IMG/VR virus record: IMGVR_UViG_3300006916_000104
Span: 1 to 41,725 of that record
Strand: one strand, 5' to 3'
Length of the DNA stretch: 41,725 bases
Source: a virus
In this document: in pieces, positions 1 to 41,725 of the stretch
Position numbering within the stretch: position 1 is the stretch's first letter
How the letters are laid out: each line of letters opens with the position of its first letter
Made by a program: the position numbers and the translations under genes
Notes under the pieces: model-generated
Database searches by the model: none
What the model was told of the DNA's origin: nothing
The model's input: only the letters and a program-made list of their open reading frames with translations

Positions 1-13
1 TAAAACAATGCCT

Positions 14-454
14 TCACACTTCCTCCACTGTTATGGGACCACTAAAGTAACATTCCATGTCAGCAGAGTCCCAACCATTATCAAAAAACCAACCAGAACC
101 TTCTTCCATAACTTCTTCTTCAAAGGTTTCTAGTTCTTCATCAGATTTAGAAGTTACGCCTGAGAAGTCCCAATCGTCCCAACATCCGTCCCAAGATTCG
201 ATAAATTCGTTTTCTTGGAATTCATTTGGGTGCAATACATCTTCCCAATCTTCAGATTGAGCATCCATTAACTGGTCTACTTCTTCCTGATCTTGGGGAG
301 TAATTTCCCAAGTACCAGAACGCCAACCTGTTTCGTATTTGATACTATCACCGGTTTGACCTTCATAGTCTTTAAATTCTTCGATTTCAACATAAGACTT
401 TTTCCACTTATTAGTGATAGAATAAGTTTTGCCAATTTCTACTTGTACTGTCAT
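14..454 (-). CDS. Highly acidic hypothetical phage protein (146 aa)
   Basis: I do not recognise a family. The start is ATG at 454 with AAGGAG upstream. The protein is extremely acidic: about 41 Asp/Glu against about 8 Lys/Arg, with many Trp residues. It has no signal peptide or membrane segment. The N-terminal 50 residues look like a small beta-barrel (alternating hydrophobics, GKTYSI...), and the rest is an acidic W/D/E-rich tail. It is the last gene before the left edge, 18 bp downstream of a 2OG oxygenase. The charge could suit a DNA mimic, but that is only a guess. Confidence 0.8.
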   Translation of the reverse strand: MTVQVEIGKTYSITNKWKKSYVEIEEFKDYEGQTGDSIKYETGWRSGTWEITPQDQEEVDQLMDAQSEDWEDVLHPNEFQENEFIESWDGCWDDWDFSGVTSKSDEELETFEEEVMEEGSGWFFDNGWDSADMECYFSGPITVEEV

Positions 455-471
455 TTTTTCTCCTTATTGGA

Positions 472-1011
472 TTAATAAGCCCAAATATTTAATGAATACC
501 TTGTGCCGTCTATCACTGGCTTAACTTCATGTGGATACATAAAGTTGCTAGGAAAGATTGCACAATCACCCTTTTTAAGTAATACATCCTTGTCCAAGAC
601 TAATGTATTACCACCAATAAACTCATCATTCAGTAAGGCTATCATTGTTAGTACAGGATGCTCTCTGTCAATACCATGATCAATGTGACTTCTCATGCCC
701 ACGCCTTCTGTATATTTGTTAATTCTAATAGAATCCCATTGACTAATCAATTGAATTGGGTTATTTTTTGGACCAAATAACAAACTGTATTTTCCAAACA
801 CACTTATTAATTTGGGAGATATTTTGCTTTCCAATAGAGGATCGGCATCACAAACTAATATATCGTCAATTTCTTCTACTGACCCAGCTTTTGTATTAGT
901 AGTGTGCCATTTATGCTGGCGCCACGTGTAACCGTGGGCCTTGTTAACAATATCATCACACTCTTGTGAAGTAAAAAGATTGGTGACAAAAACGTAATCA
1001 CTAAGATTCAT
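472..1011 (-). CDS. 2OG-Fe(II) oxygenase, prolyl 4-hydroxylase-like
   Basis: Predicted iron- and 2-oxoglutarate-dependent dioxygenase with a double-stranded beta-helix fold. The facial triad is visible as H109-x-D111 (SHIDH) and H161 (YPHEV), with the 2OG-binding arginine at R171 (GTRYSLN) near the C-terminus. I chose ATG 1011, giving 179 aa and overlapping the upstream OB-fold gene by 11 nt. An in-frame TTG at 1029 would add six residues; neither has a strong ribosome site. The substrate is unknown. It is one of four such oxygenases in the window. Confidence 0.85.
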   Translation of the reverse strand: MNLSDYVFVTNLFTSQECDDIVNKAHGYTWRQHKWHTTNTKAGSVEEIDDILVCDADPLLESKISPKLISVFGKYSLLFGPKNNPIQLISQWDSIRINKYTEGVGMRSHIDHGIDREHPVLTMIALLNDEFIGGNTLVLDKDVLLKKGDCAIFPSNFMYPHEVKPVIDGTRYSLNIWAY

Positions 1012-1678
1012 GTTTAGGACCGGTATCAACTTTTACTCTATTAAATTGAGTTTGTGTACCGTCATCGGAAACACGATGTTGTTTTACAGTACCTCTAATT
1101 TTAATAGACAAACCGGGTTTAGGGTTGATATTAGCACTTGCAAAGTATAAAACTTCCTCATTGGGAGTAACGCAAGTGGTATAGTAAACACCCCATTTTT
1201 GCGAATAAACAGATTTAAGAACCTCTACAGTAAGGTCCATTCTTTCACCGATCTTACCAAGTGTTTTGTTATTATTAAGACTTCGGATCCTGCGATTCTG
1301 TGCATCACGTACAATAGCCTTAGCATAAACACCAGGAAGACTTGCAATAACAGCAAGATCATACGTGGTGTCGATACGCTCCTTTTGTGCAACCTCTCCG
1401 GCGCTTTTATCAAACTCTGACATATACTCACCAGAGATCATTTTGAAAACTAAACCTTGAAAGTATTGGCGAACTTTAGCACCATCGTGCTTATCTCTGA
1501 GTGCTAAACGGGCATGTGGCTCCTCAAGATACCGAAGCATTAACTGCCTATTGGTTATGGTTTCTTTACCATTGTCCCAATGATTTTTGTTAAGATAACG
1601 ACCATTGATACGCTGGGCTTTAGCGGCCGCCGCCCAAACATCATTTGCAGAAAAATCGAAAGGTGTAAACTTAGCCAT
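1001..1678 (-). CDS. Phage protein with C-terminal OB-fold-like domain
   Basis: 225 aa. The N-terminal 120 residues are mostly helical and unrecognised. From about residue 140 the pattern (GERMDLTVEVLKS, YYTTCVT, IKIRGTVKQH, QTQFNRVKV) resembles the OB-fold used by many phage DNA-metabolism proteins. It could bind single-stranded nucleic acid, but no catalytic motif is visible. ATG 1678 lies 3 nt after the stop of the 83-aa gene, so it is probably translationally coupled. Function is inferred only from the domain pattern. Confidence 0.75.
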   Translation of the reverse strand: MAKFTPFDFSANDVWAAAAKAQRINGRYLNKNHWDNGKETITNRQLMLRYLEEPHARLALRDKHDGAKVRQYFQGLVFKMISGEYMSEFDKSAGEVAQKERIDTTYDLAVIASLPGVYAKAIVRDAQNRRIRSLNNNKTLGKIGERMDLTVEVLKSVYSQKWGVYYTTCVTPNEEVLYFASANINPKPGLSIKIRGTVKQHRVSDDGTQTQFNRVKVDTGPKHES

Positions 1679-1681
1679 TTG

Positions 1682-1933
1682 TTAGTCCCACTGCTTAAAG
1701 TTTTGCATTGACTCGTTAAACTCAAACCCTGCCATGTATGCTTCAATCTCGGCAGGGGTCATGTCTTTTTCTTTGACTTGCTCACCATTGCCTGTACCTT
1801 CGGGCCAGTAGTGAGGAAATTGACCTCGCTGATAATAACTGTCAGCACTGCCCCTATCAAAAGGGCTACCGTGAAAACTTGGGTAACGAATGCCGTTGTA
1901 CTCGGTTGTTTTTTGGCTATCATCTAAATACAT
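1682..1933 (-). CDS. Hypothetical phage protein (83 aa)
   Basis: Small soluble protein with no recognised domain. It is rich in Tyr and Gly in its first half and has an acidic helix (MTPAEIEAYMAGFEF) in the second. ATG 1931-1933 follows the preceding stop by one base and has GGAG 8 nt upstream. It belongs to the operon driven by the promoter at 2379-2407. Confidence 0.75.
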   Translation of the reverse strand: MYLDDSQKTTEYNGIRYPSFHGSPFDRGSADSYYQRGQFPHYWPEGTGNGEQVKEKDMTPAEIEAYMAGFEFNESMQNFKQWD

Positions 1934-1934
1934 C

Positions 1935-2348
1935 CTACATGCTCCAGTAAGTTTCAGTTAATGGATCACAACAACCGCCAACTTGACTTAGTGGCAGGGT
2001 AACAGTGATTTCTTTACCAGTACCTGGCGCTCTACCAGTTCTAGTAACCATAGGCTCAACATACTCGTCAACATGAACGATTTCGTAACTAGATGCAAAT
2101 TGCTTGTGCATACGCTTGAACTGAGGTTCAGTAGCATCACGGTATGCGTTGTACATCGGCGCATGATAGTCAGGCTTGCCTTGTGCAAGACACTCATCTA
2201 CCTGATCAAAAGCCTTTTGATAGTACTTAACAGTACGGGTGATACCTGCTTTAGCGGCACTTGCAGTTTTGTAAACGGTAGACTGCCATGAACGTCTGTT
2301 GGGCTCTCTGTGAATACCGTTGTTTGTTGTGTCAATGATATAATACAT
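1935..2348 (-). CDS. Hypothetical phage protein (137 aa)
   Basis: First gene of a small operon. I use ATG 2348 because GAGGAAA lies just upstream; an in-frame start at 2369 would add seven residues that contain the ribosome site itself. The N-terminus (MYYIIDTTNNG) and the basic region after it are typical of small phage accessory proteins. No catalytic motif, membrane segment or signal peptide is seen. A near-consensus sigma70-like promoter lies 30-60 bp upstream. Confidence 0.75.
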   Translation of the reverse strand: MYYIIDTTNNGIHREPNRRSWQSTVYKTASAAKAGITRTVKYYQKAFDQVDECLAQGKPDYHAPMYNAYRDATEPQFKRMHKQFASSYEIVHVDEYVEPMVTRTGRAPGTGKEITVTLPLSQVGGCCDPLTETYWSM

Positions 2349-2378
2349 AAAATTTCCTCTCTGTGTCAATATGTATAT

Positions 2379-2407
2379 ATTATCTCACCATTCTACCCAA
2401 ATGTCAA
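2379..2407 (-). promoter_or_regulatory. Sigma70-like early promoter
   Basis: Read on the minus strand: extended -35 GGCTTGACA with TTGACA at 2402-2407, a 17-bp spacer, and -10 GATAAT at 2379-2384. It drives the 137-aa gene and the genes after it. It belongs to a family of nine similar promoters in this window. Confidence 0.75.
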
Positions 2408-2452
2408 GCCTTTTTTGCATGTTTTTTTAACTTTTTTGCCGTTAAAAATCAA

Positions 2453-2779
2453 TCACTTATCCTTTTTTGGGTCAAATTTTGAGTCAACAAGACGCAATTT
2501 TGGCTTCATTCTGATGATTTTTTCTGCTTCCCTTAGTCCTTTTATACCCGTTTCCTTTTGCTTTGGTTTAGGAACATATGCGTCATTAGCAGACAAGTCT
2601 GGTCTTGATAACGTAGCAATCTCTTTGGCTAAAAGTTCCATCATAAATCTGACATCTTCTTTGTCATGCTGAGGAATTTCTTGCATCCATTTAGCAACAG
2701 CATCAAAGCCGTCGTTATGGAGAAGTTGCCCAATCCATGCTAGATTACCTTTATATCTACCTTCGTTTAATATGCTCAT
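2453..2779 (-). CDS. Hypothetical phage protein, possibly leaderless mRNA (108 aa)
   Basis: Soluble helical protein with a Lys-rich C-terminal third and no recognised family. ATG 2779 has no ribosome binding site. The -10 element of its promoter (TAAGAT, 2786-2791) ends exactly six bases before the ATG, so transcription should begin at or next to the A of the start codon. That would make a leaderless message. The gene stands alone between two promoters. Confidence 0.75.
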   Translation of the reverse strand: MSILNEGRYKGNLAWIGQLLHNDGFDAVAKWMQEIPQHDKEDVRFMMELLAKEIATLSRPDLSANDAYVPKPKQKETGIKGLREAEKIIRMKPKLRLVDSKFDPKKDK

Positions 2780-2785
2780 TGTTCT

Positions 2786-2814
2786 ATCTTACTTCTTTTG
2801 TTAGTTAATGTCAA
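2786..2814 (-). promoter_or_regulatory. Sigma70-like early promoter, leaderless configuration
   Basis: Minus strand: GGCTTGACA with TTGACA at 2809-2814, a 17-bp spacer, and TAAGAT at 2786-2791. The -35 region lies a few bases past the stop codon of the lipoprotein gene that ends at 2817. Confidence 0.7.
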
Positions 2815-2816
2815 GC

Positions 2817-4583
2817 CTAGTCCGAGAATACAGGATCATATTGATCGTGGACTCCAGTCCACCAGTACTTTAAAATATTTTCTGCTGGCTTGCCTCTAAT
2901 AGATTGTGAAATTTCTGGAAATCCTTCTCTAACTGAGGGGATATCTTTTTCTTGTGATGCACGTTGCAATGACGGCGTCAGCCAATAACTACAACTAGGT
3001 TGAATTCCTGCAATAGTCCAAGATGTTTGTAGACTAATTGCTTGCAATACCCCTTCATAAAAAACTGCTTGCCTAGAAAAGTCAATTGCTTCTCTAGTAA
3101 CAGGAAGTTGAACACATTTTGGATCGGAATATCCTTCAATAGTTCCCGGAGTACAAAATCCATCTTCCATCCAACCGCGATAGGGAAAAAACTCTGTGCT
3201 TTGTGACACGATTTGAAAGACTACAGGCACATCTTGTGATGTAGAATAACTGCCTTTGGGTTTCTGACCGTCGTGACCAAAGAAATTATTATAAGACCTC
3301 TCCATATCTTCTAATAATCTGTCTCTAATGAGTTCTACGGTCATTGATTTGTTTTCTTCTGCGTCTCTGATAAACCCACCAAACGACTTTTGAATAATGT
3401 CTACTTTTTCTAACACACGCCAATCATTCCAAATGGGTCCGTCACCTATCCAAATTTCTCCGCTAAATTTTGACCTGATAACATCAATAGCCTCTGATAC
3501 TCTTGTCATCCAGTGATCACGCAATTCAACTTGTGCTTGCGAATCATTAGGTATTTCACCATCTACTCCACAAAAGCATATCCACATTGCACTCCAATCA
3601 ACAGAAAGGGCATCGATCCCGATTTGTTCTCCCCACTCTGCTGTTTCTAACATTAAGTTTTCATGTGCATCCCACATTCTATCAATTAATGCATGATCTA
3701 CTCTTGCGCCTTGACTGAAAGGAAACAACCAGCGATCATACTTATCCAATGGCATAAATTGCCAAACGTAGTGAACCTCAACTCCATAGTCATGGGCTGT
3801 TTTGACAATGTATTCGATAGTTTTTTTGGATATGTGCCACCAAGCATCTTCTAATACCCAAAGATCAGCATTAGCATTTTCCCAATAACCGAAATTATAG
3901 ATAGTAAGTGAATTTGCCCCGGTTTCTGCAAGTTCCATTATAGTCATACGATAATGTAATTTAACATATTCTTCTTTTGTACAATTCTCTGCCCAAGACG
4001 AACTGTGACGAGAATAATTGTCGTATACCCATTCTAAACTAAAATCTTTTAACCCCATGTCTCGTAACCAATGATTAGGTAACGTGTTGCTGGGATAAGG
4101 TATGTCCAGTGGACCCATATATCTTTCTGGGAATGCAGTAGAGTGTGGAGTAGTGCATGAACCTTCTGTATACGGATCATCAACATCTACGTATACAGAT
4201 GCAACTACTTGTCCATTACCGTCACAAGTTAAACGAAATTGGTATTGTTTTTCTTGCGTAACTTTAAATTCTTCAGTACCTGATGTATCTTTACTTCCTT
4301 GCCAATCTACATTGGCAGTACAGGATGTAGCATCAGTTGTAGCCCATGTAAGGGTGACATATTCATTAACTTTGGCAGACGTTGGTGTTACAGTAAATGA
4401 AGTAATTTGAGGCGCCGGCGTATTATTGGAACTACTGCTTCCGCTTCCACCGCCAGTGCTGGCTCCTACAACAGCCGCACCTACGTTAGTGCTTCCACCG
4501 CCCCCGCCGCATGCGGCTAATACGCAACTGCAACATATGATAATAAGATACTTTTGTATCAGAGGAAATGTGTTAGTAACCAT
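2817..4583 (-). CDS. Large lipoprotein: Ig-like domain plus TIM-barrel glycosidase-like domain
   Basis: 588 aa. The N-terminus is a lipoprotein signal: hydrophobic residues 10-24, lipobox LAAC with Cys25, then a glycine run (CGGGGGS) common in lipoproteins of marine gammaproteobacteria. A Gly/Ser linker is followed by an Ig/PKD-like beta domain (about 55-135). From about 140 to the end there is a domain resembling TIM-barrel glycoside hydrolases, with features such as TGANSLTIYNFGYW, GVEVHYVWQ and IGIDALSVDWSAMW; its Asp and Glu residues could be catalytic. The family is not assigned. ATG 4583 has GGGA upstream and its own sigma70-like promoter. It is probably exported and lipidated during infection, so it may modify host surface glycans or exclude other phages; this is inference. 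Confidence 0.8.
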   Translation of the reverse strand: MVTNTFPLIQKYLIIICCSCVLAACGGGGGSTNVGAAVVGASTGGGSGSSSSNNTPAPQITSFTVTPTSAKVNEYVTLTWATTDATSCTANVDWQGSKDTSGTEEFKVTQEKQYQFRLTCDGNGQVVASVYVDVDDPYTEGSCTTPHSTAFPERYMGPLDIPYPSNTLPNHWLRDMGLKDFSLEWVYDNYSRHSSSWAENCTKEEYVKLHYRMTIMELAETGANSLTIYNFGYWENANADLWVLEDAWWHISKKTIEYIVKTAHDYGVEVHYVWQFMPLDKYDRWLFPFSQGARVDHALIDRMWDAHENLMLETAEWGEQIGIDALSVDWSAMWICFCGVDGEIPNDSQAQVELRDHWMTRVSEAIDVIRSKFSGEIWIGDGPIWNDWRVLEKVDIIQKSFGGFIRDAEENKSMTVELIRDRLLEDMERSYNNFFGHDGQKPKGSYSTSQDVPVVFQIVSQSTEFFPYRGWMEDGFCTPGTIEGYSDPKCVQLPVTREAIDFSRQAVFYEGVLQAISLQTSWTIAGIQPSCSYWLTPSLQRASQEKDIPSVREGFPEISQSIRGKPAENILKYWWTGVHDQYDPVFSD

Positions 4584-4618
4584 GTGTGTCCCTGTGTGTA
4601 ATAGTTTATAACTCTATT

Positions 4619-4647
4619 ATATTACACAACTACAAAGGAAAAGTCAA
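4619..4647 (-). promoter_or_regulatory. Sigma70-like early promoter of the lipoprotein gene
   Basis: Minus strand: AGGCTTGACT with the -35 at 4642-4647, a 17-bp spacer and -10 TAATAT at 4619-4624; an overlapping TATAAT lies 3 bp further down. The start codon is at 4583. It sits directly behind a terminator-like hairpin. Confidence 0.7.
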
Positions 4648-4663
4648 GCCTATTTTGCCCAAA

Positions 4664-4689
4664 AATATGCCCAGAAATCTGGGCATATT
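4664..4689 (-). terminator. Rho-independent terminator
   Basis: Near-perfect 12-bp inverted repeat (AATATGCCCAGA, loop AA, and its complement). On the minus strand the hairpin runs into about five T residues. It lies 26 bp past the stop of the 51-aa gene and just before the next promoter, so it separates two transcription units. Confidence 0.75.
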
Positions 4690-4714
4690 GATTTGTTTCT
4701 AAAGGACTGATCTA

Positions 4715-4870
4715 TTAGCCGATTGATGCCAAAGAATGCACAATGATGAACAAACTTGTTGCGCCTAATGCTACCATACTAACATTTTCGCAAAACTGTC
4801 CATCGCACCTCTCAAGCCAACTAATCAAACCGTTTACTTTGCCTCTTGTGAGGTTTATAATTGCGTTCAT
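4715..4870 (-). CDS. 51-aa single-pass membrane micro-protein
   Basis: Short gene with ATG 4870 and GGAG five bases upstream, ending TAA at 4715. The N-terminal half is polar (MNAIINLTRGKVNGLISWLE) and the C-terminal half is one hydrophobic segment (VSMVALGATSLFIIVHSLAS). It has two cysteines in the middle. It lies alone between a late-type promoter box and hairpin upstream and a strong terminator downstream. Function unknown; a small inner-membrane protein is likely. Confidence 0.7.
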   Translation of the reverse strand: MNAIINLTRGKVNGLISWLERCDGQFCENVSMVALGATSLFIIVHSLASIG

Positions 4871-4947
4871 AAGTCTCCGTGTGTCTATCTGTTTGCAAGG
4901 ATTTGTGATTGTATTTTTGGTATTTTAAATTACGTAAAATATACTCA

Positions 4948-4970
4948 CATTGTAGGACCCTCCTACAATG
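4948..4970 (-). other. Perfect 10-bp inverted repeat
   Basis: CATTGTAGGA, loop CCC, TCCTACAATG. On the minus strand it is not followed by a T-run, so it is not a classic terminator. It starts 3 bp after an ATAAATA box, so a transcript from that box would begin with this stem-loop. The stretch 4584-4997 is otherwise filled by the 51-aa gene, a terminator and a promoter. Confidence 0.55.
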
Positions 4971-4972
4971 AC

Positions 4973-4979
4973 TATTTAT
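4973..4979 (-). promoter_or_regulatory. Putative T4-type late promoter box
   Basis: AATAAATA on the minus strand, one base off the T4 late consensus TATAAATA, in the gap after the 396-aa gene. It would drive the 51-aa membrane protein with a leader of about 100 nt. Confidence 0.45.
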
Positions 4980-4997
4980 TCCTTATATACAAAAGTG

Positions 4998-6188
4998 TTA
5001 CTTTTTATATAGAGTGTTACGGATGTTACTTTCGTACTCGACCCAATATTCTACTCTTTGGTTGTTTGCAACTAGTCTGGACCAAATATTCCTTTTAAGT
5101 TTACTGAGAGATTCAGTTGTAGGATATGTTTGTTGAAAATTATGCATTTGTTGCACGACAAAATCTTTACGTTGTTCATAGGGCAATGAATCATAACTAT
5201 GGTCAATTATATCATCAAAAACATCAAATCCCAAATCACGTACAAGTTGTACGGTTCCGGGTGATGCGTGCCAAAGGGGTATTTGGTGCCATGCAAATGC
5301 TTTAAAAGTTTTTTCACTCAAATTGATAGGTTGACTATCTAGCTCCATTGTTTCACAAACAACGTTTACGGCATTCGTATAAAATATATGATGCCCGTCT
5401 GTGTGAACCATAATATCATCGGTGGCAGTTTTACCATCTACATACACCGGCCATTCATACGGAGAAAATAATTCTTCATAATTAACAATTTCTTCTAATT
5501 GTGTTGTTTGGTTGGATTCCGAATCTGATGACAAATTAGAATCTAAGGAATCTTTTGGATTAGCAATTATTATAGGTTTTCTTGTAATGAACGATGCTAC
5601 ATTGTCAATAATGGATCCGCAAGATGCCCTAAGAATCTCAGGATAAAATCCTGCATCAAACAAACTTTTTACAAATAAAACTCTTGCTTTAGACGGTCTT
5701 CTGGCTAAGGCAATAAAATGTTTTTCATATTGAATCTTAAACCAGTCTATATTTTTTTGTTGTAAGTCAGTATACCAGTCGTTGAGAATGATACATGTTG
5801 TAGGGTGAAAATCTATCTGTGCATATTTGCTTTCTGCCGGGTCAAATATTGAATTAGACTCAATAACAATTTTTTTAAATTTTTTAGACCAATCTTTTAA
5901 GACATTGTTTATACTTACATGGGGCATAAACCATTCGTCTCTAGCATCAATGATTAAAGTCCAGTCTGATAAATTAGAAACTCCCCATTCTCTTAACAAG
6001 GATTCAAAGACTTTTTTAATTGTAATTTGATCAACTGGAGCGTGATATAATCCCCCTGTTTTTACTGGTTGGATTAAAGTAAGATAATTGACGAGGAAAA
6101 CTTTCTTTTTTGAATTTAGTGCGTATCCAGGTGCTCTATATGTAAACTCTCCCAGCAAGTCAGTTATCATATTTGTACTCTTGGGCAT
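4998..6188 (-). CDS. Hypothetical protein, possibly glycosyltransferase-like (396 aa)
   Basis: No firm family. The C-terminal third has the pattern SEKTFKAFAWHQIPLW...LGFDVFDDIIDHSYD, which recurs in phage proteins annotated as glycosyltransferase-like and recalls the SEK...P motif of GT10 fucosyltransferases. A low-complexity Ser/Asp/Asn stretch lies near residue 215. There is no signal peptide or membrane segment. ATG 6188 overlaps the upstream gene by 29 nt; an alternative ATG lies at 6170. Confidence 0.65.
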   Translation of the reverse strand: MPKSTNMITDLLGEFTYRAPGYALNSKKKVFLVNYLTLIQPVKTGGLYHAPVDQITIKKVFESLLREWGVSNLSDWTLIIDARDEWFMPHVSINNVLKDWSKKFKKIVIESNSIFDPAESKYAQIDFHPTTCIILNDWYTDLQQKNIDWFKIQYEKHFIALARRPSKARVLFVKSLFDAGFYPEILRASCGSIIDNVASFITRKPIIIANPKDSLDSNLSSDSESNQTTQLEEIVNYEELFSPYEWPVYVDGKTATDDIMVHTDGHHIFYTNAVNVVCETMELDSQPINLSEKTFKAFAWHQIPLWHASPGTVQLVRDLGFDVFDDIIDHSYDSLPYEQRKDFVVQQMHNFQQTYPTTESLSKLKRNIWSRLVANNQRVEYWVEYESNIRNTLYKK

Positions 6189-6594
6189 CTAAGTAGTCAC
6201 GTAAAGTGCCATATATAGTCATCATCATTGCTGTTTGATGGTCGAATACTTTTATGTAGGGTTCTCTGTTTTCGCCATTTACTCGGTATACACCAAGATA
6301 ATATGGACATTTAATTTTTTTAATTAATTCTGATACAAATGCCTCGGGCGCAATAATTTTTCTGCGTTTAGTTTTCTTATCAGATTCTAGTCCTAATGGA
6401 AAATTCCAAGAGGATATATTGGCTTCAGTAAACGCTTTAAGTCCTACATCCGATAATCGAAGACCTTGGCCACCCCTACCTGTCAACCACCAATCAAAAA
6501 CTACATTACCAATTGGAACTGAATGCCACTTACATCTAGGTAGTTCTTTTAGTACTGCTTGTGTAATTTCTTCTTTTGATCTAGGAGACATCAT
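6160..6594 (-). CDS. Hypothetical phage protein (144 aa)
   Basis: Soluble basic protein with a Lys/Arg-rich centre (SDKKTKRRKIIAPEAF) and no recognised domain. It has two adjacent ATG codons (6594 and 6591) and overlaps the upstream gene by 14 nt. It sits in a run of four overlapping unknown genes, which suggests one transcript. Confidence 0.7.
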   Translation of the reverse strand: MMSPRSKEEITQAVLKELPRCKWHSVPIGNVVFDWWLTGRGGQGLRLSDVGLKAFTEANISSWNFPLGLESDKKTKRRKIIAPEAFVSELIKKIKCPYYLGVYRVNGENREPYIKVFDHQTAMMMTIYGTLRDYLDAQEYKYDN

Positions 6595-6880
6595 CGGGAT
6601 ATACTGTGCGTCCCGAACTCATAAAGACAACTGTAAATTTATCCGTTTTAAATTGTGCATTTAATTTACGACACAAATTTCTAGCGTGACCTGGATTTGA
6701 AAAACTAGTCTTTTTGTATTTAGGAGCCGCATCGTTTGCTAGATAATGAGAGGACTTTAGGTTGATAGGTTGGTCATTATAGAACACTGCCCAAATACCT
6801 GCGGCTTCTATAATTTGATCACACTTGTAGGTGTCTTTATCGACAAACTCAAGTATTACTGACGGTTGGGTTCTACTCAC
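6581..6880 (-). CDS. Hypothetical phage protein, GTG start (99 aa)
   Basis: The start is GTG at 6880, overlapping the upstream TGA as GTGA, with a purine-rich AAAGGGGGCGG upstream. The protein is small, soluble and basic in its second half. No recognised motif. Confidence 0.7.
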   Translation of the reverse strand: MSRTQPSVILEFVDKDTYKCDQIIEAAGIWAVFYNDQPINLKSSHYLANDAAPKYKKTSFSNPGHARNLCRKLNAQFKTDKFTVVFMSSGRTVYPDDVS

Positions 6881-7080
6881 TTAAAACCGCCCCCTTTAAC
6901 CTGTACTGTAATAACTTCTTCATTCTTTTTATCTTCCTTCGATAACTCATGCAAGTCTGCTAACAACTTGCTGATATCGTCACGCAACCCTCGGGCCTCG
7001 CCAATTGGCAAGACAATGCTCGTAGTCTGCTTACCTTCTATTGCTGACATTTTATCAATAAACGATTTGATATGTAGCAT
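6877..7080 (-). CDS. Hypothetical small phage protein (67 aa)
   Basis: The central region looks like a two-helix coiled segment (GEARGLRDDISKLLADLHEL). ATG 7080 has no ribosome site and lies about 10 nt after an ATAAATA box; an internal ATG (residue 11) is an alternative. It is followed by GTGA coupling to the next gene. Confidence 0.65.
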   Translation of the reverse strand: MLHIKSFIDKMSAIEGKQTTSIVLPIGEARGLRDDISKLLADLHELSKEDKKNEEVITVQVKGGGFK

Positions 7081-7085
7081 TATAT

Positions 7086-7550
7086 CTATATATTTATCTG
7101 AATTTTTGCTTCTTCTTTGGTTTTATATGGACCTAAATACGGATAACGTTGAATAAAAATATACTTAGGACAGAACATTACTTGGTTTACACCGTTATGT
7201 TCTACTACAAACCAACCTGCCGCATGGAAACATTTGCTTTTTCTAGTTTTTGTAAAAACATGTAATCCTCGTTTAACGTCAAAAACTGAATTGTAAGTTC
7301 TTGCTGTTGTAGGATATTCAGGATAAGGAACTGCTACTTCTGTTTTAGATTTTTCTTGTGATAAGAATTTGATTTTGGTTTTCTTTTCAATTTCTTTGGT
7401 GTTTGTAAATTGATAAAAACTACCTTGCAATTCTACACCAAATCCTGCGTGGTTAGCACAGACGTTTCCTACTTTCTTTTCGCCGTCAGTTAAAATCCAA
7501 AACTGACCGTCATTGACGGGTTTAGCATAAAGTTCTACTTCTAATATCAT
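7086..7550 (-). CDS. Hypothetical phage protein (154 aa)
   Basis: I chose ATG 7550 because AGGAG lies 3-8 nt upstream; longer in-frame starts would run into the preceding gene. The sequence is beta-rich with many Lys and aromatic residues, for example GWFVVEHNGVNQVMFCPK. No membrane segment or catalytic motif. It ends inside the ATAAATA box of the next gene. Confidence 0.7.
   Translation of the reverse strand: MILEVELYAKPVNDGQFWILTDGEKKVGNVCANHAGFGVELQGSFYQFTNTKEIEKKTKIKFLSQEKSKTEVAVPYPEYPTTARTYNSVFDVKRGLHVFTKTRKSKCFHAAGWFVVEHNGVNQVMFCPKYIFIQRYPYLGPYKTKEEAKIQINI
7091..7097 (-). promoter_or_regulatory. Possible T4-type late promoter box
   Basis: GATAAATA on the minus strand, overlapping the last codons of the 154-aa gene. 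The start codon at 7080 follows 10 nt later, so any message would have almost no leader. A+T richness makes chance occurrence possible. Confidence 0.3.
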
Positions 7551-7564
7551 TTGATCTCCTGTAA

Positions 7565-8188
7565 TCATAGTTCTTCCCAATAAAACAATTGAACAAGTCT
7601 TCCTGTTTCGTCAGTGTCTCCAAACGTGGGTCCTGGAGCATGAAACATATCAGCCCTGTATACAATTAATCTATTGTATACAAAATAAGATACCAATTCT
7701 TTTTGCCATTGATTTGGGTCATCAGATCCAAAATTCAAAATACTTTTGATATCTTGTTTGTCTGTGAGGTACGACTTATTTAACATTGTGTTTTTATAAA
7801 AAATCGTGCCTTCAATTTCTTGTGTAGTAGGAGTAAGATAAAGTACTCCTGCCCACTTGTTTTTATCGTTTATTGTTTGCCCATCTGCATGAATCTTATG
7901 TGGAGATTCTTTGTCAGTTGTCTTACTTAAACGAAACTTAGCATGTTCAAGGGATTGCAAGGGTATAACATTTTTCCCTGTAAACTTTGCTATAGTTGAT
8001 TCTAAATTATATTTAGGCCCGGGCAAACATTTTGCAGTAGTCATTTTTCCTTGCCAAGGAGCATTGCCGTTTGGAAATCCCTCACTTACTTGTTCTGGAT
8101 GCCAACCTAATGCACCATTAATAACGCGGTTTCTTATTTCATCTGGGTTTTCCCAAAAATCGTCAATAAAGAAAAATGCGTTAGCCAT
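7565..8188 (-). CDS. 2OG-Fe(II) oxygenase-like protein, DUF6445-like
   Basis: 207 aa. It begins FFFIDDFWENPDEIR, typical of this phage and marine bacterial oxygenase family. Likely iron ligands are the His and Asp of IHADGQ and the His of MFHAPGP, with the Arg of GRLVQLFYW as the 2OG ligand. The substrate is unknown. ATG 8188 lies inside the end of the exonuclease gene; an upstream TTG would add one residue. Confidence 0.75.
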   Translation of the reverse strand: MANAFFFIDDFWENPDEIRNRVINGALGWHPEQVSEGFPNGNAPWQGKMTTAKCLPGPKYNLESTIAKFTGKNVIPLQSLEHAKFRLSKTTDKESPHKIHADGQTINDKNKWAGVLYLTPTTQEIEGTIFYKNTMLNKSYLTDKQDIKSILNFGSDDPNQWQKELVSYFVYNRLIVYRADMFHAPGPTFGDTDETGRLVQLFYWEEL

Positions 8189-9188
8189 CAACTAAACTGC
8201 CTTTGTATGGTGTATTTAGCCATTTGCCGTAACTGTCTGCTTGATCACTAATTCTATTAAGTTCATACTTGCCACAAAAACGCATAAAATGTACACCTAC
8301 TTGAGGTATGTCATTGTTAGTACGCAGACCTGTTTTGATATGATTATCGACTTGATCCTTGACAGCATCGGGCTGGGCATTAAGATCAATCAATGTGCGA
8401 TTACGTTCATAGTCATCACGTACTCTATGCTCTACACCGTCATGGTCAACCCAGCGTTGCAACATAATGTTGTTCCAATTAAAACCGCCTTTCTCTTTGT
8501 CTTCCCACGCTTCTAGCAAACCTGTTTTGTTTTTTGTTCCCTTCTTGCGTACACCGGGATATGCACTGAATACGTTGTCAGTAGCGTCACCTCGCATACA
8601 CTTTTCAAACAGCAAATATGCAGGGTCTTCCAACAGTTTGACTTCACCTGTCTTTTTGTCTTTGATAGGACGATCCTTATCGTCAAAGTATCCATCAATA
8701 GTAATAAACTGATTAGATACACCATTGTACTGATGTACGTTAGTTGCAAGTAACTGTAAATAGTCAGTGTCAGATGAGCAAATAATATGATCATCCTTAG
8801 GATGCAATGAAATGAACCTAGCAATCAAGTCATCTGCTTCTGCTTGAGGATCACGCAACACACTACAGTTAGTCTTTTCTTTAAGATACGTAGTAAAAGT
8901 TTCATATGTCTCCCAGAACATTTTATTTTCTTCTAGTTCTGCTTCAGTCATTGCTTGTTCGTTGAGTTTACGATTGGCTTTGTAAGGTGTGTAAAAGTCT
9001 TTACGCCAACTGCGACCCTCTAAACAAAACACAACGTGATCGATACCAAAACGTCTTACTGCTGAATTGACTGACCCAAACATCAAATGCAACGCCATAC
9101 CGATCTTTTCCCACGTGTCACTACTGCGACTGGCAACGTGACGGGCACGGAAAAACGTGTTAGCAGTGTCAATTAGTGCGTATCTCAT
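8181..9188 (-). CDS. 5'-3' exonuclease (flap endonuclease/RNase H-like)
   Basis: 335 aa, similar to the polymerase I 5'-nuclease domain and T5/T4 flap nucleases. It should remove RNA primers and flaps at the replication fork. Metal-binding acidic residues are seen at D7 (LIDTAN), E117/D119/D120 (EADDLIA) and D140/D142 (SSDTDYLQ). A helix-3-turn-helix follows as RGDATDNVFSAYPGV, around residues 199-212. ATG 9188 has GGAG upstream; a longer reading from 9254 would run through the promoter. Expressed from a sigma70-like promoter, as expected for an early replication gene. Confidence 0.93.
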   Translation of the reverse strand: MRYALIDTANTFFRARHVASRSSDTWEKIGMALHLMFGSVNSAVRRFGIDHVVFCLEGRSWRKDFYTPYKANRKLNEQAMTEAELEENKMFWETYETFTTYLKEKTNCSVLRDPQAEADDLIARFISLHPKDDHIICSSDTDYLQLLATNVHQYNGVSNQFITIDGYFDDKDRPIKDKKTGEVKLLEDPAYLLFEKCMRGDATDNVFSAYPGVRKKGTKNKTGLLEAWEDKEKGGFNWNNIMLQRWVDHDGVEHRVRDDYERNRTLIDLNAQPDAVKDQVDNHIKTGLRTNNDIPQVGVHFMRFCGKYELNRISDQADSYGKWLNTPYKGSLVDG

Positions 9189-9225
9189 GTAGACTCCATA
9201 ATTATTTATCAAATAATATGACACT

Positions 9226-9254
9226 ATTATACGCAAAATATACGTATATAGCAA
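9226..9254 (-). promoter_or_regulatory. Sigma70-like early promoter of the exonuclease gene
   Basis: Minus strand: AGGCTTGCTA with TTGCTA at 9249-9254, a 17-bp spacer and perfect TATAAT at 9226-9231. A GATAAATA box also occurs at 9203-9209, but it is too close to the start codon to be a convincing late promoter. Confidence 0.75.
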
Positions 9255-9278
9255 GCCTTTTGTGAAACTTTGGGTAAA

Positions 9279-9641
9279 TTAATCTATAATTGACGTAGTA
9301 TCGTCTGGTGGTTGGGGAACAAATTGTTGTACCGGATCAATCGTTGCCGGAGCAACATACCCTTCTGCTTGGGCAACTTCTTTGTTATCAAAGTATTTTA
9401 GCATTTCATCTACAAGGAACTTGCGATTCTCTGCTATAGATAAGTCTAGTCTGCGTTCATTAATTAGGGTAGTCTGATGATCTTTCCAAGCATCAAATGC
9501 TTTTTGGGACACGGTTTCCATAAGTTCTTTGCCTTGTGGTCCTGGCAACGGCGGAACCTTCATTGCTGGAAGGTCTTTTTGATATTTTTTGCAAAAAACT
9601 GTATCGATCATGTTATTTGTATTTAATAGTCCGTCGTGCAT
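9279..9641 (-). CDS. yggX: YggX-like Fe(2+)-trafficking protein
   Basis: 120 aa; residues 12-95 align well by eye with bacterial YggX. Shared features are the N-terminal TVFCKKY with the family's conserved Cys (C17), the LPGPQGKEL segment, and the signature AWKDHQTTLINERRL followed by a helical C-terminus. YggX helps iron-sulfur clusters resist oxidative damage. This copy has about 10 extra N-terminal residues and a Pro-rich tail. ATG 9641 overlaps the preceding stop as TAATG, with GAGG upstream; ATG 9611 would give the usual YggX N-terminus. An unusual phage gene that pairs with IscU. Confidence 0.85.
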   Translation of the reverse strand: MHDGLLNTNNMIDTVFCKKYQKDLPAMKVPPLPGPQGKELMETVSQKAFDAWKDHQTTLINERRLDLSIAENRKFLVDEMLKYFDNKEVAQAEGYVAPATIDPVQQFVPQPPDDTTSIID

Positions 9642-10045
9642 TAACTTACCTCGGTAAACCCATCACCTAAATCTTTTGATTGTACTACTCTCATTTCTGC
9701 TCCGGTGATAGGATCTCTATTTTCAGGATCTGCTTGATCCTGTTCATAAACTTCTAGTGCAATATTTCTACACACAGTTTGGAACCAACGCTCAACAATC
9801 TCGTTGTCAGTATCGTCGGCTTTCATTTTATAGCCTGCTTTAACTAGATTTAACAAGAACTTATCGTTCCAGTCTAAATCAAAAGAACCGTTACCTACAT
9901 TACTAGGGTCTACATCAACTCGCATAATTGCAACATAGGGTTCGTTGTTTTTTGTTGCCTGTTCTTTAGGAGTTAACTTTTTCTGTTTTGGTTGTGTTTT
10001 AGGCGGTTCCTTCTTTTTGAATATATTCTTTATGCCTTCAAACAT
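9641..10045 (-). CDS. Conserved T4-like phage protein (134 aa)
   Basis: The N-terminus is Lys/Pro-rich and probably disordered (IFKKKEPPKTQPKQKK). A compact domain follows, with IMRVDVDPSNVGNGSFDLDW and a helical ERWFQTVCRNIALEVYE. The domain resembles conserved proteins of marine T4-like phages whose role is unknown. ATG 10045 has AGAGGAAAA upstream and overlaps UvdE by 8 nt. Confidence 0.75.
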   Translation of the reverse strand: MFEGIKNIFKKKEPPKTQPKQKKLTPKEQATKNNEPYVAIMRVDVDPSNVGNGSFDLDWNDKFLLNLVKAGYKMKADDTDNEIVERWFQTVCRNIALEVYEQDQADPENRDPITGAEMRVVQSKDLGDGFTEVS

Positions 10046-11069
10046 TATTTTCCTCTTTTATGTATGTATCATACAATTTGATGCTGGCTAAATTTTTTGC
10101 TTTAGACTCGCACATAATGTCGGCCCACTCGTTGTGTGACACAGCCCACTGATTGACAGCATCGTTCCAATAGAAGTCAGAATGGGCACGTAGTTTTTGC
10201 TTTTTGTGTCCTGATTCTAACAGCATATTAAGATCAGGAGTGACAGTAGTATCGTGGTCAACAAGATAATCCTCACGTGATACAGAGTAATGCATAGCAG
10301 GACGCACACCACGCCAACTGTCTATCACACGTTTGATTCTGTCGTCCTGTGGCTGGATGTATTCGCCTTCCTTGACCCAGTGATGATGTATGTCTAGCAC
10401 CAGAGCGAGATCGTCCACGAGTTCGAGGCTTGCGTCAAGTCCCCATGACATTTCATCATTTTCGATTGTGATTGTGTTGCGTGCCTCGGGGGTAAGTCTG
10501 CCGAGAACGTCTTTGATACCTTGGGGACCATTACGTCCTGAGATGTGTACATTGATTTTGAAGTCCTGAAACTGCTTGCCGTAGCCCATTGCCCGTGCCA
10601 TATCCACATGATACTCAAACTCCTTAATACTATTATTTACTATATTAGGGTTATCTGATGCAAGAACAGTAAATTGACCCGGGTGAAACGACAAACGTAC
10701 ATCGTTAGCACGTGCAAAGTCACCGATAGGTGCAAATAGGCGCTCCATTTCGTTGCGAACATCGGGTAACTTGTAAAAGTACGCCCAGTCATCGTGTGTG
10801 TAACCTGTCATCATGTCACTAGTAAGACGTACCATACGTAGTGCAGGGGGCAGTGTAGCCACTTGTTTAACTAGATTAAATGTGTTAGTAATGTTTTTAG
10901 TCATTACTTCCAGCATTTTATCTTCTGCTTTGTCACGGTTATTACGCAACCATGTTAGTGTTGTGCCTCCAGTGTTGAGACCCTCGACAGAGACAATACC
11001 TTTCTTAGGGTCGTCTTCAACCCACTTACAAGCAAAGCCTATCCTTTTAATGTTGTTATTGAAAACCAT
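10038..11069 (-). CDS. uvsE: UV damage endonuclease (UvdE/UvsE)
   Basis: 343 aa, the usual size of the catalytic core. UVDE is a metal-dependent TIM-barrel endonuclease that nicks DNA 5' of UV photoproducts. Recognisable family segments include RIGFACKW at the N-terminus, RLSFHPGQFTVLASDN, KINVHISGRNG, ENDEMSWGLD and LVLDIHHHWV, which hold the metal-binding His, Asp and Glu residues. ATG 11069 has no clear ribosome site. It is divergent from the plus-strand gene at 11108 with only 38 bp between them. DNA repair is sensible for a surface-water phage. Confidence 0.92.
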   Translation of the reverse strand: MVFNNNIKRIGFACKWVEDDPKKGIVSVEGLNTGGTTLTWLRNNRDKAEDKMLEVMTKNITNTFNLVKQVATLPPALRMVRLTSDMMTGYTHDDWAYFYKLPDVRNEMERLFAPIGDFARANDVRLSFHPGQFTVLASDNPNIVNNSIKEFEYHVDMARAMGYGKQFQDFKINVHISGRNGPQGIKDVLGRLTPEARNTITIENDEMSWGLDASLELVDDLALVLDIHHHWVKEGEYIQPQDDRIKRVIDSWRGVRPAMHYSVSREDYLVDHDTTVTPDLNMLLESGHKKQKLRAHSDFYWNDAVNQWAVSHNEWADIMCESKAKNLASIKLYDTYIKEENNV

Positions 11070-11070
11070 G

Positions 11071-11078
11071 CATAAATA
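11071..11078 (+). promoter_or_regulatory. Putative T4-type late promoter box, plus strand
   Basis: CATAAATA, one mismatch from TATAAATA, 30 bp before ATG 11108. It overlaps the region just upstream of the divergent UvdE start. It would drive the only complete plus-strand gene in the window. Confidence 0.45.
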
Positions 11079-11107
11079 CTCTATATATTGTTGGAACTAA
11101 CGTAACC

Positions 11108-12814
11108 ATGAATGACATACGAAACATATTAGACATACTAACAGAAAATGCGGTTGAGGTCAAGCCCAATTTACCCATAACTGAAGGTAATCCAGGAGAA
11201 ACATCAGATTTAGTTAAATCAAATGCTCCCTTCTATGCACATTCAGAACAAACATTAGACAAAATGATTGCTGGATGGGAAGTAGAAACGCTAGATCAAT
11301 TCTTACGTGATGCGGGTATTCGACCAGATTATGAAGAATACAACAAAGAGGAAGTTCCCGAAGACGAAGAAATTAACGAGTTTTGGACTAACCCTCCCCC
11401 AAAACCAAAACAACCTGATTTACCGTTTGGTGGTGAAAAAGAGTGTGATCAATGCTGGGGAGACGGTACAGATTTTGATCAAAATTATGACGTAGTTACT
11501 TGTCCCAAATGTGGCGGCACAGGTAAAACGAAAGTAACTACTGAGGGTGAATGGGACTCAAGCAAGCACCCACCTGCTGTACCATACAGAAAAAGTGTTC
11601 AAAAAGATTTAGACGACAGAATTTGGAATGCAAAACCTCCAATTAAAAAAGATAAAAATAAAGCATCTGACGATGTTGAACGTGAAAGACGTTGGAAAGA
11701 TACTATCAAAACAGATGTAGACGAAGCAATCAAAGGTGCTCAAACTAAGCCTTTCCCAGAAGATGAATTATCAGCGTATTTGGACAGAATTTTAGCAAAA
11801 GATAAAACTAAACTAGACAAATACAAGAAGCCTTATATTCATAGAAGTAATGCAATGGACCTTATTCCCATTGTAGACCAAGAAGGTAACAAGTACGATC
11901 TTAAAAAACTTGCTAAAGACATCACTGAAAGACCTAAAAAATTGCTTAAGCAAAACGAAAAGATGCAACACAGTGATGGCACAGTAAACATATTTTATAA
12001 TGTGGGTCTTCCTGCTCTAACAGGATTGGGTTATGATGAAGAAAAGAAAGAATTCATCATTATTAATACATGCCCGGGAGCAGGCGAATGTAAGACATTT
12101 TGCTATGCTATGAAAGGTGGGTATGTTCAATGGAAGGCAACATCACTTTCACAAACAAGAATCTTAAACTTTTTGTACAATGATCCTCAAGGATTCATGG
12201 ACCAATTATCTGATGAAATTGATGCTGAAAAACGTAAAGGCGATGCAAAACAAAAGAAACATAAAGTCACTATACGTTGGCACGATGCAGGAGACTTCTT
12301 TTCACCTGAATATTTAGACATGGCTTATAAGTTAGCAGCCACTCACCCAACTGTTGATTTCTATGCTTATACTAAAATGGCTGACGTAGCAGGCGCCACA
12401 CAAAATCGTCCACCTAACTTTTTAATTAACTTCTCAATGGGTGCTAGGAGAGCAGAGCAAAAAAGAGTTGATTTTGGTACACAAAAACACTCTATTGTTG
12501 TTCCAAGAGAATTGTTCACCGATCTAATTCAAAAAGACGGGAACAAACTTATTAAAGATGAAAAGGGTAAAATTCAGTGGAATAATGAGCAAGACTGGGA
12601 AACATTTAAACAACGTCTAGCCGCAAAATATTCTATCCAACCTGATTCAATTATCAGTTATGAAGAAATGATGGAGAAGCCTTTAGGCGGCGCCCACGCA
12701 GACGGTGATAGAAACTTTAAACGTGATCTTTGGAACGTTGTAGTTGCACCCGGTGACGGAGACGATTCTGCTAACCGAGCAGATGTATTAGGTACGTATC
12801 TACTGATGCACTAA
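11108..12814 (+). CDS. GP88-like protein with zinc-ribbon insert; possible packaged protein
   Basis: 568 aa and the only complete plus-strand gene. Residues 113-135 hold two Cys pairs (CDQC and CPKCGGTG) like a DnaJ-type zinc finger. Residues 295-450 match the phage GP88-type family of unknown function: an NVGLPALTGLG segment, a conserved Cys cluster CPGAGECKTFCYAMKGGY (C322, C328, C332), then IRWHDAGDFFSPEYLDM and YAYTKM. The Cys cluster may hold a metal. The N-terminus MNDIRNILDILTE ends in LTE, which looks like a T4 capsid-targeting peptide. ATG 11108 has only a weak GGAA upstream. Its stop overlaps the stop of the convergent epimerase gene. Confidence 0.85.
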   Translation: MNDIRNILDILTENAVEVKPNLPITEGNPGETSDLVKSNAPFYAHSEQTLDKMIAGWEVETLDQFLRDAGIRPDYEEYNKEEVPEDEEINEFWTNPPPKPKQPDLPFGGEKECDQCWGDGTDFDQNYDVVTCPKCGGTGKTKVTTEGEWDSSKHPPAVPYRKSVQKDLDDRIWNAKPPIKKDKNKASDDVERERRWKDTIKTDVDEAIKGAQTKPFPEDELSAYLDRILAKDKTKLDKYKKPYIHRSNAMDLIPIVDQEGNKYDLKKLAKDITERPKKLLKQNEKMQHSDGTVNIFYNVGLPALTGLGYDEEKKEFIIINTCPGAGECKTFCYAMKGGYVQWKATSLSQTRILNFLYNDPQGFMDQLSDEIDAEKRKGDAKQKKHKVTIRWHDAGDFFSPEYLDMAYKLAATHPTVDFYAYTKMADVAGATQNRPPNFLINFSMGARRAEQKRVDFGTQKHSIVVPRELFTDLIQKDGNKLIKDEKGKIQWNNEQDWETFKQRLAAKYSIQPDSIISYEEMMEKPLGGAHADGDRNFKRDLWNVVVAPGDGDDSANRADVLGTYLLMH

Positions 12815-13668
12815 ATCTTCAGAAGGACCTCTAGCGGATAAAGGTCCTTCATGTAACTTGATGTTCCCTCTAAAACATTAACTGGCAAATCACCGTCTCG
12901 TCTAGGACCATATTTGATCTCAAAATCAGCATTGTTTACTTCTTTAAATAATTCTGCAATCTCTTTTACACTTCTTCCTACACCGTGACCTAATGACTCA
13001 ACTCCATTTGCAGGATTGTCAATTGCTTCAATTAATGCTTCAACTACTTCCATAACGTGTACATAATCTCTTACACAAGTACCATCGTGTGTATTATAAT
13101 CATCACCGCAAATTGTAAACTCTTTTGTTTCCATTGCGTTCATTAGATTATGCATTAAACCGTCAGGATTTGTTGGTGGAAATCCACCTGTTCCTATTAC
13201 GTTATAGAATCTAAAAATAGTATAAGGTCCCGGTTTGTGTTCAGTGTAGTACTCTGTTACACAATCTTCTGCCGCCCTTTTTGAACGACCATATGGATCT
13301 GCACAATGTTCAGCACATCCTGTTGATGCAAAAATAAAGTTTTTAGTTGGAGCTTGACTAATGACATTCATAGTACCGTTTAAATTTGTGATATAGTAAC
13401 CAATCGGTACCTTTTTGCTTTCGCCAACTCTGACGACGGCCGCCAAATGAATCACAGTGTCATATTCTTCTGGGAATTGCAATGGTTGATTAATGTTCCA
13501 TGGCAAATGAGTAAGTTTTGGATTATCTAATGTTTGAACAAACTCCATAAAAATCGGAGGAAACTGCCTAGTATCTAGGTTTGTTACCTCATAATCTTTT
13601 TTCAAAAGTTCTTTGATTAAATGTGTTCCAATATAACCTGAACCGCCTGTTACTAATATCTTTTTCAT
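12811..13668 (-). CDS. NAD-dependent sugar epimerase, GalE-like
   Basis: 285 aa extended short-chain dehydrogenase, shorter than GalE (about 338). The NAD-binding GGSGYIG lies at residues 8-14. The catalytic Tyr126 and Lys130 are in YGRSK, with Ser/Thr115-116 in FASTGC. The C-terminal GVGRSVKEIAELF and GPRRDGDLPVN are typical of UDP-glucose 4-epimerases. It probably interconverts a nucleotide sugar for the adjacent glycosyltransferase. ATG 13668 overlaps that gene's stop as ATGA, with AAGGA upstream. Confidence 0.88.
   Translation of the reverse strand: MKKILVTGGSGYIGTHLIKELLKKDYEVTNLDTRQFPPIFMEFVQTLDNPKLTHLPWNINQPLQFPEEYDTVIHLAAVVRVGESKKVPIGYYITNLNGTMNVISQAPTKNFIFASTGCAEHCADPYGRSKRAAEDCVTEYYTEHKPGPYTIFRFYNVIGTGGFPPTNPDGLMHNLMNAMETKEFTICGDDYNTHDGTCVRDYVHVMEVVEALIEAIDNPANGVESLGHGVGRSVKEIAELFKEVNNADFEIKYGPRRDGDLPVNVLEGTSSYMKDLYPLEVLLKI
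12822..12850 (+). terminator. Stem-loop after the plus-strand gene, possible terminator
   Basis: Perfect 9-bp inverted repeat GAAGGACCT / AGGTCCTTC with an 11-nt loop, 8 bp after the plus-strand stop codon and inside the 3' end of the epimerase gene. No T-run follows, so termination is uncertain. Confidence 0.4.
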
Positions 13669-15029
13669 AGTCCTTCAAATAACCCCGCTGATTGTGTTGT
13701 TGATACTGTTTCTGGAACTTCAAAGTTTTCATCTGTAGTCAACCATGTATCAGTATCGTTATATATTACTTTAAATTTATGCTTGTTAGTTAACACACTT
13801 CTAATATCATCTATACAAAGTGTAGTTCTATTTAGGCTTTTGATATAGTCCGCATAACTAACTGTATCACCCTGTTGCAAAATGCCTGCTGTATTAGACT
13901 TAGATTGCTTGCCTTTAAAAGATTCAAAGCATTCATTCCATTGTGTAAAGTTTTTACCTTCTTTGGCGCTATAAAATTCTAATGCACCTTTTTCATAATA
14001 TGATTGTGCTACTTCAAACTCATTATATAATTGTTTAATTAAATTTACAATCCCTTCTTGTGGCGCAGTATAGAAATACTTGCTGTCAAAGTTCTTTGTC
14101 CAACGCATATTATCATACACTACCGTTGGTAATTGTATATGTTGTTCTAAGAATGCAATGCCATAACTTTCTACGGTGCTAGGATTAAATGCAACTCTAG
14201 CACTCTTAATAAAGTTGACCTTTTCTTGTCCAATAATGCTTTCTTTAATTTCATACGGAACACCGATTTTTCTTAATCGTGCTTCAAACTTTTTAGCACC
14301 GTTATGATTTGTCATTACCTTTGCAGGCAATTGTGTTTTTTCAATTATTTCTAAAAAGTCTTCAGGACCTTTTCCTTCTTCCCATCTACCAATAAACAAT
14401 ACACCTTCACGTTTGCCATTATACTTTTCTAACAACGATGGTTCAGGTAATGGAATAGGACATTCAAAAACAGGTACAGTAAACTTTGAACTTAACGTGT
14501 TGCAATTGAATACACTTTGTGTTCCTATAGTAATAGAATTTAGTAGCATTTGCAAACGCATTGTTTGATTGACGTTATCCAAGAAAGGATTCTTAGTGTC
14601 TGTAAATATTTGGCTTTCTAAATGTGTGTAGTTAATAATCTGTACACAATCTTCTAAACCCATTTCAGATAACAGCCTAGAAGTCTCATACGTGTTGCAA
14701 ACAATACTATCGTAAATATTAGATTCAAATGCCTTTAGGACACTGTTTCTAAAGTTAATCATGCGTTCTAAACAATAACTATCTCCATACATAAAGATGC
14801 CTTGATGCTTTGTGTATGGCAATGGATTATCTGCATGTATAAATCTTGCCCCGTCATTAATCAGTGTTTTTGTAAACTCTGTGTGCTTGTCAAACTTGTC
14901 GGTTACGATATCTACTTTGACATTGTTTTCTTTCATCAGTCTTACAAAACTTAATGCGAACTGTCCTATACCACCATGCGGTATAAGATGTTGATATGAC
15001 ATTAAGAATGCAATACGTTTATTGTACAT
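13665..15029 (-). CDS. Glycosyltransferase, GT-B fold, GT4-like
   Basis: 454 aa. The N-terminal donor/acceptor motif GGIGQFALSFVRLM resembles the glycine loop of GT4 enzymes. The C-terminal half has GVLFIGRWEEGKGPEDFLEI and an E-x7-E-like segment FNPSTVESYGIAFLE, which binds the nucleotide sugar in this class. About 100 extra residues at the C-terminus are unassigned. ATG 15029 has GGAAG upstream and a sigma70-like promoter. With the epimerase it forms a two-gene early operon, perhaps glycosylating DNA, virion or host surface. Confidence 0.88.
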   Translation of the reverse strand: MYNKRIAFLMSYQHLIPHGGIGQFALSFVRLMKENNVKVDIVTDKFDKHTEFTKTLINDGARFIHADNPLPYTKHQGIFMYGDSYCLERMINFRNSVLKAFESNIYDSIVCNTYETSRLLSEMGLEDCVQIINYTHLESQIFTDTKNPFLDNVNQTMRLQMLLNSITIGTQSVFNCNTLSSKFTVPVFECPIPLPEPSLLEKYNGKREGVLFIGRWEEGKGPEDFLEIIEKTQLPAKVMTNHNGAKKFEARLRKIGVPYEIKESIIGQEKVNFIKSARVAFNPSTVESYGIAFLEQHIQLPTVVYDNMRWTKNFDSKYFYTAPQEGIVNLIKQLYNEFEVAQSYYEKGALEFYSAKEGKNFTQWNECFESFKGKQSKSNTAGILQQGDTVSYADYIKSLNRTTLCIDDIRSVLTNKHKFKVIYNDTDTWLTTDENFEVPETVSTTQSAGLFEGL

Positions 15030-15054
15030 ATAAAACTTCCATAAAGATCATTAT

Positions 15055-15083
15055 ATTCTATAGGAAAAGGAAGGCTTTGTCAA
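15055..15083 (-). promoter_or_regulatory. Sigma70-like early promoter of the glycosyltransferase operon
   Basis: Minus strand: AAGGCTTGACA with TTGACA at 15078-15083, a 17-bp spacer and TAGAAT at 15055-15060; a TATAAT also lies at 15050-15055. Its -35 element forms part of a stem-loop. Confidence 0.7.
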
Positions 15084-15090
15084 GCCTTCC
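15069..15090 (-). terminator. Stem-loop combining terminator and -35 element
   Basis: 9-bp perfect stem GGAAGGCTT / AAGCCTTCC with a 4-nt loop, followed on the minus strand by TTTTCC. It lies 19 bp past the stop of the 82-aa gene. The loop and one arm contain the TTGACA of the next promoter. Confidence 0.6.
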
Positions 15091-15108
15091 GTAATTGTTT
15101 GGGTGAAT

Positions 15109-15357
15109 TTATGCAAACGATACGGTTTTTATAACCTTTTTACCGTCTAGTGATAATTCTTTGGCGTGAACTAATGTAATACCTTTTCTGCTTTGCAATT
15201 CGTTGATGCACTTTAATCTGCGTTTTGGAATGGCATTATTACTATTAACATATTCTAGTAATTCATTGCTGGTCATATTTTTGATGTAATAATGATTCGT
15301 TTTGGTTCCTTGTCCTTTTACTCTAATTATTTCAGATGGTCTAAATTTAGTTGGCAT
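15109..15357 (-). CDS. Conserved small phage protein (82 aa)
   Basis: Basic soluble protein; its first half (MPTKFRPSEIIRVKGQG, then THYYIKN-like) resembles a small conserved family of T4-like marine phages with no known role. ATG 15357 lies inside the end of iscU, with a very strong AAGGAGGA upstream, so the two genes are co-expressed. Confidence 0.75.
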   Translation of the reverse strand: MPTKFRPSEIIRVKGQGTKTNHYYIKNMTSNELLEYVNSNNAIPKRRLKCINELQSRKGITLVHAKELSLDGKKVIKTVSFA

Positions 15358-15823
15358 TGTTTCCTCCTTTTATGCCTGGTTCGTCTATTTGGTAGAACTT
15401 GCTGTTGTGCCCAATCATACTTGAAGCATCTTTTTTTTCTTCCCAATTCTTTATCGCCTGCTTGATACTATCTTCTGCTAAAACCGAACAGTGTAATTTA
15501 ATTGCCGGTAGTTCTAATGCGGCTGCAATGTCTCTATCTTTAATAAGTTTTGCTTCTTCTATGGTTTTGCCGGTTAGCATTTCAACAAACATCGTTGAAC
15601 TTGCTATTGCACTCCCGCACCCGTAAGTTTTAAACTTTACATCTACAATTCTTTCATTTTCATCTAACTTGAGTTGAAGTTTCATAACGTCACCACAAGC
15701 AGGAGCGCCTGTCATTCCTGTTGCTACATCTGGGTCGTTAGGATTAAACCGTCCAACCGAAAAGGCTTCAGGATTATTGAGGACTCCCTCAAACCTGTCT
15801 ATTACTTTTTTACTATATGCCAT
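15347..15823 (-). CDS. iscU: IscU-type iron-sulfur cluster scaffold
   Basis: 158 aa; residues 1-130 closely match bacterial IscU. IscU is the scaffold on which Fe-S clusters are assembled before transfer. All key residues are present with a +6 offset from E. coli: C43 and D45 (GAPACGD), C69 (YGCGSAIAS), H111 and C112 (LHCSVLAED). LPAIK at 106-110 corresponds to the LPPVK site that binds the chaperone HscA. A 28-residue C-terminal extension is phage-specific. No IscS, IscA or HscBA is in the window, so host partners would be needed. ATG 15823 directly follows the stop of the small lipoprotein gene. Confidence 0.95.
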   Translation of the reverse strand: MAYSKKVIDRFEGVLNNPEAFSVGRFNPNDPDVATGMTGAPACGDVMKLQLKLDENERIVDVKFKTYGCGSAIASSTMFVEMLTGKTIEEAKLIKDRDIAAALELPAIKLHCSVLAEDSIKQAIKNWEEKKDASSMIGHNSKFYQIDEPGIKGGNNAN

Positions 15824-16003
15824 TTATGTTTCTTGGTTGTCCTTTTGGGATGGTGGTAGACATACTTGTCCTCTAGCACTTCCTCCGGCTCCGCCTTCAG
15901 GAAGTCTCCCACTCACACTAACGTCCCAACAAGGTGTGTTAACACAGCCTGTTAATGTTAGGCTAAGACTGAAAATACCTATTAAGTACTTCAAGTTTAT
16001 CAT
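15824..16003 (-). CDS. Small lipoprotein (59 aa)
   Basis: Short gene with ATG 16003 and stop TAA 15826-15824, which touches the iscU start. The N-terminus is a clear lipoprotein signal: MINLKYLIGIFSLSLTLTGC, lipobox LTGC with Cys20. The mature part is only 40 residues, Gly-rich with two more cysteines. It overlaps the upstream 70-aa gene by 41 nt in another frame. It could be an Rz1-like spanin subunit or an exclusion lipoprotein, but no Rz-like partner is visible. Confidence 0.75.
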   Translation of the reverse strand: MINLKYLIGIFSLSLTLTGCVNTPCWDVSVSGRLPEGGAGGSARGQVCLPPSQKDNQET

Positions 16004-16175
16004 GGTACTCTGCGATAAATCCTAATTCTTTTTCTATCGTATCCATTACGTCAGGATGCTCTGCAACACCGACTTGATTATTAAGTAAAACTTCTACGTT
16101 AATTTTGTGCTTTTCAATTTGACCTTCAAAGTGAGCAATACTTGCCTTAACGATTGCTTCTCTTAAATCACTCAT
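15963..16175 (-). CDS. Small conserved phage protein (70 aa)
   Basis: Helical, coiled-coil-like protein (MSDLREAIVKASIAHFEGQ...). I chose ATG 16175 because GGAG lies 8 nt upstream; ATG 16187 would place that site in the coding region. It has a late-type promoter box about 22 bp upstream. No known function. Confidence 0.75.
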   Translation of the reverse strand: MSDLREAIVKASIAHFEGQIEKHKINVEVLLNNQVGVAEHPDVMDTIEKELGFIAEYHDKLEVLNRYFQS

Positions 16176-16196
16176 ATCTATCTCCATGTACAGTAC

Positions 16197-16203
16197 TATT
16201 TAT
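16197..16203 (-). promoter_or_regulatory. Putative T4-type late promoter box
   Basis: AATAAATA on the minus strand between QueE and the 70-aa gene. A start site about 6 bp downstream would leave a 16-nt leader containing the GGAG ribosome site. It would also serve the small lipoprotein and iscU. Confidence 0.5.
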
Positions 16204-16208
16204 TACTT

Positions 16209-17081
16209 TTATGTGCCCCACTCATTTTTAAATAGGGGAACTTGCAAACGATCACTGTATCTTAAGCCATTTTTCATTGCGTAGTCTGCAACTCGTCTGC
16301 TATTCATTGCATATACACTTTCTGTACCACCTACTGGCATCAAATATACATGACCTTTAAATCCAGCCAGCCTATATTCTGTGACTGCTCGCATTGCTTC
16401 TTCAAAATCATCTTCTGTTGCTACAACAAATTTAAGATATGTTGTGCCAACTTCTTCGTATCCGCATACTATTTCGGGTTTGATAGCATTAGACCATTTT
16501 TCACCACTGCAACTTAGTTTTGCACTAACTGAGAATGTAATCTCACGTTCGGGCATATCTTTTTTAAGATTTTCGTAGTGGTGTTCTTTCCAATCTTCTA
16601 AGTATTCCTTAAACTCGGGTCTAAGTTTTTGTGTACCGTTTGTTTCAAAGGTAATTTCTTTTAGACCTTTCATAAGTGGGTTATCAAGCAAATCAGGATA
16701 TGCTCGTTGCCACCCTAGTAGCGGCTCACCACCTGTGATTACTAAATGCTCGTCACGCCATTCTTTGTGTGGCAACATGTTAACAATCTTTTCTGCAATG
16801 TCATCGGTTTCCATTTCAGGACTAAGATGTCTAAATCGTCTGTCCCAACTAGCATATGAGTCGCATCCTGTAGAAACGATTGGAAGTTCTTCGTAAGACT
16901 TATACTTTGAAATATCAGTTGCTATAATATCTCGCTCAGTAGACATTTCTCCCGATTGCATACCAAACCCACCGCAAGTAAAGTTACAACCAAAGGTGCG
17001 TAAAAATACTGAAGGGACACCCATGTATCTGCCCTCACCTTGAATGCTGTAAAACAACTCTGCTATTTTAAGTTTAGCCAT
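16209..17081 (-). CDS. queE: QueE: 7-carboxy-7-deazaguanine synthase (radical SAM)
   Basis: 290 aa. QueE converts 6-carboxytetrahydropterin to 7-carboxy-7-deazaguanine (CDG). The N-terminus AELFYSIQGEGRYMGVPSVF and the LVITGGEPLL (GGEP at 117-120) are diagnostic. The cluster cysteines appear as C32-x3-C36 (GCNFTCGGFG), and the third as C73 in GCDSYASWD, which matches the usual C-D-T/S-x-Y-x-W of the family. So about 36 residues are inserted between the second and third cysteines. ATG 17081 has AGGA upstream and a sigma70-like promoter. Confidence 0.9.
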   Translation of the reverse strand: MAKLKIAELFYSIQGEGRYMGVPSVFLRTFGCNFTCGGFGMQSGEMSTERDIIATDISKYKSYEELPIVSTGCDSYASWDRRFRHLSPEMETDDIAEKIVNMLPHKEWRDEHLVITGGEPLLGWQRAYPDLLDNPLMKGLKEITFETNGTQKLRPEFKEYLEDWKEHHYENLKKDMPEREITFSVSAKLSCSGEKWSNAIKPEIVCGYEEVGTTYLKFVVATEDDFEEAMRAVTEYRLAGFKGHVYLMPVGGTESVYAMNSRRVADYAMKNGLRYSDRLQVPLFKNEWGT

Positions 17082-17108
17082 ATATAAGTCCTGTCATTAT
17101 ATTCTATA

Positions 17109-17137
17109 ATTATATGTTATATTTAGGCAGAAGTCAA
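17109..17137 (-). promoter_or_regulatory. Sigma70-like early promoter of queE
   Basis: Minus strand: CCTTGACT with TTGACT at 17132-17137, a 17-bp spacer and perfect TATAAT at 17109-17114. The -35 overlaps the last bases of the preceding gene. Confidence 0.75.
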
Positions 17138-17754
17138 GGTAAATTTAATTTTTCTTTAACCATTTTGACTATTTTTTCATAACCATTGTTATTTGGTAAC
17201 CAATTACCTTGTTTAATAGTAAAGTAATCTGATCTAAACAACTCTCCCCAAACATCGCAATCTTTTATAAGTTTATCTATAGTATCTTGTGGCGTATCTG
17301 GGTTTATTGGATACCAAAGACTGTTTTTAGCAAAATAGACATCAGGGTGATCCCAATCTGGCTCTAAAAAATTAGGAATAGATTCACACAAATTGATAAG
17401 GTTGGTATAATTTGCACTATTAAGTTCTACTTTATTTGTTCCTCCCATACAATAAACGGGTTTTCCAATATTGTTTAGTGCATTATACCTTTTTTCAATG
17501 TTCTTGCGTTGTATTTTTAATAGGTGATCGTAATCATTAAACCAAGGATTATGTACGAAATTATCTATTAAAGGATCCGGTGGAATAATTAATGTAATGT
17601 CTACAGCATTAAGAAATCTGTAAGATTGAATTTGTTCTATGTAATCCATTTCTTGCTTATTAACAAGAACATCTATTTCATAATTAGGATTGAGTTCTTT
17701 TAAGGATACCCCTAACCCTTCGACCCAATTGCTACCCGCTAAAAGAATCTTCAT
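17134..17754 (-). CDS. Hypothetical protein, degenerate SGNH-like (206 aa)
   Basis: ATG 17754 lies inside the end of the phosphoribosyltransferase gene. The N-terminal strand and GS (MKILLAGSNWVEG), a central CMGGTNK and the C-terminal LPNNNGYEKIV recall the blocks of SGNH hydrolases. However, the Ser is not in a GDS context and no D-x-x-H is present. It may be an inactive relative. Assignment is weak. Confidence 0.65.
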   Translation of the reverse strand: MKILLAGSNWVEGLGVSLKELNPNYEIDVLVNKQEMDYIEQIQSYRFLNAVDITLIIPPDPLIDNFVHNPWFNDYDHLLKIQRKNIEKRYNALNNIGKPVYCMGGTNKVELNSANYTNLINLCESIPNFLEPDWDHPDVYFAKNSLWYPINPDTPQDTIDKLIKDCDVWGELFRSDYFTIKQGNWLPNNNGYEKIVKMVKEKLNLP

Positions 17755-18304
17755 GCCACCAACATTCCCAAGGAAAATGGTACCAAACGTCAGGCTCATC
17801 TAATTTATTAATACTATCGCCTACGTAATGCACATCTTTAAATTGACTGGCTTCGTTGTTGATTAAGACAGCAATCTTAACATTCTTAGTCCATACAGTT
17901 TGCCACGAACTTGTTTCATTTGGGTAACAACTTGATTGCCAATCTTTTTTAATCCAATTAAGCGTGGCACCGGTGTCGTTGATGTCGTCTACAATAAGAA
18001 TGTTTTTGCGTCTACTAACGTCCCAGCGACTTTTGTTAATTGCTTGTTCTTCATTAGTCAACACACCAAATGCATCTTCTGCCATCCAAAAATTAGATTC
18101 GGGACCATCATTTGATGTACGTAATGATACACTTAGTGTATGCATGGGAACATCTAAGTAATGAGAAATCATCAAAGCAGGCATTAGACCGCCTCTTGTT
18201 AGGCCTACGACATAATCAGGTTCAAAGTGATCCAAATGTACTTGACGGATAATGCTGTTTACACCATTGCGTAAATTTTTTAGCGTATAATGTTTATCAC
18301 GCAT
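17732..18304 (-). CDS. Purine phosphoribosyltransferase, Gpt-like
   Basis: 190 aa type I phosphoribosyltransferase. The PRPP-binding loop ILIVDDINDTGAT is at about 102-114. The N-terminal VGLTRGGLMPALMISHYL matches the SRGGL segment of xanthine-guanine phosphoribosyltransferase, and the C-terminal VWYHFPWECWW recalls the base-binding WI-PW segment of E. coli Gpt. It would join guanine, xanthine or hypoxanthine to PRPP. In this phage it could salvage guanine released by DpdA. ATG 18304 overlaps the previous stop (ATGCGTGA). Confidence 0.85.
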   Translation of the reverse strand: MRDKHYTLKNLRNGVNSIIRQVHLDHFEPDYVVGLTRGGLMPALMISHYLDVPMHTLSVSLRTSNDGPESNFWMAEDAFGVLTNEEQAINKSRWDVSRRKNILIVDDINDTGATLNWIKKDWQSSCYPNETSSWQTVWTKNVKIAVLINNEASQFKDVHYVGDSINKLDEPDVWYHFPWECWWHEDSFSG

Positions 18305-18488
18305 TTGCTGGTTTATCCGGTGTTGTTATAATTCCAGTCAGCCAATTTTCTTCAACGTCTTCAGCATAACGCTTAGACTTTCCAGGAAGCTGGCGAGTCT
18401 CAATTAATTTACCGTCTTCCCACAAGTCTACTACATACATTTGTTCTACACGAATTTGTGCTTTTCTGTTTTCCCAAAATGGACCCAT
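18297..18488 (-). CDS. Hypothetical small phage protein (63 aa)
   Basis: Small soluble protein with a beta-hairpin-like centre (EQMYVVDLWEDGKLIETRQL). ATG 18488 follows the preceding TAA by one base. No recognised domain or strong ribosome site, so translation is probably coupled. Confidence 0.65.
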   Translation of the reverse strand: MGPFWENRKAQIRVEQMYVVDLWEDGKLIETRQLPGKSKRYAEDVEENWLTGIITTPDKPANA

Positions 18489-18489
18489 A

Positions 18490-18651
18490 TTAAAATAACC
18501 ACATAAAAAATAAAGTTAAAAACACACCTTTTAAGAAGGTAACCCACCACATAGCATAATCACTAAGGTTCAGTTTATATTGAAACTGATAACACGCATC
18601 TTTATGCCATTCATATAAATCTTTAAAAAACTTTTTAGTTTTGTACCACAT
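18490..18651 (-). CDS. Small membrane protein (53 aa)
   Basis: I chose ATG 18651 because AGAGGAG lies just upstream; a longer frame from 18699 would overlap the preceding gene. The N-terminal 30 residues are basic and aromatic, and the C-terminus is a single hydrophobic segment (WWVTFLKGVFLTLFFMWLF). Likely an inner-membrane protein with its N-terminus in the cytoplasm. Function unknown. Confidence 0.7.
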   Translation of the reverse strand: MWYKTKKFFKDLYEWHKDACYQFQYKLNLSDYAMWWVTFLKGVFLTLFFMWLF

Positions 18652-18679
18652 ATGCTCCTCTCTAGTTATTCTATGACCT

Positions 18680-19081
18680 TTATGAATTGACCAAATCATT
18701 TAAAATCTTTTTAGCCTTTTCAAAATTATGAGACTCAAAGTTCTCTTTGGAGCTAACATCTGGATCAAATTCAAATCCATGTCTCCAGTTTCCGAATGCA
18801 ATGGCTACACATCTGATACGTTCTGTTTGATCTTTTTCAAATTTGTAGTCATTGATTAACTGCACGAATTTTTCTGCTTGTAGTTGGTCTTTTGTAATTT
18901 TTACAAATTCTTCAACACTAATATCATCTAATGATGCAAACTTTGCAGTTTTTGCCCTAGATGCTTTTTTAACTGTTTTAGTAGTTACTTTTTTCTTTGT
19001 GGTCGTCTTTTTTGGAGATGCTTTTTTAACAGTAGTCTTTTTTACTTCTGTCTCCTCGACCTGTTTTTTTGCTCTTGGCAT
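18680..19081 (-). CDS. Protein with histone H1-like Lys-rich N-terminus (133 aa)
   Basis: Residues 10-45 are Lys/Thr/Ala-rich (KKTTVKKASPKKTTTKKK), like histone H1 tails and bacterial basic nucleoid proteins. The C-terminal 85 residues form an unrecognised helical, slightly acidic domain. ATG 19081 has AGGAG upstream. A nucleic-acid-binding role is plausible from the tail only. Confidence 0.75.
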   Translation of the reverse strand: MPRAKKQVEETEVKKTTVKKASPKKTTTKKKVTTKTVKKASRAKTAKFASLDDISVEEFVKITKDQLQAEKFVQLINDYKFEKDQTERIRCVAIAFGNWRHGFEFDPDVSSKENFESHNFEKAKKILNDLVNS

Positions 19082-19140
19082 AATAATCTCCTGTAGTTAA
19101 TATACTAATATTTAGCACATAAAACGCTTATATTAATAAA

Positions 19141-19401
19141 TTACCACTGTCCTCCAGATATTACTGAAATAACTTTATCTAAATGTTTAATTCGTTGATC
19201 AATGGCTTCTTCTACTTCTTGTACGATGCGTACAGCATCGTTAATACCCAATGCCTGTAGTCTGTGAACTAGAAACTCTCCGTTGATCCCTTTTTGTTCT
19301 TTAACGATTTTTTCAAATGCATCTGCTTTTGAAGGTGATTGGCAAATATGTACTAAACGATCTCTAGGGAAATTATCAATACTCCAAAGTTTTCCTATCA
19401 T
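19141..19401 (-). CDS. Hypothetical phage protein (86 aa)
   Basis: Helical soluble protein; the last 35 residues are a probable coiled coil (VQEVEEAIDQRIKHLDKVIS). ATG 19401 overlaps the stop of the 32-aa membrane protein as TAATG, with GAGG six bases upstream. Confidence 0.7.
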   Translation of the reverse strand: MIGKLWSIDNFPRDRLVHICQSPSKADAFEKIVKEQKGINGEFLVHRLQALGINDAVRIVQEVEEAIDQRIKHLDKVISVISGGQW

Positions 19402-19499
19402 TAGTGCCTCGGTGTGTTATTGTTATCGTTCATAAAAATAACCATCATTACTATGGTTACTAATACCGCTATTTGCATCCAAAACTCAAACCAACTCAT
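19401..19499 (-). CDS. 32-aa membrane micro-protein
   Basis: ATG 19499 overlaps the stop of the 76-aa gene as ATGA, and its own stop overlaps the next start as TAATG. The peptide has one transmembrane segment (FWMQIAVLVTIVMMVIFM) and a polar Asn-rich tail. The double translational coupling argues that it is a real gene. Confidence 0.65.
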   Translation of the reverse strand: MSWFEFWMQIAVLVTIVMMVIFMNDNNNTPRH

Positions 19500-19726
19500 A
19501 ATTTTACTGCTAGTACTACTAAAATGGCTAACAACAATAAGTTAGTCATAAAAATTTCTATAGCCAAAATAGTATGATACCAAATCCACCTCGTTTTGTA
19601 TGCGTTTTCAATCGTTACTTCTTCAGGATCTGTATCATCCTTCATTACATCAATTACTTTTGGAACGCTTAACTCATCTACTACTTCTTCTTCGGGTTTT
19701 GTCCAAAATCTTTTTATCCAATCCAT
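19496..19726 (-). CDS. Small membrane protein (76 aa)
   Basis: The N-terminal 50 residues are acidic and cytoplasmic in character. Residues 53-76 are a strong transmembrane segment (AIEIFMTNLLLLAILVVLAV). ATG 19726 has GGAAA upstream. No family recognised. It forms a coupled trio with the 32-aa and 86-aa genes. Confidence 0.7.
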   Translation of the reverse strand: MDWIKRFWTKPEEEVVDELSVPKVIDVMKDDTDPEEVTIENAYKTRWIWYHTILAIEIFMTNLLLLAILVVLAVKL

Positions 19727-19742
19727 GTACTAGTTTCCTATA

Positions 19743-20288
19743 TTACGCACTATACCCCTCAAATCCTGCAGAGTTTGCGCCATGTTCAAAACATTCAACT
19801 GACTTAACTCTAACTGTTGGATTCAGTGCTGTACCCGCTAACTTGTCTCTGCGTAAAATTTCTTCCATCTTATCAAAAACTGCTTGTGCAAACTTTTCTG
19901 ATCCTACATCTTTCATCCAAGTAATCTTTGCAAGACCTTTCTTTTCAAGGTCTAAGAACTCTTTACGTTTAGGATCGTCTTCTGCTACTACGATTGTGTG
20001 ATCAAAACTATCTTCTAAAAACTGTTTAAGTTCTTTTAATCCACCAAAGTCCATTACCCAGTTGCGTTCATCAAGCGAATCACACTCAAATACAAGTTTG
20101 AATCCAATAGAATAACCATGCAATAAACTGCAATGCGAATGTGTGGCTCGCCATTGTCTAAAACAACAACTTAAGCCTCTATCATTGCCATATGTTTTTG
20201 TTGAGAAAAACTTTCCCTTCTTATCAGAACTAGTAGAATTGTTAATCACTTTTCTTTTTTCTTTGCCGCTTTTAAATATTTCAAACAT
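19743..20288 (-). CDS. queD: QueD-like 6-carboxytetrahydropterin synthase
   Basis: 181 aa T-fold enzyme that would turn dihydroneopterin triphosphate (from FolE) into 6-carboxytetrahydropterin for QueE. Family features are the catalytic-Cys/zinc region THSHCSLLHGYS (C53, H58), VMDFGGLKELKQFL, SFDHTIVV and the C-terminal SVECFEHGANSA. The usual LHGH zinc motif reads LHGY, so one ligand differs; nearby H50 or H52 may substitute. ATG 20288 is preferred over 20354. The promoter's -10 ends six bases before it, with a GGAG 14 nt upstream. Confidence 0.85.
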   Translation of the reverse strand: MFEIFKSGKEKRKVINNSTSSDKKGKFFSTKTYGNDRGLSCCFRQWRATHSHCSLLHGYSIGFKLVFECDSLDERNWVMDFGGLKELKQFLEDSFDHTIVVAEDDPKRKEFLDLEKKGLAKITWMKDVGSEKFAQAVFDKMEEILRRDKLAGTALNPTVRVKSVECFEHGANSAGFEGYSA

Positions 20289-20294
20289 ATTAAT

Positions 20295-20323
20295 GTTATA
20301 CTCTCCTTTCTTTCTTTTGTCAA
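20295..20323 (-). promoter_or_regulatory. Sigma70-like early promoter of queD
   Basis: Minus strand: perfect TTGACA at 20318-20323 (containing the TGA stop of the cytidylyltransferase gene), a 17-bp spacer and TATAAC at 20295-20300. The queD ATG lies six bases beyond, so the transcript may be leaderless. Confidence 0.7.
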
Positions 20324-20787
20324 CTATTTTGGTTATTTTGTGCTTCAGCAACACGTTTGCGTAAACTACTGCTACTAAAACTATGATCTCTACCGTTATA
20401 AATCACTTCAATTCCTCGGTGTTGACAAATATCTTTACCACTAAAATCTTTATCTTGGTACTCAACTCCAATGATTCTAACGTCAACGGGAAGAATTAAT
20501 AGCAAATCACACAAGTCTTGTTCTGTTTGATATACTACAATTTCATCTACGTAACGTGTAGCCGCAAGTTGTATTTGTCGTTCTACAATACTTTGAACCG
20601 GTGCATTTTTTGTATCTGGTCTATCAATTGTAGGATTAGTTTGCAATCCAGCGATCAAATAGTCACAGTGATTTTTTGCTTCACTAAGCATTGCAATGTG
20701 ACCGGCATGAAGTAAGTCAAATGTACTAAATGTTATGCCGATTTTTTTGCCGTCGTCTTTTAAATTGCGTACTTTATTAAATATCAT
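20320..20787 (-). CDS. Cytidylyltransferase-like protein (TagD/RfaE type)
   Basis: 155 aa HxGH nucleotidyltransferase. The catalytic motif HAGH is at 27-30 within GITFSTFDLLHAGHIAML. The second signature is SSSSLRKRV near residue 141. Relatives activate glycerol-3-phosphate or heptose-1-phosphate with CTP or ATP. It probably makes a precursor for a phage-directed glycan; the exact substrate is not clear. ATG 20787 lies inside the end of the oxygenase gene. Confidence 0.88.
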   Translation of the reverse strand: MIFNKVRNLKDDGKKIGITFSTFDLLHAGHIAMLSEAKNHCDYLIAGLQTNPTIDRPDTKNAPVQSIVERQIQLAATRYVDEIVVYQTEQDLCDLLLILPVDVRIIGVEYQDKDFSGKDICQHRGIEVIYNGRDHSFSSSSLRKRVAEAQNNQNS

Positions 20788-21382
20788 TGTCTGTTGCCCA
20801 TCCTGTAAATAAAAGTGTTCTTGGATAATTATCTTGGTTATGCATAATCTTATTTACCCAGTGTTCTTCGTCTCTCCTGTATATTACCAATCTGTTTGGT
20901 TTTGGTAATATTGAGTCACCGTCAATAAAACAAACTTCTCCGGCCCATTCATCTTCCCAAGTATCATGCAAGTATAGCAAACTAGTAAATGCTTGCTCAA
21001 TTGGTTTACCAGCAAGAGTATTGTCAGTGTGAGGTATCACTTTACTCTTGTTTGAGTGATATTGAAACCACACCATACGTGCTTCCGGATTTATAAATTT
21101 TAATTCTTCAATCATATATTTTTTAATACTATGCACTACCTCTGGTAGTGACTTAGATTTCATTTGCACAGCACTCATACAAAAGTTATCTTTTTCTGGG
21201 TAATTTTCTCCAACAATCCTACTAGGTGCATCTAACTCGTAGTTTTCGCCGGATAATCCTCTACCGTATTCAACAGCATCAAGTTCATACCATCCTGTTC
21301 TAGGCTCATATTGAACAGTTGCTTCTTTACTAAACGTATTAAACAGTTTTTCGGGTAGAAAATTATCTTTATAGTGATGCAT
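20777..21382 (-). CDS. 2OG-Fe(II) oxygenase
   Basis: 201 aa. The iron ligands are the His and Asp of IPHTDN and the His of EEHWVNKI, with the 2OG-binding Arg in YPRTLLFTGW. ARMVWFQYHSNKSKVIPHTD has the spacing of phage P4H-like oxygenases. Substrate unknown. ATG 21382 overlaps the stop of the 39-aa membrane gene as TAATG. Confidence 0.82.
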   Translation of the reverse strand: MHHYKDNFLPEKLFNTFSKEATVQYEPRTGWYELDAVEYGRGLSGENYELDAPSRIVGENYPEKDNFCMSAVQMKSKSLPEVVHSIKKYMIEELKFINPEARMVWFQYHSNKSKVIPHTDNTLAGKPIEQAFTSLLYLHDTWEDEWAGEVCFIDGDSILPKPNRLVIYRRDEEHWVNKIMHNQDNYPRTLLFTGWATDNDI

Positions 21383-21501
21383 TACTCATCATCTTTTAAT
21401 CCTGCAATACTGCCCTCAAACCAGCCGTCAATTAACATATATGTTACAGTATTGACTATTATTAAAACAACAAAAAAGGCGCCGCCTACAAACATTTCCA
21501 T
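21382..21501 (-). CDS. 39-aa membrane micro-protein
   Basis: ATG 21501 and stop TAA at 21384 both overlap their neighbours as TAATG, so translation is coupled on both sides. A transmembrane helix (GGAFFVVLIIVNTVTYMLI) is followed by an acidic tail. It resembles the 32-aa protein at 19401 in size and coupling but not in sequence. Confidence 0.65.
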   Translation of the reverse strand: MEMFVGGAFFVVLIIVNTVTYMLIDGWFEGSIAGLKDDE

Positions 21502-21734
21502 TACTTTTTTAACTCTTCCCACATTTCATTTTTGTAATGTTCTTCTAACCATTCTTCTTCGTCACCAAATGTGGGGGTATTTTTTAAAGTCTTTTTTAAA
21601 TGAAAATACAAGTTATATAATTCTTGCTTGACATGCCAAGACGTGAACCCTTCATTGTAAGGACTGCTAACTTCTATAAATGCCCGATTGATAGATGAAT
21701 ATGCATCATTTAAGTCTGGTTTTTTATATCCCAT
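21501..21734 (-). CDS. Hypothetical phage protein (77 aa)
   Basis: Charged, helical, aromatic-rich soluble protein (WHVKQELYNLYFHLKKTL; acidic EEEWLEEHY). ATG 21734 directly follows the folE stop codon. No family recognised. Confidence 0.7.
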   Translation of the reverse strand: MGYKKPDLNDAYSSINRAFIEVSSPYNEGFTSWHVKQELYNLYFHLKKTLKNTPTFGDEEEWLEEHYKNEMWEELKK

Positions 21735-22415
21735 TTAACATTTACCCATTCTTGCAATGCTTAAGAACTCGTTTCTTGCCGCAGGGTCTTCTTTAAAACC
21801 GCCACCAAGACGTACAGTTACAGTAGAACTACCTGTGTCTTCGACACCTCTCGACTTCACACAATAGTGCTGTGCATCGATCATTACAGCAACGTCTTCT
21901 GTTTCTAAGATAAACTGTAGTGCATGGAAAACTTGTTCTGTAAGACGTTCTTGTATCTGAGGACGCTTTGAAAAATACTCTACGATACGATTGATTTTAG
22001 AAAGTCCTAACACCTTATCTTTAGGTACATATGCTACTGTAGCAAGGCCATCGATAATAACAAAGTGATGTTCGCAGTTGCTTTGTACGTTGACATTTCT
22101 TTCTACAACCATTTCGTTGTATTTCATTTTGTTGTCAACTGTTGTACATTTGGGGAATGCTTCGTAATCTAGTCCCCAAAAGATTTCGTTGACATACATT
22201 TTAGCAACTCTGAGGGGTGTTTCTCTAAGACTATCATCGTCAAGGTCAAGTCCTAAGACTTGCATAATGTGACTAAAAGATTTTTGGATTTCTGTGATCT
22301 TGTCTTTGCGTTCAATGCTAGTTTCAAACGTGGGCGTTTCAACTCCCATTTTAACTAGATGTTCGTGGACCTTTTGTCCTAATACAGGATCGGTTTTTGT
22401 TTTATTATATGACAT
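21735..22415 (-). CDS. folE: GTP cyclohydrolase I (FolE)
   Basis: 226 aa, the usual length. It converts GTP to dihydroneopterin triphosphate, the first step to folate and to 7-deazaguanines. Zinc ligands C114 and H117 (NCEHHF) and C185 ([12 protein letters not shown]) match E. coli C110/H113/C181, and H116 is the catalytic His. The C-terminal [19 protein letters not shown] is typical. ATG 22415 has AAGGAG upstream. A perfect T4-late box lies 64 bp upstream. Here FolE feeds QueD and QueE for DNA modification. Confidence 0.96.
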
Positions 22416-22455
22416 TTTGATTCTCCTTCCTTACGCGGATATTGTAAATTGTTAG

Positions 22456-22475
22456 TTGTAACCTTTGTGTTACAA
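22456..22475 (-). other. Stem-loop in the folE leader
   Basis: 7-bp perfect stem TTGTAAC / GTTACAA with a 6-nt loop, between the late promoter box and the folE ribosome site. It may stabilise the 5' end or modulate translation; it does not resemble a known riboswitch. Confidence 0.4.
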
Positions 22476-22478
22476 ACA

Positions 22479-22486
22479 TATTTATA
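22479..22486 (-). promoter_or_regulatory. T4-type late promoter, perfect TATAAATA
   Basis: Exact match to the T4 late consensus on the minus strand, overlapping the stop codon of the SGNH gene. A start about 6 bp downstream gives a leader of nearly 60 nt before the folE ATG. Late expression of folE would be unusual; read-through from upstream may supply early message. Confidence 0.55.
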
Positions 22487-23447
22487 CATTATATAACGAT
22501 ATATTATATTTTTGCAATAGAAACGGTAAAATTACTTTATTAACAAAGTCTTGGTGTTGTTCCCAACCAGGATGCGGATCGTGTTCTCTTGGAAAATCAA
22601 ATTCAGACACATGATTACACCATTCACCTAAACTATCAACTGGAAGCCAATGGTTTTGATCAATCATGTCATACAAGTATTTTACATCAGGATGCTCTAA
22701 ATAATTAGGCATAACTTTATCCGAATCACCTTGTGCGGCTAATGATAATGCAGGACAATCATCGGTGTATAACTCTTTTCTGTACTCGGGGACTCCGAAA
22801 TATATAAATGTGTCCATATCATATGCACACATAAAGTATTTGATATTGTTATGCTTTAAAAACCATTGTGTTTTTAAAATGTTTTCACACGTCTCCATCA
22901 CCGAACTTAACGGGTCTACAAAATGCTCATAATATGCTACTGTTAGCGGGTCTTCCCAGTGATTGTTTACTAAAATATAATTAAATTCTCTAGTTGCTAA
23001 ACGTTGCGGATTGTTATAATGTTGCTTTATGTCTAACCAATAGTCTCTTTGTATTTGGGGAGGACCTTGATGTGGATAAAAATATGTAGATAATAATTCT
23101 TGGTATGAAGTCACTTGGTCTTGAAAATAATTTGGTACTCTGTTTGTTTTATTAAACTGGCGCTCAGATTCTTCTAAAACTAAAGAGTGTCTATCACACC
23201 CTGACCACATAATACCAACTAATAAGTCTTCTGGCTTATGTGATTTTAAGGCTTCGTTAACATAATATAGAACTTTTCTACTGATTAGTTTGTTATCGGA
23301 TGCACCTGATGCTTGGTGATTTTTTGTATCATCTATTGTGCCGTTTAAACTTTTATCTAAAAATAATGGCCATGTCCAGCCGCTTTTTGCGTCCTCATGA
23401 ATAGATGGCACTTCAGAATAACTGCACCCAAAGGTTAAAACTTTCAT
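22482..23447 (-). CDS. SGNH/GDSL-like hydrolase (321 aa)
   Basis: Block I is LTFGCSYSEVPS with the nucleophile Ser about residue 9. Block V is DPHPGWEQHQDF, containing Asp and His. A central GIMWSGCDRH may be block III. It is larger than usual for phage SGNH proteins. ATG 23447 overlaps the previous stop as ATGA. Likely an esterase or acyl hydrolase acting on a glycan, or a modifier of one; substrate unknown. Confidence 0.8.
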   Translation of the reverse strand: MKVLTFGCSYSEVPSIHEDAKSGWTWPLFLDKSLNGTIDDTKNHQASGASDNKLISRKVLYYVNEALKSHKPEDLLVGIMWSGCDRHSLVLEESERQFNKTNRVPNYFQDQVTSYQELLSTYFYPHQGPPQIQRDYWLDIKQHYNNPQRLATREFNYILVNNHWEDPLTVAYYEHFVDPLSSVMETCENILKTQWFLKHNNIKYFMCAYDMDTFIYFGVPEYRKELYTDDCPALSLAAQGDSDKVMPNYLEHPDVKYLYDMIDQNHWLPVDSLGEWCNHVSEFDFPREHDPHPGWEQHQDFVNKVILPFLLQKYNISLYNV

Positions 23448-23638
23448 GCAACACAATCAATAGTATGTTTATTTGTAATAGTTTGAACAGTTCCACCTAT
23501 GTCGTACATAGTGATACTATACACATCATTTACAATTTTAACTGTACCTTCTTCAGGACCTTTATAAACTCTTTGTATTGTGTATTGATAAGAATTTGTT
23601 ACTGGCACCGTTGATTGTACTGATCCTACGTCATTCAT
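23444..23638 (-). CDS. Hypothetical small phage protein (64 aa)
   Basis: Beta-rich, Thr/Val-rich soluble protein with no recognised motif. Both ends are ATGA overlaps (with guaC upstream and the SGNH gene downstream), so it is co-translated with them. Confidence 0.7.
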
Positions 23639-24777
23639 TTTTCATAAACCTTGTTATATTGATTATTTACTCTAACAAAGGTAGTACACTTGCTTAAGTC
23701 TTTAAGTTTACGTGCTCCTGCGTAAGTACAGGCGCTTCTAAGACCCCCTAGAATGTCTTGTACGGTTACTTTGATTTCGCCCCTATAAGGAACTTGAACA
23801 GTTCTGCCTTCCGAACTACGATATTCTTTTAGTCCACCAAAGTGTTTAGTGTTTGCAGTATCACTAGACATGCCATAAAACTCTACAAATTTCTTTTCTT
23901 CAATAACATGATTTTCTAATTTTAGGTGCGTACCTACTTCGTACCGTACTTCATTAGTTCCATAAAATTTTGTAATAACTTCGCCGCCACCCTCATCGTG
24001 TCCAGCAAGCATACCACCAAGCATTACAAAGTCTGCTCCTGCACCAAATGCTTTTGCTACATCTCCAGCACAAGTACAACCCCCATCAGCAATGATGTGT
24101 CCACCAAGGCCATGAGCGGCATCAGCACACTCCATGATTGCGGATAACTGCGGGTACCCAACACCAGTCTTAATGCGAGTAGTACAAACACTACCAGGCC
24201 CAATACCAACTTTAACGATATCTGCTCCACTTAATATTAACTCCTCTGTCATTTCACCGGTCACTACGTTACCCGCAATGATAACGAGTGATGGGTATTT
24301 GTCTCTGACTTCTTTGACGACTCCTGCAAAACGTTCTGAGTAACCATTAGCAACATCTATACATAGATATTTAATACCTGCAACTTTCATCACTCTGTTT
24401 AGTTTTTCAATATCATCATCAGTGATACCTATACTCATGGCAACATGCTCTCGTCTTGTGCCATTTGTTTCTAAAAAGTATTGTGTTAATTGTTCTACAC
24501 TATAAGTTTTAACTAAACAGGTAAACAATCCCAAATCAGCAAGTTTGTCTGCCATATCAAAAGTCCCAACACCGTCCATATTACTTGCCATAATAGGGAT
24601 ACCAGAGTATTGTGCTGATTCAGGTCTAATTGCTTCCATACTCATATCTTCGGGAATATAGTTTCTGAAAGTGTACTCACGTTCTAACTGTACTTGTTTA
24701 CGTGATCCTAGTGTTGATCTTTTTGGCTTAATTAATACATCTGAAAAATCTAACTTAATCTCAGATTCAATTCGCAT
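23635..24777 (-). CDS. guaC: GMP reductase (GuaC)
   Basis: 380 aa TIM-barrel enzyme of the IMPDH/GMPR family, reducing GMP to IMP and ammonia with NADPH. The N-terminus [20 protein letters not shown] is specific to GMP reductases, and no CBS domains are present. The active-site loop is [11 protein letters not shown] with catalytic C198 (E. coli C186). [20 protein letters not shown] and [16 protein letters not shown] bind phosphate and base. The C-terminus is about 30 residues longer than in bacterial GuaC. ATG 24777 has GGAG 8 nt upstream. It could rebalance purine pools or use GMP made by the Gpt-like enzyme. Confidence 0.94.
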
Positions 24778-24787
24778 TACGTACTCC

Positions 24788-25702
24788 TTAGATGGTATCT
24801 TCTGCGTCTACTTCGATGTTATATACTTTAAAGTATGAATCAGTTGCTCCACAGACACTACCCCATGGACAATTCCAATTATAAAAGCCTTGTGGCGCCC
24901 CAGGTGACCATGGTGGTTGACCTTTATCATCTTGCCAACGACTTAAGTTAAGCCAATAACCTTGGGCTCTACCTTCTTGCCAACGTGCAATTTGATCTGA
25001 ATCAAAAGTTGTTGACCCTGAGAAACCTTCTCCCATTTGATATACAACTGTTGAAATTGATCCTTGTTTAATCGTTACGGTCATACCGTTTTCATCTAAG
25101 TCAACAACAAAGTCAACTGGTTGTTTGATATCAATACCGTTCCAAGAAACAATCCCCGTACCTTCTGCTAGATTTACAAAACATTGATCTTCAGTAGTTG
25201 AGTAACTAAACTGAAAGTTTTGAGGAGCGTTTACACTACCATCACCAATGTGCATGGTATGTTGAAAGAATACGTTTTTGTTGACTTCAAAGAAGTCTAC
25301 TTCTTGGCAATTCCATTCTGCTTTGTTTCCACCTGCATCACAATAGTTGTCATGGATAGGTTGTAAACTAGGATTTGTTGGATTGTTTACCATGTAAAAA
25401 GTACTTGTAACAAAGTTTCCATTAGCACTACTCAAATCTGCTGTAAATCTTATTTGTGTAATGTTAACATAACCTTGATTAGAGACAACTCTTCCACCAC
25501 ATGATTCATCTGGTTTGCCAAATTGCATTGAGTTCGCTCCGTCTGGAGAACTTATTTCTCCGCAATCTGTATAATCAATAGTAAACTCGGGTTTGAATGT
25601 TTGTGATACCGATACTTGTGCGTTGACAGGGGATTCAAAAGGCGCACATCCAACGATGGCACTTAAAAATCCTACTGCTACTAATATTTTAAAATTTTTC
25701 AT
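24788..25702 (-). CDS. Lipoprotein with lectin/glycosidase (clan GH-B-like) fold
   Basis: 304 aa. Lipoprotein signal: hydrophobic residues 6-18, lipobox IVGC with Cys19. The mature protein is beta-rich with several cysteines. [12 protein letters not shown] (E134, D136, E139) matches the E-x-D-x-x-E catalytic pattern of clan GH-B glycosidases (GH7 and GH16); the C-x-E-x-D-x-x-E-x-N form is closest to GH7. ATG 25702 has AGGAA upstream. It is probably exported to the cell envelope. It may bind or cut a polysaccharide; the family call needs a profile search. Confidence 0.78.
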
Positions 25703-25714
25703 AATTATTCCTGT

Positions 25715-26911
25715 TTAATATTTGTTTTCTCTAGTATGTTTTCTGTAATCGGTTGACATACGCAGCCATTGCTCACCTTGACCTTCAAGGATATCACAAA
25801 TTCTATCAATAGTTCCATCTGTCCAATCACTGATTGTACCTTGATGATAAGGTTCTGTTAATAGATGATTAAGTTTGGATTCAACATCGTCTAATGACCA
25901 TGGAATATACATTCGTTTATGATCGTTTGCAAATGTTTCGGGGAAACTGCGATATGCCGGGAACAAAACATTACAACCTAATGCATCCGCTTCACTAACT
26001 GTATTGCTAACCCAGTCTTGCAATGCACAGTTGAATACTACACGGCTATCGTTTACTAAACGATAGTAATCATTTTTCTTTAAATCTTCGTATACTACCA
26101 ATTTATTTTCTTTTTGTAGTTTACGTGTACGTTTCATATACGAATCGTTGTTGCTACGTAACTTTGAGCCAGAGAATACAGCAAATTCGATACCATGATC
26201 TTTACCATATTTTTTATACCACTGCTCAATTAGGTCCATATAAAAGTCTGGTTGTTTTTCCTGATCCCAACGTGCAGAAAAGCCAACTCGCATTTTACGT
26301 TCATGGAAATCTTTAATTGGTTCTAGTTCTAATAGTCGTTGTCTTACTTCGTCTTTGCCAAATGCAAGACCTGAGATATTGTAGATAGGTGCGTCCCAAC
26401 CTGCTATCTCCATATGTGCAACCATTTCTTCGTTAGTTGCTAACACACCACCGTTAGTTATTTTACAAATCTCATTAACCATTTGCTCATACAAGCCCAT
26501 CCACTTGCCCATTCCCCATACGTGAACAAAATCATCAGGGTCGATAGTTTGTGCTAAACATCTTACAAATACACGTGGACGATATTCAGGATCAATTTGA
26601 TTTATAATATATGGGAGAGATTCAATACCGGGCTGAAACATATCTTCAAAGTAAATTACATCTTCGTGTGTAACATCACCTTCTTTCATCATTTTAACTA
26701 ATGACATAAGTTGTGACATGCCAAAGAATGATCTACCGTGTGCGTCTAGCACTTGACCTGTTGAAATTGCTTGATCAGTTGTAAGCAATTCACCTGGAAC
26801 ATTGACATAATCAATTCCACGTTTATCAAATACACGTGTGTTCCATTCAGTAAGTTGTAATGTATATCTAGCCTCGTAAGGCTCTAGTCCCATATAAAAT
26901 AATTTTCTCAT
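25715..26911 (-). CDS. GT-B glycosyltransferase-like protein (398 aa)
   Basis: Residues 200-380 look like the nucleotide-sugar-binding half of a GT-B enzyme: RVGFSARWDQEKQPDFYMDL, a central region, then FNCALQDWVSNTVSEADALG in the position of the GT4 E-x7-E motif. The N-terminal half is unassigned. It starts with MRKLFYMGLEPYEARYTLQL. ATG 26911 overlaps the nucleotidyltransferase-cupin stop as ATGA, which suggests that gene supplies the sugar donor. Probably phage-specific glycan synthesis. Confidence 0.78.
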   Translation of the reverse strand: MRKLFYMGLEPYEARYTLQLTEWNTRVFDKRGIDYVNVPGELLTTDQAISTGQVLDAHGRSFFGMSQLMSLVKMMKEGDVTHEDVIYFEDMFQPGIESLPYIINQIDPEYRPRVFVRCLAQTIDPDDFVHVWGMGKWMGLYEQMVNEICKITNGGVLATNEEMVAHMEIAGWDAPIYNISGLAFGKDEVRQRLLELEPIKDFHERKMRVGFSARWDQEKQPDFYMDLIEQWYKKYGKDHGIEFAVFSGSKLRSNNDSYMKRTRKLQKENKLVVYEDLKKNDYYRLVNDSRVVFNCALQDWVSNTVSEADALGCNVLFPAYRSFPETFANDHKRMYIPWSLDDVESKLNHLLTEPYHQGTISDWTDGTIDRICDILEGQGEQWLRMSTDYRKHTRENKY

Positions 26912-27750
26912 TGCTCACCTAAAAATACACGTTGAATATCGTCTTCTGTACAGTTGTCACCGAACTGAATTTCAATGACTTTTAAATCAACGTTTTGTTC
27001 GTTAACTAACTGATGCCATTCATTGGTTAATACCCAAGTGTGTTGATGTTTATAAAAGTTACCTACAAACACGCCTTGTTGCTCTCTACGAGGTTCGTTT
27101 GGATATGCTACAGAATAAACAGTTGCAGTACCCTCTGCTACAAACCAAAACTCACTACGATGTTCATGGCGTTGCATACTTAATTTTTCTCCGGGCTTAA
27201 CAGTCAATTCTTTTAGTTTGACTTCTATGCCCCAATTATGCAAAACTCTGTAGTAACCCCAATCACGCTCTGTTTTTGGATCAGTCCATTCTTTTAAAAT
27301 CCAAGAACTTGAGTTTGATTTGCTTCCTCCGACACCAAATACAAATGTTACATTAGGATCTGTCTCAGTAACAACGGTTTCGGGTATATTTTTTAATGTA
27401 CGATCTCCACCATTAGCAAATGTAACATGTGCGTTAGGGTACATTTCTCTAACTTTAAGAATCGCATTAATAGCAGTATCGTCAGAGTCATCAAAAACGA
27501 TTACTTCATCCACATCCTTGAGTTCTTGCATAATGCGAACACGTTCTTCCTGTGGCATGAAAGGCCTACCTTTTTTACGGGCAAGCCAATCATCGCTGTT
27601 TACTCCCACGATAACTTTATTACCGAACCAAGTAGATTCGGAACCTAGAGTTTTCGCCGCTTTGATGCAGTCTAAATGACCACTGTGCAGAGGATCAAAC
27701 CCACCTGTAACCAGAACAATATTATCTGGATTTTCTGATTCGTTTGCCAT
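26908..27750 (-). CDS. Fusion of HxGH nucleotidyltransferase and mannose-6-phosphate isomerase-like cupin
   Basis: 280 aa. Residues 1-150 are an RfaE-type nucleotidyltransferase with HSGH at 22-25 (GGFDPLHSGHLDCIKAA). Residues 165-280 match the cupin of type II phosphomannose isomerases: LSMQRHEHRSEFWFVAEGTA, the late His in NEWHQLVN, and NCTEDDIQRV. Together they could isomerise and activate a sugar phosphate. This pairing is not the standard one; ManC pairs the cupin with a GT-A pyrophosphorylase. ATG 27750 has GGGAG upstream. Confidence 0.85.
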   Translation of the reverse strand: MANESENPDNIVLVTGGFDPLHSGHLDCIKAAKTLGSESTWFGNKVIVGVNSDDWLARKKGRPFMPQEERVRIMQELKDVDEVIVFDDSDDTAINAILKVREMYPNAHVTFANGGDRTLKNIPETVVTETDPNVTFVFGVGGSKSNSSSWILKEWTDPKTERDWGYYRVLHNWGIEVKLKELTVKPGEKLSMQRHEHRSEFWFVAEGTATVYSVAYPNEPRREQQGVFVGNFYKHQHTWVLTNEWHQLVNEQNVDLKVIEIQFGDNCTEDDIQRVFLGEQ

Positions 27751-27934
27751 CTATCTCCCACATGTTCTTAACAGGTTTACCCTGTAAGAATCGTTGATTA
27801 TACAGTCTCCAAACGTGACTGCGGTTGTTGTACAAATCTTCTGTACGATATGAGTAACCATATTCGACACAGAAGTCCCGAAACGCTTCAAGGTCATCGA
27901 AAACCTTACTGGTTTTCTTATTACTGATAGCCAA
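27722..27934 (-). CDS. Hypothetical phage protein, TTG start (70 aa)
   Basis: The start is TTG at 27934 with a strong AGAGGAG 8 nt upstream. The protein is soluble, basic and aromatic, ending in RKSR, with SHVWRLYNQRFLQGKP in the centre. It overlaps the next gene by 29 nt. A competing frame (27751-28005) was rejected. Confidence 0.65.
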   Translation of the reverse strand: MAISNKKTSKVFDDLEAFRDFCVEYGYSYRTEDLYNNRSHVWRLYNQRFLQGKPVKNMWEIDGKRIRKSR

Positions 27935-27977
27935 TTTAGAATCTCCTCTGTTTTATTGGCGTTATACATCTTCAACC

Positions 27978-28376
27978 TCATTGTTGAAGATACTCTATCT
28001 CGCAACCGTTTTCGTTGTCTTCGGCTACGGAGATTTTTACATAACGATTAGGATACTGTTCTTGTATCGTAACCGCTAATTCATCTGCTATCATTTCACA
28101 TGATTTGTGATCTAGGTATAATACTGGTGTACTGCTGTCTACTTCTGCATACAGTCTTTCTAACCAGCGTTTGAATTGAATGAATTCAATGTCTCTGTCG
28201 TTGTGAAACACTTCGATCCATACTTTAAAATGAAAAATATGTCTGTGAGGGAATCCCAAGAATGATACATCGTCCCAATCGCCTGTTGCTAGTTTAGGAT
28301 CTGTATCAGCACCAGGATACATATGTACCCCTTCTTTTTGAAACGTTACCCAAATAGTTCTCATTGCTTTACTCAT
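27978..28376 (-). CDS. Second QueD-like (PTPS/T-fold) protein
   Basis: 132 aa. The pattern follows the T-fold of 6-pyruvoyl/6-carboxytetrahydropterin synthases: His-rich strand FPHRHIFHFKVWIEV (H44, H46, H49) where zinc would bind, then RDIEFIQFKRWLERL in place of the DFGDLK helix, then KSCEMIADEL in place of the SEN/SCE segment, then KISVAED. It is clearly divergent from the queD at 19743. It may be a second pathway enzyme, an inactive partner, or something else. ATG 28376 is used; ATG 28364 is also possible. Confidence 0.7.
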   Translation of the reverse strand: MSKAMRTIWVTFQKEGVHMYPGADTDPKLATGDWDDVSFLGFPHRHIFHFKVWIEVFHNDRDIEFIQFKRWLERLYAEVDSSTPVLYLDHKSCEMIADELAVTIQEQYPNRYVKISVAEDNENGCEIEYLQQ

Positions 28377-28406
28377 ACCTTATAATACATCACTTTGTTT
28401 AATAAA

Positions 28407-29099
28407 TCAATCATTTTGGGCAGTAGCATTTTTTAAATAAAAATCTACCTCTTGTCCTGCAACAAGGTGACCAGCACCAAAATCAGATTGTTCTTGCTCA
28501 TTCCATAATTTAACAACTTTTGGATCTTGTTCTTGTAATATAAAGGCGTTTCTTTTCTTCCAACTTGCCATATGCGTTTGGTCCCCGTCAATCGAATCAC
28601 AGAATCGACCCTCTACTACATCTTCAAACTCAATGTTAGTAACGTTAGGTACATTAGAATCGACCCAAACCGGATCATGTTTACAAATGTTTATCATAAA
28701 CTTAACTTTGTCTATGTGATTGTCTTGTAACATTTTTTGACCATTAATTTCTATGTAATAATGTCTAAGGAATCTATAAAATCTACTTTTGTCTGTTTGA
28801 GTAGTAACATTAATAACCCTCTCAAAGATATCTAAGTTAGGAATAATCTGTGGTGGTTGATGTGTTGCAAAATATTTGCCTTGAGTCCAGTTTTTTTTTA
28901 CTAGCATTTCGGTTTTGCTAATCCAGTCTTGGGTGTGATCAGGTAAAACAAGATGTAAAAAACTTCCGTCGTTTGATGCTTTTAGGATATGATTCCACCG
29001 AGATTGAATTACTGAGGTTTCAAATGTACTTCGTACACCGTTTAATAAATCAGATACAAGGGCGCCCGCACAATATGACCCCACTGTAACTAAATTCAT
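28407..29099 (-). CDS. Hypothetical protein, weakly sulfotransferase-like (230 aa)
   Basis: N-terminal MNLVTVGSYCAGALVSDLLN could be a P-loop-like strand-loop-helix similar to sulfotransferases, and IFERVINVTTQTDKSRFYRF could be the matching phosphate-binding region. These matches are weak. ATG 29099 overlaps the dpdA stop as ATGA, so it is co-translated with the DNA transglycosylase and may act with it. Confidence 0.65.
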   Translation of the reverse strand: MNLVTVGSYCAGALVSDLLNGVRSTFETSVIQSRWNHILKASNDGSFLHLVLPDHTQDWISKTEMLVKKNWTQGKYFATHQPPQIIPNLDIFERVINVTTQTDKSRFYRFLRHYYIEINGQKMLQDNHIDKVKFMINICKHDPVWVDSNVPNVTNIEFEDVVEGRFCDSIDGDQTHMASWKKRNAFILQEQDPKVVKLWNEQEQSDFGAGHLVAGQEVDFYLKNATAQND

Positions 29100-30646
29100 T
29101 CAAGCACCTCAAGCATAGCATCATCACTGTCTTCAATAACTTCATCTGTATTTACTACCGGAGTTTCTTCTACAGAAAATAGTTGATCAAACATAGTTCC
29201 TGCATTTACGGTTTTTTTACCCGAAAATCCCTGTGATCCTGATTGCATTTGCATCCAAAATCTGCTGTACTTGTCAATCATTTCTAGGCTTTTGGTTCTG
29301 TCTTTGAGACTAAAGATTTCGTCTACTACTTCACCAAATCTAACACGTTCAAAAGTCTCGTTCATAAGCATTGCTGGAACAACACCCTGTTCGTATCTAC
29401 GATTGGCTTCTTGTACAGCAAACATATGTTGATATACGTTGTGTGCTTGTAGTAAAGTATAACTTAGTGTATCCCAACTTGTTTTAGTTTCTTTGCCGTG
29501 TTGTCCCAAGAACCCGTGACCACGATAACAAAGGTCCTTTAGAACCATTGCTTCAGTGACGGGTGAATCTGTAAACAATTCGTGTATCTTATCTTGTATA
29601 ACTGCATCACTAAACTTACGTGTGTCGTTAGCATAGTCTTTATTTTCAGCAGTCTTCTCCATAGAGTAAGTCCACTTCTTATTGTGTTCGATGCTATTAT
29701 TAAAGTATGCTAATCCTTTAGCCGCACCAAAGAAAGGTGATGCACAGTCAAATGTAATTTGAAAGTTTGGATTGTGATACTTTCTGACTGCTCGTTGAAT
29801 GTCACTGAATAGAACAGCATACTCTAAGATACTTGTACCCAAGCAGTGAACTAAGTCATGCTTGCCTGGCTCAAGTAATCCATCGTGTATGATACCAACT
29901 AAACGTTTGAGTGTTAGATGAATATCGATTTTATTTTGACCACCAAATGCCCAACCATTAAAGTGAGTGTTTGGATAGATGTTAGGGTCACAATACTTCT
30001 TCATTTCTTCATACCATTCATCAGACTGAGTATGATTCAACCCTTGCAATACATTAAGAAACTTACATCTACCATCACGGTTGTTAATAAAGTATTCGTT
30101 ATTGATGTGAGTAGCATAGACTGCTTCTTCGATTGTAGAAATGCCGTGTTTGTCTAGCAAGTGTTTGTTACGCAGAGTTTGAGTAGGTACGTCTAAACAC
30201 ATACCATAATCCATGTACTCATCCATCCACTTAAGAACAAGTTTGCGTTGCTTCATTGCTTTGGGACAGTTAGGATCTTTCCAGTCTGCTGGCCATTGAC
30301 CTTTCATAATTTGGAATCCACCAGAGTCTCCTAGCATAAACGTACCTTCTTCTCGGTCACGTATAATGCTTTCTGCTGGAATATCTTTAGTAGTGTCTAA
30401 GTCAGCATGTCCTGCAGAATACAGTCCCCACTTGTAAGTATACAAACCTTTCTTAGAATTTAAAAAGTTTAGTGATTCTACATCACCATTAAATCCTGCA
30501 GGAATCCTTTCTGCTGGAAAGTAATTCTCACCTGCTCGTTGCTTCCCTAATCCCGTAATAAAGAAACTACTAACAGCAGGCAAGAATAATGCCCAGTCAG
30601 GGTTTTGTTGGGCAGATAAATCTATTCTATTCATTTGTTGTTCCAT
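29096..30646 (-). CDS. dpdA: DpdA-type DNA-guanine transglycosylase
   Basis: 516 aa TIM-barrel protein of the tRNA-guanine transglycosylase superfamily. The general acid/base Asp is D107 in MLGDSGGFQI (TGT: SDSGGFQ). The nucleophile is D300 in TFDCASPFF (TGT: MFDCVMPTR). NVLQGLNH (198-205) and GWAFGGQNK match the VQGG and GG base-pocket loops. The CXCX2C zinc site of tRNA TGTs is not seen. With FolE, QueD and QueE in the same phage, a DNA-modifying DpdA is far more likely than a tRNA enzyme. Residues 486-491 (FDQLFS) repeat the clamp-binding tail of the polymerase. ATG 30646 lies inside the SGNH gene end; ATG 30634 is an alternative. Confidence 0.9.
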   Translation of the reverse strand: MEQQMNRIDLSAQQNPDWALFLPAVSSFFITGLGKQRAGENYFPAERIPAGFNGDVESLNFLNSKKGLYTYKWGLYSAGHADLDTTKDIPAESIIRDREEGTFMLGDSGGFQIMKGQWPADWKDPNCPKAMKQRKLVLKWMDEYMDYGMCLDVPTQTLRNKHLLDKHGISTIEEAVYATHINNEYFINNRDGRCKFLNVLQGLNHTQSDEWYEEMKKYCDPNIYPNTHFNGWAFGGQNKIDIHLTLKRLVGIIHDGLLEPGKHDLVHCLGTSILEYAVLFSDIQRAVRKYHNPNFQITFDCASPFFGAAKGLAYFNNSIEHNKKWTYSMEKTAENKDYANDTRKFSDAVIQDKIHELFTDSPVTEAMVLKDLCYRGHGFLGQHGKETKTSWDTLSYTLLQAHNVYQHMFAVQEANRRYEQGVVPAMLMNETFERVRFGEVVDEIFSLKDRTKSLEMIDKYSRFWMQMQSGSQGFSGKKTVNAGTMFDQLFSVEETPVVNTDEVIEDSDDAMLEVLE

Positions 30647-31286
30647 ATAATTCTTTATATTTTTCTATGATGTGGTTTGCAATAATTTTATTACCTTTAA
30701 CATTTAAGTGTCCCCTCAAAAACTGTCCGGGTACATGCTCAGTAACAAAACACCCATCATCGCCCGCTAACTCAATAAACGTTGTCGATATTTCGGCACT
30801 ATTGTCAAGACCACGCTCATAATGCTCCGGTATTTCTCTACTAGAAAATGTTTCAATAAAATCAAAGTTCATATATTTTAACATATGTTTTATTGAAGTA
30901 AAGTGATATCGGAAAATATCTTCATTGTAGTTTCTGTTGTAATGTTGTGTTATATAAATTTTGTGTATAGGCATTTCAAAATTTATAGTAGTAGGTTGAT
31001 TTTCTGCCTCATACCACATTTCTCTGCGATCACAATCAGTATAACAAACGATTACTAATGGATTTAATCCTTGCTGTTTGTATTCTAACATGTTAGTTGT
31101 TATTGTTCTTGCAATGTAATCGTTAGAACATCCAGGGACAGCATGATTGACTAGTGGCAACTGCAATTCGTCTGCTACCAGTTGACTATATCTATTTTCC
31201 ATAGTTACTTCGTTGTGCAGATCCTCTCCTTGACCGACACCAAAAGTATAACTATCGCCTATGAAATAAATGAAGTCATACTTCAC
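30627..31286 (-). CDS. SGNH/GDSL-like hydrolase (219 aa)
   Basis: Block I IYFIGDSYTFGVG carries the nucleophile Ser in a true GDS. PGCSNDYIAR is block II with its Gly. The C-terminal GHLNVKGNKIIANHI occupies the block V position, but Asp-x-x-His is not conserved. The start is GTG at 31286, 10 bp past the clamp stop, with only a weak ribosome site. Likely an esterase, substrate unknown. Confidence 0.8.
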   Translation of the reverse strand: MKYDFIYFIGDSYTFGVGQGEDLHNEVTMENRYSQLVADELQLPLVNHAVPGCSNDYIARTITTNMLEYKQQGLNPLVIVCYTDCDRREMWYEAENQPTTINFEMPIHKIYITQHYNRNYNEDIFRYHFTSIKHMLKYMNFDFIETFSSREIPEHYERGLDNSAEISTTFIELAGDDGCFVTEHVPGQFLRGHLNVKGNKIIANHIIEKYKELYGTTNE

Positions 31287-31296
31287 AGATTATACT

Positions 31297-32028
31297 CTAT
31301 TTTGCTTGAGCAGGTAATAGATATTGATACACTGAATATCCACTGTCTACAGTGATTTCAGCCGCACCTTGATCAGAAATACGCACAGTCTTGTCACCTG
31401 GCAAATCCATAATAGACAAGAATACTTTAACAGGCCACATCCATGATCTAGTTAGTGTACCAGACACACCCGGCTGAAATACAAAGTTGCCTGAGTGAGT
31501 AGAAGGATCACCAAAAAATACTTTAAGATCACCGTTTTCTGTCTTAGCAGTAAAGTTTAATTCTTCTGCGTTTGCTTGTGCCTGCATCTTTAAACGCATG
31601 ATACCAGCAATGCTAGGCTCAAACTCTACGTCCCAAGAGGCACCTTTGAAAGTTACATTTCTAACTTTTTCTTCAATGATTGCTTTAGACATCAAACGAT
31701 AATCGTTAATAAAGTCTCCTGCATTAGTCGCAAAGTGAATTGCTACAGGAACATCCTCACCGTCTTTTTGTTGCTTTGTCATCGAAATACTAGCATTTTC
31801 TTTATAAACATCAAAACCCAAGATAGTTTTGAGTTTAGTTAGATTGGGCATACCAAACGTACCAATAAAATCTGCTACTGGAGTTTTAGTTGTGCCGTTA
31901 ACAACAACAGATTTGTCTTCTGCGATTGCAGAAATCTGTGTTTCTTGTGCAGTACCAACAATCTTAACTAGGTCAATAATACCTAGACCATGTGTGTACT
32001 GAATTAAGTCTTGCAAATTATCTTTCAT
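31297..32028 (-). CDS. Sliding clamp (gp45-like)
   Basis: 243 aa, near the 228 of T4 gp45. The clamp holds the polymerase on DNA and, in T4, also activates late transcription. The family pattern includes the N-terminal helix MKDNLQDLIQYTHGLG, ASISMTKQQKDG and the last strands TVRISDQGAAEITVD. ATG 32028 has GAGGAT upstream and its own sigma70-like promoter 40-70 bp upstream. It lies just downstream of the polymerase, similar to the T4 45-43 cluster but without clamp-loader genes 44 and 62. Confidence 0.88.
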   Translation of the reverse strand: MKDNLQDLIQYTHGLGIIDLVKIVGTAQETQISAIAEDKSVVVNGTTKTPVADFIGTFGMPNLTKLKTILGFDVYKENASISMTKQQKDGEDVPVAIHFATNAGDFINDYRLMSKAIIEEKVRNVTFKGASWDVEFEPSIAGIMRLKMQAQANAEELNFTAKTENGDLKVFFGDPSTHSGNFVFQPGVSGTLTRSWMWPVKVFLSIMDLPGDKTVRISDQGAAEITVDSGYSVYQYLLPAQAK

Positions 32029-32067
32029 TGTATATCCTCTTAATGTATTTAGGTGCAATTAGTATGT

Positions 32068-32096
32068 AATATAACATGGGTTTTTACGTAAGTCAA
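32068..32096 (-). promoter_or_regulatory. Sigma70-like early promoter of the sliding clamp gene
   Basis: Minus strand: CCTTGACTT with TTGACT at 32091-32096, a 17-bp spacer and TATATT at 32068-32073, in the gap between polymerase and clamp. Confidence 0.7.
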
Positions 32097-32104
32097 GGTA
32101 TAAT

Positions 32105-34810
32105 TTACCCAAACGAAAACAATTGATCAAACGTTGAATTAGTGTCTGTATTAGCACGTAAGTCCCAGTTAAGAACGCCCAACAAATTACTGATCTTTTC
32201 GTCTACAAGTGTAGACTCCATTGCTGTATCATCAAATGGGAGTTCTTGGAACCATTCGGGCAGTCTAAGTTGATCTGTTGGATACGCAACACTTGTGTAA
32301 CCTAGCGGATTTGTTTTAAGTTTGCATACAATAACTTTAAAGCCATCCATGATTTCCATTGAATAGTTGTCACCATGCATACGTTTTAGTGTATTCCAAT
32401 TCATTGCCGCCCTTACGTGACCCGGCATGTTTGCTCTACCCGTTTTTGATTTCTTTTCTAATTGAGTGTAATACGTTAGTTTGTTTACACCTTTAGGCGA
32501 ACCTTTTGTCCAAGGATCCTGTTTTGCAAGATCAATTTTAAATGCTTTGATTTTTTCGATAATATCTTCACGGCTTTTTCCGCCAAGAGCCATTTCTAAC
32601 ACTTCCATCAAAAAGTCTTGTATATATTTGGGAGTATCTGCTCTTTTCAAATCCAAGCCCATTGCTTTGACTTTGCCTTGTTTGCCGTCTATGTCAGTGC
32701 GTTTACCTTCATTGTCAATTACGTTGATAGCATATCTTTTCTTAGTAATAAACAAACCACGATCACCAACAACTTCTCGACCTGCTTTGATGATTTCTCC
32801 TTTTGCACGTGGACAATGAAATGCTAGTTCCATAAATGCAGGGAAACTATCTGAAGTTTGATCTGCAATGCTATCGTATAACTGAATAGACATTTCTTTA
32901 GACCAATCTTCTTTAGCAACCTCATTTTTTAAGATGGGCCAAGCAGAGAAATAACATGAGTCAGTATCACCATAAATCATTGCCTCGCCTGTGTGATCAT
33001 ATTTGCCTGCGATTACTTCGTTTACATATGCTGACATGTGCTTTGTGATACAACGACCTGTTAGAGTTACAGACTGACCAATACGTTTATCATAGAATCG
33101 ACAATGCTCGTTAAGAAGTGCACCATATGCTGAATTAAGCAAAATCTTACGCACTAACTGACGCTTGTCCCAATACTCTCGGTCTGCATCTGTTGTAGAT
33201 TCTCTGAGTTTTTTCTGCATAACTTTACGATCTGAATACCATTTTGATAATAGACCAGGAATCACGCCCTCTTGATCACCTCTAAATACAGTACCGTTTG
33301 CACTAAGAATCAGTGCGTTGTTAGAATCAAATATCCACTTCCATATCTCAGCCGCACTCTTTTGTTCGGATCTACCGTCTTCGTAGTCAACAGTCAAAGT
33401 CGTGCCTCGTTCTTGGTTCATAATCGCAGTATACTCTAACGAACCAAATAGTCCTTCCCACAACATACTGCCTTCTACAATATCTCCCACTTTATATCTT
33501 GCTTTTTCTTTAGCAAGTTCAACACCTTTTTCTTCCATATATCTTTCAGTTAGTGTTTGTCGAATCTGTGCAACGATTGTTTCTGGAGCCATGTTTAATG
33601 CTCTAATCGCCGACGGATACAGAGAGTTAATATCGATAGAGCCGATCCATTCATGCATGCCTTGTTTTGGAGTTGCTACATATGCTCCTGCCGCTTGTTG
33701 TTCTCTTGTTACGTTTAGATTTTTTCTATGCTTGTCGGGAACAACTAAGCCACGCTCATGTGCTTCGTTCATAATAGCCATTTCGATCATAGCCACAGAA
33801 CCCATTACAGTTGGCAACAACACAGTATTTTCATGTGCTAGTTGATTTGCAAGTTCTAAGAATTTAAGTTTATTGTGAATCTTTACCAATAGCATAACGT
33901 CTTGCCTGTTATACTCAATAAACGTTTTGAAGTCTTTGTTATATAACTGATCTAGTGTGCCTTCATAATCCGTTTTCTTATCGCCAACTTCCATTTCACC
34001 GATTGCATCTAGTTTGTAACTGTGACGAGATTCATAGTTGTATTTCTTATACAGTTGCAAATAGTCTAAATGAATACGACCTACAAGATCAAACGTTTCT
34101 TCTTCTTTGCCAAACCGTTCATATGTTCTTTTCTTAGGATACTGCCCTAACAAACAAAATCGGCGTGTGTCATCTTTACTCATAACTCTAGTAACACGAT
34201 TAACCATATACGGAATATCGTATCCTTCTGAGTTCCAGCCTGTCAATACATCAGCATCTTCGATCAATGAAAAGAAGGCATCAAACAATTCTTTTTCTGT
34301 TCTAAACAAGATAGTATCAGGAAAGTCTTTGATAGCGTCCTGTGCAGTTTCATACGTCATGTGCTTTGGGGGAATAGCAAGACAGACTAGTTGATCTAAC
34401 CAATCTAAGTAAACACCAACAGCCGTAACAGGATTAAAAGGATCGCTAGGAGACGAAAATCCTAATTCAGGATCAAAATCAACCTCGATATCAAAAAATG
34501 CTGTATGAAGTTTTGGAGCTTCTACGCCCAAATAGTTTTCACTGAGACATCTGAAAACAACGTTTACGTCACTTTCAAATGTTTTACGTTTGGTATGAAT
34601 CCTGCGTTCTTTTTCAAACTCTGCTTGCTTTCTAGTAGAAAATCTACTAACAGGATCACCAAACAAAGATCGATACTTGCCTTTAGGATCTTCGTAATAC
34701 ATAACAAAATTTGTTGGATACTCTTTGAATTCCCGAACGCCGTCAGGATTTCTTTCTACAACATGAATTCTGTCTGTTTGTTTATCGTGGATTGCGTCTA
34801 TATAACTCAT
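32105..34810 (-). CDS. DNA polymerase, family B (gp43-like)
   Basis: 901 aa, the same size as T4 gp43 (898). The 3'-5' exonuclease has Exo I FFDIEVDFD (D107, E109), Exo II GWNSEGYDIPY (D198) and Exo III YNRQDVMLL (D304). Polymerase motif A is DINSLYPS (D393), motif B KILLNSAYGAL (555-565) and motif C IYGDTDS (D615, D617). The C-terminus ends FDQLFSFG, matching the clamp-binding tail of T4/RB69 polymerases. ATG 34810 overlaps the SGNH stop as ATGA. It is the phage replicative polymerase and must copy or tolerate the modified guanine. Confidence 0.97.
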   Translation of the reverse strand: MSYIDAIHDKQTDRIHVVERNPDGVREFKEYPTNFVMYYEDPKGKYRSLFGDPVSRFSTRKQAEFEKERRIHTKRKTFESDVNVVFRCLSENYLGVEAPKLHTAFFDIEVDFDPELGFSSPSDPFNPVTAVGVYLDWLDQLVCLAIPPKHMTYETAQDAIKDFPDTILFRTEKELFDAFFSLIEDADVLTGWNSEGYDIPYMVNRVTRVMSKDDTRRFCLLGQYPKKRTYERFGKEEETFDLVGRIHLDYLQLYKKYNYESRHSYKLDAIGEMEVGDKKTDYEGTLDQLYNKDFKTFIEYNRQDVMLLVKIHNKLKFLELANQLAHENTVLLPTVMGSVAMIEMAIMNEAHERGLVVPDKHRKNLNVTREQQAAGAYVATPKQGMHEWIGSIDINSLYPSAIRALNMAPETIVAQIRQTLTERYMEEKGVELAKEKARYKVGDIVEGSMLWEGLFGSLEYTAIMNQERGTTLTVDYEDGRSEQKSAAEIWKWIFDSNNALILSANGTVFRGDQEGVIPGLLSKWYSDRKVMQKKLRESTTDADREYWDKRQLVRKILLNSAYGALLNEHCRFYDKRIGQSVTLTGRCITKHMSAYVNEVIAGKYDHTGEAMIYGDTDSCYFSAWPILKNEVAKEDWSKEMSIQLYDSIADQTSDSFPAFMELAFHCPRAKGEIIKAGREVVGDRGLFITKKRYAINVIDNEGKRTDIDGKQGKVKAMGLDLKRADTPKYIQDFLMEVLEMALGGKSREDIIEKIKAFKIDLAKQDPWTKGSPKGVNKLTYYTQLEKKSKTGRANMPGHVRAAMNWNTLKRMHGDNYSMEIMDGFKVIVCKLKTNPLGYTSVAYPTDQLRLPEWFQELPFDDTAMESTLVDEKISNLLGVLNWDLRANTDTNSTFDQLFSFG

Positions 34811-35439
34811 GCTTTCATCTTATCATAAATTGCTTCTAGGATCAATGCCGCTTGAGAGGCGTGGCTACCCAAACCTGGATGTGCACCATCTAATGCTTTG
34901 TCTTTGTGTACTATTTTCATATTATTGATAAAGTTATCTAACTTAAGCAATTTGGGTTTGGCTTCTTTAAGACCTCCCGGGATATTTAAAAAACTTAAGT
35001 TTTTTATGTTCTGTGAATTTAGCAAAAGTTCTATATGTTGTATTGCTAACCAGTTATCCCAATATATCTTTTTGTCCCAATGCTCAAAATTTAAATCTTC
35101 TAGTAAAATCTTTTTGTGTTCAGGGTCATATTGTGGTAAAATATACCCTTTGCTGATTTTATCAGACATTTGATAAAAACGAAAACGTGAAAAATAAGAA
35201 TATCCTAAGATAACCAAATCATCAGAATTAAATTTGGTTCTTAATACATTCATTAATATTTGAAAATTCCCTGAACCCGGTTCAGATAAGTTTAAACACT
35301 CATAATGCAATTCGTTTGCGATTAATTGCGGCCAAGCAAACTTACTAGGTTTATCACCAGGGTGATCAGGCGGCACATGGCAGTCAGGGAGCCCATGACC
35401 ATATGTATATGAACAGCCAAACGCCACCAGTCTGGGCAT
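34807..35439 (-). CDS. SGNH/GDSL-like hydrolase (210 aa)
   Basis: Block I is VAFGCSYTYGHG with Ser about residue 10. Block II is EPGSGNFQI. Block V is LDGAHPGLGSHA with Asp and His in the expected D-x-x-H spacing, so a catalytic dyad or triad is plausible. ATG 35439 overlaps the DsbA-like gene stop as TAATG. It sits between replication genes, as do the other SGNH genes here. Confidence 0.82.
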   Translation of the reverse strand: MPRLVAFGCSYTYGHGLPDCHVPPDHPGDKPSKFAWPQLIANELHYECLNLSEPGSGNFQILMNVLRTKFNSDDLVILGYSYFSRFRFYQMSDKISKGYILPQYDPEHKKILLEDLNFEHWDKKIYWDNWLAIQHIELLLNSQNIKNLSFLNIPGGLKEAKPKLLKLDNFINNMKIVHKDKALDGAHPGLGSHASQAALILEAIYDKMKA

Positions 35440-35699
35440 TATAGAGTTTTACCTACAGTCTCCAAGATATCGTTAACTGCTTCATGGTCAGCATTTGTGT
35501 CCATGAGATTAGATTTAAATGCAATAGTAATTGCTTTATTAATGATAGAAGGTTTGATTTCAAGTTCTTCTGCGATTGCTTTCACAGTGTCACGCAACCC
35601 TTCATTGAGTGTTTGCACCTCATGTTTTACTTGCATACCTTCGTTAACCAACTGCTTAAGTTTGCTAACTTGTTCTGGGTTAAAGTATTTTCCTGCCAT
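35439..35699 (-). CDS. Probable DsbA-like double-stranded DNA-binding protein
   Basis: 86 aa, close to T4 DsbA (89 aa). The helical layout and spacing (KLKQLVNEGMQVKHEVQTLN, then IAEELEIKPSIINKAITIAF and an acidic tail) resemble T4 DsbA, which binds DNA near late promoters. The resemblance is modest. ATG 35699 has AAGGAGA upstream and a sigma70-like promoter. It is the first gene of the DsbA-SGNH-polymerase operon. Confidence 0.7.
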   Translation of the reverse strand: MAGKYFNPEQVSKLKQLVNEGMQVKHEVQTLNEGLRDTVKAIAEELEIKPSIINKAITIAFKSNLMDTNADHEAVNDILETVGKTL

Positions 35700-35736
35700 A
35701 AAAGTCTCCTTGTGTAAAGTCAGAATGTCTGCATAG

Positions 35737-35764
35737 TATATAGCAAGATAGGGGTAAGAGTCAA
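35737..35764 (-). promoter_or_regulatory. Sigma70-like early promoter of the DsbA-polymerase operon
   Basis: Minus strand: TTGACT at 35759-35764, then several overlapping -10 options: TATATA at 35737-35742 with a 16-bp spacer, or TATACT with 18 bp. The AGGC extension of the other promoters is missing. Confidence 0.6.
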
Positions 35765-35789
35765 TCTTTTTTGGGTGTCAGATTACCCG

Positions 35790-36329
35790 TTATTGAAAAA
35801 TTTGTCTGTTTTTTTCGCCGTAGATTTTAATGTATTTTCCAGCAATCATATCTGCTTGTGCTTCGATAGGTGATCCTGGATAACTTGAGCCGGGCTTGAT
35901 CATATCTTTCTCACCCTGACGAATATGGACTAGTTCGTGGAAAACTGTTCTAAGAATATCAACTAAGTTTCTGTTACCATAGATCCAAATTTCATCACTG
36001 CCCAGTTCGTGTCTGCCTGTGTGATGACCTTCTTTTGCTTCTTGGTCATCGTAACTTAGTTTGATTTTTGGCATATTTTCTACGCCTAATTTTTCACCCA
36101 TCCAATCAGCGGCCTTTTTAACTTCTTCGTCAATGTTTAAATCATCATCAAACATTTGATCTGATGCAGTTAACTCTTGTCTTGCTTTGTGTGCTTGTTT
36201 GGCAGCCTGCTGGGCTTGACGATAAAGTTTACCTTTTTCGTCTACGTCATATTGATCACTTTTGATCTTAGGAAGTCTATTTTCTAAGTCACGGATCGGA
36301 TCTTCTGTAAGAAATTCTGTGGCTCTCAT
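35790..36329 (-). CDS. Zinc metallopeptidase-like protein, possible packaged protein
   Basis: 179 aa. The zinc motif HELVH is at 131-135 (VFHELVHIRQGE), with a likely third ligand E156 in SPIEAQADMIAGKY, as in gluzincin-type peptidases. A coiled region spans 35-70. The N-terminus MRATEFLTE ends in LTE at residue 9 and looks like a T4 capsid-targeting peptide cut after L-x-E. ATG 36329 has no ribosome site and starts 5 nt past an ATAAATA box, so the late message may be leaderless. A virion-packaged or injected protease is the leading idea. Confidence 0.8.
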   Translation of the reverse strand: MRATEFLTEDPIRDLENRLPKIKSDQYDVDEKGKLYRQAQQAAKQAHKARQELTASDQMFDDDLNIDEEVKKAADWMGEKLGVENMPKIKLSYDDQEAKEGHHTGRHELGSDEIWIYGNRNLVDILRTVFHELVHIRQGEKDMIKPGSSYPGSPIEAQADMIAGKYIKIYGEKNRQIFQ

Positions 36330-36334
36330 ACTAG

Positions 36335-36341
36335 TATTTAT
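36335..36341 (-). promoter_or_regulatory. Putative T4-type late promoter box
   Basis: GATAAATA on the minus strand, overlapping the stop codon of the 2OG oxygenase gene and five bases before the metallopeptidase ATG. This spacing puts +1 on or next to the start codon. Confidence 0.5.
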
Positions 36342-37045
36342 CTGTTAAAGGTCCGTTTAACAGCATAAGATTTTTTAGGATATAAATTACGCAATTTTGA
36401 TTCAAATAGACTAGTTTCTTTAGTACGAACACCAGTAATTTGTAACGTAACTCTAGGATGATGTCCGGCATTTGCCGTACTATGGGGAACGTTTTGCCAA
36501 TCAAACGTAGTTACTTCACCCTCATGCCAACCAGAATGATTATAGTTTCCATAACTCCAAAACTGACCGGGTTGCCATTCTGTTAATGCAACCATGTAAC
36601 GAACAACAGTATGAGGTTCTTCAGGACACCATTTTTCTAACTTATCCATATGAAGATTCCAAACTTGACCTGGATGCTGAACATGTACTCTTGCCATCAT
36701 GTTAGAAGGCTCTAGTTCAAACGCATTTGCAATGTCTAATAGTGACTGCGGTACTTCCCAGTTAAGATTAGTTACTTCGTAATCTTTACCGTAACCTTGT
36801 TGTTCCAAATCATATTCTTCAGTTTTAAACTCATCTTCACCCCTAACTTTTGCTTCTTTAGCAGGATTGCCTCTTGTACGCCAAGTAACTGCTTTTGATT
36901 CTTCGATGATTTTTTCTAATTCTTCTTCTGTCCACGTGGGTTGGATGCTACCAATTATATCTACAGTATCATACTCTGGATGTATAATACTGTTATTAAA
37001 GTGATACCTACTACGTTTTTTTGTTTGTTCCCAACTGCTTTTCAT
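36338..37045 (-). CDS. 2OG-Fe(II) oxygenase, aspartyl/asparaginyl hydroxylase-like
   Basis: 235 aa. The core is at 115-210: MARVHVQHPGQVWNLHMDK with H-x-D as the first iron ligands, WHEGEVTTFDWQNVPHSTAN with the distal His, and HHPRVTLQITGV with the 2OG Arg. A charged N-terminal region precedes it. ATG 37045 directly follows the stop of the sulfotransferase-like gene with AAGG upstream. It is the fourth 2OG oxygenase in the window. Substrate unknown. Confidence 0.8.
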   Translation of the reverse strand: MKSSWEQTKKRSRYHFNNSIIHPEYDTVDIIGSIQPTWTEEELEKIIEESKAVTWRTRGNPAKEAKVRGEDEFKTEEYDLEQQGYGKDYEVTNLNWEVPQSLLDIANAFELEPSNMMARVHVQHPGQVWNLHMDKLEKWCPEEPHTVVRYMVALTEWQPGQFWSYGNYNHSGWHEGEVTTFDWQNVPHSTANAGHHPRVTLQITGVRTKETSLFESKLRNLYPKKSYAVKRTFNR

Positions 37046-37666
37046 TTAAATTACCTTGACGTTTATATCTTTTTGTTGATAGTTTTGTTTATATTCTTCA
37101 GGAGGCATTTCAATACCAAGACGATCACACAAGTCTCTATTGTCTTCAGGAGAATACCCTTCGTATGTTCTCCATTGCCACATAATGTCTTGGTTCTGAT
37201 TGTCAATGATTTTACTCATTGTTTTTAAATCTTTATAATATTTATCATAAGACGGGTATGTAATATCAAACTGACCACATCTTACCCACCAGCCCAAACA
37301 AGCATCGTTGTCTCTGTGAATTAATATGATAGGGCATTCAGGCCAATTTTGTTTTAAAAATTGAATGTGATGTGCGAATACATGAGATTTTACGATTCGT
37401 ATGCCCTCACCAGAAAAAGGTCTATCGAATTCTGCCTCACATTCTTCGATGCTATGATTTTTTAAATTATCAAAGAAATCTCCAAACTCCATGCCCGGAT
37501 CATAATATGCACCAATGTGCATCAAATCCATTTCACCACTAGCATCATGGTAGTATGTTCTTTCATCACTGTAATCACTTTGATCAATTGACGGGCTAAA
37601 GTAAATGTTTTTTACTACACTGCTCCACTTTGATCCGGGTGCCCCTGCTACAAAAATATACTTCAT
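37046..37666 (-). CDS. Sulfotransferase-like P-loop protein (206 aa)
   Basis: The N-terminal strand-loop MKYIFVAGAPGSKWSSVVKN resembles the PAPS 5'-phosphosulfate loop. Mid-protein, RIVKSHVFAHH and PIILIHRDNDACLGWWVRCG match the conserved His and the 3'-phosphate-binding RxxxxxxxW region of sulfotransferases. ATG 37666 overlaps the next upstream gene as ATGA. The acceptor is unknown; a glycan or glycolipid is plausible given the neighbours. Confidence 0.7.
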   Translation of the reverse strand: MKYIFVAGAPGSKWSSVVKNIYFSPSIDQSDYSDERTYYHDASGEMDLMHIGAYYDPGMEFGDFFDNLKNHSIEECEAEFDRPFSGEGIRIVKSHVFAHHIQFLKQNWPECPIILIHRDNDACLGWWVRCGQFDITYPSYDKYYKDLKTMSKIIDNQNQDIMWQWRTYEGYSPEDNRDLCDRLGIEMPPEEYKQNYQQKDINVKVI

Positions 37667-38328
37667 AACCCTCTCTCTTGTTTAGTTTTAATACCGGCTA
37701 ATACTTCTTTATCAAGCCAATATTCTTCTACGTACTTAACATACTTATGATTTGCATCTTCGCTGATAAATTTCATTATGTCTGGATTGTCGTGTGCTAC
37801 AGGGAAATCTAATATTTTACTTACGTACTTTAAATAATGGCCCTTGTGCAAAAAGAATGCTTCGTGGTCTAGAAAATGTGTATTATATTCTAATAGATTA
37901 TTGTAGTAATAGTCAAGTGCTATTGGCAAAGTAACTTCTTTTCTAACTCTTTTTTGTTGTTCTGCATTGATGTTTTGATCTCTGACTATAATGCCAATAG
38001 TAACATCAATCCCTAATTTAATACATTCGTCTGCAAACTCTTTTATTTTAGGAACATAACGAACACCGTCGTACATAAATGGACAACTAACATTTGCTAC
38101 CCAATAATCATATTCACTAAAGTCAAAATCTTTCAAGCGTTCTGGATACACCCAGTACTCAGCAAAAGTTTCTAAGTCACTAGGTATCCAATACTGATCA
38201 TTTAATTCTTTCCAGCCACCAACATCATCATGTAAACTAAACAGTCTACTAAAAAGATGATTGCCAGAGCCTTGAGGACCTGTTATAATTAGTAACTTTT
38301 TATTTGTGGTATCTTTGCTGGCCAACAT
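37663..38328 (-). CDS. P-loop sulfotransferase/kinase-like protein (221 aa)
   Basis: N-terminal KKLLIITGPQGSGNHLFSRL is a nucleotide-binding loop of the Walker A or PAPS type. ITIGIIVRD-like residues (VTIGIIVRDQNINAEQQ) could be the sulfotransferase phosphate-binding segment. The rest is unassigned and rich in aromatics. ATG 38328 has TAGGA upstream. It is coupled to the next sulfotransferase-like gene and may be a diverged paralogue. Confidence 0.65.
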   Translation of the reverse strand: MLASKDTTNKKLLIITGPQGSGNHLFSRLFSLHDDVGGWKELNDQYWIPSDLETFAEYWVYPERLKDFDFSEYDYWVANVSCPFMYDGVRYVPKIKEFADECIKLGIDVTIGIIVRDQNINAEQQKRVRKEVTLPIALDYYYNNLLEYNTHFLDHEAFFLHKGHYLKYVSKILDFPVAHDNPDIMKFISEDANHKYVKYVEEYWLDKEVLAGIKTKQERGL

Positions 38329-38968
38329 ATGTCCTAACTTTCAGTGGATTAACTTCGTCTGTAGGACCTGTTCCACTGTCAGGTGCAAACACAAATAAAA
38401 TAACAGGTTCATCTTCACAAATAAAATTATGTAAAGTATTTCTACGCATGTAGAAAATGCTACCTTCAAGTACATCAAAGTACTCTTTATTATCTAATTC
38501 AACTTTACCGTTGCCTTTGATAATAAATCCAATTCTATGTGAAGGGTGCGTGTGTAATGTTTGATACATGTGCGGTGGGAAATGCACATAGTTAATAACA
38601 GGATCACCTAATCTACCTGGATTGATAGCAGTTGTATTTGTACCACCGTCCATGTATGATAAGTTTCCCATACCTAATTCATCTTGTATATAATATCTGC
38701 TTTCTGATAAACTTAATCCAGGAAAGTCAACAATACACGCACTGCTGTCTTCTCCGCATGTTATTGTAAATTTGTCTTTAGTATTGATACATGCATTTTT
38801 ATTCTTTATGGCAACATCTGGGCCTTTAAATGATCCATTTCTCATCATTACATAAGCCATGCCTTTAGGGGTATATCGTTTTGTTTCGTTTGCTTCAATC
38901 TTAACGATCTGCATGTTCCAGCGATCTTTAACATCGAATATTCCTCTAACGTCTATCATTTCACTCAT
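38300..38968 (-). CDS. Cupin-domain protein (222 aa)
   Basis: The cupin core is at about 130-205: HFPPHMYQTLHTHPSHRIGF carries the metal-binding His residues, followed by GNGKVELDNKEYFDVLEGS and the second motif RNTLHNFICEDEPV. The N-terminal 100 residues form an unassigned beta domain. Such cupins are often sugar-nucleotide epimerases or isomerases, or sensors. ATG 38968 overlaps the kinase-nucleotidyltransferase stop as ATGA. Confidence 0.8.
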   Translation of the reverse strand: MSEMIDVRGIFDVKDRWNMQIVKIEANETKRYTPKGMAYVMMRNGSFKGPDVAIKNKNACINTKDKFTITCGEDSSACIVDFPGLSLSESRYYIQDELGMGNLSYMDGGTNTTAINPGRLGDPVINYVHFPPHMYQTLHTHPSHRIGFIIKGNGKVELDNKEYFDVLEGSIFYMRRNTLHNFICEDEPVILFVFAPDSGTGPTDEVNPLKVRTYVGQQRYHK

Positions 38969-39753
38969 TGTAATACACCTTCCTCTCTTAGTTGTTTACG
39001 TATGCTTGTTGCACTGATGTTATGTATTTCATCGTCAAATACTTCTTGTTCAATTTTATATCCAACACTTCTACCATATGTAATGTTGACAATATTTGGT
39101 ACTATAGATACCTTTACTTTGCCTGCATACTTTGCTAGTTTGTCTTGCAAGTTCTTTTCTACTTCATAACATGTAAAAGGATTATCTGTAGTTACAGGCA
39201 TGTTTCTTATTTGCAAATTAACTTGTCCGTGTTTAGCAATGGCTCTATCAAACAATGCTTGATGCCCGTCATGCCAAGGCTGCCATCTACCTAACATCTG
39301 CACAGTAGGAGCTTGGTCATTCCAGATGAACCTATTGCCTAATATCCAAGCAATCTTTTTGGCGTCAACATCGCCGCGTTGTTCAGTAACTACATAATCA
39401 CACGGTTCTTTATGATTTGGTTTTTCAAATACTGCATTAGTATCTTCAAATCTACCCTGTTCGATTGTGTTTACCCATATAGTAAAACTCGCACCAAAAT
39501 CTTTACGGGCTTTATTAAATGGACAAATAAAATCTGCTATTGCTATTTTACCTTCTGCTTCTGCCTGTTCACAAAGAAGTTGCATTCTTTGCTTTTGTCT
39601 TAATCTACCTTCTTCTGAAAAGTCCCAGTCATTTGCATCACTGCGAACTTGATCAGCATTAAACCAAACTGCTTTATCTCCTAGTAAGTTAATTAACTCA
39701 CTTGCTAGATAACTTTTGCCTGCTCCCGGCAAACCGAATATGAGAACTCTCAC
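38965..39753 (-). CDS. Fusion of APS-kinase-like kinase and HxGH nucleotidyltransferase
   Basis: 262 aa. Residues 1-135 are an APS-kinase-like P-loop kinase: Walker A GLPGAGKS (7-14), WFNADQVR, ICPFNKARKDF and RFEDTNAVFEKP, all characteristic of CysC-type enzymes. Residues 150-262 are a nucleotidyltransferase with LGRWQPWHDGH (HxGH 161-164) and a C-terminal ISATSIRKQL. The domain order is the reverse of NadR. The CysC-like half recalls Campylobacter Cj1415 (CDP-phosphoramidate kinase). ATG 39753 overlaps the amidotransferase stop as ATGA, so the two probably act in one pathway. Confidence 0.85.
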   Translation of the reverse strand: MRVLIFGLPGAGKSYLASELINLLGDKAVWFNADQVRSDANDWDFSEEGRLRQKQRMQLLCEQAEAEGKIAIADFICPFNKARKDFGASFTIWVNTIEQGRFEDTNAVFEKPNHKEPCDYVVTEQRGDVDAKKIAWILGNRFIWNDQAPTVQMLGRWQPWHDGHQALFDRAIAKHGQVNLQIRNMPVTTDNPFTCYEVEKNLQDKLAKYAGKVKVSIVPNIVNITYGRSVGYKIEQEVFDDEIHNISATSIRKQLREEGVLQ

Positions 39754-40301
39754 TTCATTAAACTCCTAAGGTCGCTGGGCAAAACAGAAACTTCCATTCT
39801 TTCTGGGTGCCAAACTAGACCCCAAACGGGTCTGATTTTGTGCTTAAATGCTTCTATGCTTCCGTCATCTGCATGAGCAATAGCATTTAAATCTGCGCCA
39901 ACTTCCATAATTTGATTAGTATGATGACTATTTACTGTGTATTCTTGGTCTTCTAAAATAACTTTATGTTCAGTATCTTGGTGATTTTCTATTGTGCCAT
40001 TAACACCTTGTTCTAGTTCATTGATAAAGAATGCACCGTGACATACTCCTAACACAAATTTGTTTTGAATATAACACTGAGTAAGTAATCTAGTTTCTAC
40101 TAATAATCTGTGTGGACTTGCGTCTCCACCTGTAAAAATAACCATGTCTAAATCACGGACTAATTTTTCATGGTCCTGATCGACATTGTTGGGGATAAAA
40201 GAAAGCGTATGACCGCTTAGTAGGTTGTACCAACCGTGTTCTAAGCAATCATACGCCACGTTGTTATAATGTAATATCCTCTGTGTAAGACCGATATTCA
40301 T
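39750..40301 (-). CDS. Class I glutamine amidotransferase (peptidase C26-like)
   Basis: 183 aa. The catalytic triad is C87 (LGVCHGAFF), H165 and E167 (VWHPERM). TGGDASPHR and the N-terminal IGLTQRILHYNNVAYDCLEHGW are typical of the gamma-glutamyl hydrolase branch that includes Campylobacter Cj1417, a gamma-glutamyl-CDP-amidate hydrolase. It lacks a synthetase domain, so it hydrolyses a gamma-glutamyl compound or supplies ammonia to a partner. ATG 40301 has no strong ribosome site. Coupled to the kinase-nucleotidyltransferase. Confidence 0.88.
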   Translation of the reverse strand: MNIGLTQRILHYNNVAYDCLEHGWYNLLSGHTLSFIPNNVDQDHEKLVRDLDMVIFTGGDASPHRLLVETRLLTQCYIQNKFVLGVCHGAFFINELEQGVNGTIENHQDTEHKVILEDQEYTVNSHHTNQIMEVGADLNAIAHADDGSIEAFKHKIRPVWGLVWHPERMEVSVLPSDLRSLMK

Positions 40302-40310
40302 TAAAAGGTA

Positions 40311-41009
40311 TTACCAACCGTAAGCCTCAGATACTAATCTTTGACCTTCTGCATTGGCAGTAGTGTTCTTGCATGAAATTTCATACAAGTCTTTACGCAT
40401 GTTAGTAACTAGAGACTCAATACGTGCTTGAGTTTCGGCATCGCCTACTAGTTCTTCTAACTTACGAGCACCGATTGTGCTGTGGAAGCCTTCGTCAGAT
40501 GCGATTTTTGCATAACGACTAGAAATAAAGTCGTCTTCAATGCAATCTGCCATTTGATTCCAAACTGCTTCTGCACGACCTTCTGCAACTAACTGATAAG
40601 CGGCTAAGGCTGCTGGATCAGATGATGCTTCGTACTTCTCTAAAAGAGATGCACCTTTTGCAGTTGGCTTTGCTTCTTCAGCGGCGATTGCGGCTTCAAC
40701 GTCAATCTCTTCACCTTTGATGTGTTCAATAACTTCTTTAACTAGTTGGAAGTGTAATGCTTCATCATAGGCTTGCTTAGATAAAAGTTGTAACTCAACA
40801 GGGTCAGTGTTAGCAGGAAGTTCAGAAACTTGCTTGCTGATTTCAACCATGTTCATTCTTTCGTTAACCATACGGCCAACAAAATGTTCAACCAATGCTT
40901 CTTGTGATGGCATGCTGTCGAAATAGTCTTTAACGTTCAACTGGCTTGCTTTAAACAATGCTTCGTTGCCCTTAACAATTTCTGCAACAAATTCTTTTGC
41001 TGATTTCAT
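40311..41009 (-). CDS. Ferritin-like diiron protein
   Basis: 232 aa four-helix protein. Ligands fit a carboxylate-bridged diiron site: E50 (VNERMNM), E83-x-x-H86 (DEALHFQ), E143 (AEGRAEAVW) and E173-x-x-H176 (DEGFHSTIG). This arrangement is that of ferritin-like oxygenases rather than storage ferritins; the substrate is unknown. ATG 41009 has AAAGGAG upstream; a longer frame to 41039 would include the ribosome site. First gene of the rightmost operon, with a late-type promoter box. Confidence 0.85.
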   Translation of the reverse strand: MKSAKEFVAEIVKGNEALFKASQLNVKDYFDSMPSQEALVEHFVGRMVNERMNMVEISKQVSELPANTDPVELQLLSKQAYDEALHFQLVKEVIEHIKGEEIDVEAAIAAEEAKPTAKGASLLEKYEASSDPAALAAYQLVAEGRAEAVWNQMADCIEDDFISSRYAKIASDEGFHSTIGARKLEELVGDAETQARIESLVTNMRKDLYEISCKNTTANAEGQRLVSEAYGW

Positions 41010-41026
41010 GTTTGTGCTCCTTTTTA

Positions 41027-41040
41027 TTTGATATATCAAA
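41027..41040 (-). other. 14-bp perfect palindrome upstream of the ferritin-like gene
   Basis: TTTGATATATCAAA lies in the leader just ahead of the ribosome site. It could be an operator or a short RNA stem; it may also be chance in A+T-rich DNA. Confidence 0.35.
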
Positions 41041-41077
41041 AACGTGATAAGTACATAAAATATACTTTACACTATAT

Positions 41078-41084
41078 TATTTAT
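41078..41084 (-). promoter_or_regulatory. Putative T4-type late promoter box
   Basis: GATAAATA on the minus strand in the divergent gap between the ferritin-like gene and the methyltransferase, giving a leader of about 60 nt for the minus-strand operon. Confidence 0.5.
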
Positions 41085-41104
41085 CTTTTTAGGAGAAAAT
41101 TGAG

Positions 41105-41725
41105 TTGAACAGTAAAATTTTTAAATTGGTAATGGAAAATCTCAATGAGGCGTTTGATTTACCAAAATATGCTGATATTTTGGATTCGATAGATCAAAAT
41201 ACTGTTGTAGAAGACTTGCCTTGGACTCCTGCAAGATATGAAAAGTTCAAAGAAATAGTTTTAGAAACATTATCAATATCTAGTTTTTCATTTGATGGCA
41301 CTGTAGAAGATGTCGTTAATAGATTAGATGTCAAATACTCAACTATGTTTTTTGGTGAGATATGGAAACCGCAAACTGAAATGTATTCTCATACTGGTTG
41401 GCAGTTAGTAGAAGAAGTTAATAAGTTAAATCCACGTGCAGTGTTAGATGTTGGCTGCGGGTATAACCAATTCAAAGGTAGAATACAAAACTTAATAGGC
41501 ATCGATCCTTATAATAAGTTATCAGATTATGAAGTTGATATATTAGAGTATGCAAATGTTGATGAACACTTTGACGCAATTATTGCATTAGGATCTATTA
41601 ACTTTAACAGTGAAGAAGATATTAGATTAAGACTTGCCAATTGCATGAAATTGTTAGCAAAAGGTGGTAAGATGTTCTTTAGAGTCAATCCAGGTATACA
41701 ACACAAAACAGGCCCTTGGGTAGAA
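41105..41725 (+). CDS. SAM-dependent methyltransferase, partial; possible packaged protein
   Basis: The gene runs off the right edge; 207 codons are visible. The start is TTG 41105, supported by AGGAGA at 41091-41096; an in-frame ATG lies at 41132. Residues 115-185 form a class I methyltransferase core: AVLDVGCGYNQFKG (motif I), LIGIDPYN with the acidic end of beta-2, and FDAIIALGSINF (motif IV region). The N-terminus MNSKIFKLVMENLNE ends in LNE, similar to T4 capsid-targeting peptides. The methyl acceptor is unknown. Like the other plus-strand gene, it stands apart from the minus-strand operons. Confidence 0.85.
   Translation, partial: MNSKIFKLVMENLNEAFDLPKYADILDSIDQNTVVEDLPWTPARYEKFKEIVLETLSISSFSFDGTVEDVVNRLDVKYSTMFFGEIWKPQTEMYSHTGWQLVEEVNKLNPRAVLDVGCGYNQFKGRIQNLIGIDPYNKLSDYEVDILEYANVDEHFDAIIALGSINFNSEEDIRLRLANCMKLLAKGGKMFFRVNPGIQHKTGPWVE

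Follow-up and report, generated by a model that had tools for sequence, protein, structure and literature searches.

This locus raises the question of why a putative DNA-modifying enzyme of a virus carries the same six residues as the end of the viral DNA polymerase. The window, that is the whole stretch of 41,725 nucleotides analysed here (IMG/VR virus record IMGVR_UViG_3300006916_000104), encodes a family B replicative DNA polymerase of the T4 gp43/RB69 type with 901 residues (32105–34810; phrog_262, E = 4.6e-201; RB69 gp43 1clq, E = 4.6e-59) and a DpdA-like protein with 516 residues (29096–30646); these and all the other features described below lie on the minus strand. A previous sequence-only reading reported an identical FDQLFS in both proteins and in no other protein of the window. 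Our six-frame search of the whole window confirmed just two places: the C-terminal clamp tail of the polymerase (32114–32131, residues 894–899), followed by FG and then the stop with nothing more, and a putative clamp-binding motif of DpdA (29174–29191, residues 486–491), so designated from its sequence and its conservation in relatives.

A shared 6-mer by itself is weak proof, because the window has six hexapeptides that occur in more than one gene, three of which come from a single 8-mer read in overlapping steps. The rare feature is that one of the copies of FDQLFS is the polymerase tail. The expected number of chance matches to this hexapeptide in the other genes was 3.3e-4, and the last 15 residues of the polymerase were expected to share 0.004 6-mers with all the other genes. 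Moreover, the codons of the two copies differ (TTT GAT CAA TTG TTT TCG and TTT GAT CAA CTA TTT TCT), which excludes recent copying of DNA. The motif stands in the context G-T-M-F-D-Q-L-F in DpdA and N-S-T-F-D-Q-L-F in the polymerase. A canonical PIP box (Qxxhxxaa) was rejected, since Gln is missing three residues ahead of the hydrophobic residue and the motif has Leu-Phe instead of two aromatic residues; we therefore call it PIP-like.

Searches of the sequences in the PDB, of Pfam and of NCBIfam yielded no useful match for DpdA or the clamp, so that fold comparison was needed. The AlphaFold2 model of the DpdA-like protein matched archaeosine TGT 1iq8 with Z of 16.2, the top 50 matches being all TGTs (VIA fold comparison), and human QTRT1 with E of 5.6e-5 (Foldseek). 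GDSGGFQ (with D107) and FDCASP (with D300) were invariant in 45 relatives and also in 8 divergent ones, and we take these two aspartates to correspond to the catalytic D102 and D280 of TGT. The identification as DpdA that had been made from the sequence thus agrees with the predicted fold and the invariant aspartates, and the protein is a candidate DNA transglycosylase of the TGT type, i.e. a base-exchange enzyme. As had also been proposed, the motif lies in an acidic C-terminal extension that is probably flexible, mostly predicted with low confidence: pLDDT fell under 50 at residues 469–479 and 493–516, a short helix was predicted over the motif at 482–489, and the acidic tail beyond the motif (29099–29173) was variable or absent in relatives.

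The gene that had been read as the phage clamp (31297–32028, counted from its ATG) encodes 243 residues of PHROG_12062, annotated as "unknown function". Its AlphaFold2 monomer model (pLDDT 91.7) matched PCNA with E of about 1e-9 and Z of 17.8 over about 220 of the 243 residues, and a two-domain clamp fold is predicted along the full length. The hhalign alignment with T4 gp45 showed no significant match, and for this reason the assignment rests on the fold, by which PHROG_12062 would now be identified as a sliding clamp family. An SGNH/GDSL-like hydrolase is encoded between the clamp and DpdA (30627–31286; PF00657, E = 3.5e-4, under its curated cut-off).

It is evident from the relatives that the motif belongs to these two proteins. 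F-x-x-L-F is kept in the DpdA tails while the linker diverges; among 45 DpdA sequences F490 was invariant and F486 and T484 were conserved in at least 90%. The motif was found near the C-terminus in 197 of 229 polymerases (86%) and 156 of 196 DpdAs (80%), the latter spanning up to 73% core divergence, and in about 0.06% of other proteins; in this count, which covers 53 protein families of the fetched loci, the polymerase and DpdA were the only two families carrying it. A position weight matrix built from the polymerase tails scored at least 12 bits in 70% of the DpdA tails, in 0.6% of shuffled tails and in 1.2% of other proteins. Moreover, the distance of the motif from the barrel varies by tens of residues, and the motif survives replacement of the tail. 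DpdA ends directly behind it in L007, L164 and L185, the tail was swapped for a new terminal copy in L118 (...PMFNELFQLGT) and L167 (...SFNKLFEVL), and about ten changes between internal and terminal positions were placed on the tree. Hundreds of related phages retain or re-create the polymerase-like tail of DpdA. The strict motif was missing in a minority of DpdAs (L078, L268, L273/L275 and L288), its first position was Ser or Ala in several relatives, and its spacing differed in the FF-clade members L223, L231 and L299. Viral contig scans with single DpdA queries from PA5oct and Vibrio phages gave no matches, and the scan with an alignment of eight DpdA sequences found matches.

The tails of the two proteins also change together. 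Pairs of polymerase and DpdA include LQAFFEF/LNEFFEF, MQQFFEF/MNEFFEF, VDDLF/VNDLF and NNTDLFDW/NNNDLFGW, and the partial Mantel correlation was 0.37 (p = 0.0002) under a control that falls short of full phylogenetic correction. The LF-to-FF switch was one evolutionary event on the tree, and the independent-pairs test of this switch had one pair only and hence no power. The co-variation is only partial, because several polymerases lost the first Phe (e.g. VSDLF, ASDLF, LETLF) while their cognate DpdAs kept it. The earlier reading had named lack of co-variation in relatives as evidence against clamp docking; co-variation is present, and conservation is much stronger in the motif than in the linker.

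The best explanation, which we consider very probable, is that DpdA is tethered to the phage's own PCNA-like clamp through its polymerase-like tail, as the sequence-only reading suggested. The C-terminal linker of DpdA would present F486-D-Q-L489-F490 as a copy of the clamp-binding tail of the polymerase, and the side chains of F486, L489 and F490 would enter the hydrophobic pocket in which a clamp subunit receives peptides. A clamp ring with several sites could hold the polymerase and DpdA together or alternately, and guanines of new phage DNA would be swapped for a 7-deazaguanine shortly after synthesis, so that a physical link between DNA camouflage and DNA copying is probable. The motif, its specificity, conservation, relocation and co-variation, and the predicted folds of the two proteins are what the analysis shows, and from there on the binding, the number of clamp subunits engaged and the moment of modification are inferred. 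That base exchange follows the fork, as had been supposed, would be only one possibility, because clamps also remain behind on new DNA.

This explanation has precedents in T4 and RB69. The C-terminal peptide of RB69 polymerase was crystallised on the clamp (1b8h; PMC3012046), which gives the polymerase tail its structural meaning, though it concerns the polymerase only. T4 gp43, gp55 and gp33 carry interchangeable clamp-binding motifs as ligands of gp45, and the gp55 motif works internally in a fusion (PMC2988020). T4 gp43 ends in KASLDFLFG and gp55 in SPSLDFLYEAND; as in our locus, a second protein with a near-identical tail (SLDFLF/SLDFLY) on a variable linker binds the phage clamp. The DpdA motif is a candidate epitope of this T4 type: short and hydrophobic/acidic, on a flexible tail and shared with the tail of the cognate polymerase. 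In T4, a second protein whose tail resembles that of the polymerase is a clamp binder, and this supports the docking of DpdA, although gp55 and gp33 are transcription factors and the client here is a DNA base-exchange enzyme. A phage DNA-modifying enzyme associated with the clamp is T4 alpha-glucosyltransferase, which binds gp45 and co-purifies with it (PMC13216743, citing Sommer 2004). On the other hand, this enzyme transfers glucose onto hmC whereas DpdA exchanges the whole base, and it has no evident copy of the polymerase tail (YEFLY at 378–382) whereas DpdA has an exact one. No paper linking DpdA to a sliding clamp was found in the open-licence literature, in line with the earlier reading, to which no described clamp-tethered DpdA was known.

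Other explanations were weighed against clamp docking. The motifs of the polymerase and DpdA may bind a common replisome partner other than the clamp, such as the clamp loader or SSB, since co-variation shows only that both tails track one same partner. We regard this as improbable, because the gp43, gp55 and gp33 tails and the crystallised RB69 peptide have the clamp as their partner, our polymerase is homologous to gp43, and the clamp gene is close to both polymerase and dpdA in nearly all the loci. Still less credible is that DpdA binds the clamp in a regulatory role, slowing replication or marking it, and that modification is not targeted in this way. Identical tails would indeed compete for one pocket, and the share of modification by the clamp-binding T4 glucosyltransferase is governed mainly by its expression and not by clamp binding (PMC13216743), but there is no positive evidence for such a role, and a base-exchange enzyme linked with precursor genes favours targeting of modification. 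Equally hard to credit is that the motif serves the structure of DpdA itself, as a helix packed against the barrel or as part of a dimer interface, and resembles the polymerase tail by coincidence; the short predicted helix fits this, but the low confidence there, the mobility of the motif, its survival of tail replacement and its co-variation with the polymerase tail do not. Finally, chance or gene conversion, although single shared 6-mers do arise in the window, has a negligible probability and was rejected on the expectation of 3e-4, the synonymous codon differences and the conservation in relatives, which already refutes it.

Clamp tethering would offer a concrete mechanism by which base-exchange enzymes reach new phage DNA ahead of host restriction, and would account for the position of dpdA beside the clamp and polymerase genes. 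It predicts that loss of a few tail residues lowers modification with the active site intact. The same phage encodes 7-deazaguanine synthesis genes, namely FolE (GTP cyclohydrolase I, 21735–22415; PF01227, E = 1.3e-60), a QueD-like 6-pyruvoyl tetrahydropterin synthase (19743–20354; PF01242, E = 7.9e-15) and a QueE-like radical SAM protein (16209–17081; phrog_2076, E = 1.5e-53; PF04055, E = 3.8e-7); no QueC was seen in the window, the record being a fragment. Scanning the window for Rfam families and tRNAs gave no matches.

The earlier reading understated the scope, as a motif of the clamp-binding type also closes the proteins of a second DpdA subfamily. In the 9g type (Queuovirinae), likewise a TGT-paralogue DNA transglycosylase with FolE/QueD genes and with dpdA adjoining clamp and polymerase, 72 of the 76 distinct proteins have a QxxLF-like C-terminal end, and in most cases the gene adjoins a clamp gene of the same phage. 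These DpdAs are shorter (about 300 residues), gave no tblastn match with the window protein, phage 9g itself being absent among its tblastn matches, and accompany a different clamp family, phrog_947. The modification-dependent system GrwAB has known dpdA escapers (PMC12137116). It seems likely that clamp docking is a general property of phage DpdAs that arose separately in two or more subfamilies and serves two kinds of clamp: F-x-x-L-F, the motif of the PolB tail, would fit the PCNA type, and terminal QxxLF the other family. If so, camouflage by 7-deazaguanine would be replisome-coupled across many phages. The divergent TGT-like DpdA2 of Vibrio phage nt-1 (464 residues) aligned with the profile of this family across the catalytic region by hhalign at a probability of 79% (E = 1.6e-5) with alignment A3 but of 5% with A1, and its tail has no clamp-type motif though the nt-1 polymerase is of the T4 type. 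A terminal LF motif was also absent in four distant DpdAs (Cracklewink, Allegro, phiFN37 and phi38:2), which together with nt-1 DpdA2 served as controls.

When both ends of the proteins in the fetched loci were scanned for the motif in search of other clients, single proteins came up but no further conserved family. An amidoligase-like neighbour protein of Vibrio phage 2.275.O begins with MFNELFDF and may dock too. In the isolated Pseudomonas phage PA5oct, the polymerase carries HFDSLFGW and DpdA carries SFNSLFDV, with the gene order polymerase-clamp-dpdA, and the protein annotated as hypothetical in PA5oct-like jumbo phages can now be named DpdA.

Residues 486-491 of the DpdA-like ORF (29096-30646, minus strand, 516 aa) read FDQLFS, and FDQLFSFG forms the C-terminus of the polymerase (ORF 32105-34810). 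As the sequence-only reading had claimed, the hexapeptide is identical in DpdA and the polymerase tail and absent from every other protein of the window; no other frame encodes it. Residue frequencies predict 3.3e-4 matches in all other genes, and the two copies differ in their synonymous codons. A bare six-residue match is weak, because six hexapeptides are common to different window genes (three of these overlap within a single 8-mer); the weight of this one lies in the fact that one copy is the polymerase's functional tail.

Matches to phrog_262 and to RB69 gp43 (1clq) identify the polymerase as a PolB of the gp43/RB69 type. Its neighbour at 31297-32028 matched no Pfam family; the confident model of this protein (pLDDT 91.7) has the fold of PCNA-type clamps, with a Foldseek E of about 1e-9 and, across about 220 residues, a Z of 17.8. 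Hydrolase-like ORFs with similar-looking N-termini flank this pair (30627-31286 and 34807-35439), only the former giving a GDSL lipase match, below threshold. The DpdA model (pLDDT 74, pTM 0.80) resembles tRNA-guanine transglycosylases, and no variation was seen at the aspartates of its two TGT-type catalytic motifs, GDSGGFQ and FDCASP. From the fold, these motifs, FolE, a QueD-like protein and QueE encoded in the same window, and published DpdA work (PMC6884629), we infer that DpdA acts on DNA. A phage-encoded IMP dehydrogenase/GMP reductase (23635-24777) possibly supplies guanine nucleotides to the deazaguanine pathway. The window also encodes a cytidylyltransferase-like domain fused to a mannose-6-phosphate isomerase-type cupin (26908-27750) and, near dpdA, a small protein of unknown function (27978-28376; phrog_17812); an ORF resembling the latter follows the clamp of Sinorhizobium phage Phosso (L217).

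The patterns used to retrieve relatives did not contain the motif. In an alignment of 45 relatives, every DpdA has F490 and at least 90% have F486, while the tail around these residues cannot be aligned. DpdA stops directly after the motif in some fetched loci (L007, L013, L164, L185); in L118 and L167 the internal copy is lost and a new one lies at the extreme C-terminus, and in L042, L043, L047 and L060 it is lost with a weaker ending (NDIF, NLF or DLF). On the DpdA-core tree the motif position changes about ten times. A short linear motif under selection typically behaves in this way, and a folded segment does not.

The strict pattern was sought in the last 65 residues of proteins from 53 families, each with at least eight members in the fetched loci; it was present in 197/229 polymerase ORFs, 156/196 DpdAs and about 0.06% of all other proteins. 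With a scoring matrix derived from polymerase tails, 70% of 172 DpdA tails scored 12 bits or more; the corresponding figures were 0.6% for shuffled tails and 1.2% for other proteins. Single proteins with terminal motifs were a MutH-like one by eye, without Pfam match (L281 11557-12141, STFQNLFAYDN), an HNH endonuclease (L267 6311-6715, QMFTSLFEEV) and an unknown protein (L035 11713-12129, HFNSLFEFA). In Vibrio phage 2.275.O, an amidoligase-like protein directly after dpdA (L208 7726-8838; PF12224 just under cut-off) bears an N-terminal copy, MFNELFDF; perhaps it is a second tailoring enzyme that docks on the clamp.

Co-variation of the two motifs was looked for in relatives and is present. In one clade, whose polymerases have FFEF at the end rather than LFxF, DpdA likewise has FF; the DpdAs of L224 and L225 end exactly in FFEF, and their first hydrophobic residue changes jointly with the polymerase (L/L, M/M). 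Other pairs are VDDLF/VNDLF (L289), NNTDLFDW for the polymerase and NNNDLFGW for DpdA in the isolated phage 2.275.O, and HFDSLFGW and SFNSLFDV in PA5oct, whose DpdA is 34% identical to that of the window and whose gene order, polymerase-clamp-dpdA, is the same. For 83 representatives, cognate tails were more similar than expected (permutation p 5e-5), also with core distance controlled (partial Mantel r 0.37, p 0.0002), which removes phylogeny only partly. The FF switch is a single evolutionary event, and in some pairs DpdA retains a first Phe that the polymerase lacks. In the jumbo phage PA5oct, DpdA (L206 5995-7617, EST35_0316) is annotated 'hypothetical protein' and the clamp (4912-5658, EST35_0314) 'structural protein', the latter matching phrog_12062 (E 4.5e-40), the family of the window's clamp; PHROG_12062 merits the name sliding clamp. 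The PA5oct polymerase is interrupted by a Hef-like homing endonuclease gene, and polymerase ORFs of L102, L145/L146 and L174/L175 terminate in intein-like sequence.

Classical 9g-type DpdA forms a separate subfamily, whose clamps belong to a family of their own, phrog_947 ('DNA polymerase processivity factor'). In its loci (L306, DpdA 3007-3960; L314-L321; L322-L401), [LFMI]F occurs in the last five residues of 72/76 distinct DpdAs, against 2.0% of other ORFs, and of 48/51 representatives at 75% identity (consensus [DE]-Q-[MIQP]-[GE]-L-F). C-terminal QxxLF resembles the bacterial beta-clamp motif. A clamp ORF was detected in 73/76 loci, often directly adjoining dpdA. The divergent DpdA2 of Vibrio phage nt-1 and four more distant DpdAs have no such LF-type ending. 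The 9g polymerase lacks the tail of its DpdA, so the 9g-type case is confined to motif, conservation and gene neighbourhood. From these sequences, clamp tails appear to have been gained independently by two DpdA subfamilies, each fitting its own clamp.

A crystal structure shows the RB69 polymerase tail in the pocket of the clamp (PMC3012046), and the T4 gp43, gp55 and gp33 tails all bind the clamp and are freely interchangeable, that of gp55 lying on a variable linker and functioning even internally in a fusion (PMC2988020). The gp43 and gp55 tails read KASLDFLFG and SPSLDFLYEAND, respectively. Applied to this phage, the same reasoning predicts that the DpdA tail binds the clamp. Docking, as proposed earlier, is supported as putative binding by a conserved, specific, relocating and co-varying tail and the T4/RB69 precedent, making DpdA a candidate clamp-tethered DNA-modifying enzyme. 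Clamp-bound DpdA would either move with the fork or be captured by clamps remaining on finished DNA. Clamp-tethered DNA-modifying enzymes are already known as a kind; the DpdA case is apparently new, none having been found in the searched literature, in agreement with the earlier reading. T4 alpha-glucosyltransferase also binds the clamp, yet its share of modification is set mostly by expression (PMC13216743); therefore the DpdA tether may, by analogy, tune the timing of modification rather than its total amount. YEFLY at residues 378-382 of this glucosyltransferase (a-gt, L305 21625-22827) recalls LDFLY of gp55 and may be its clamp contact.
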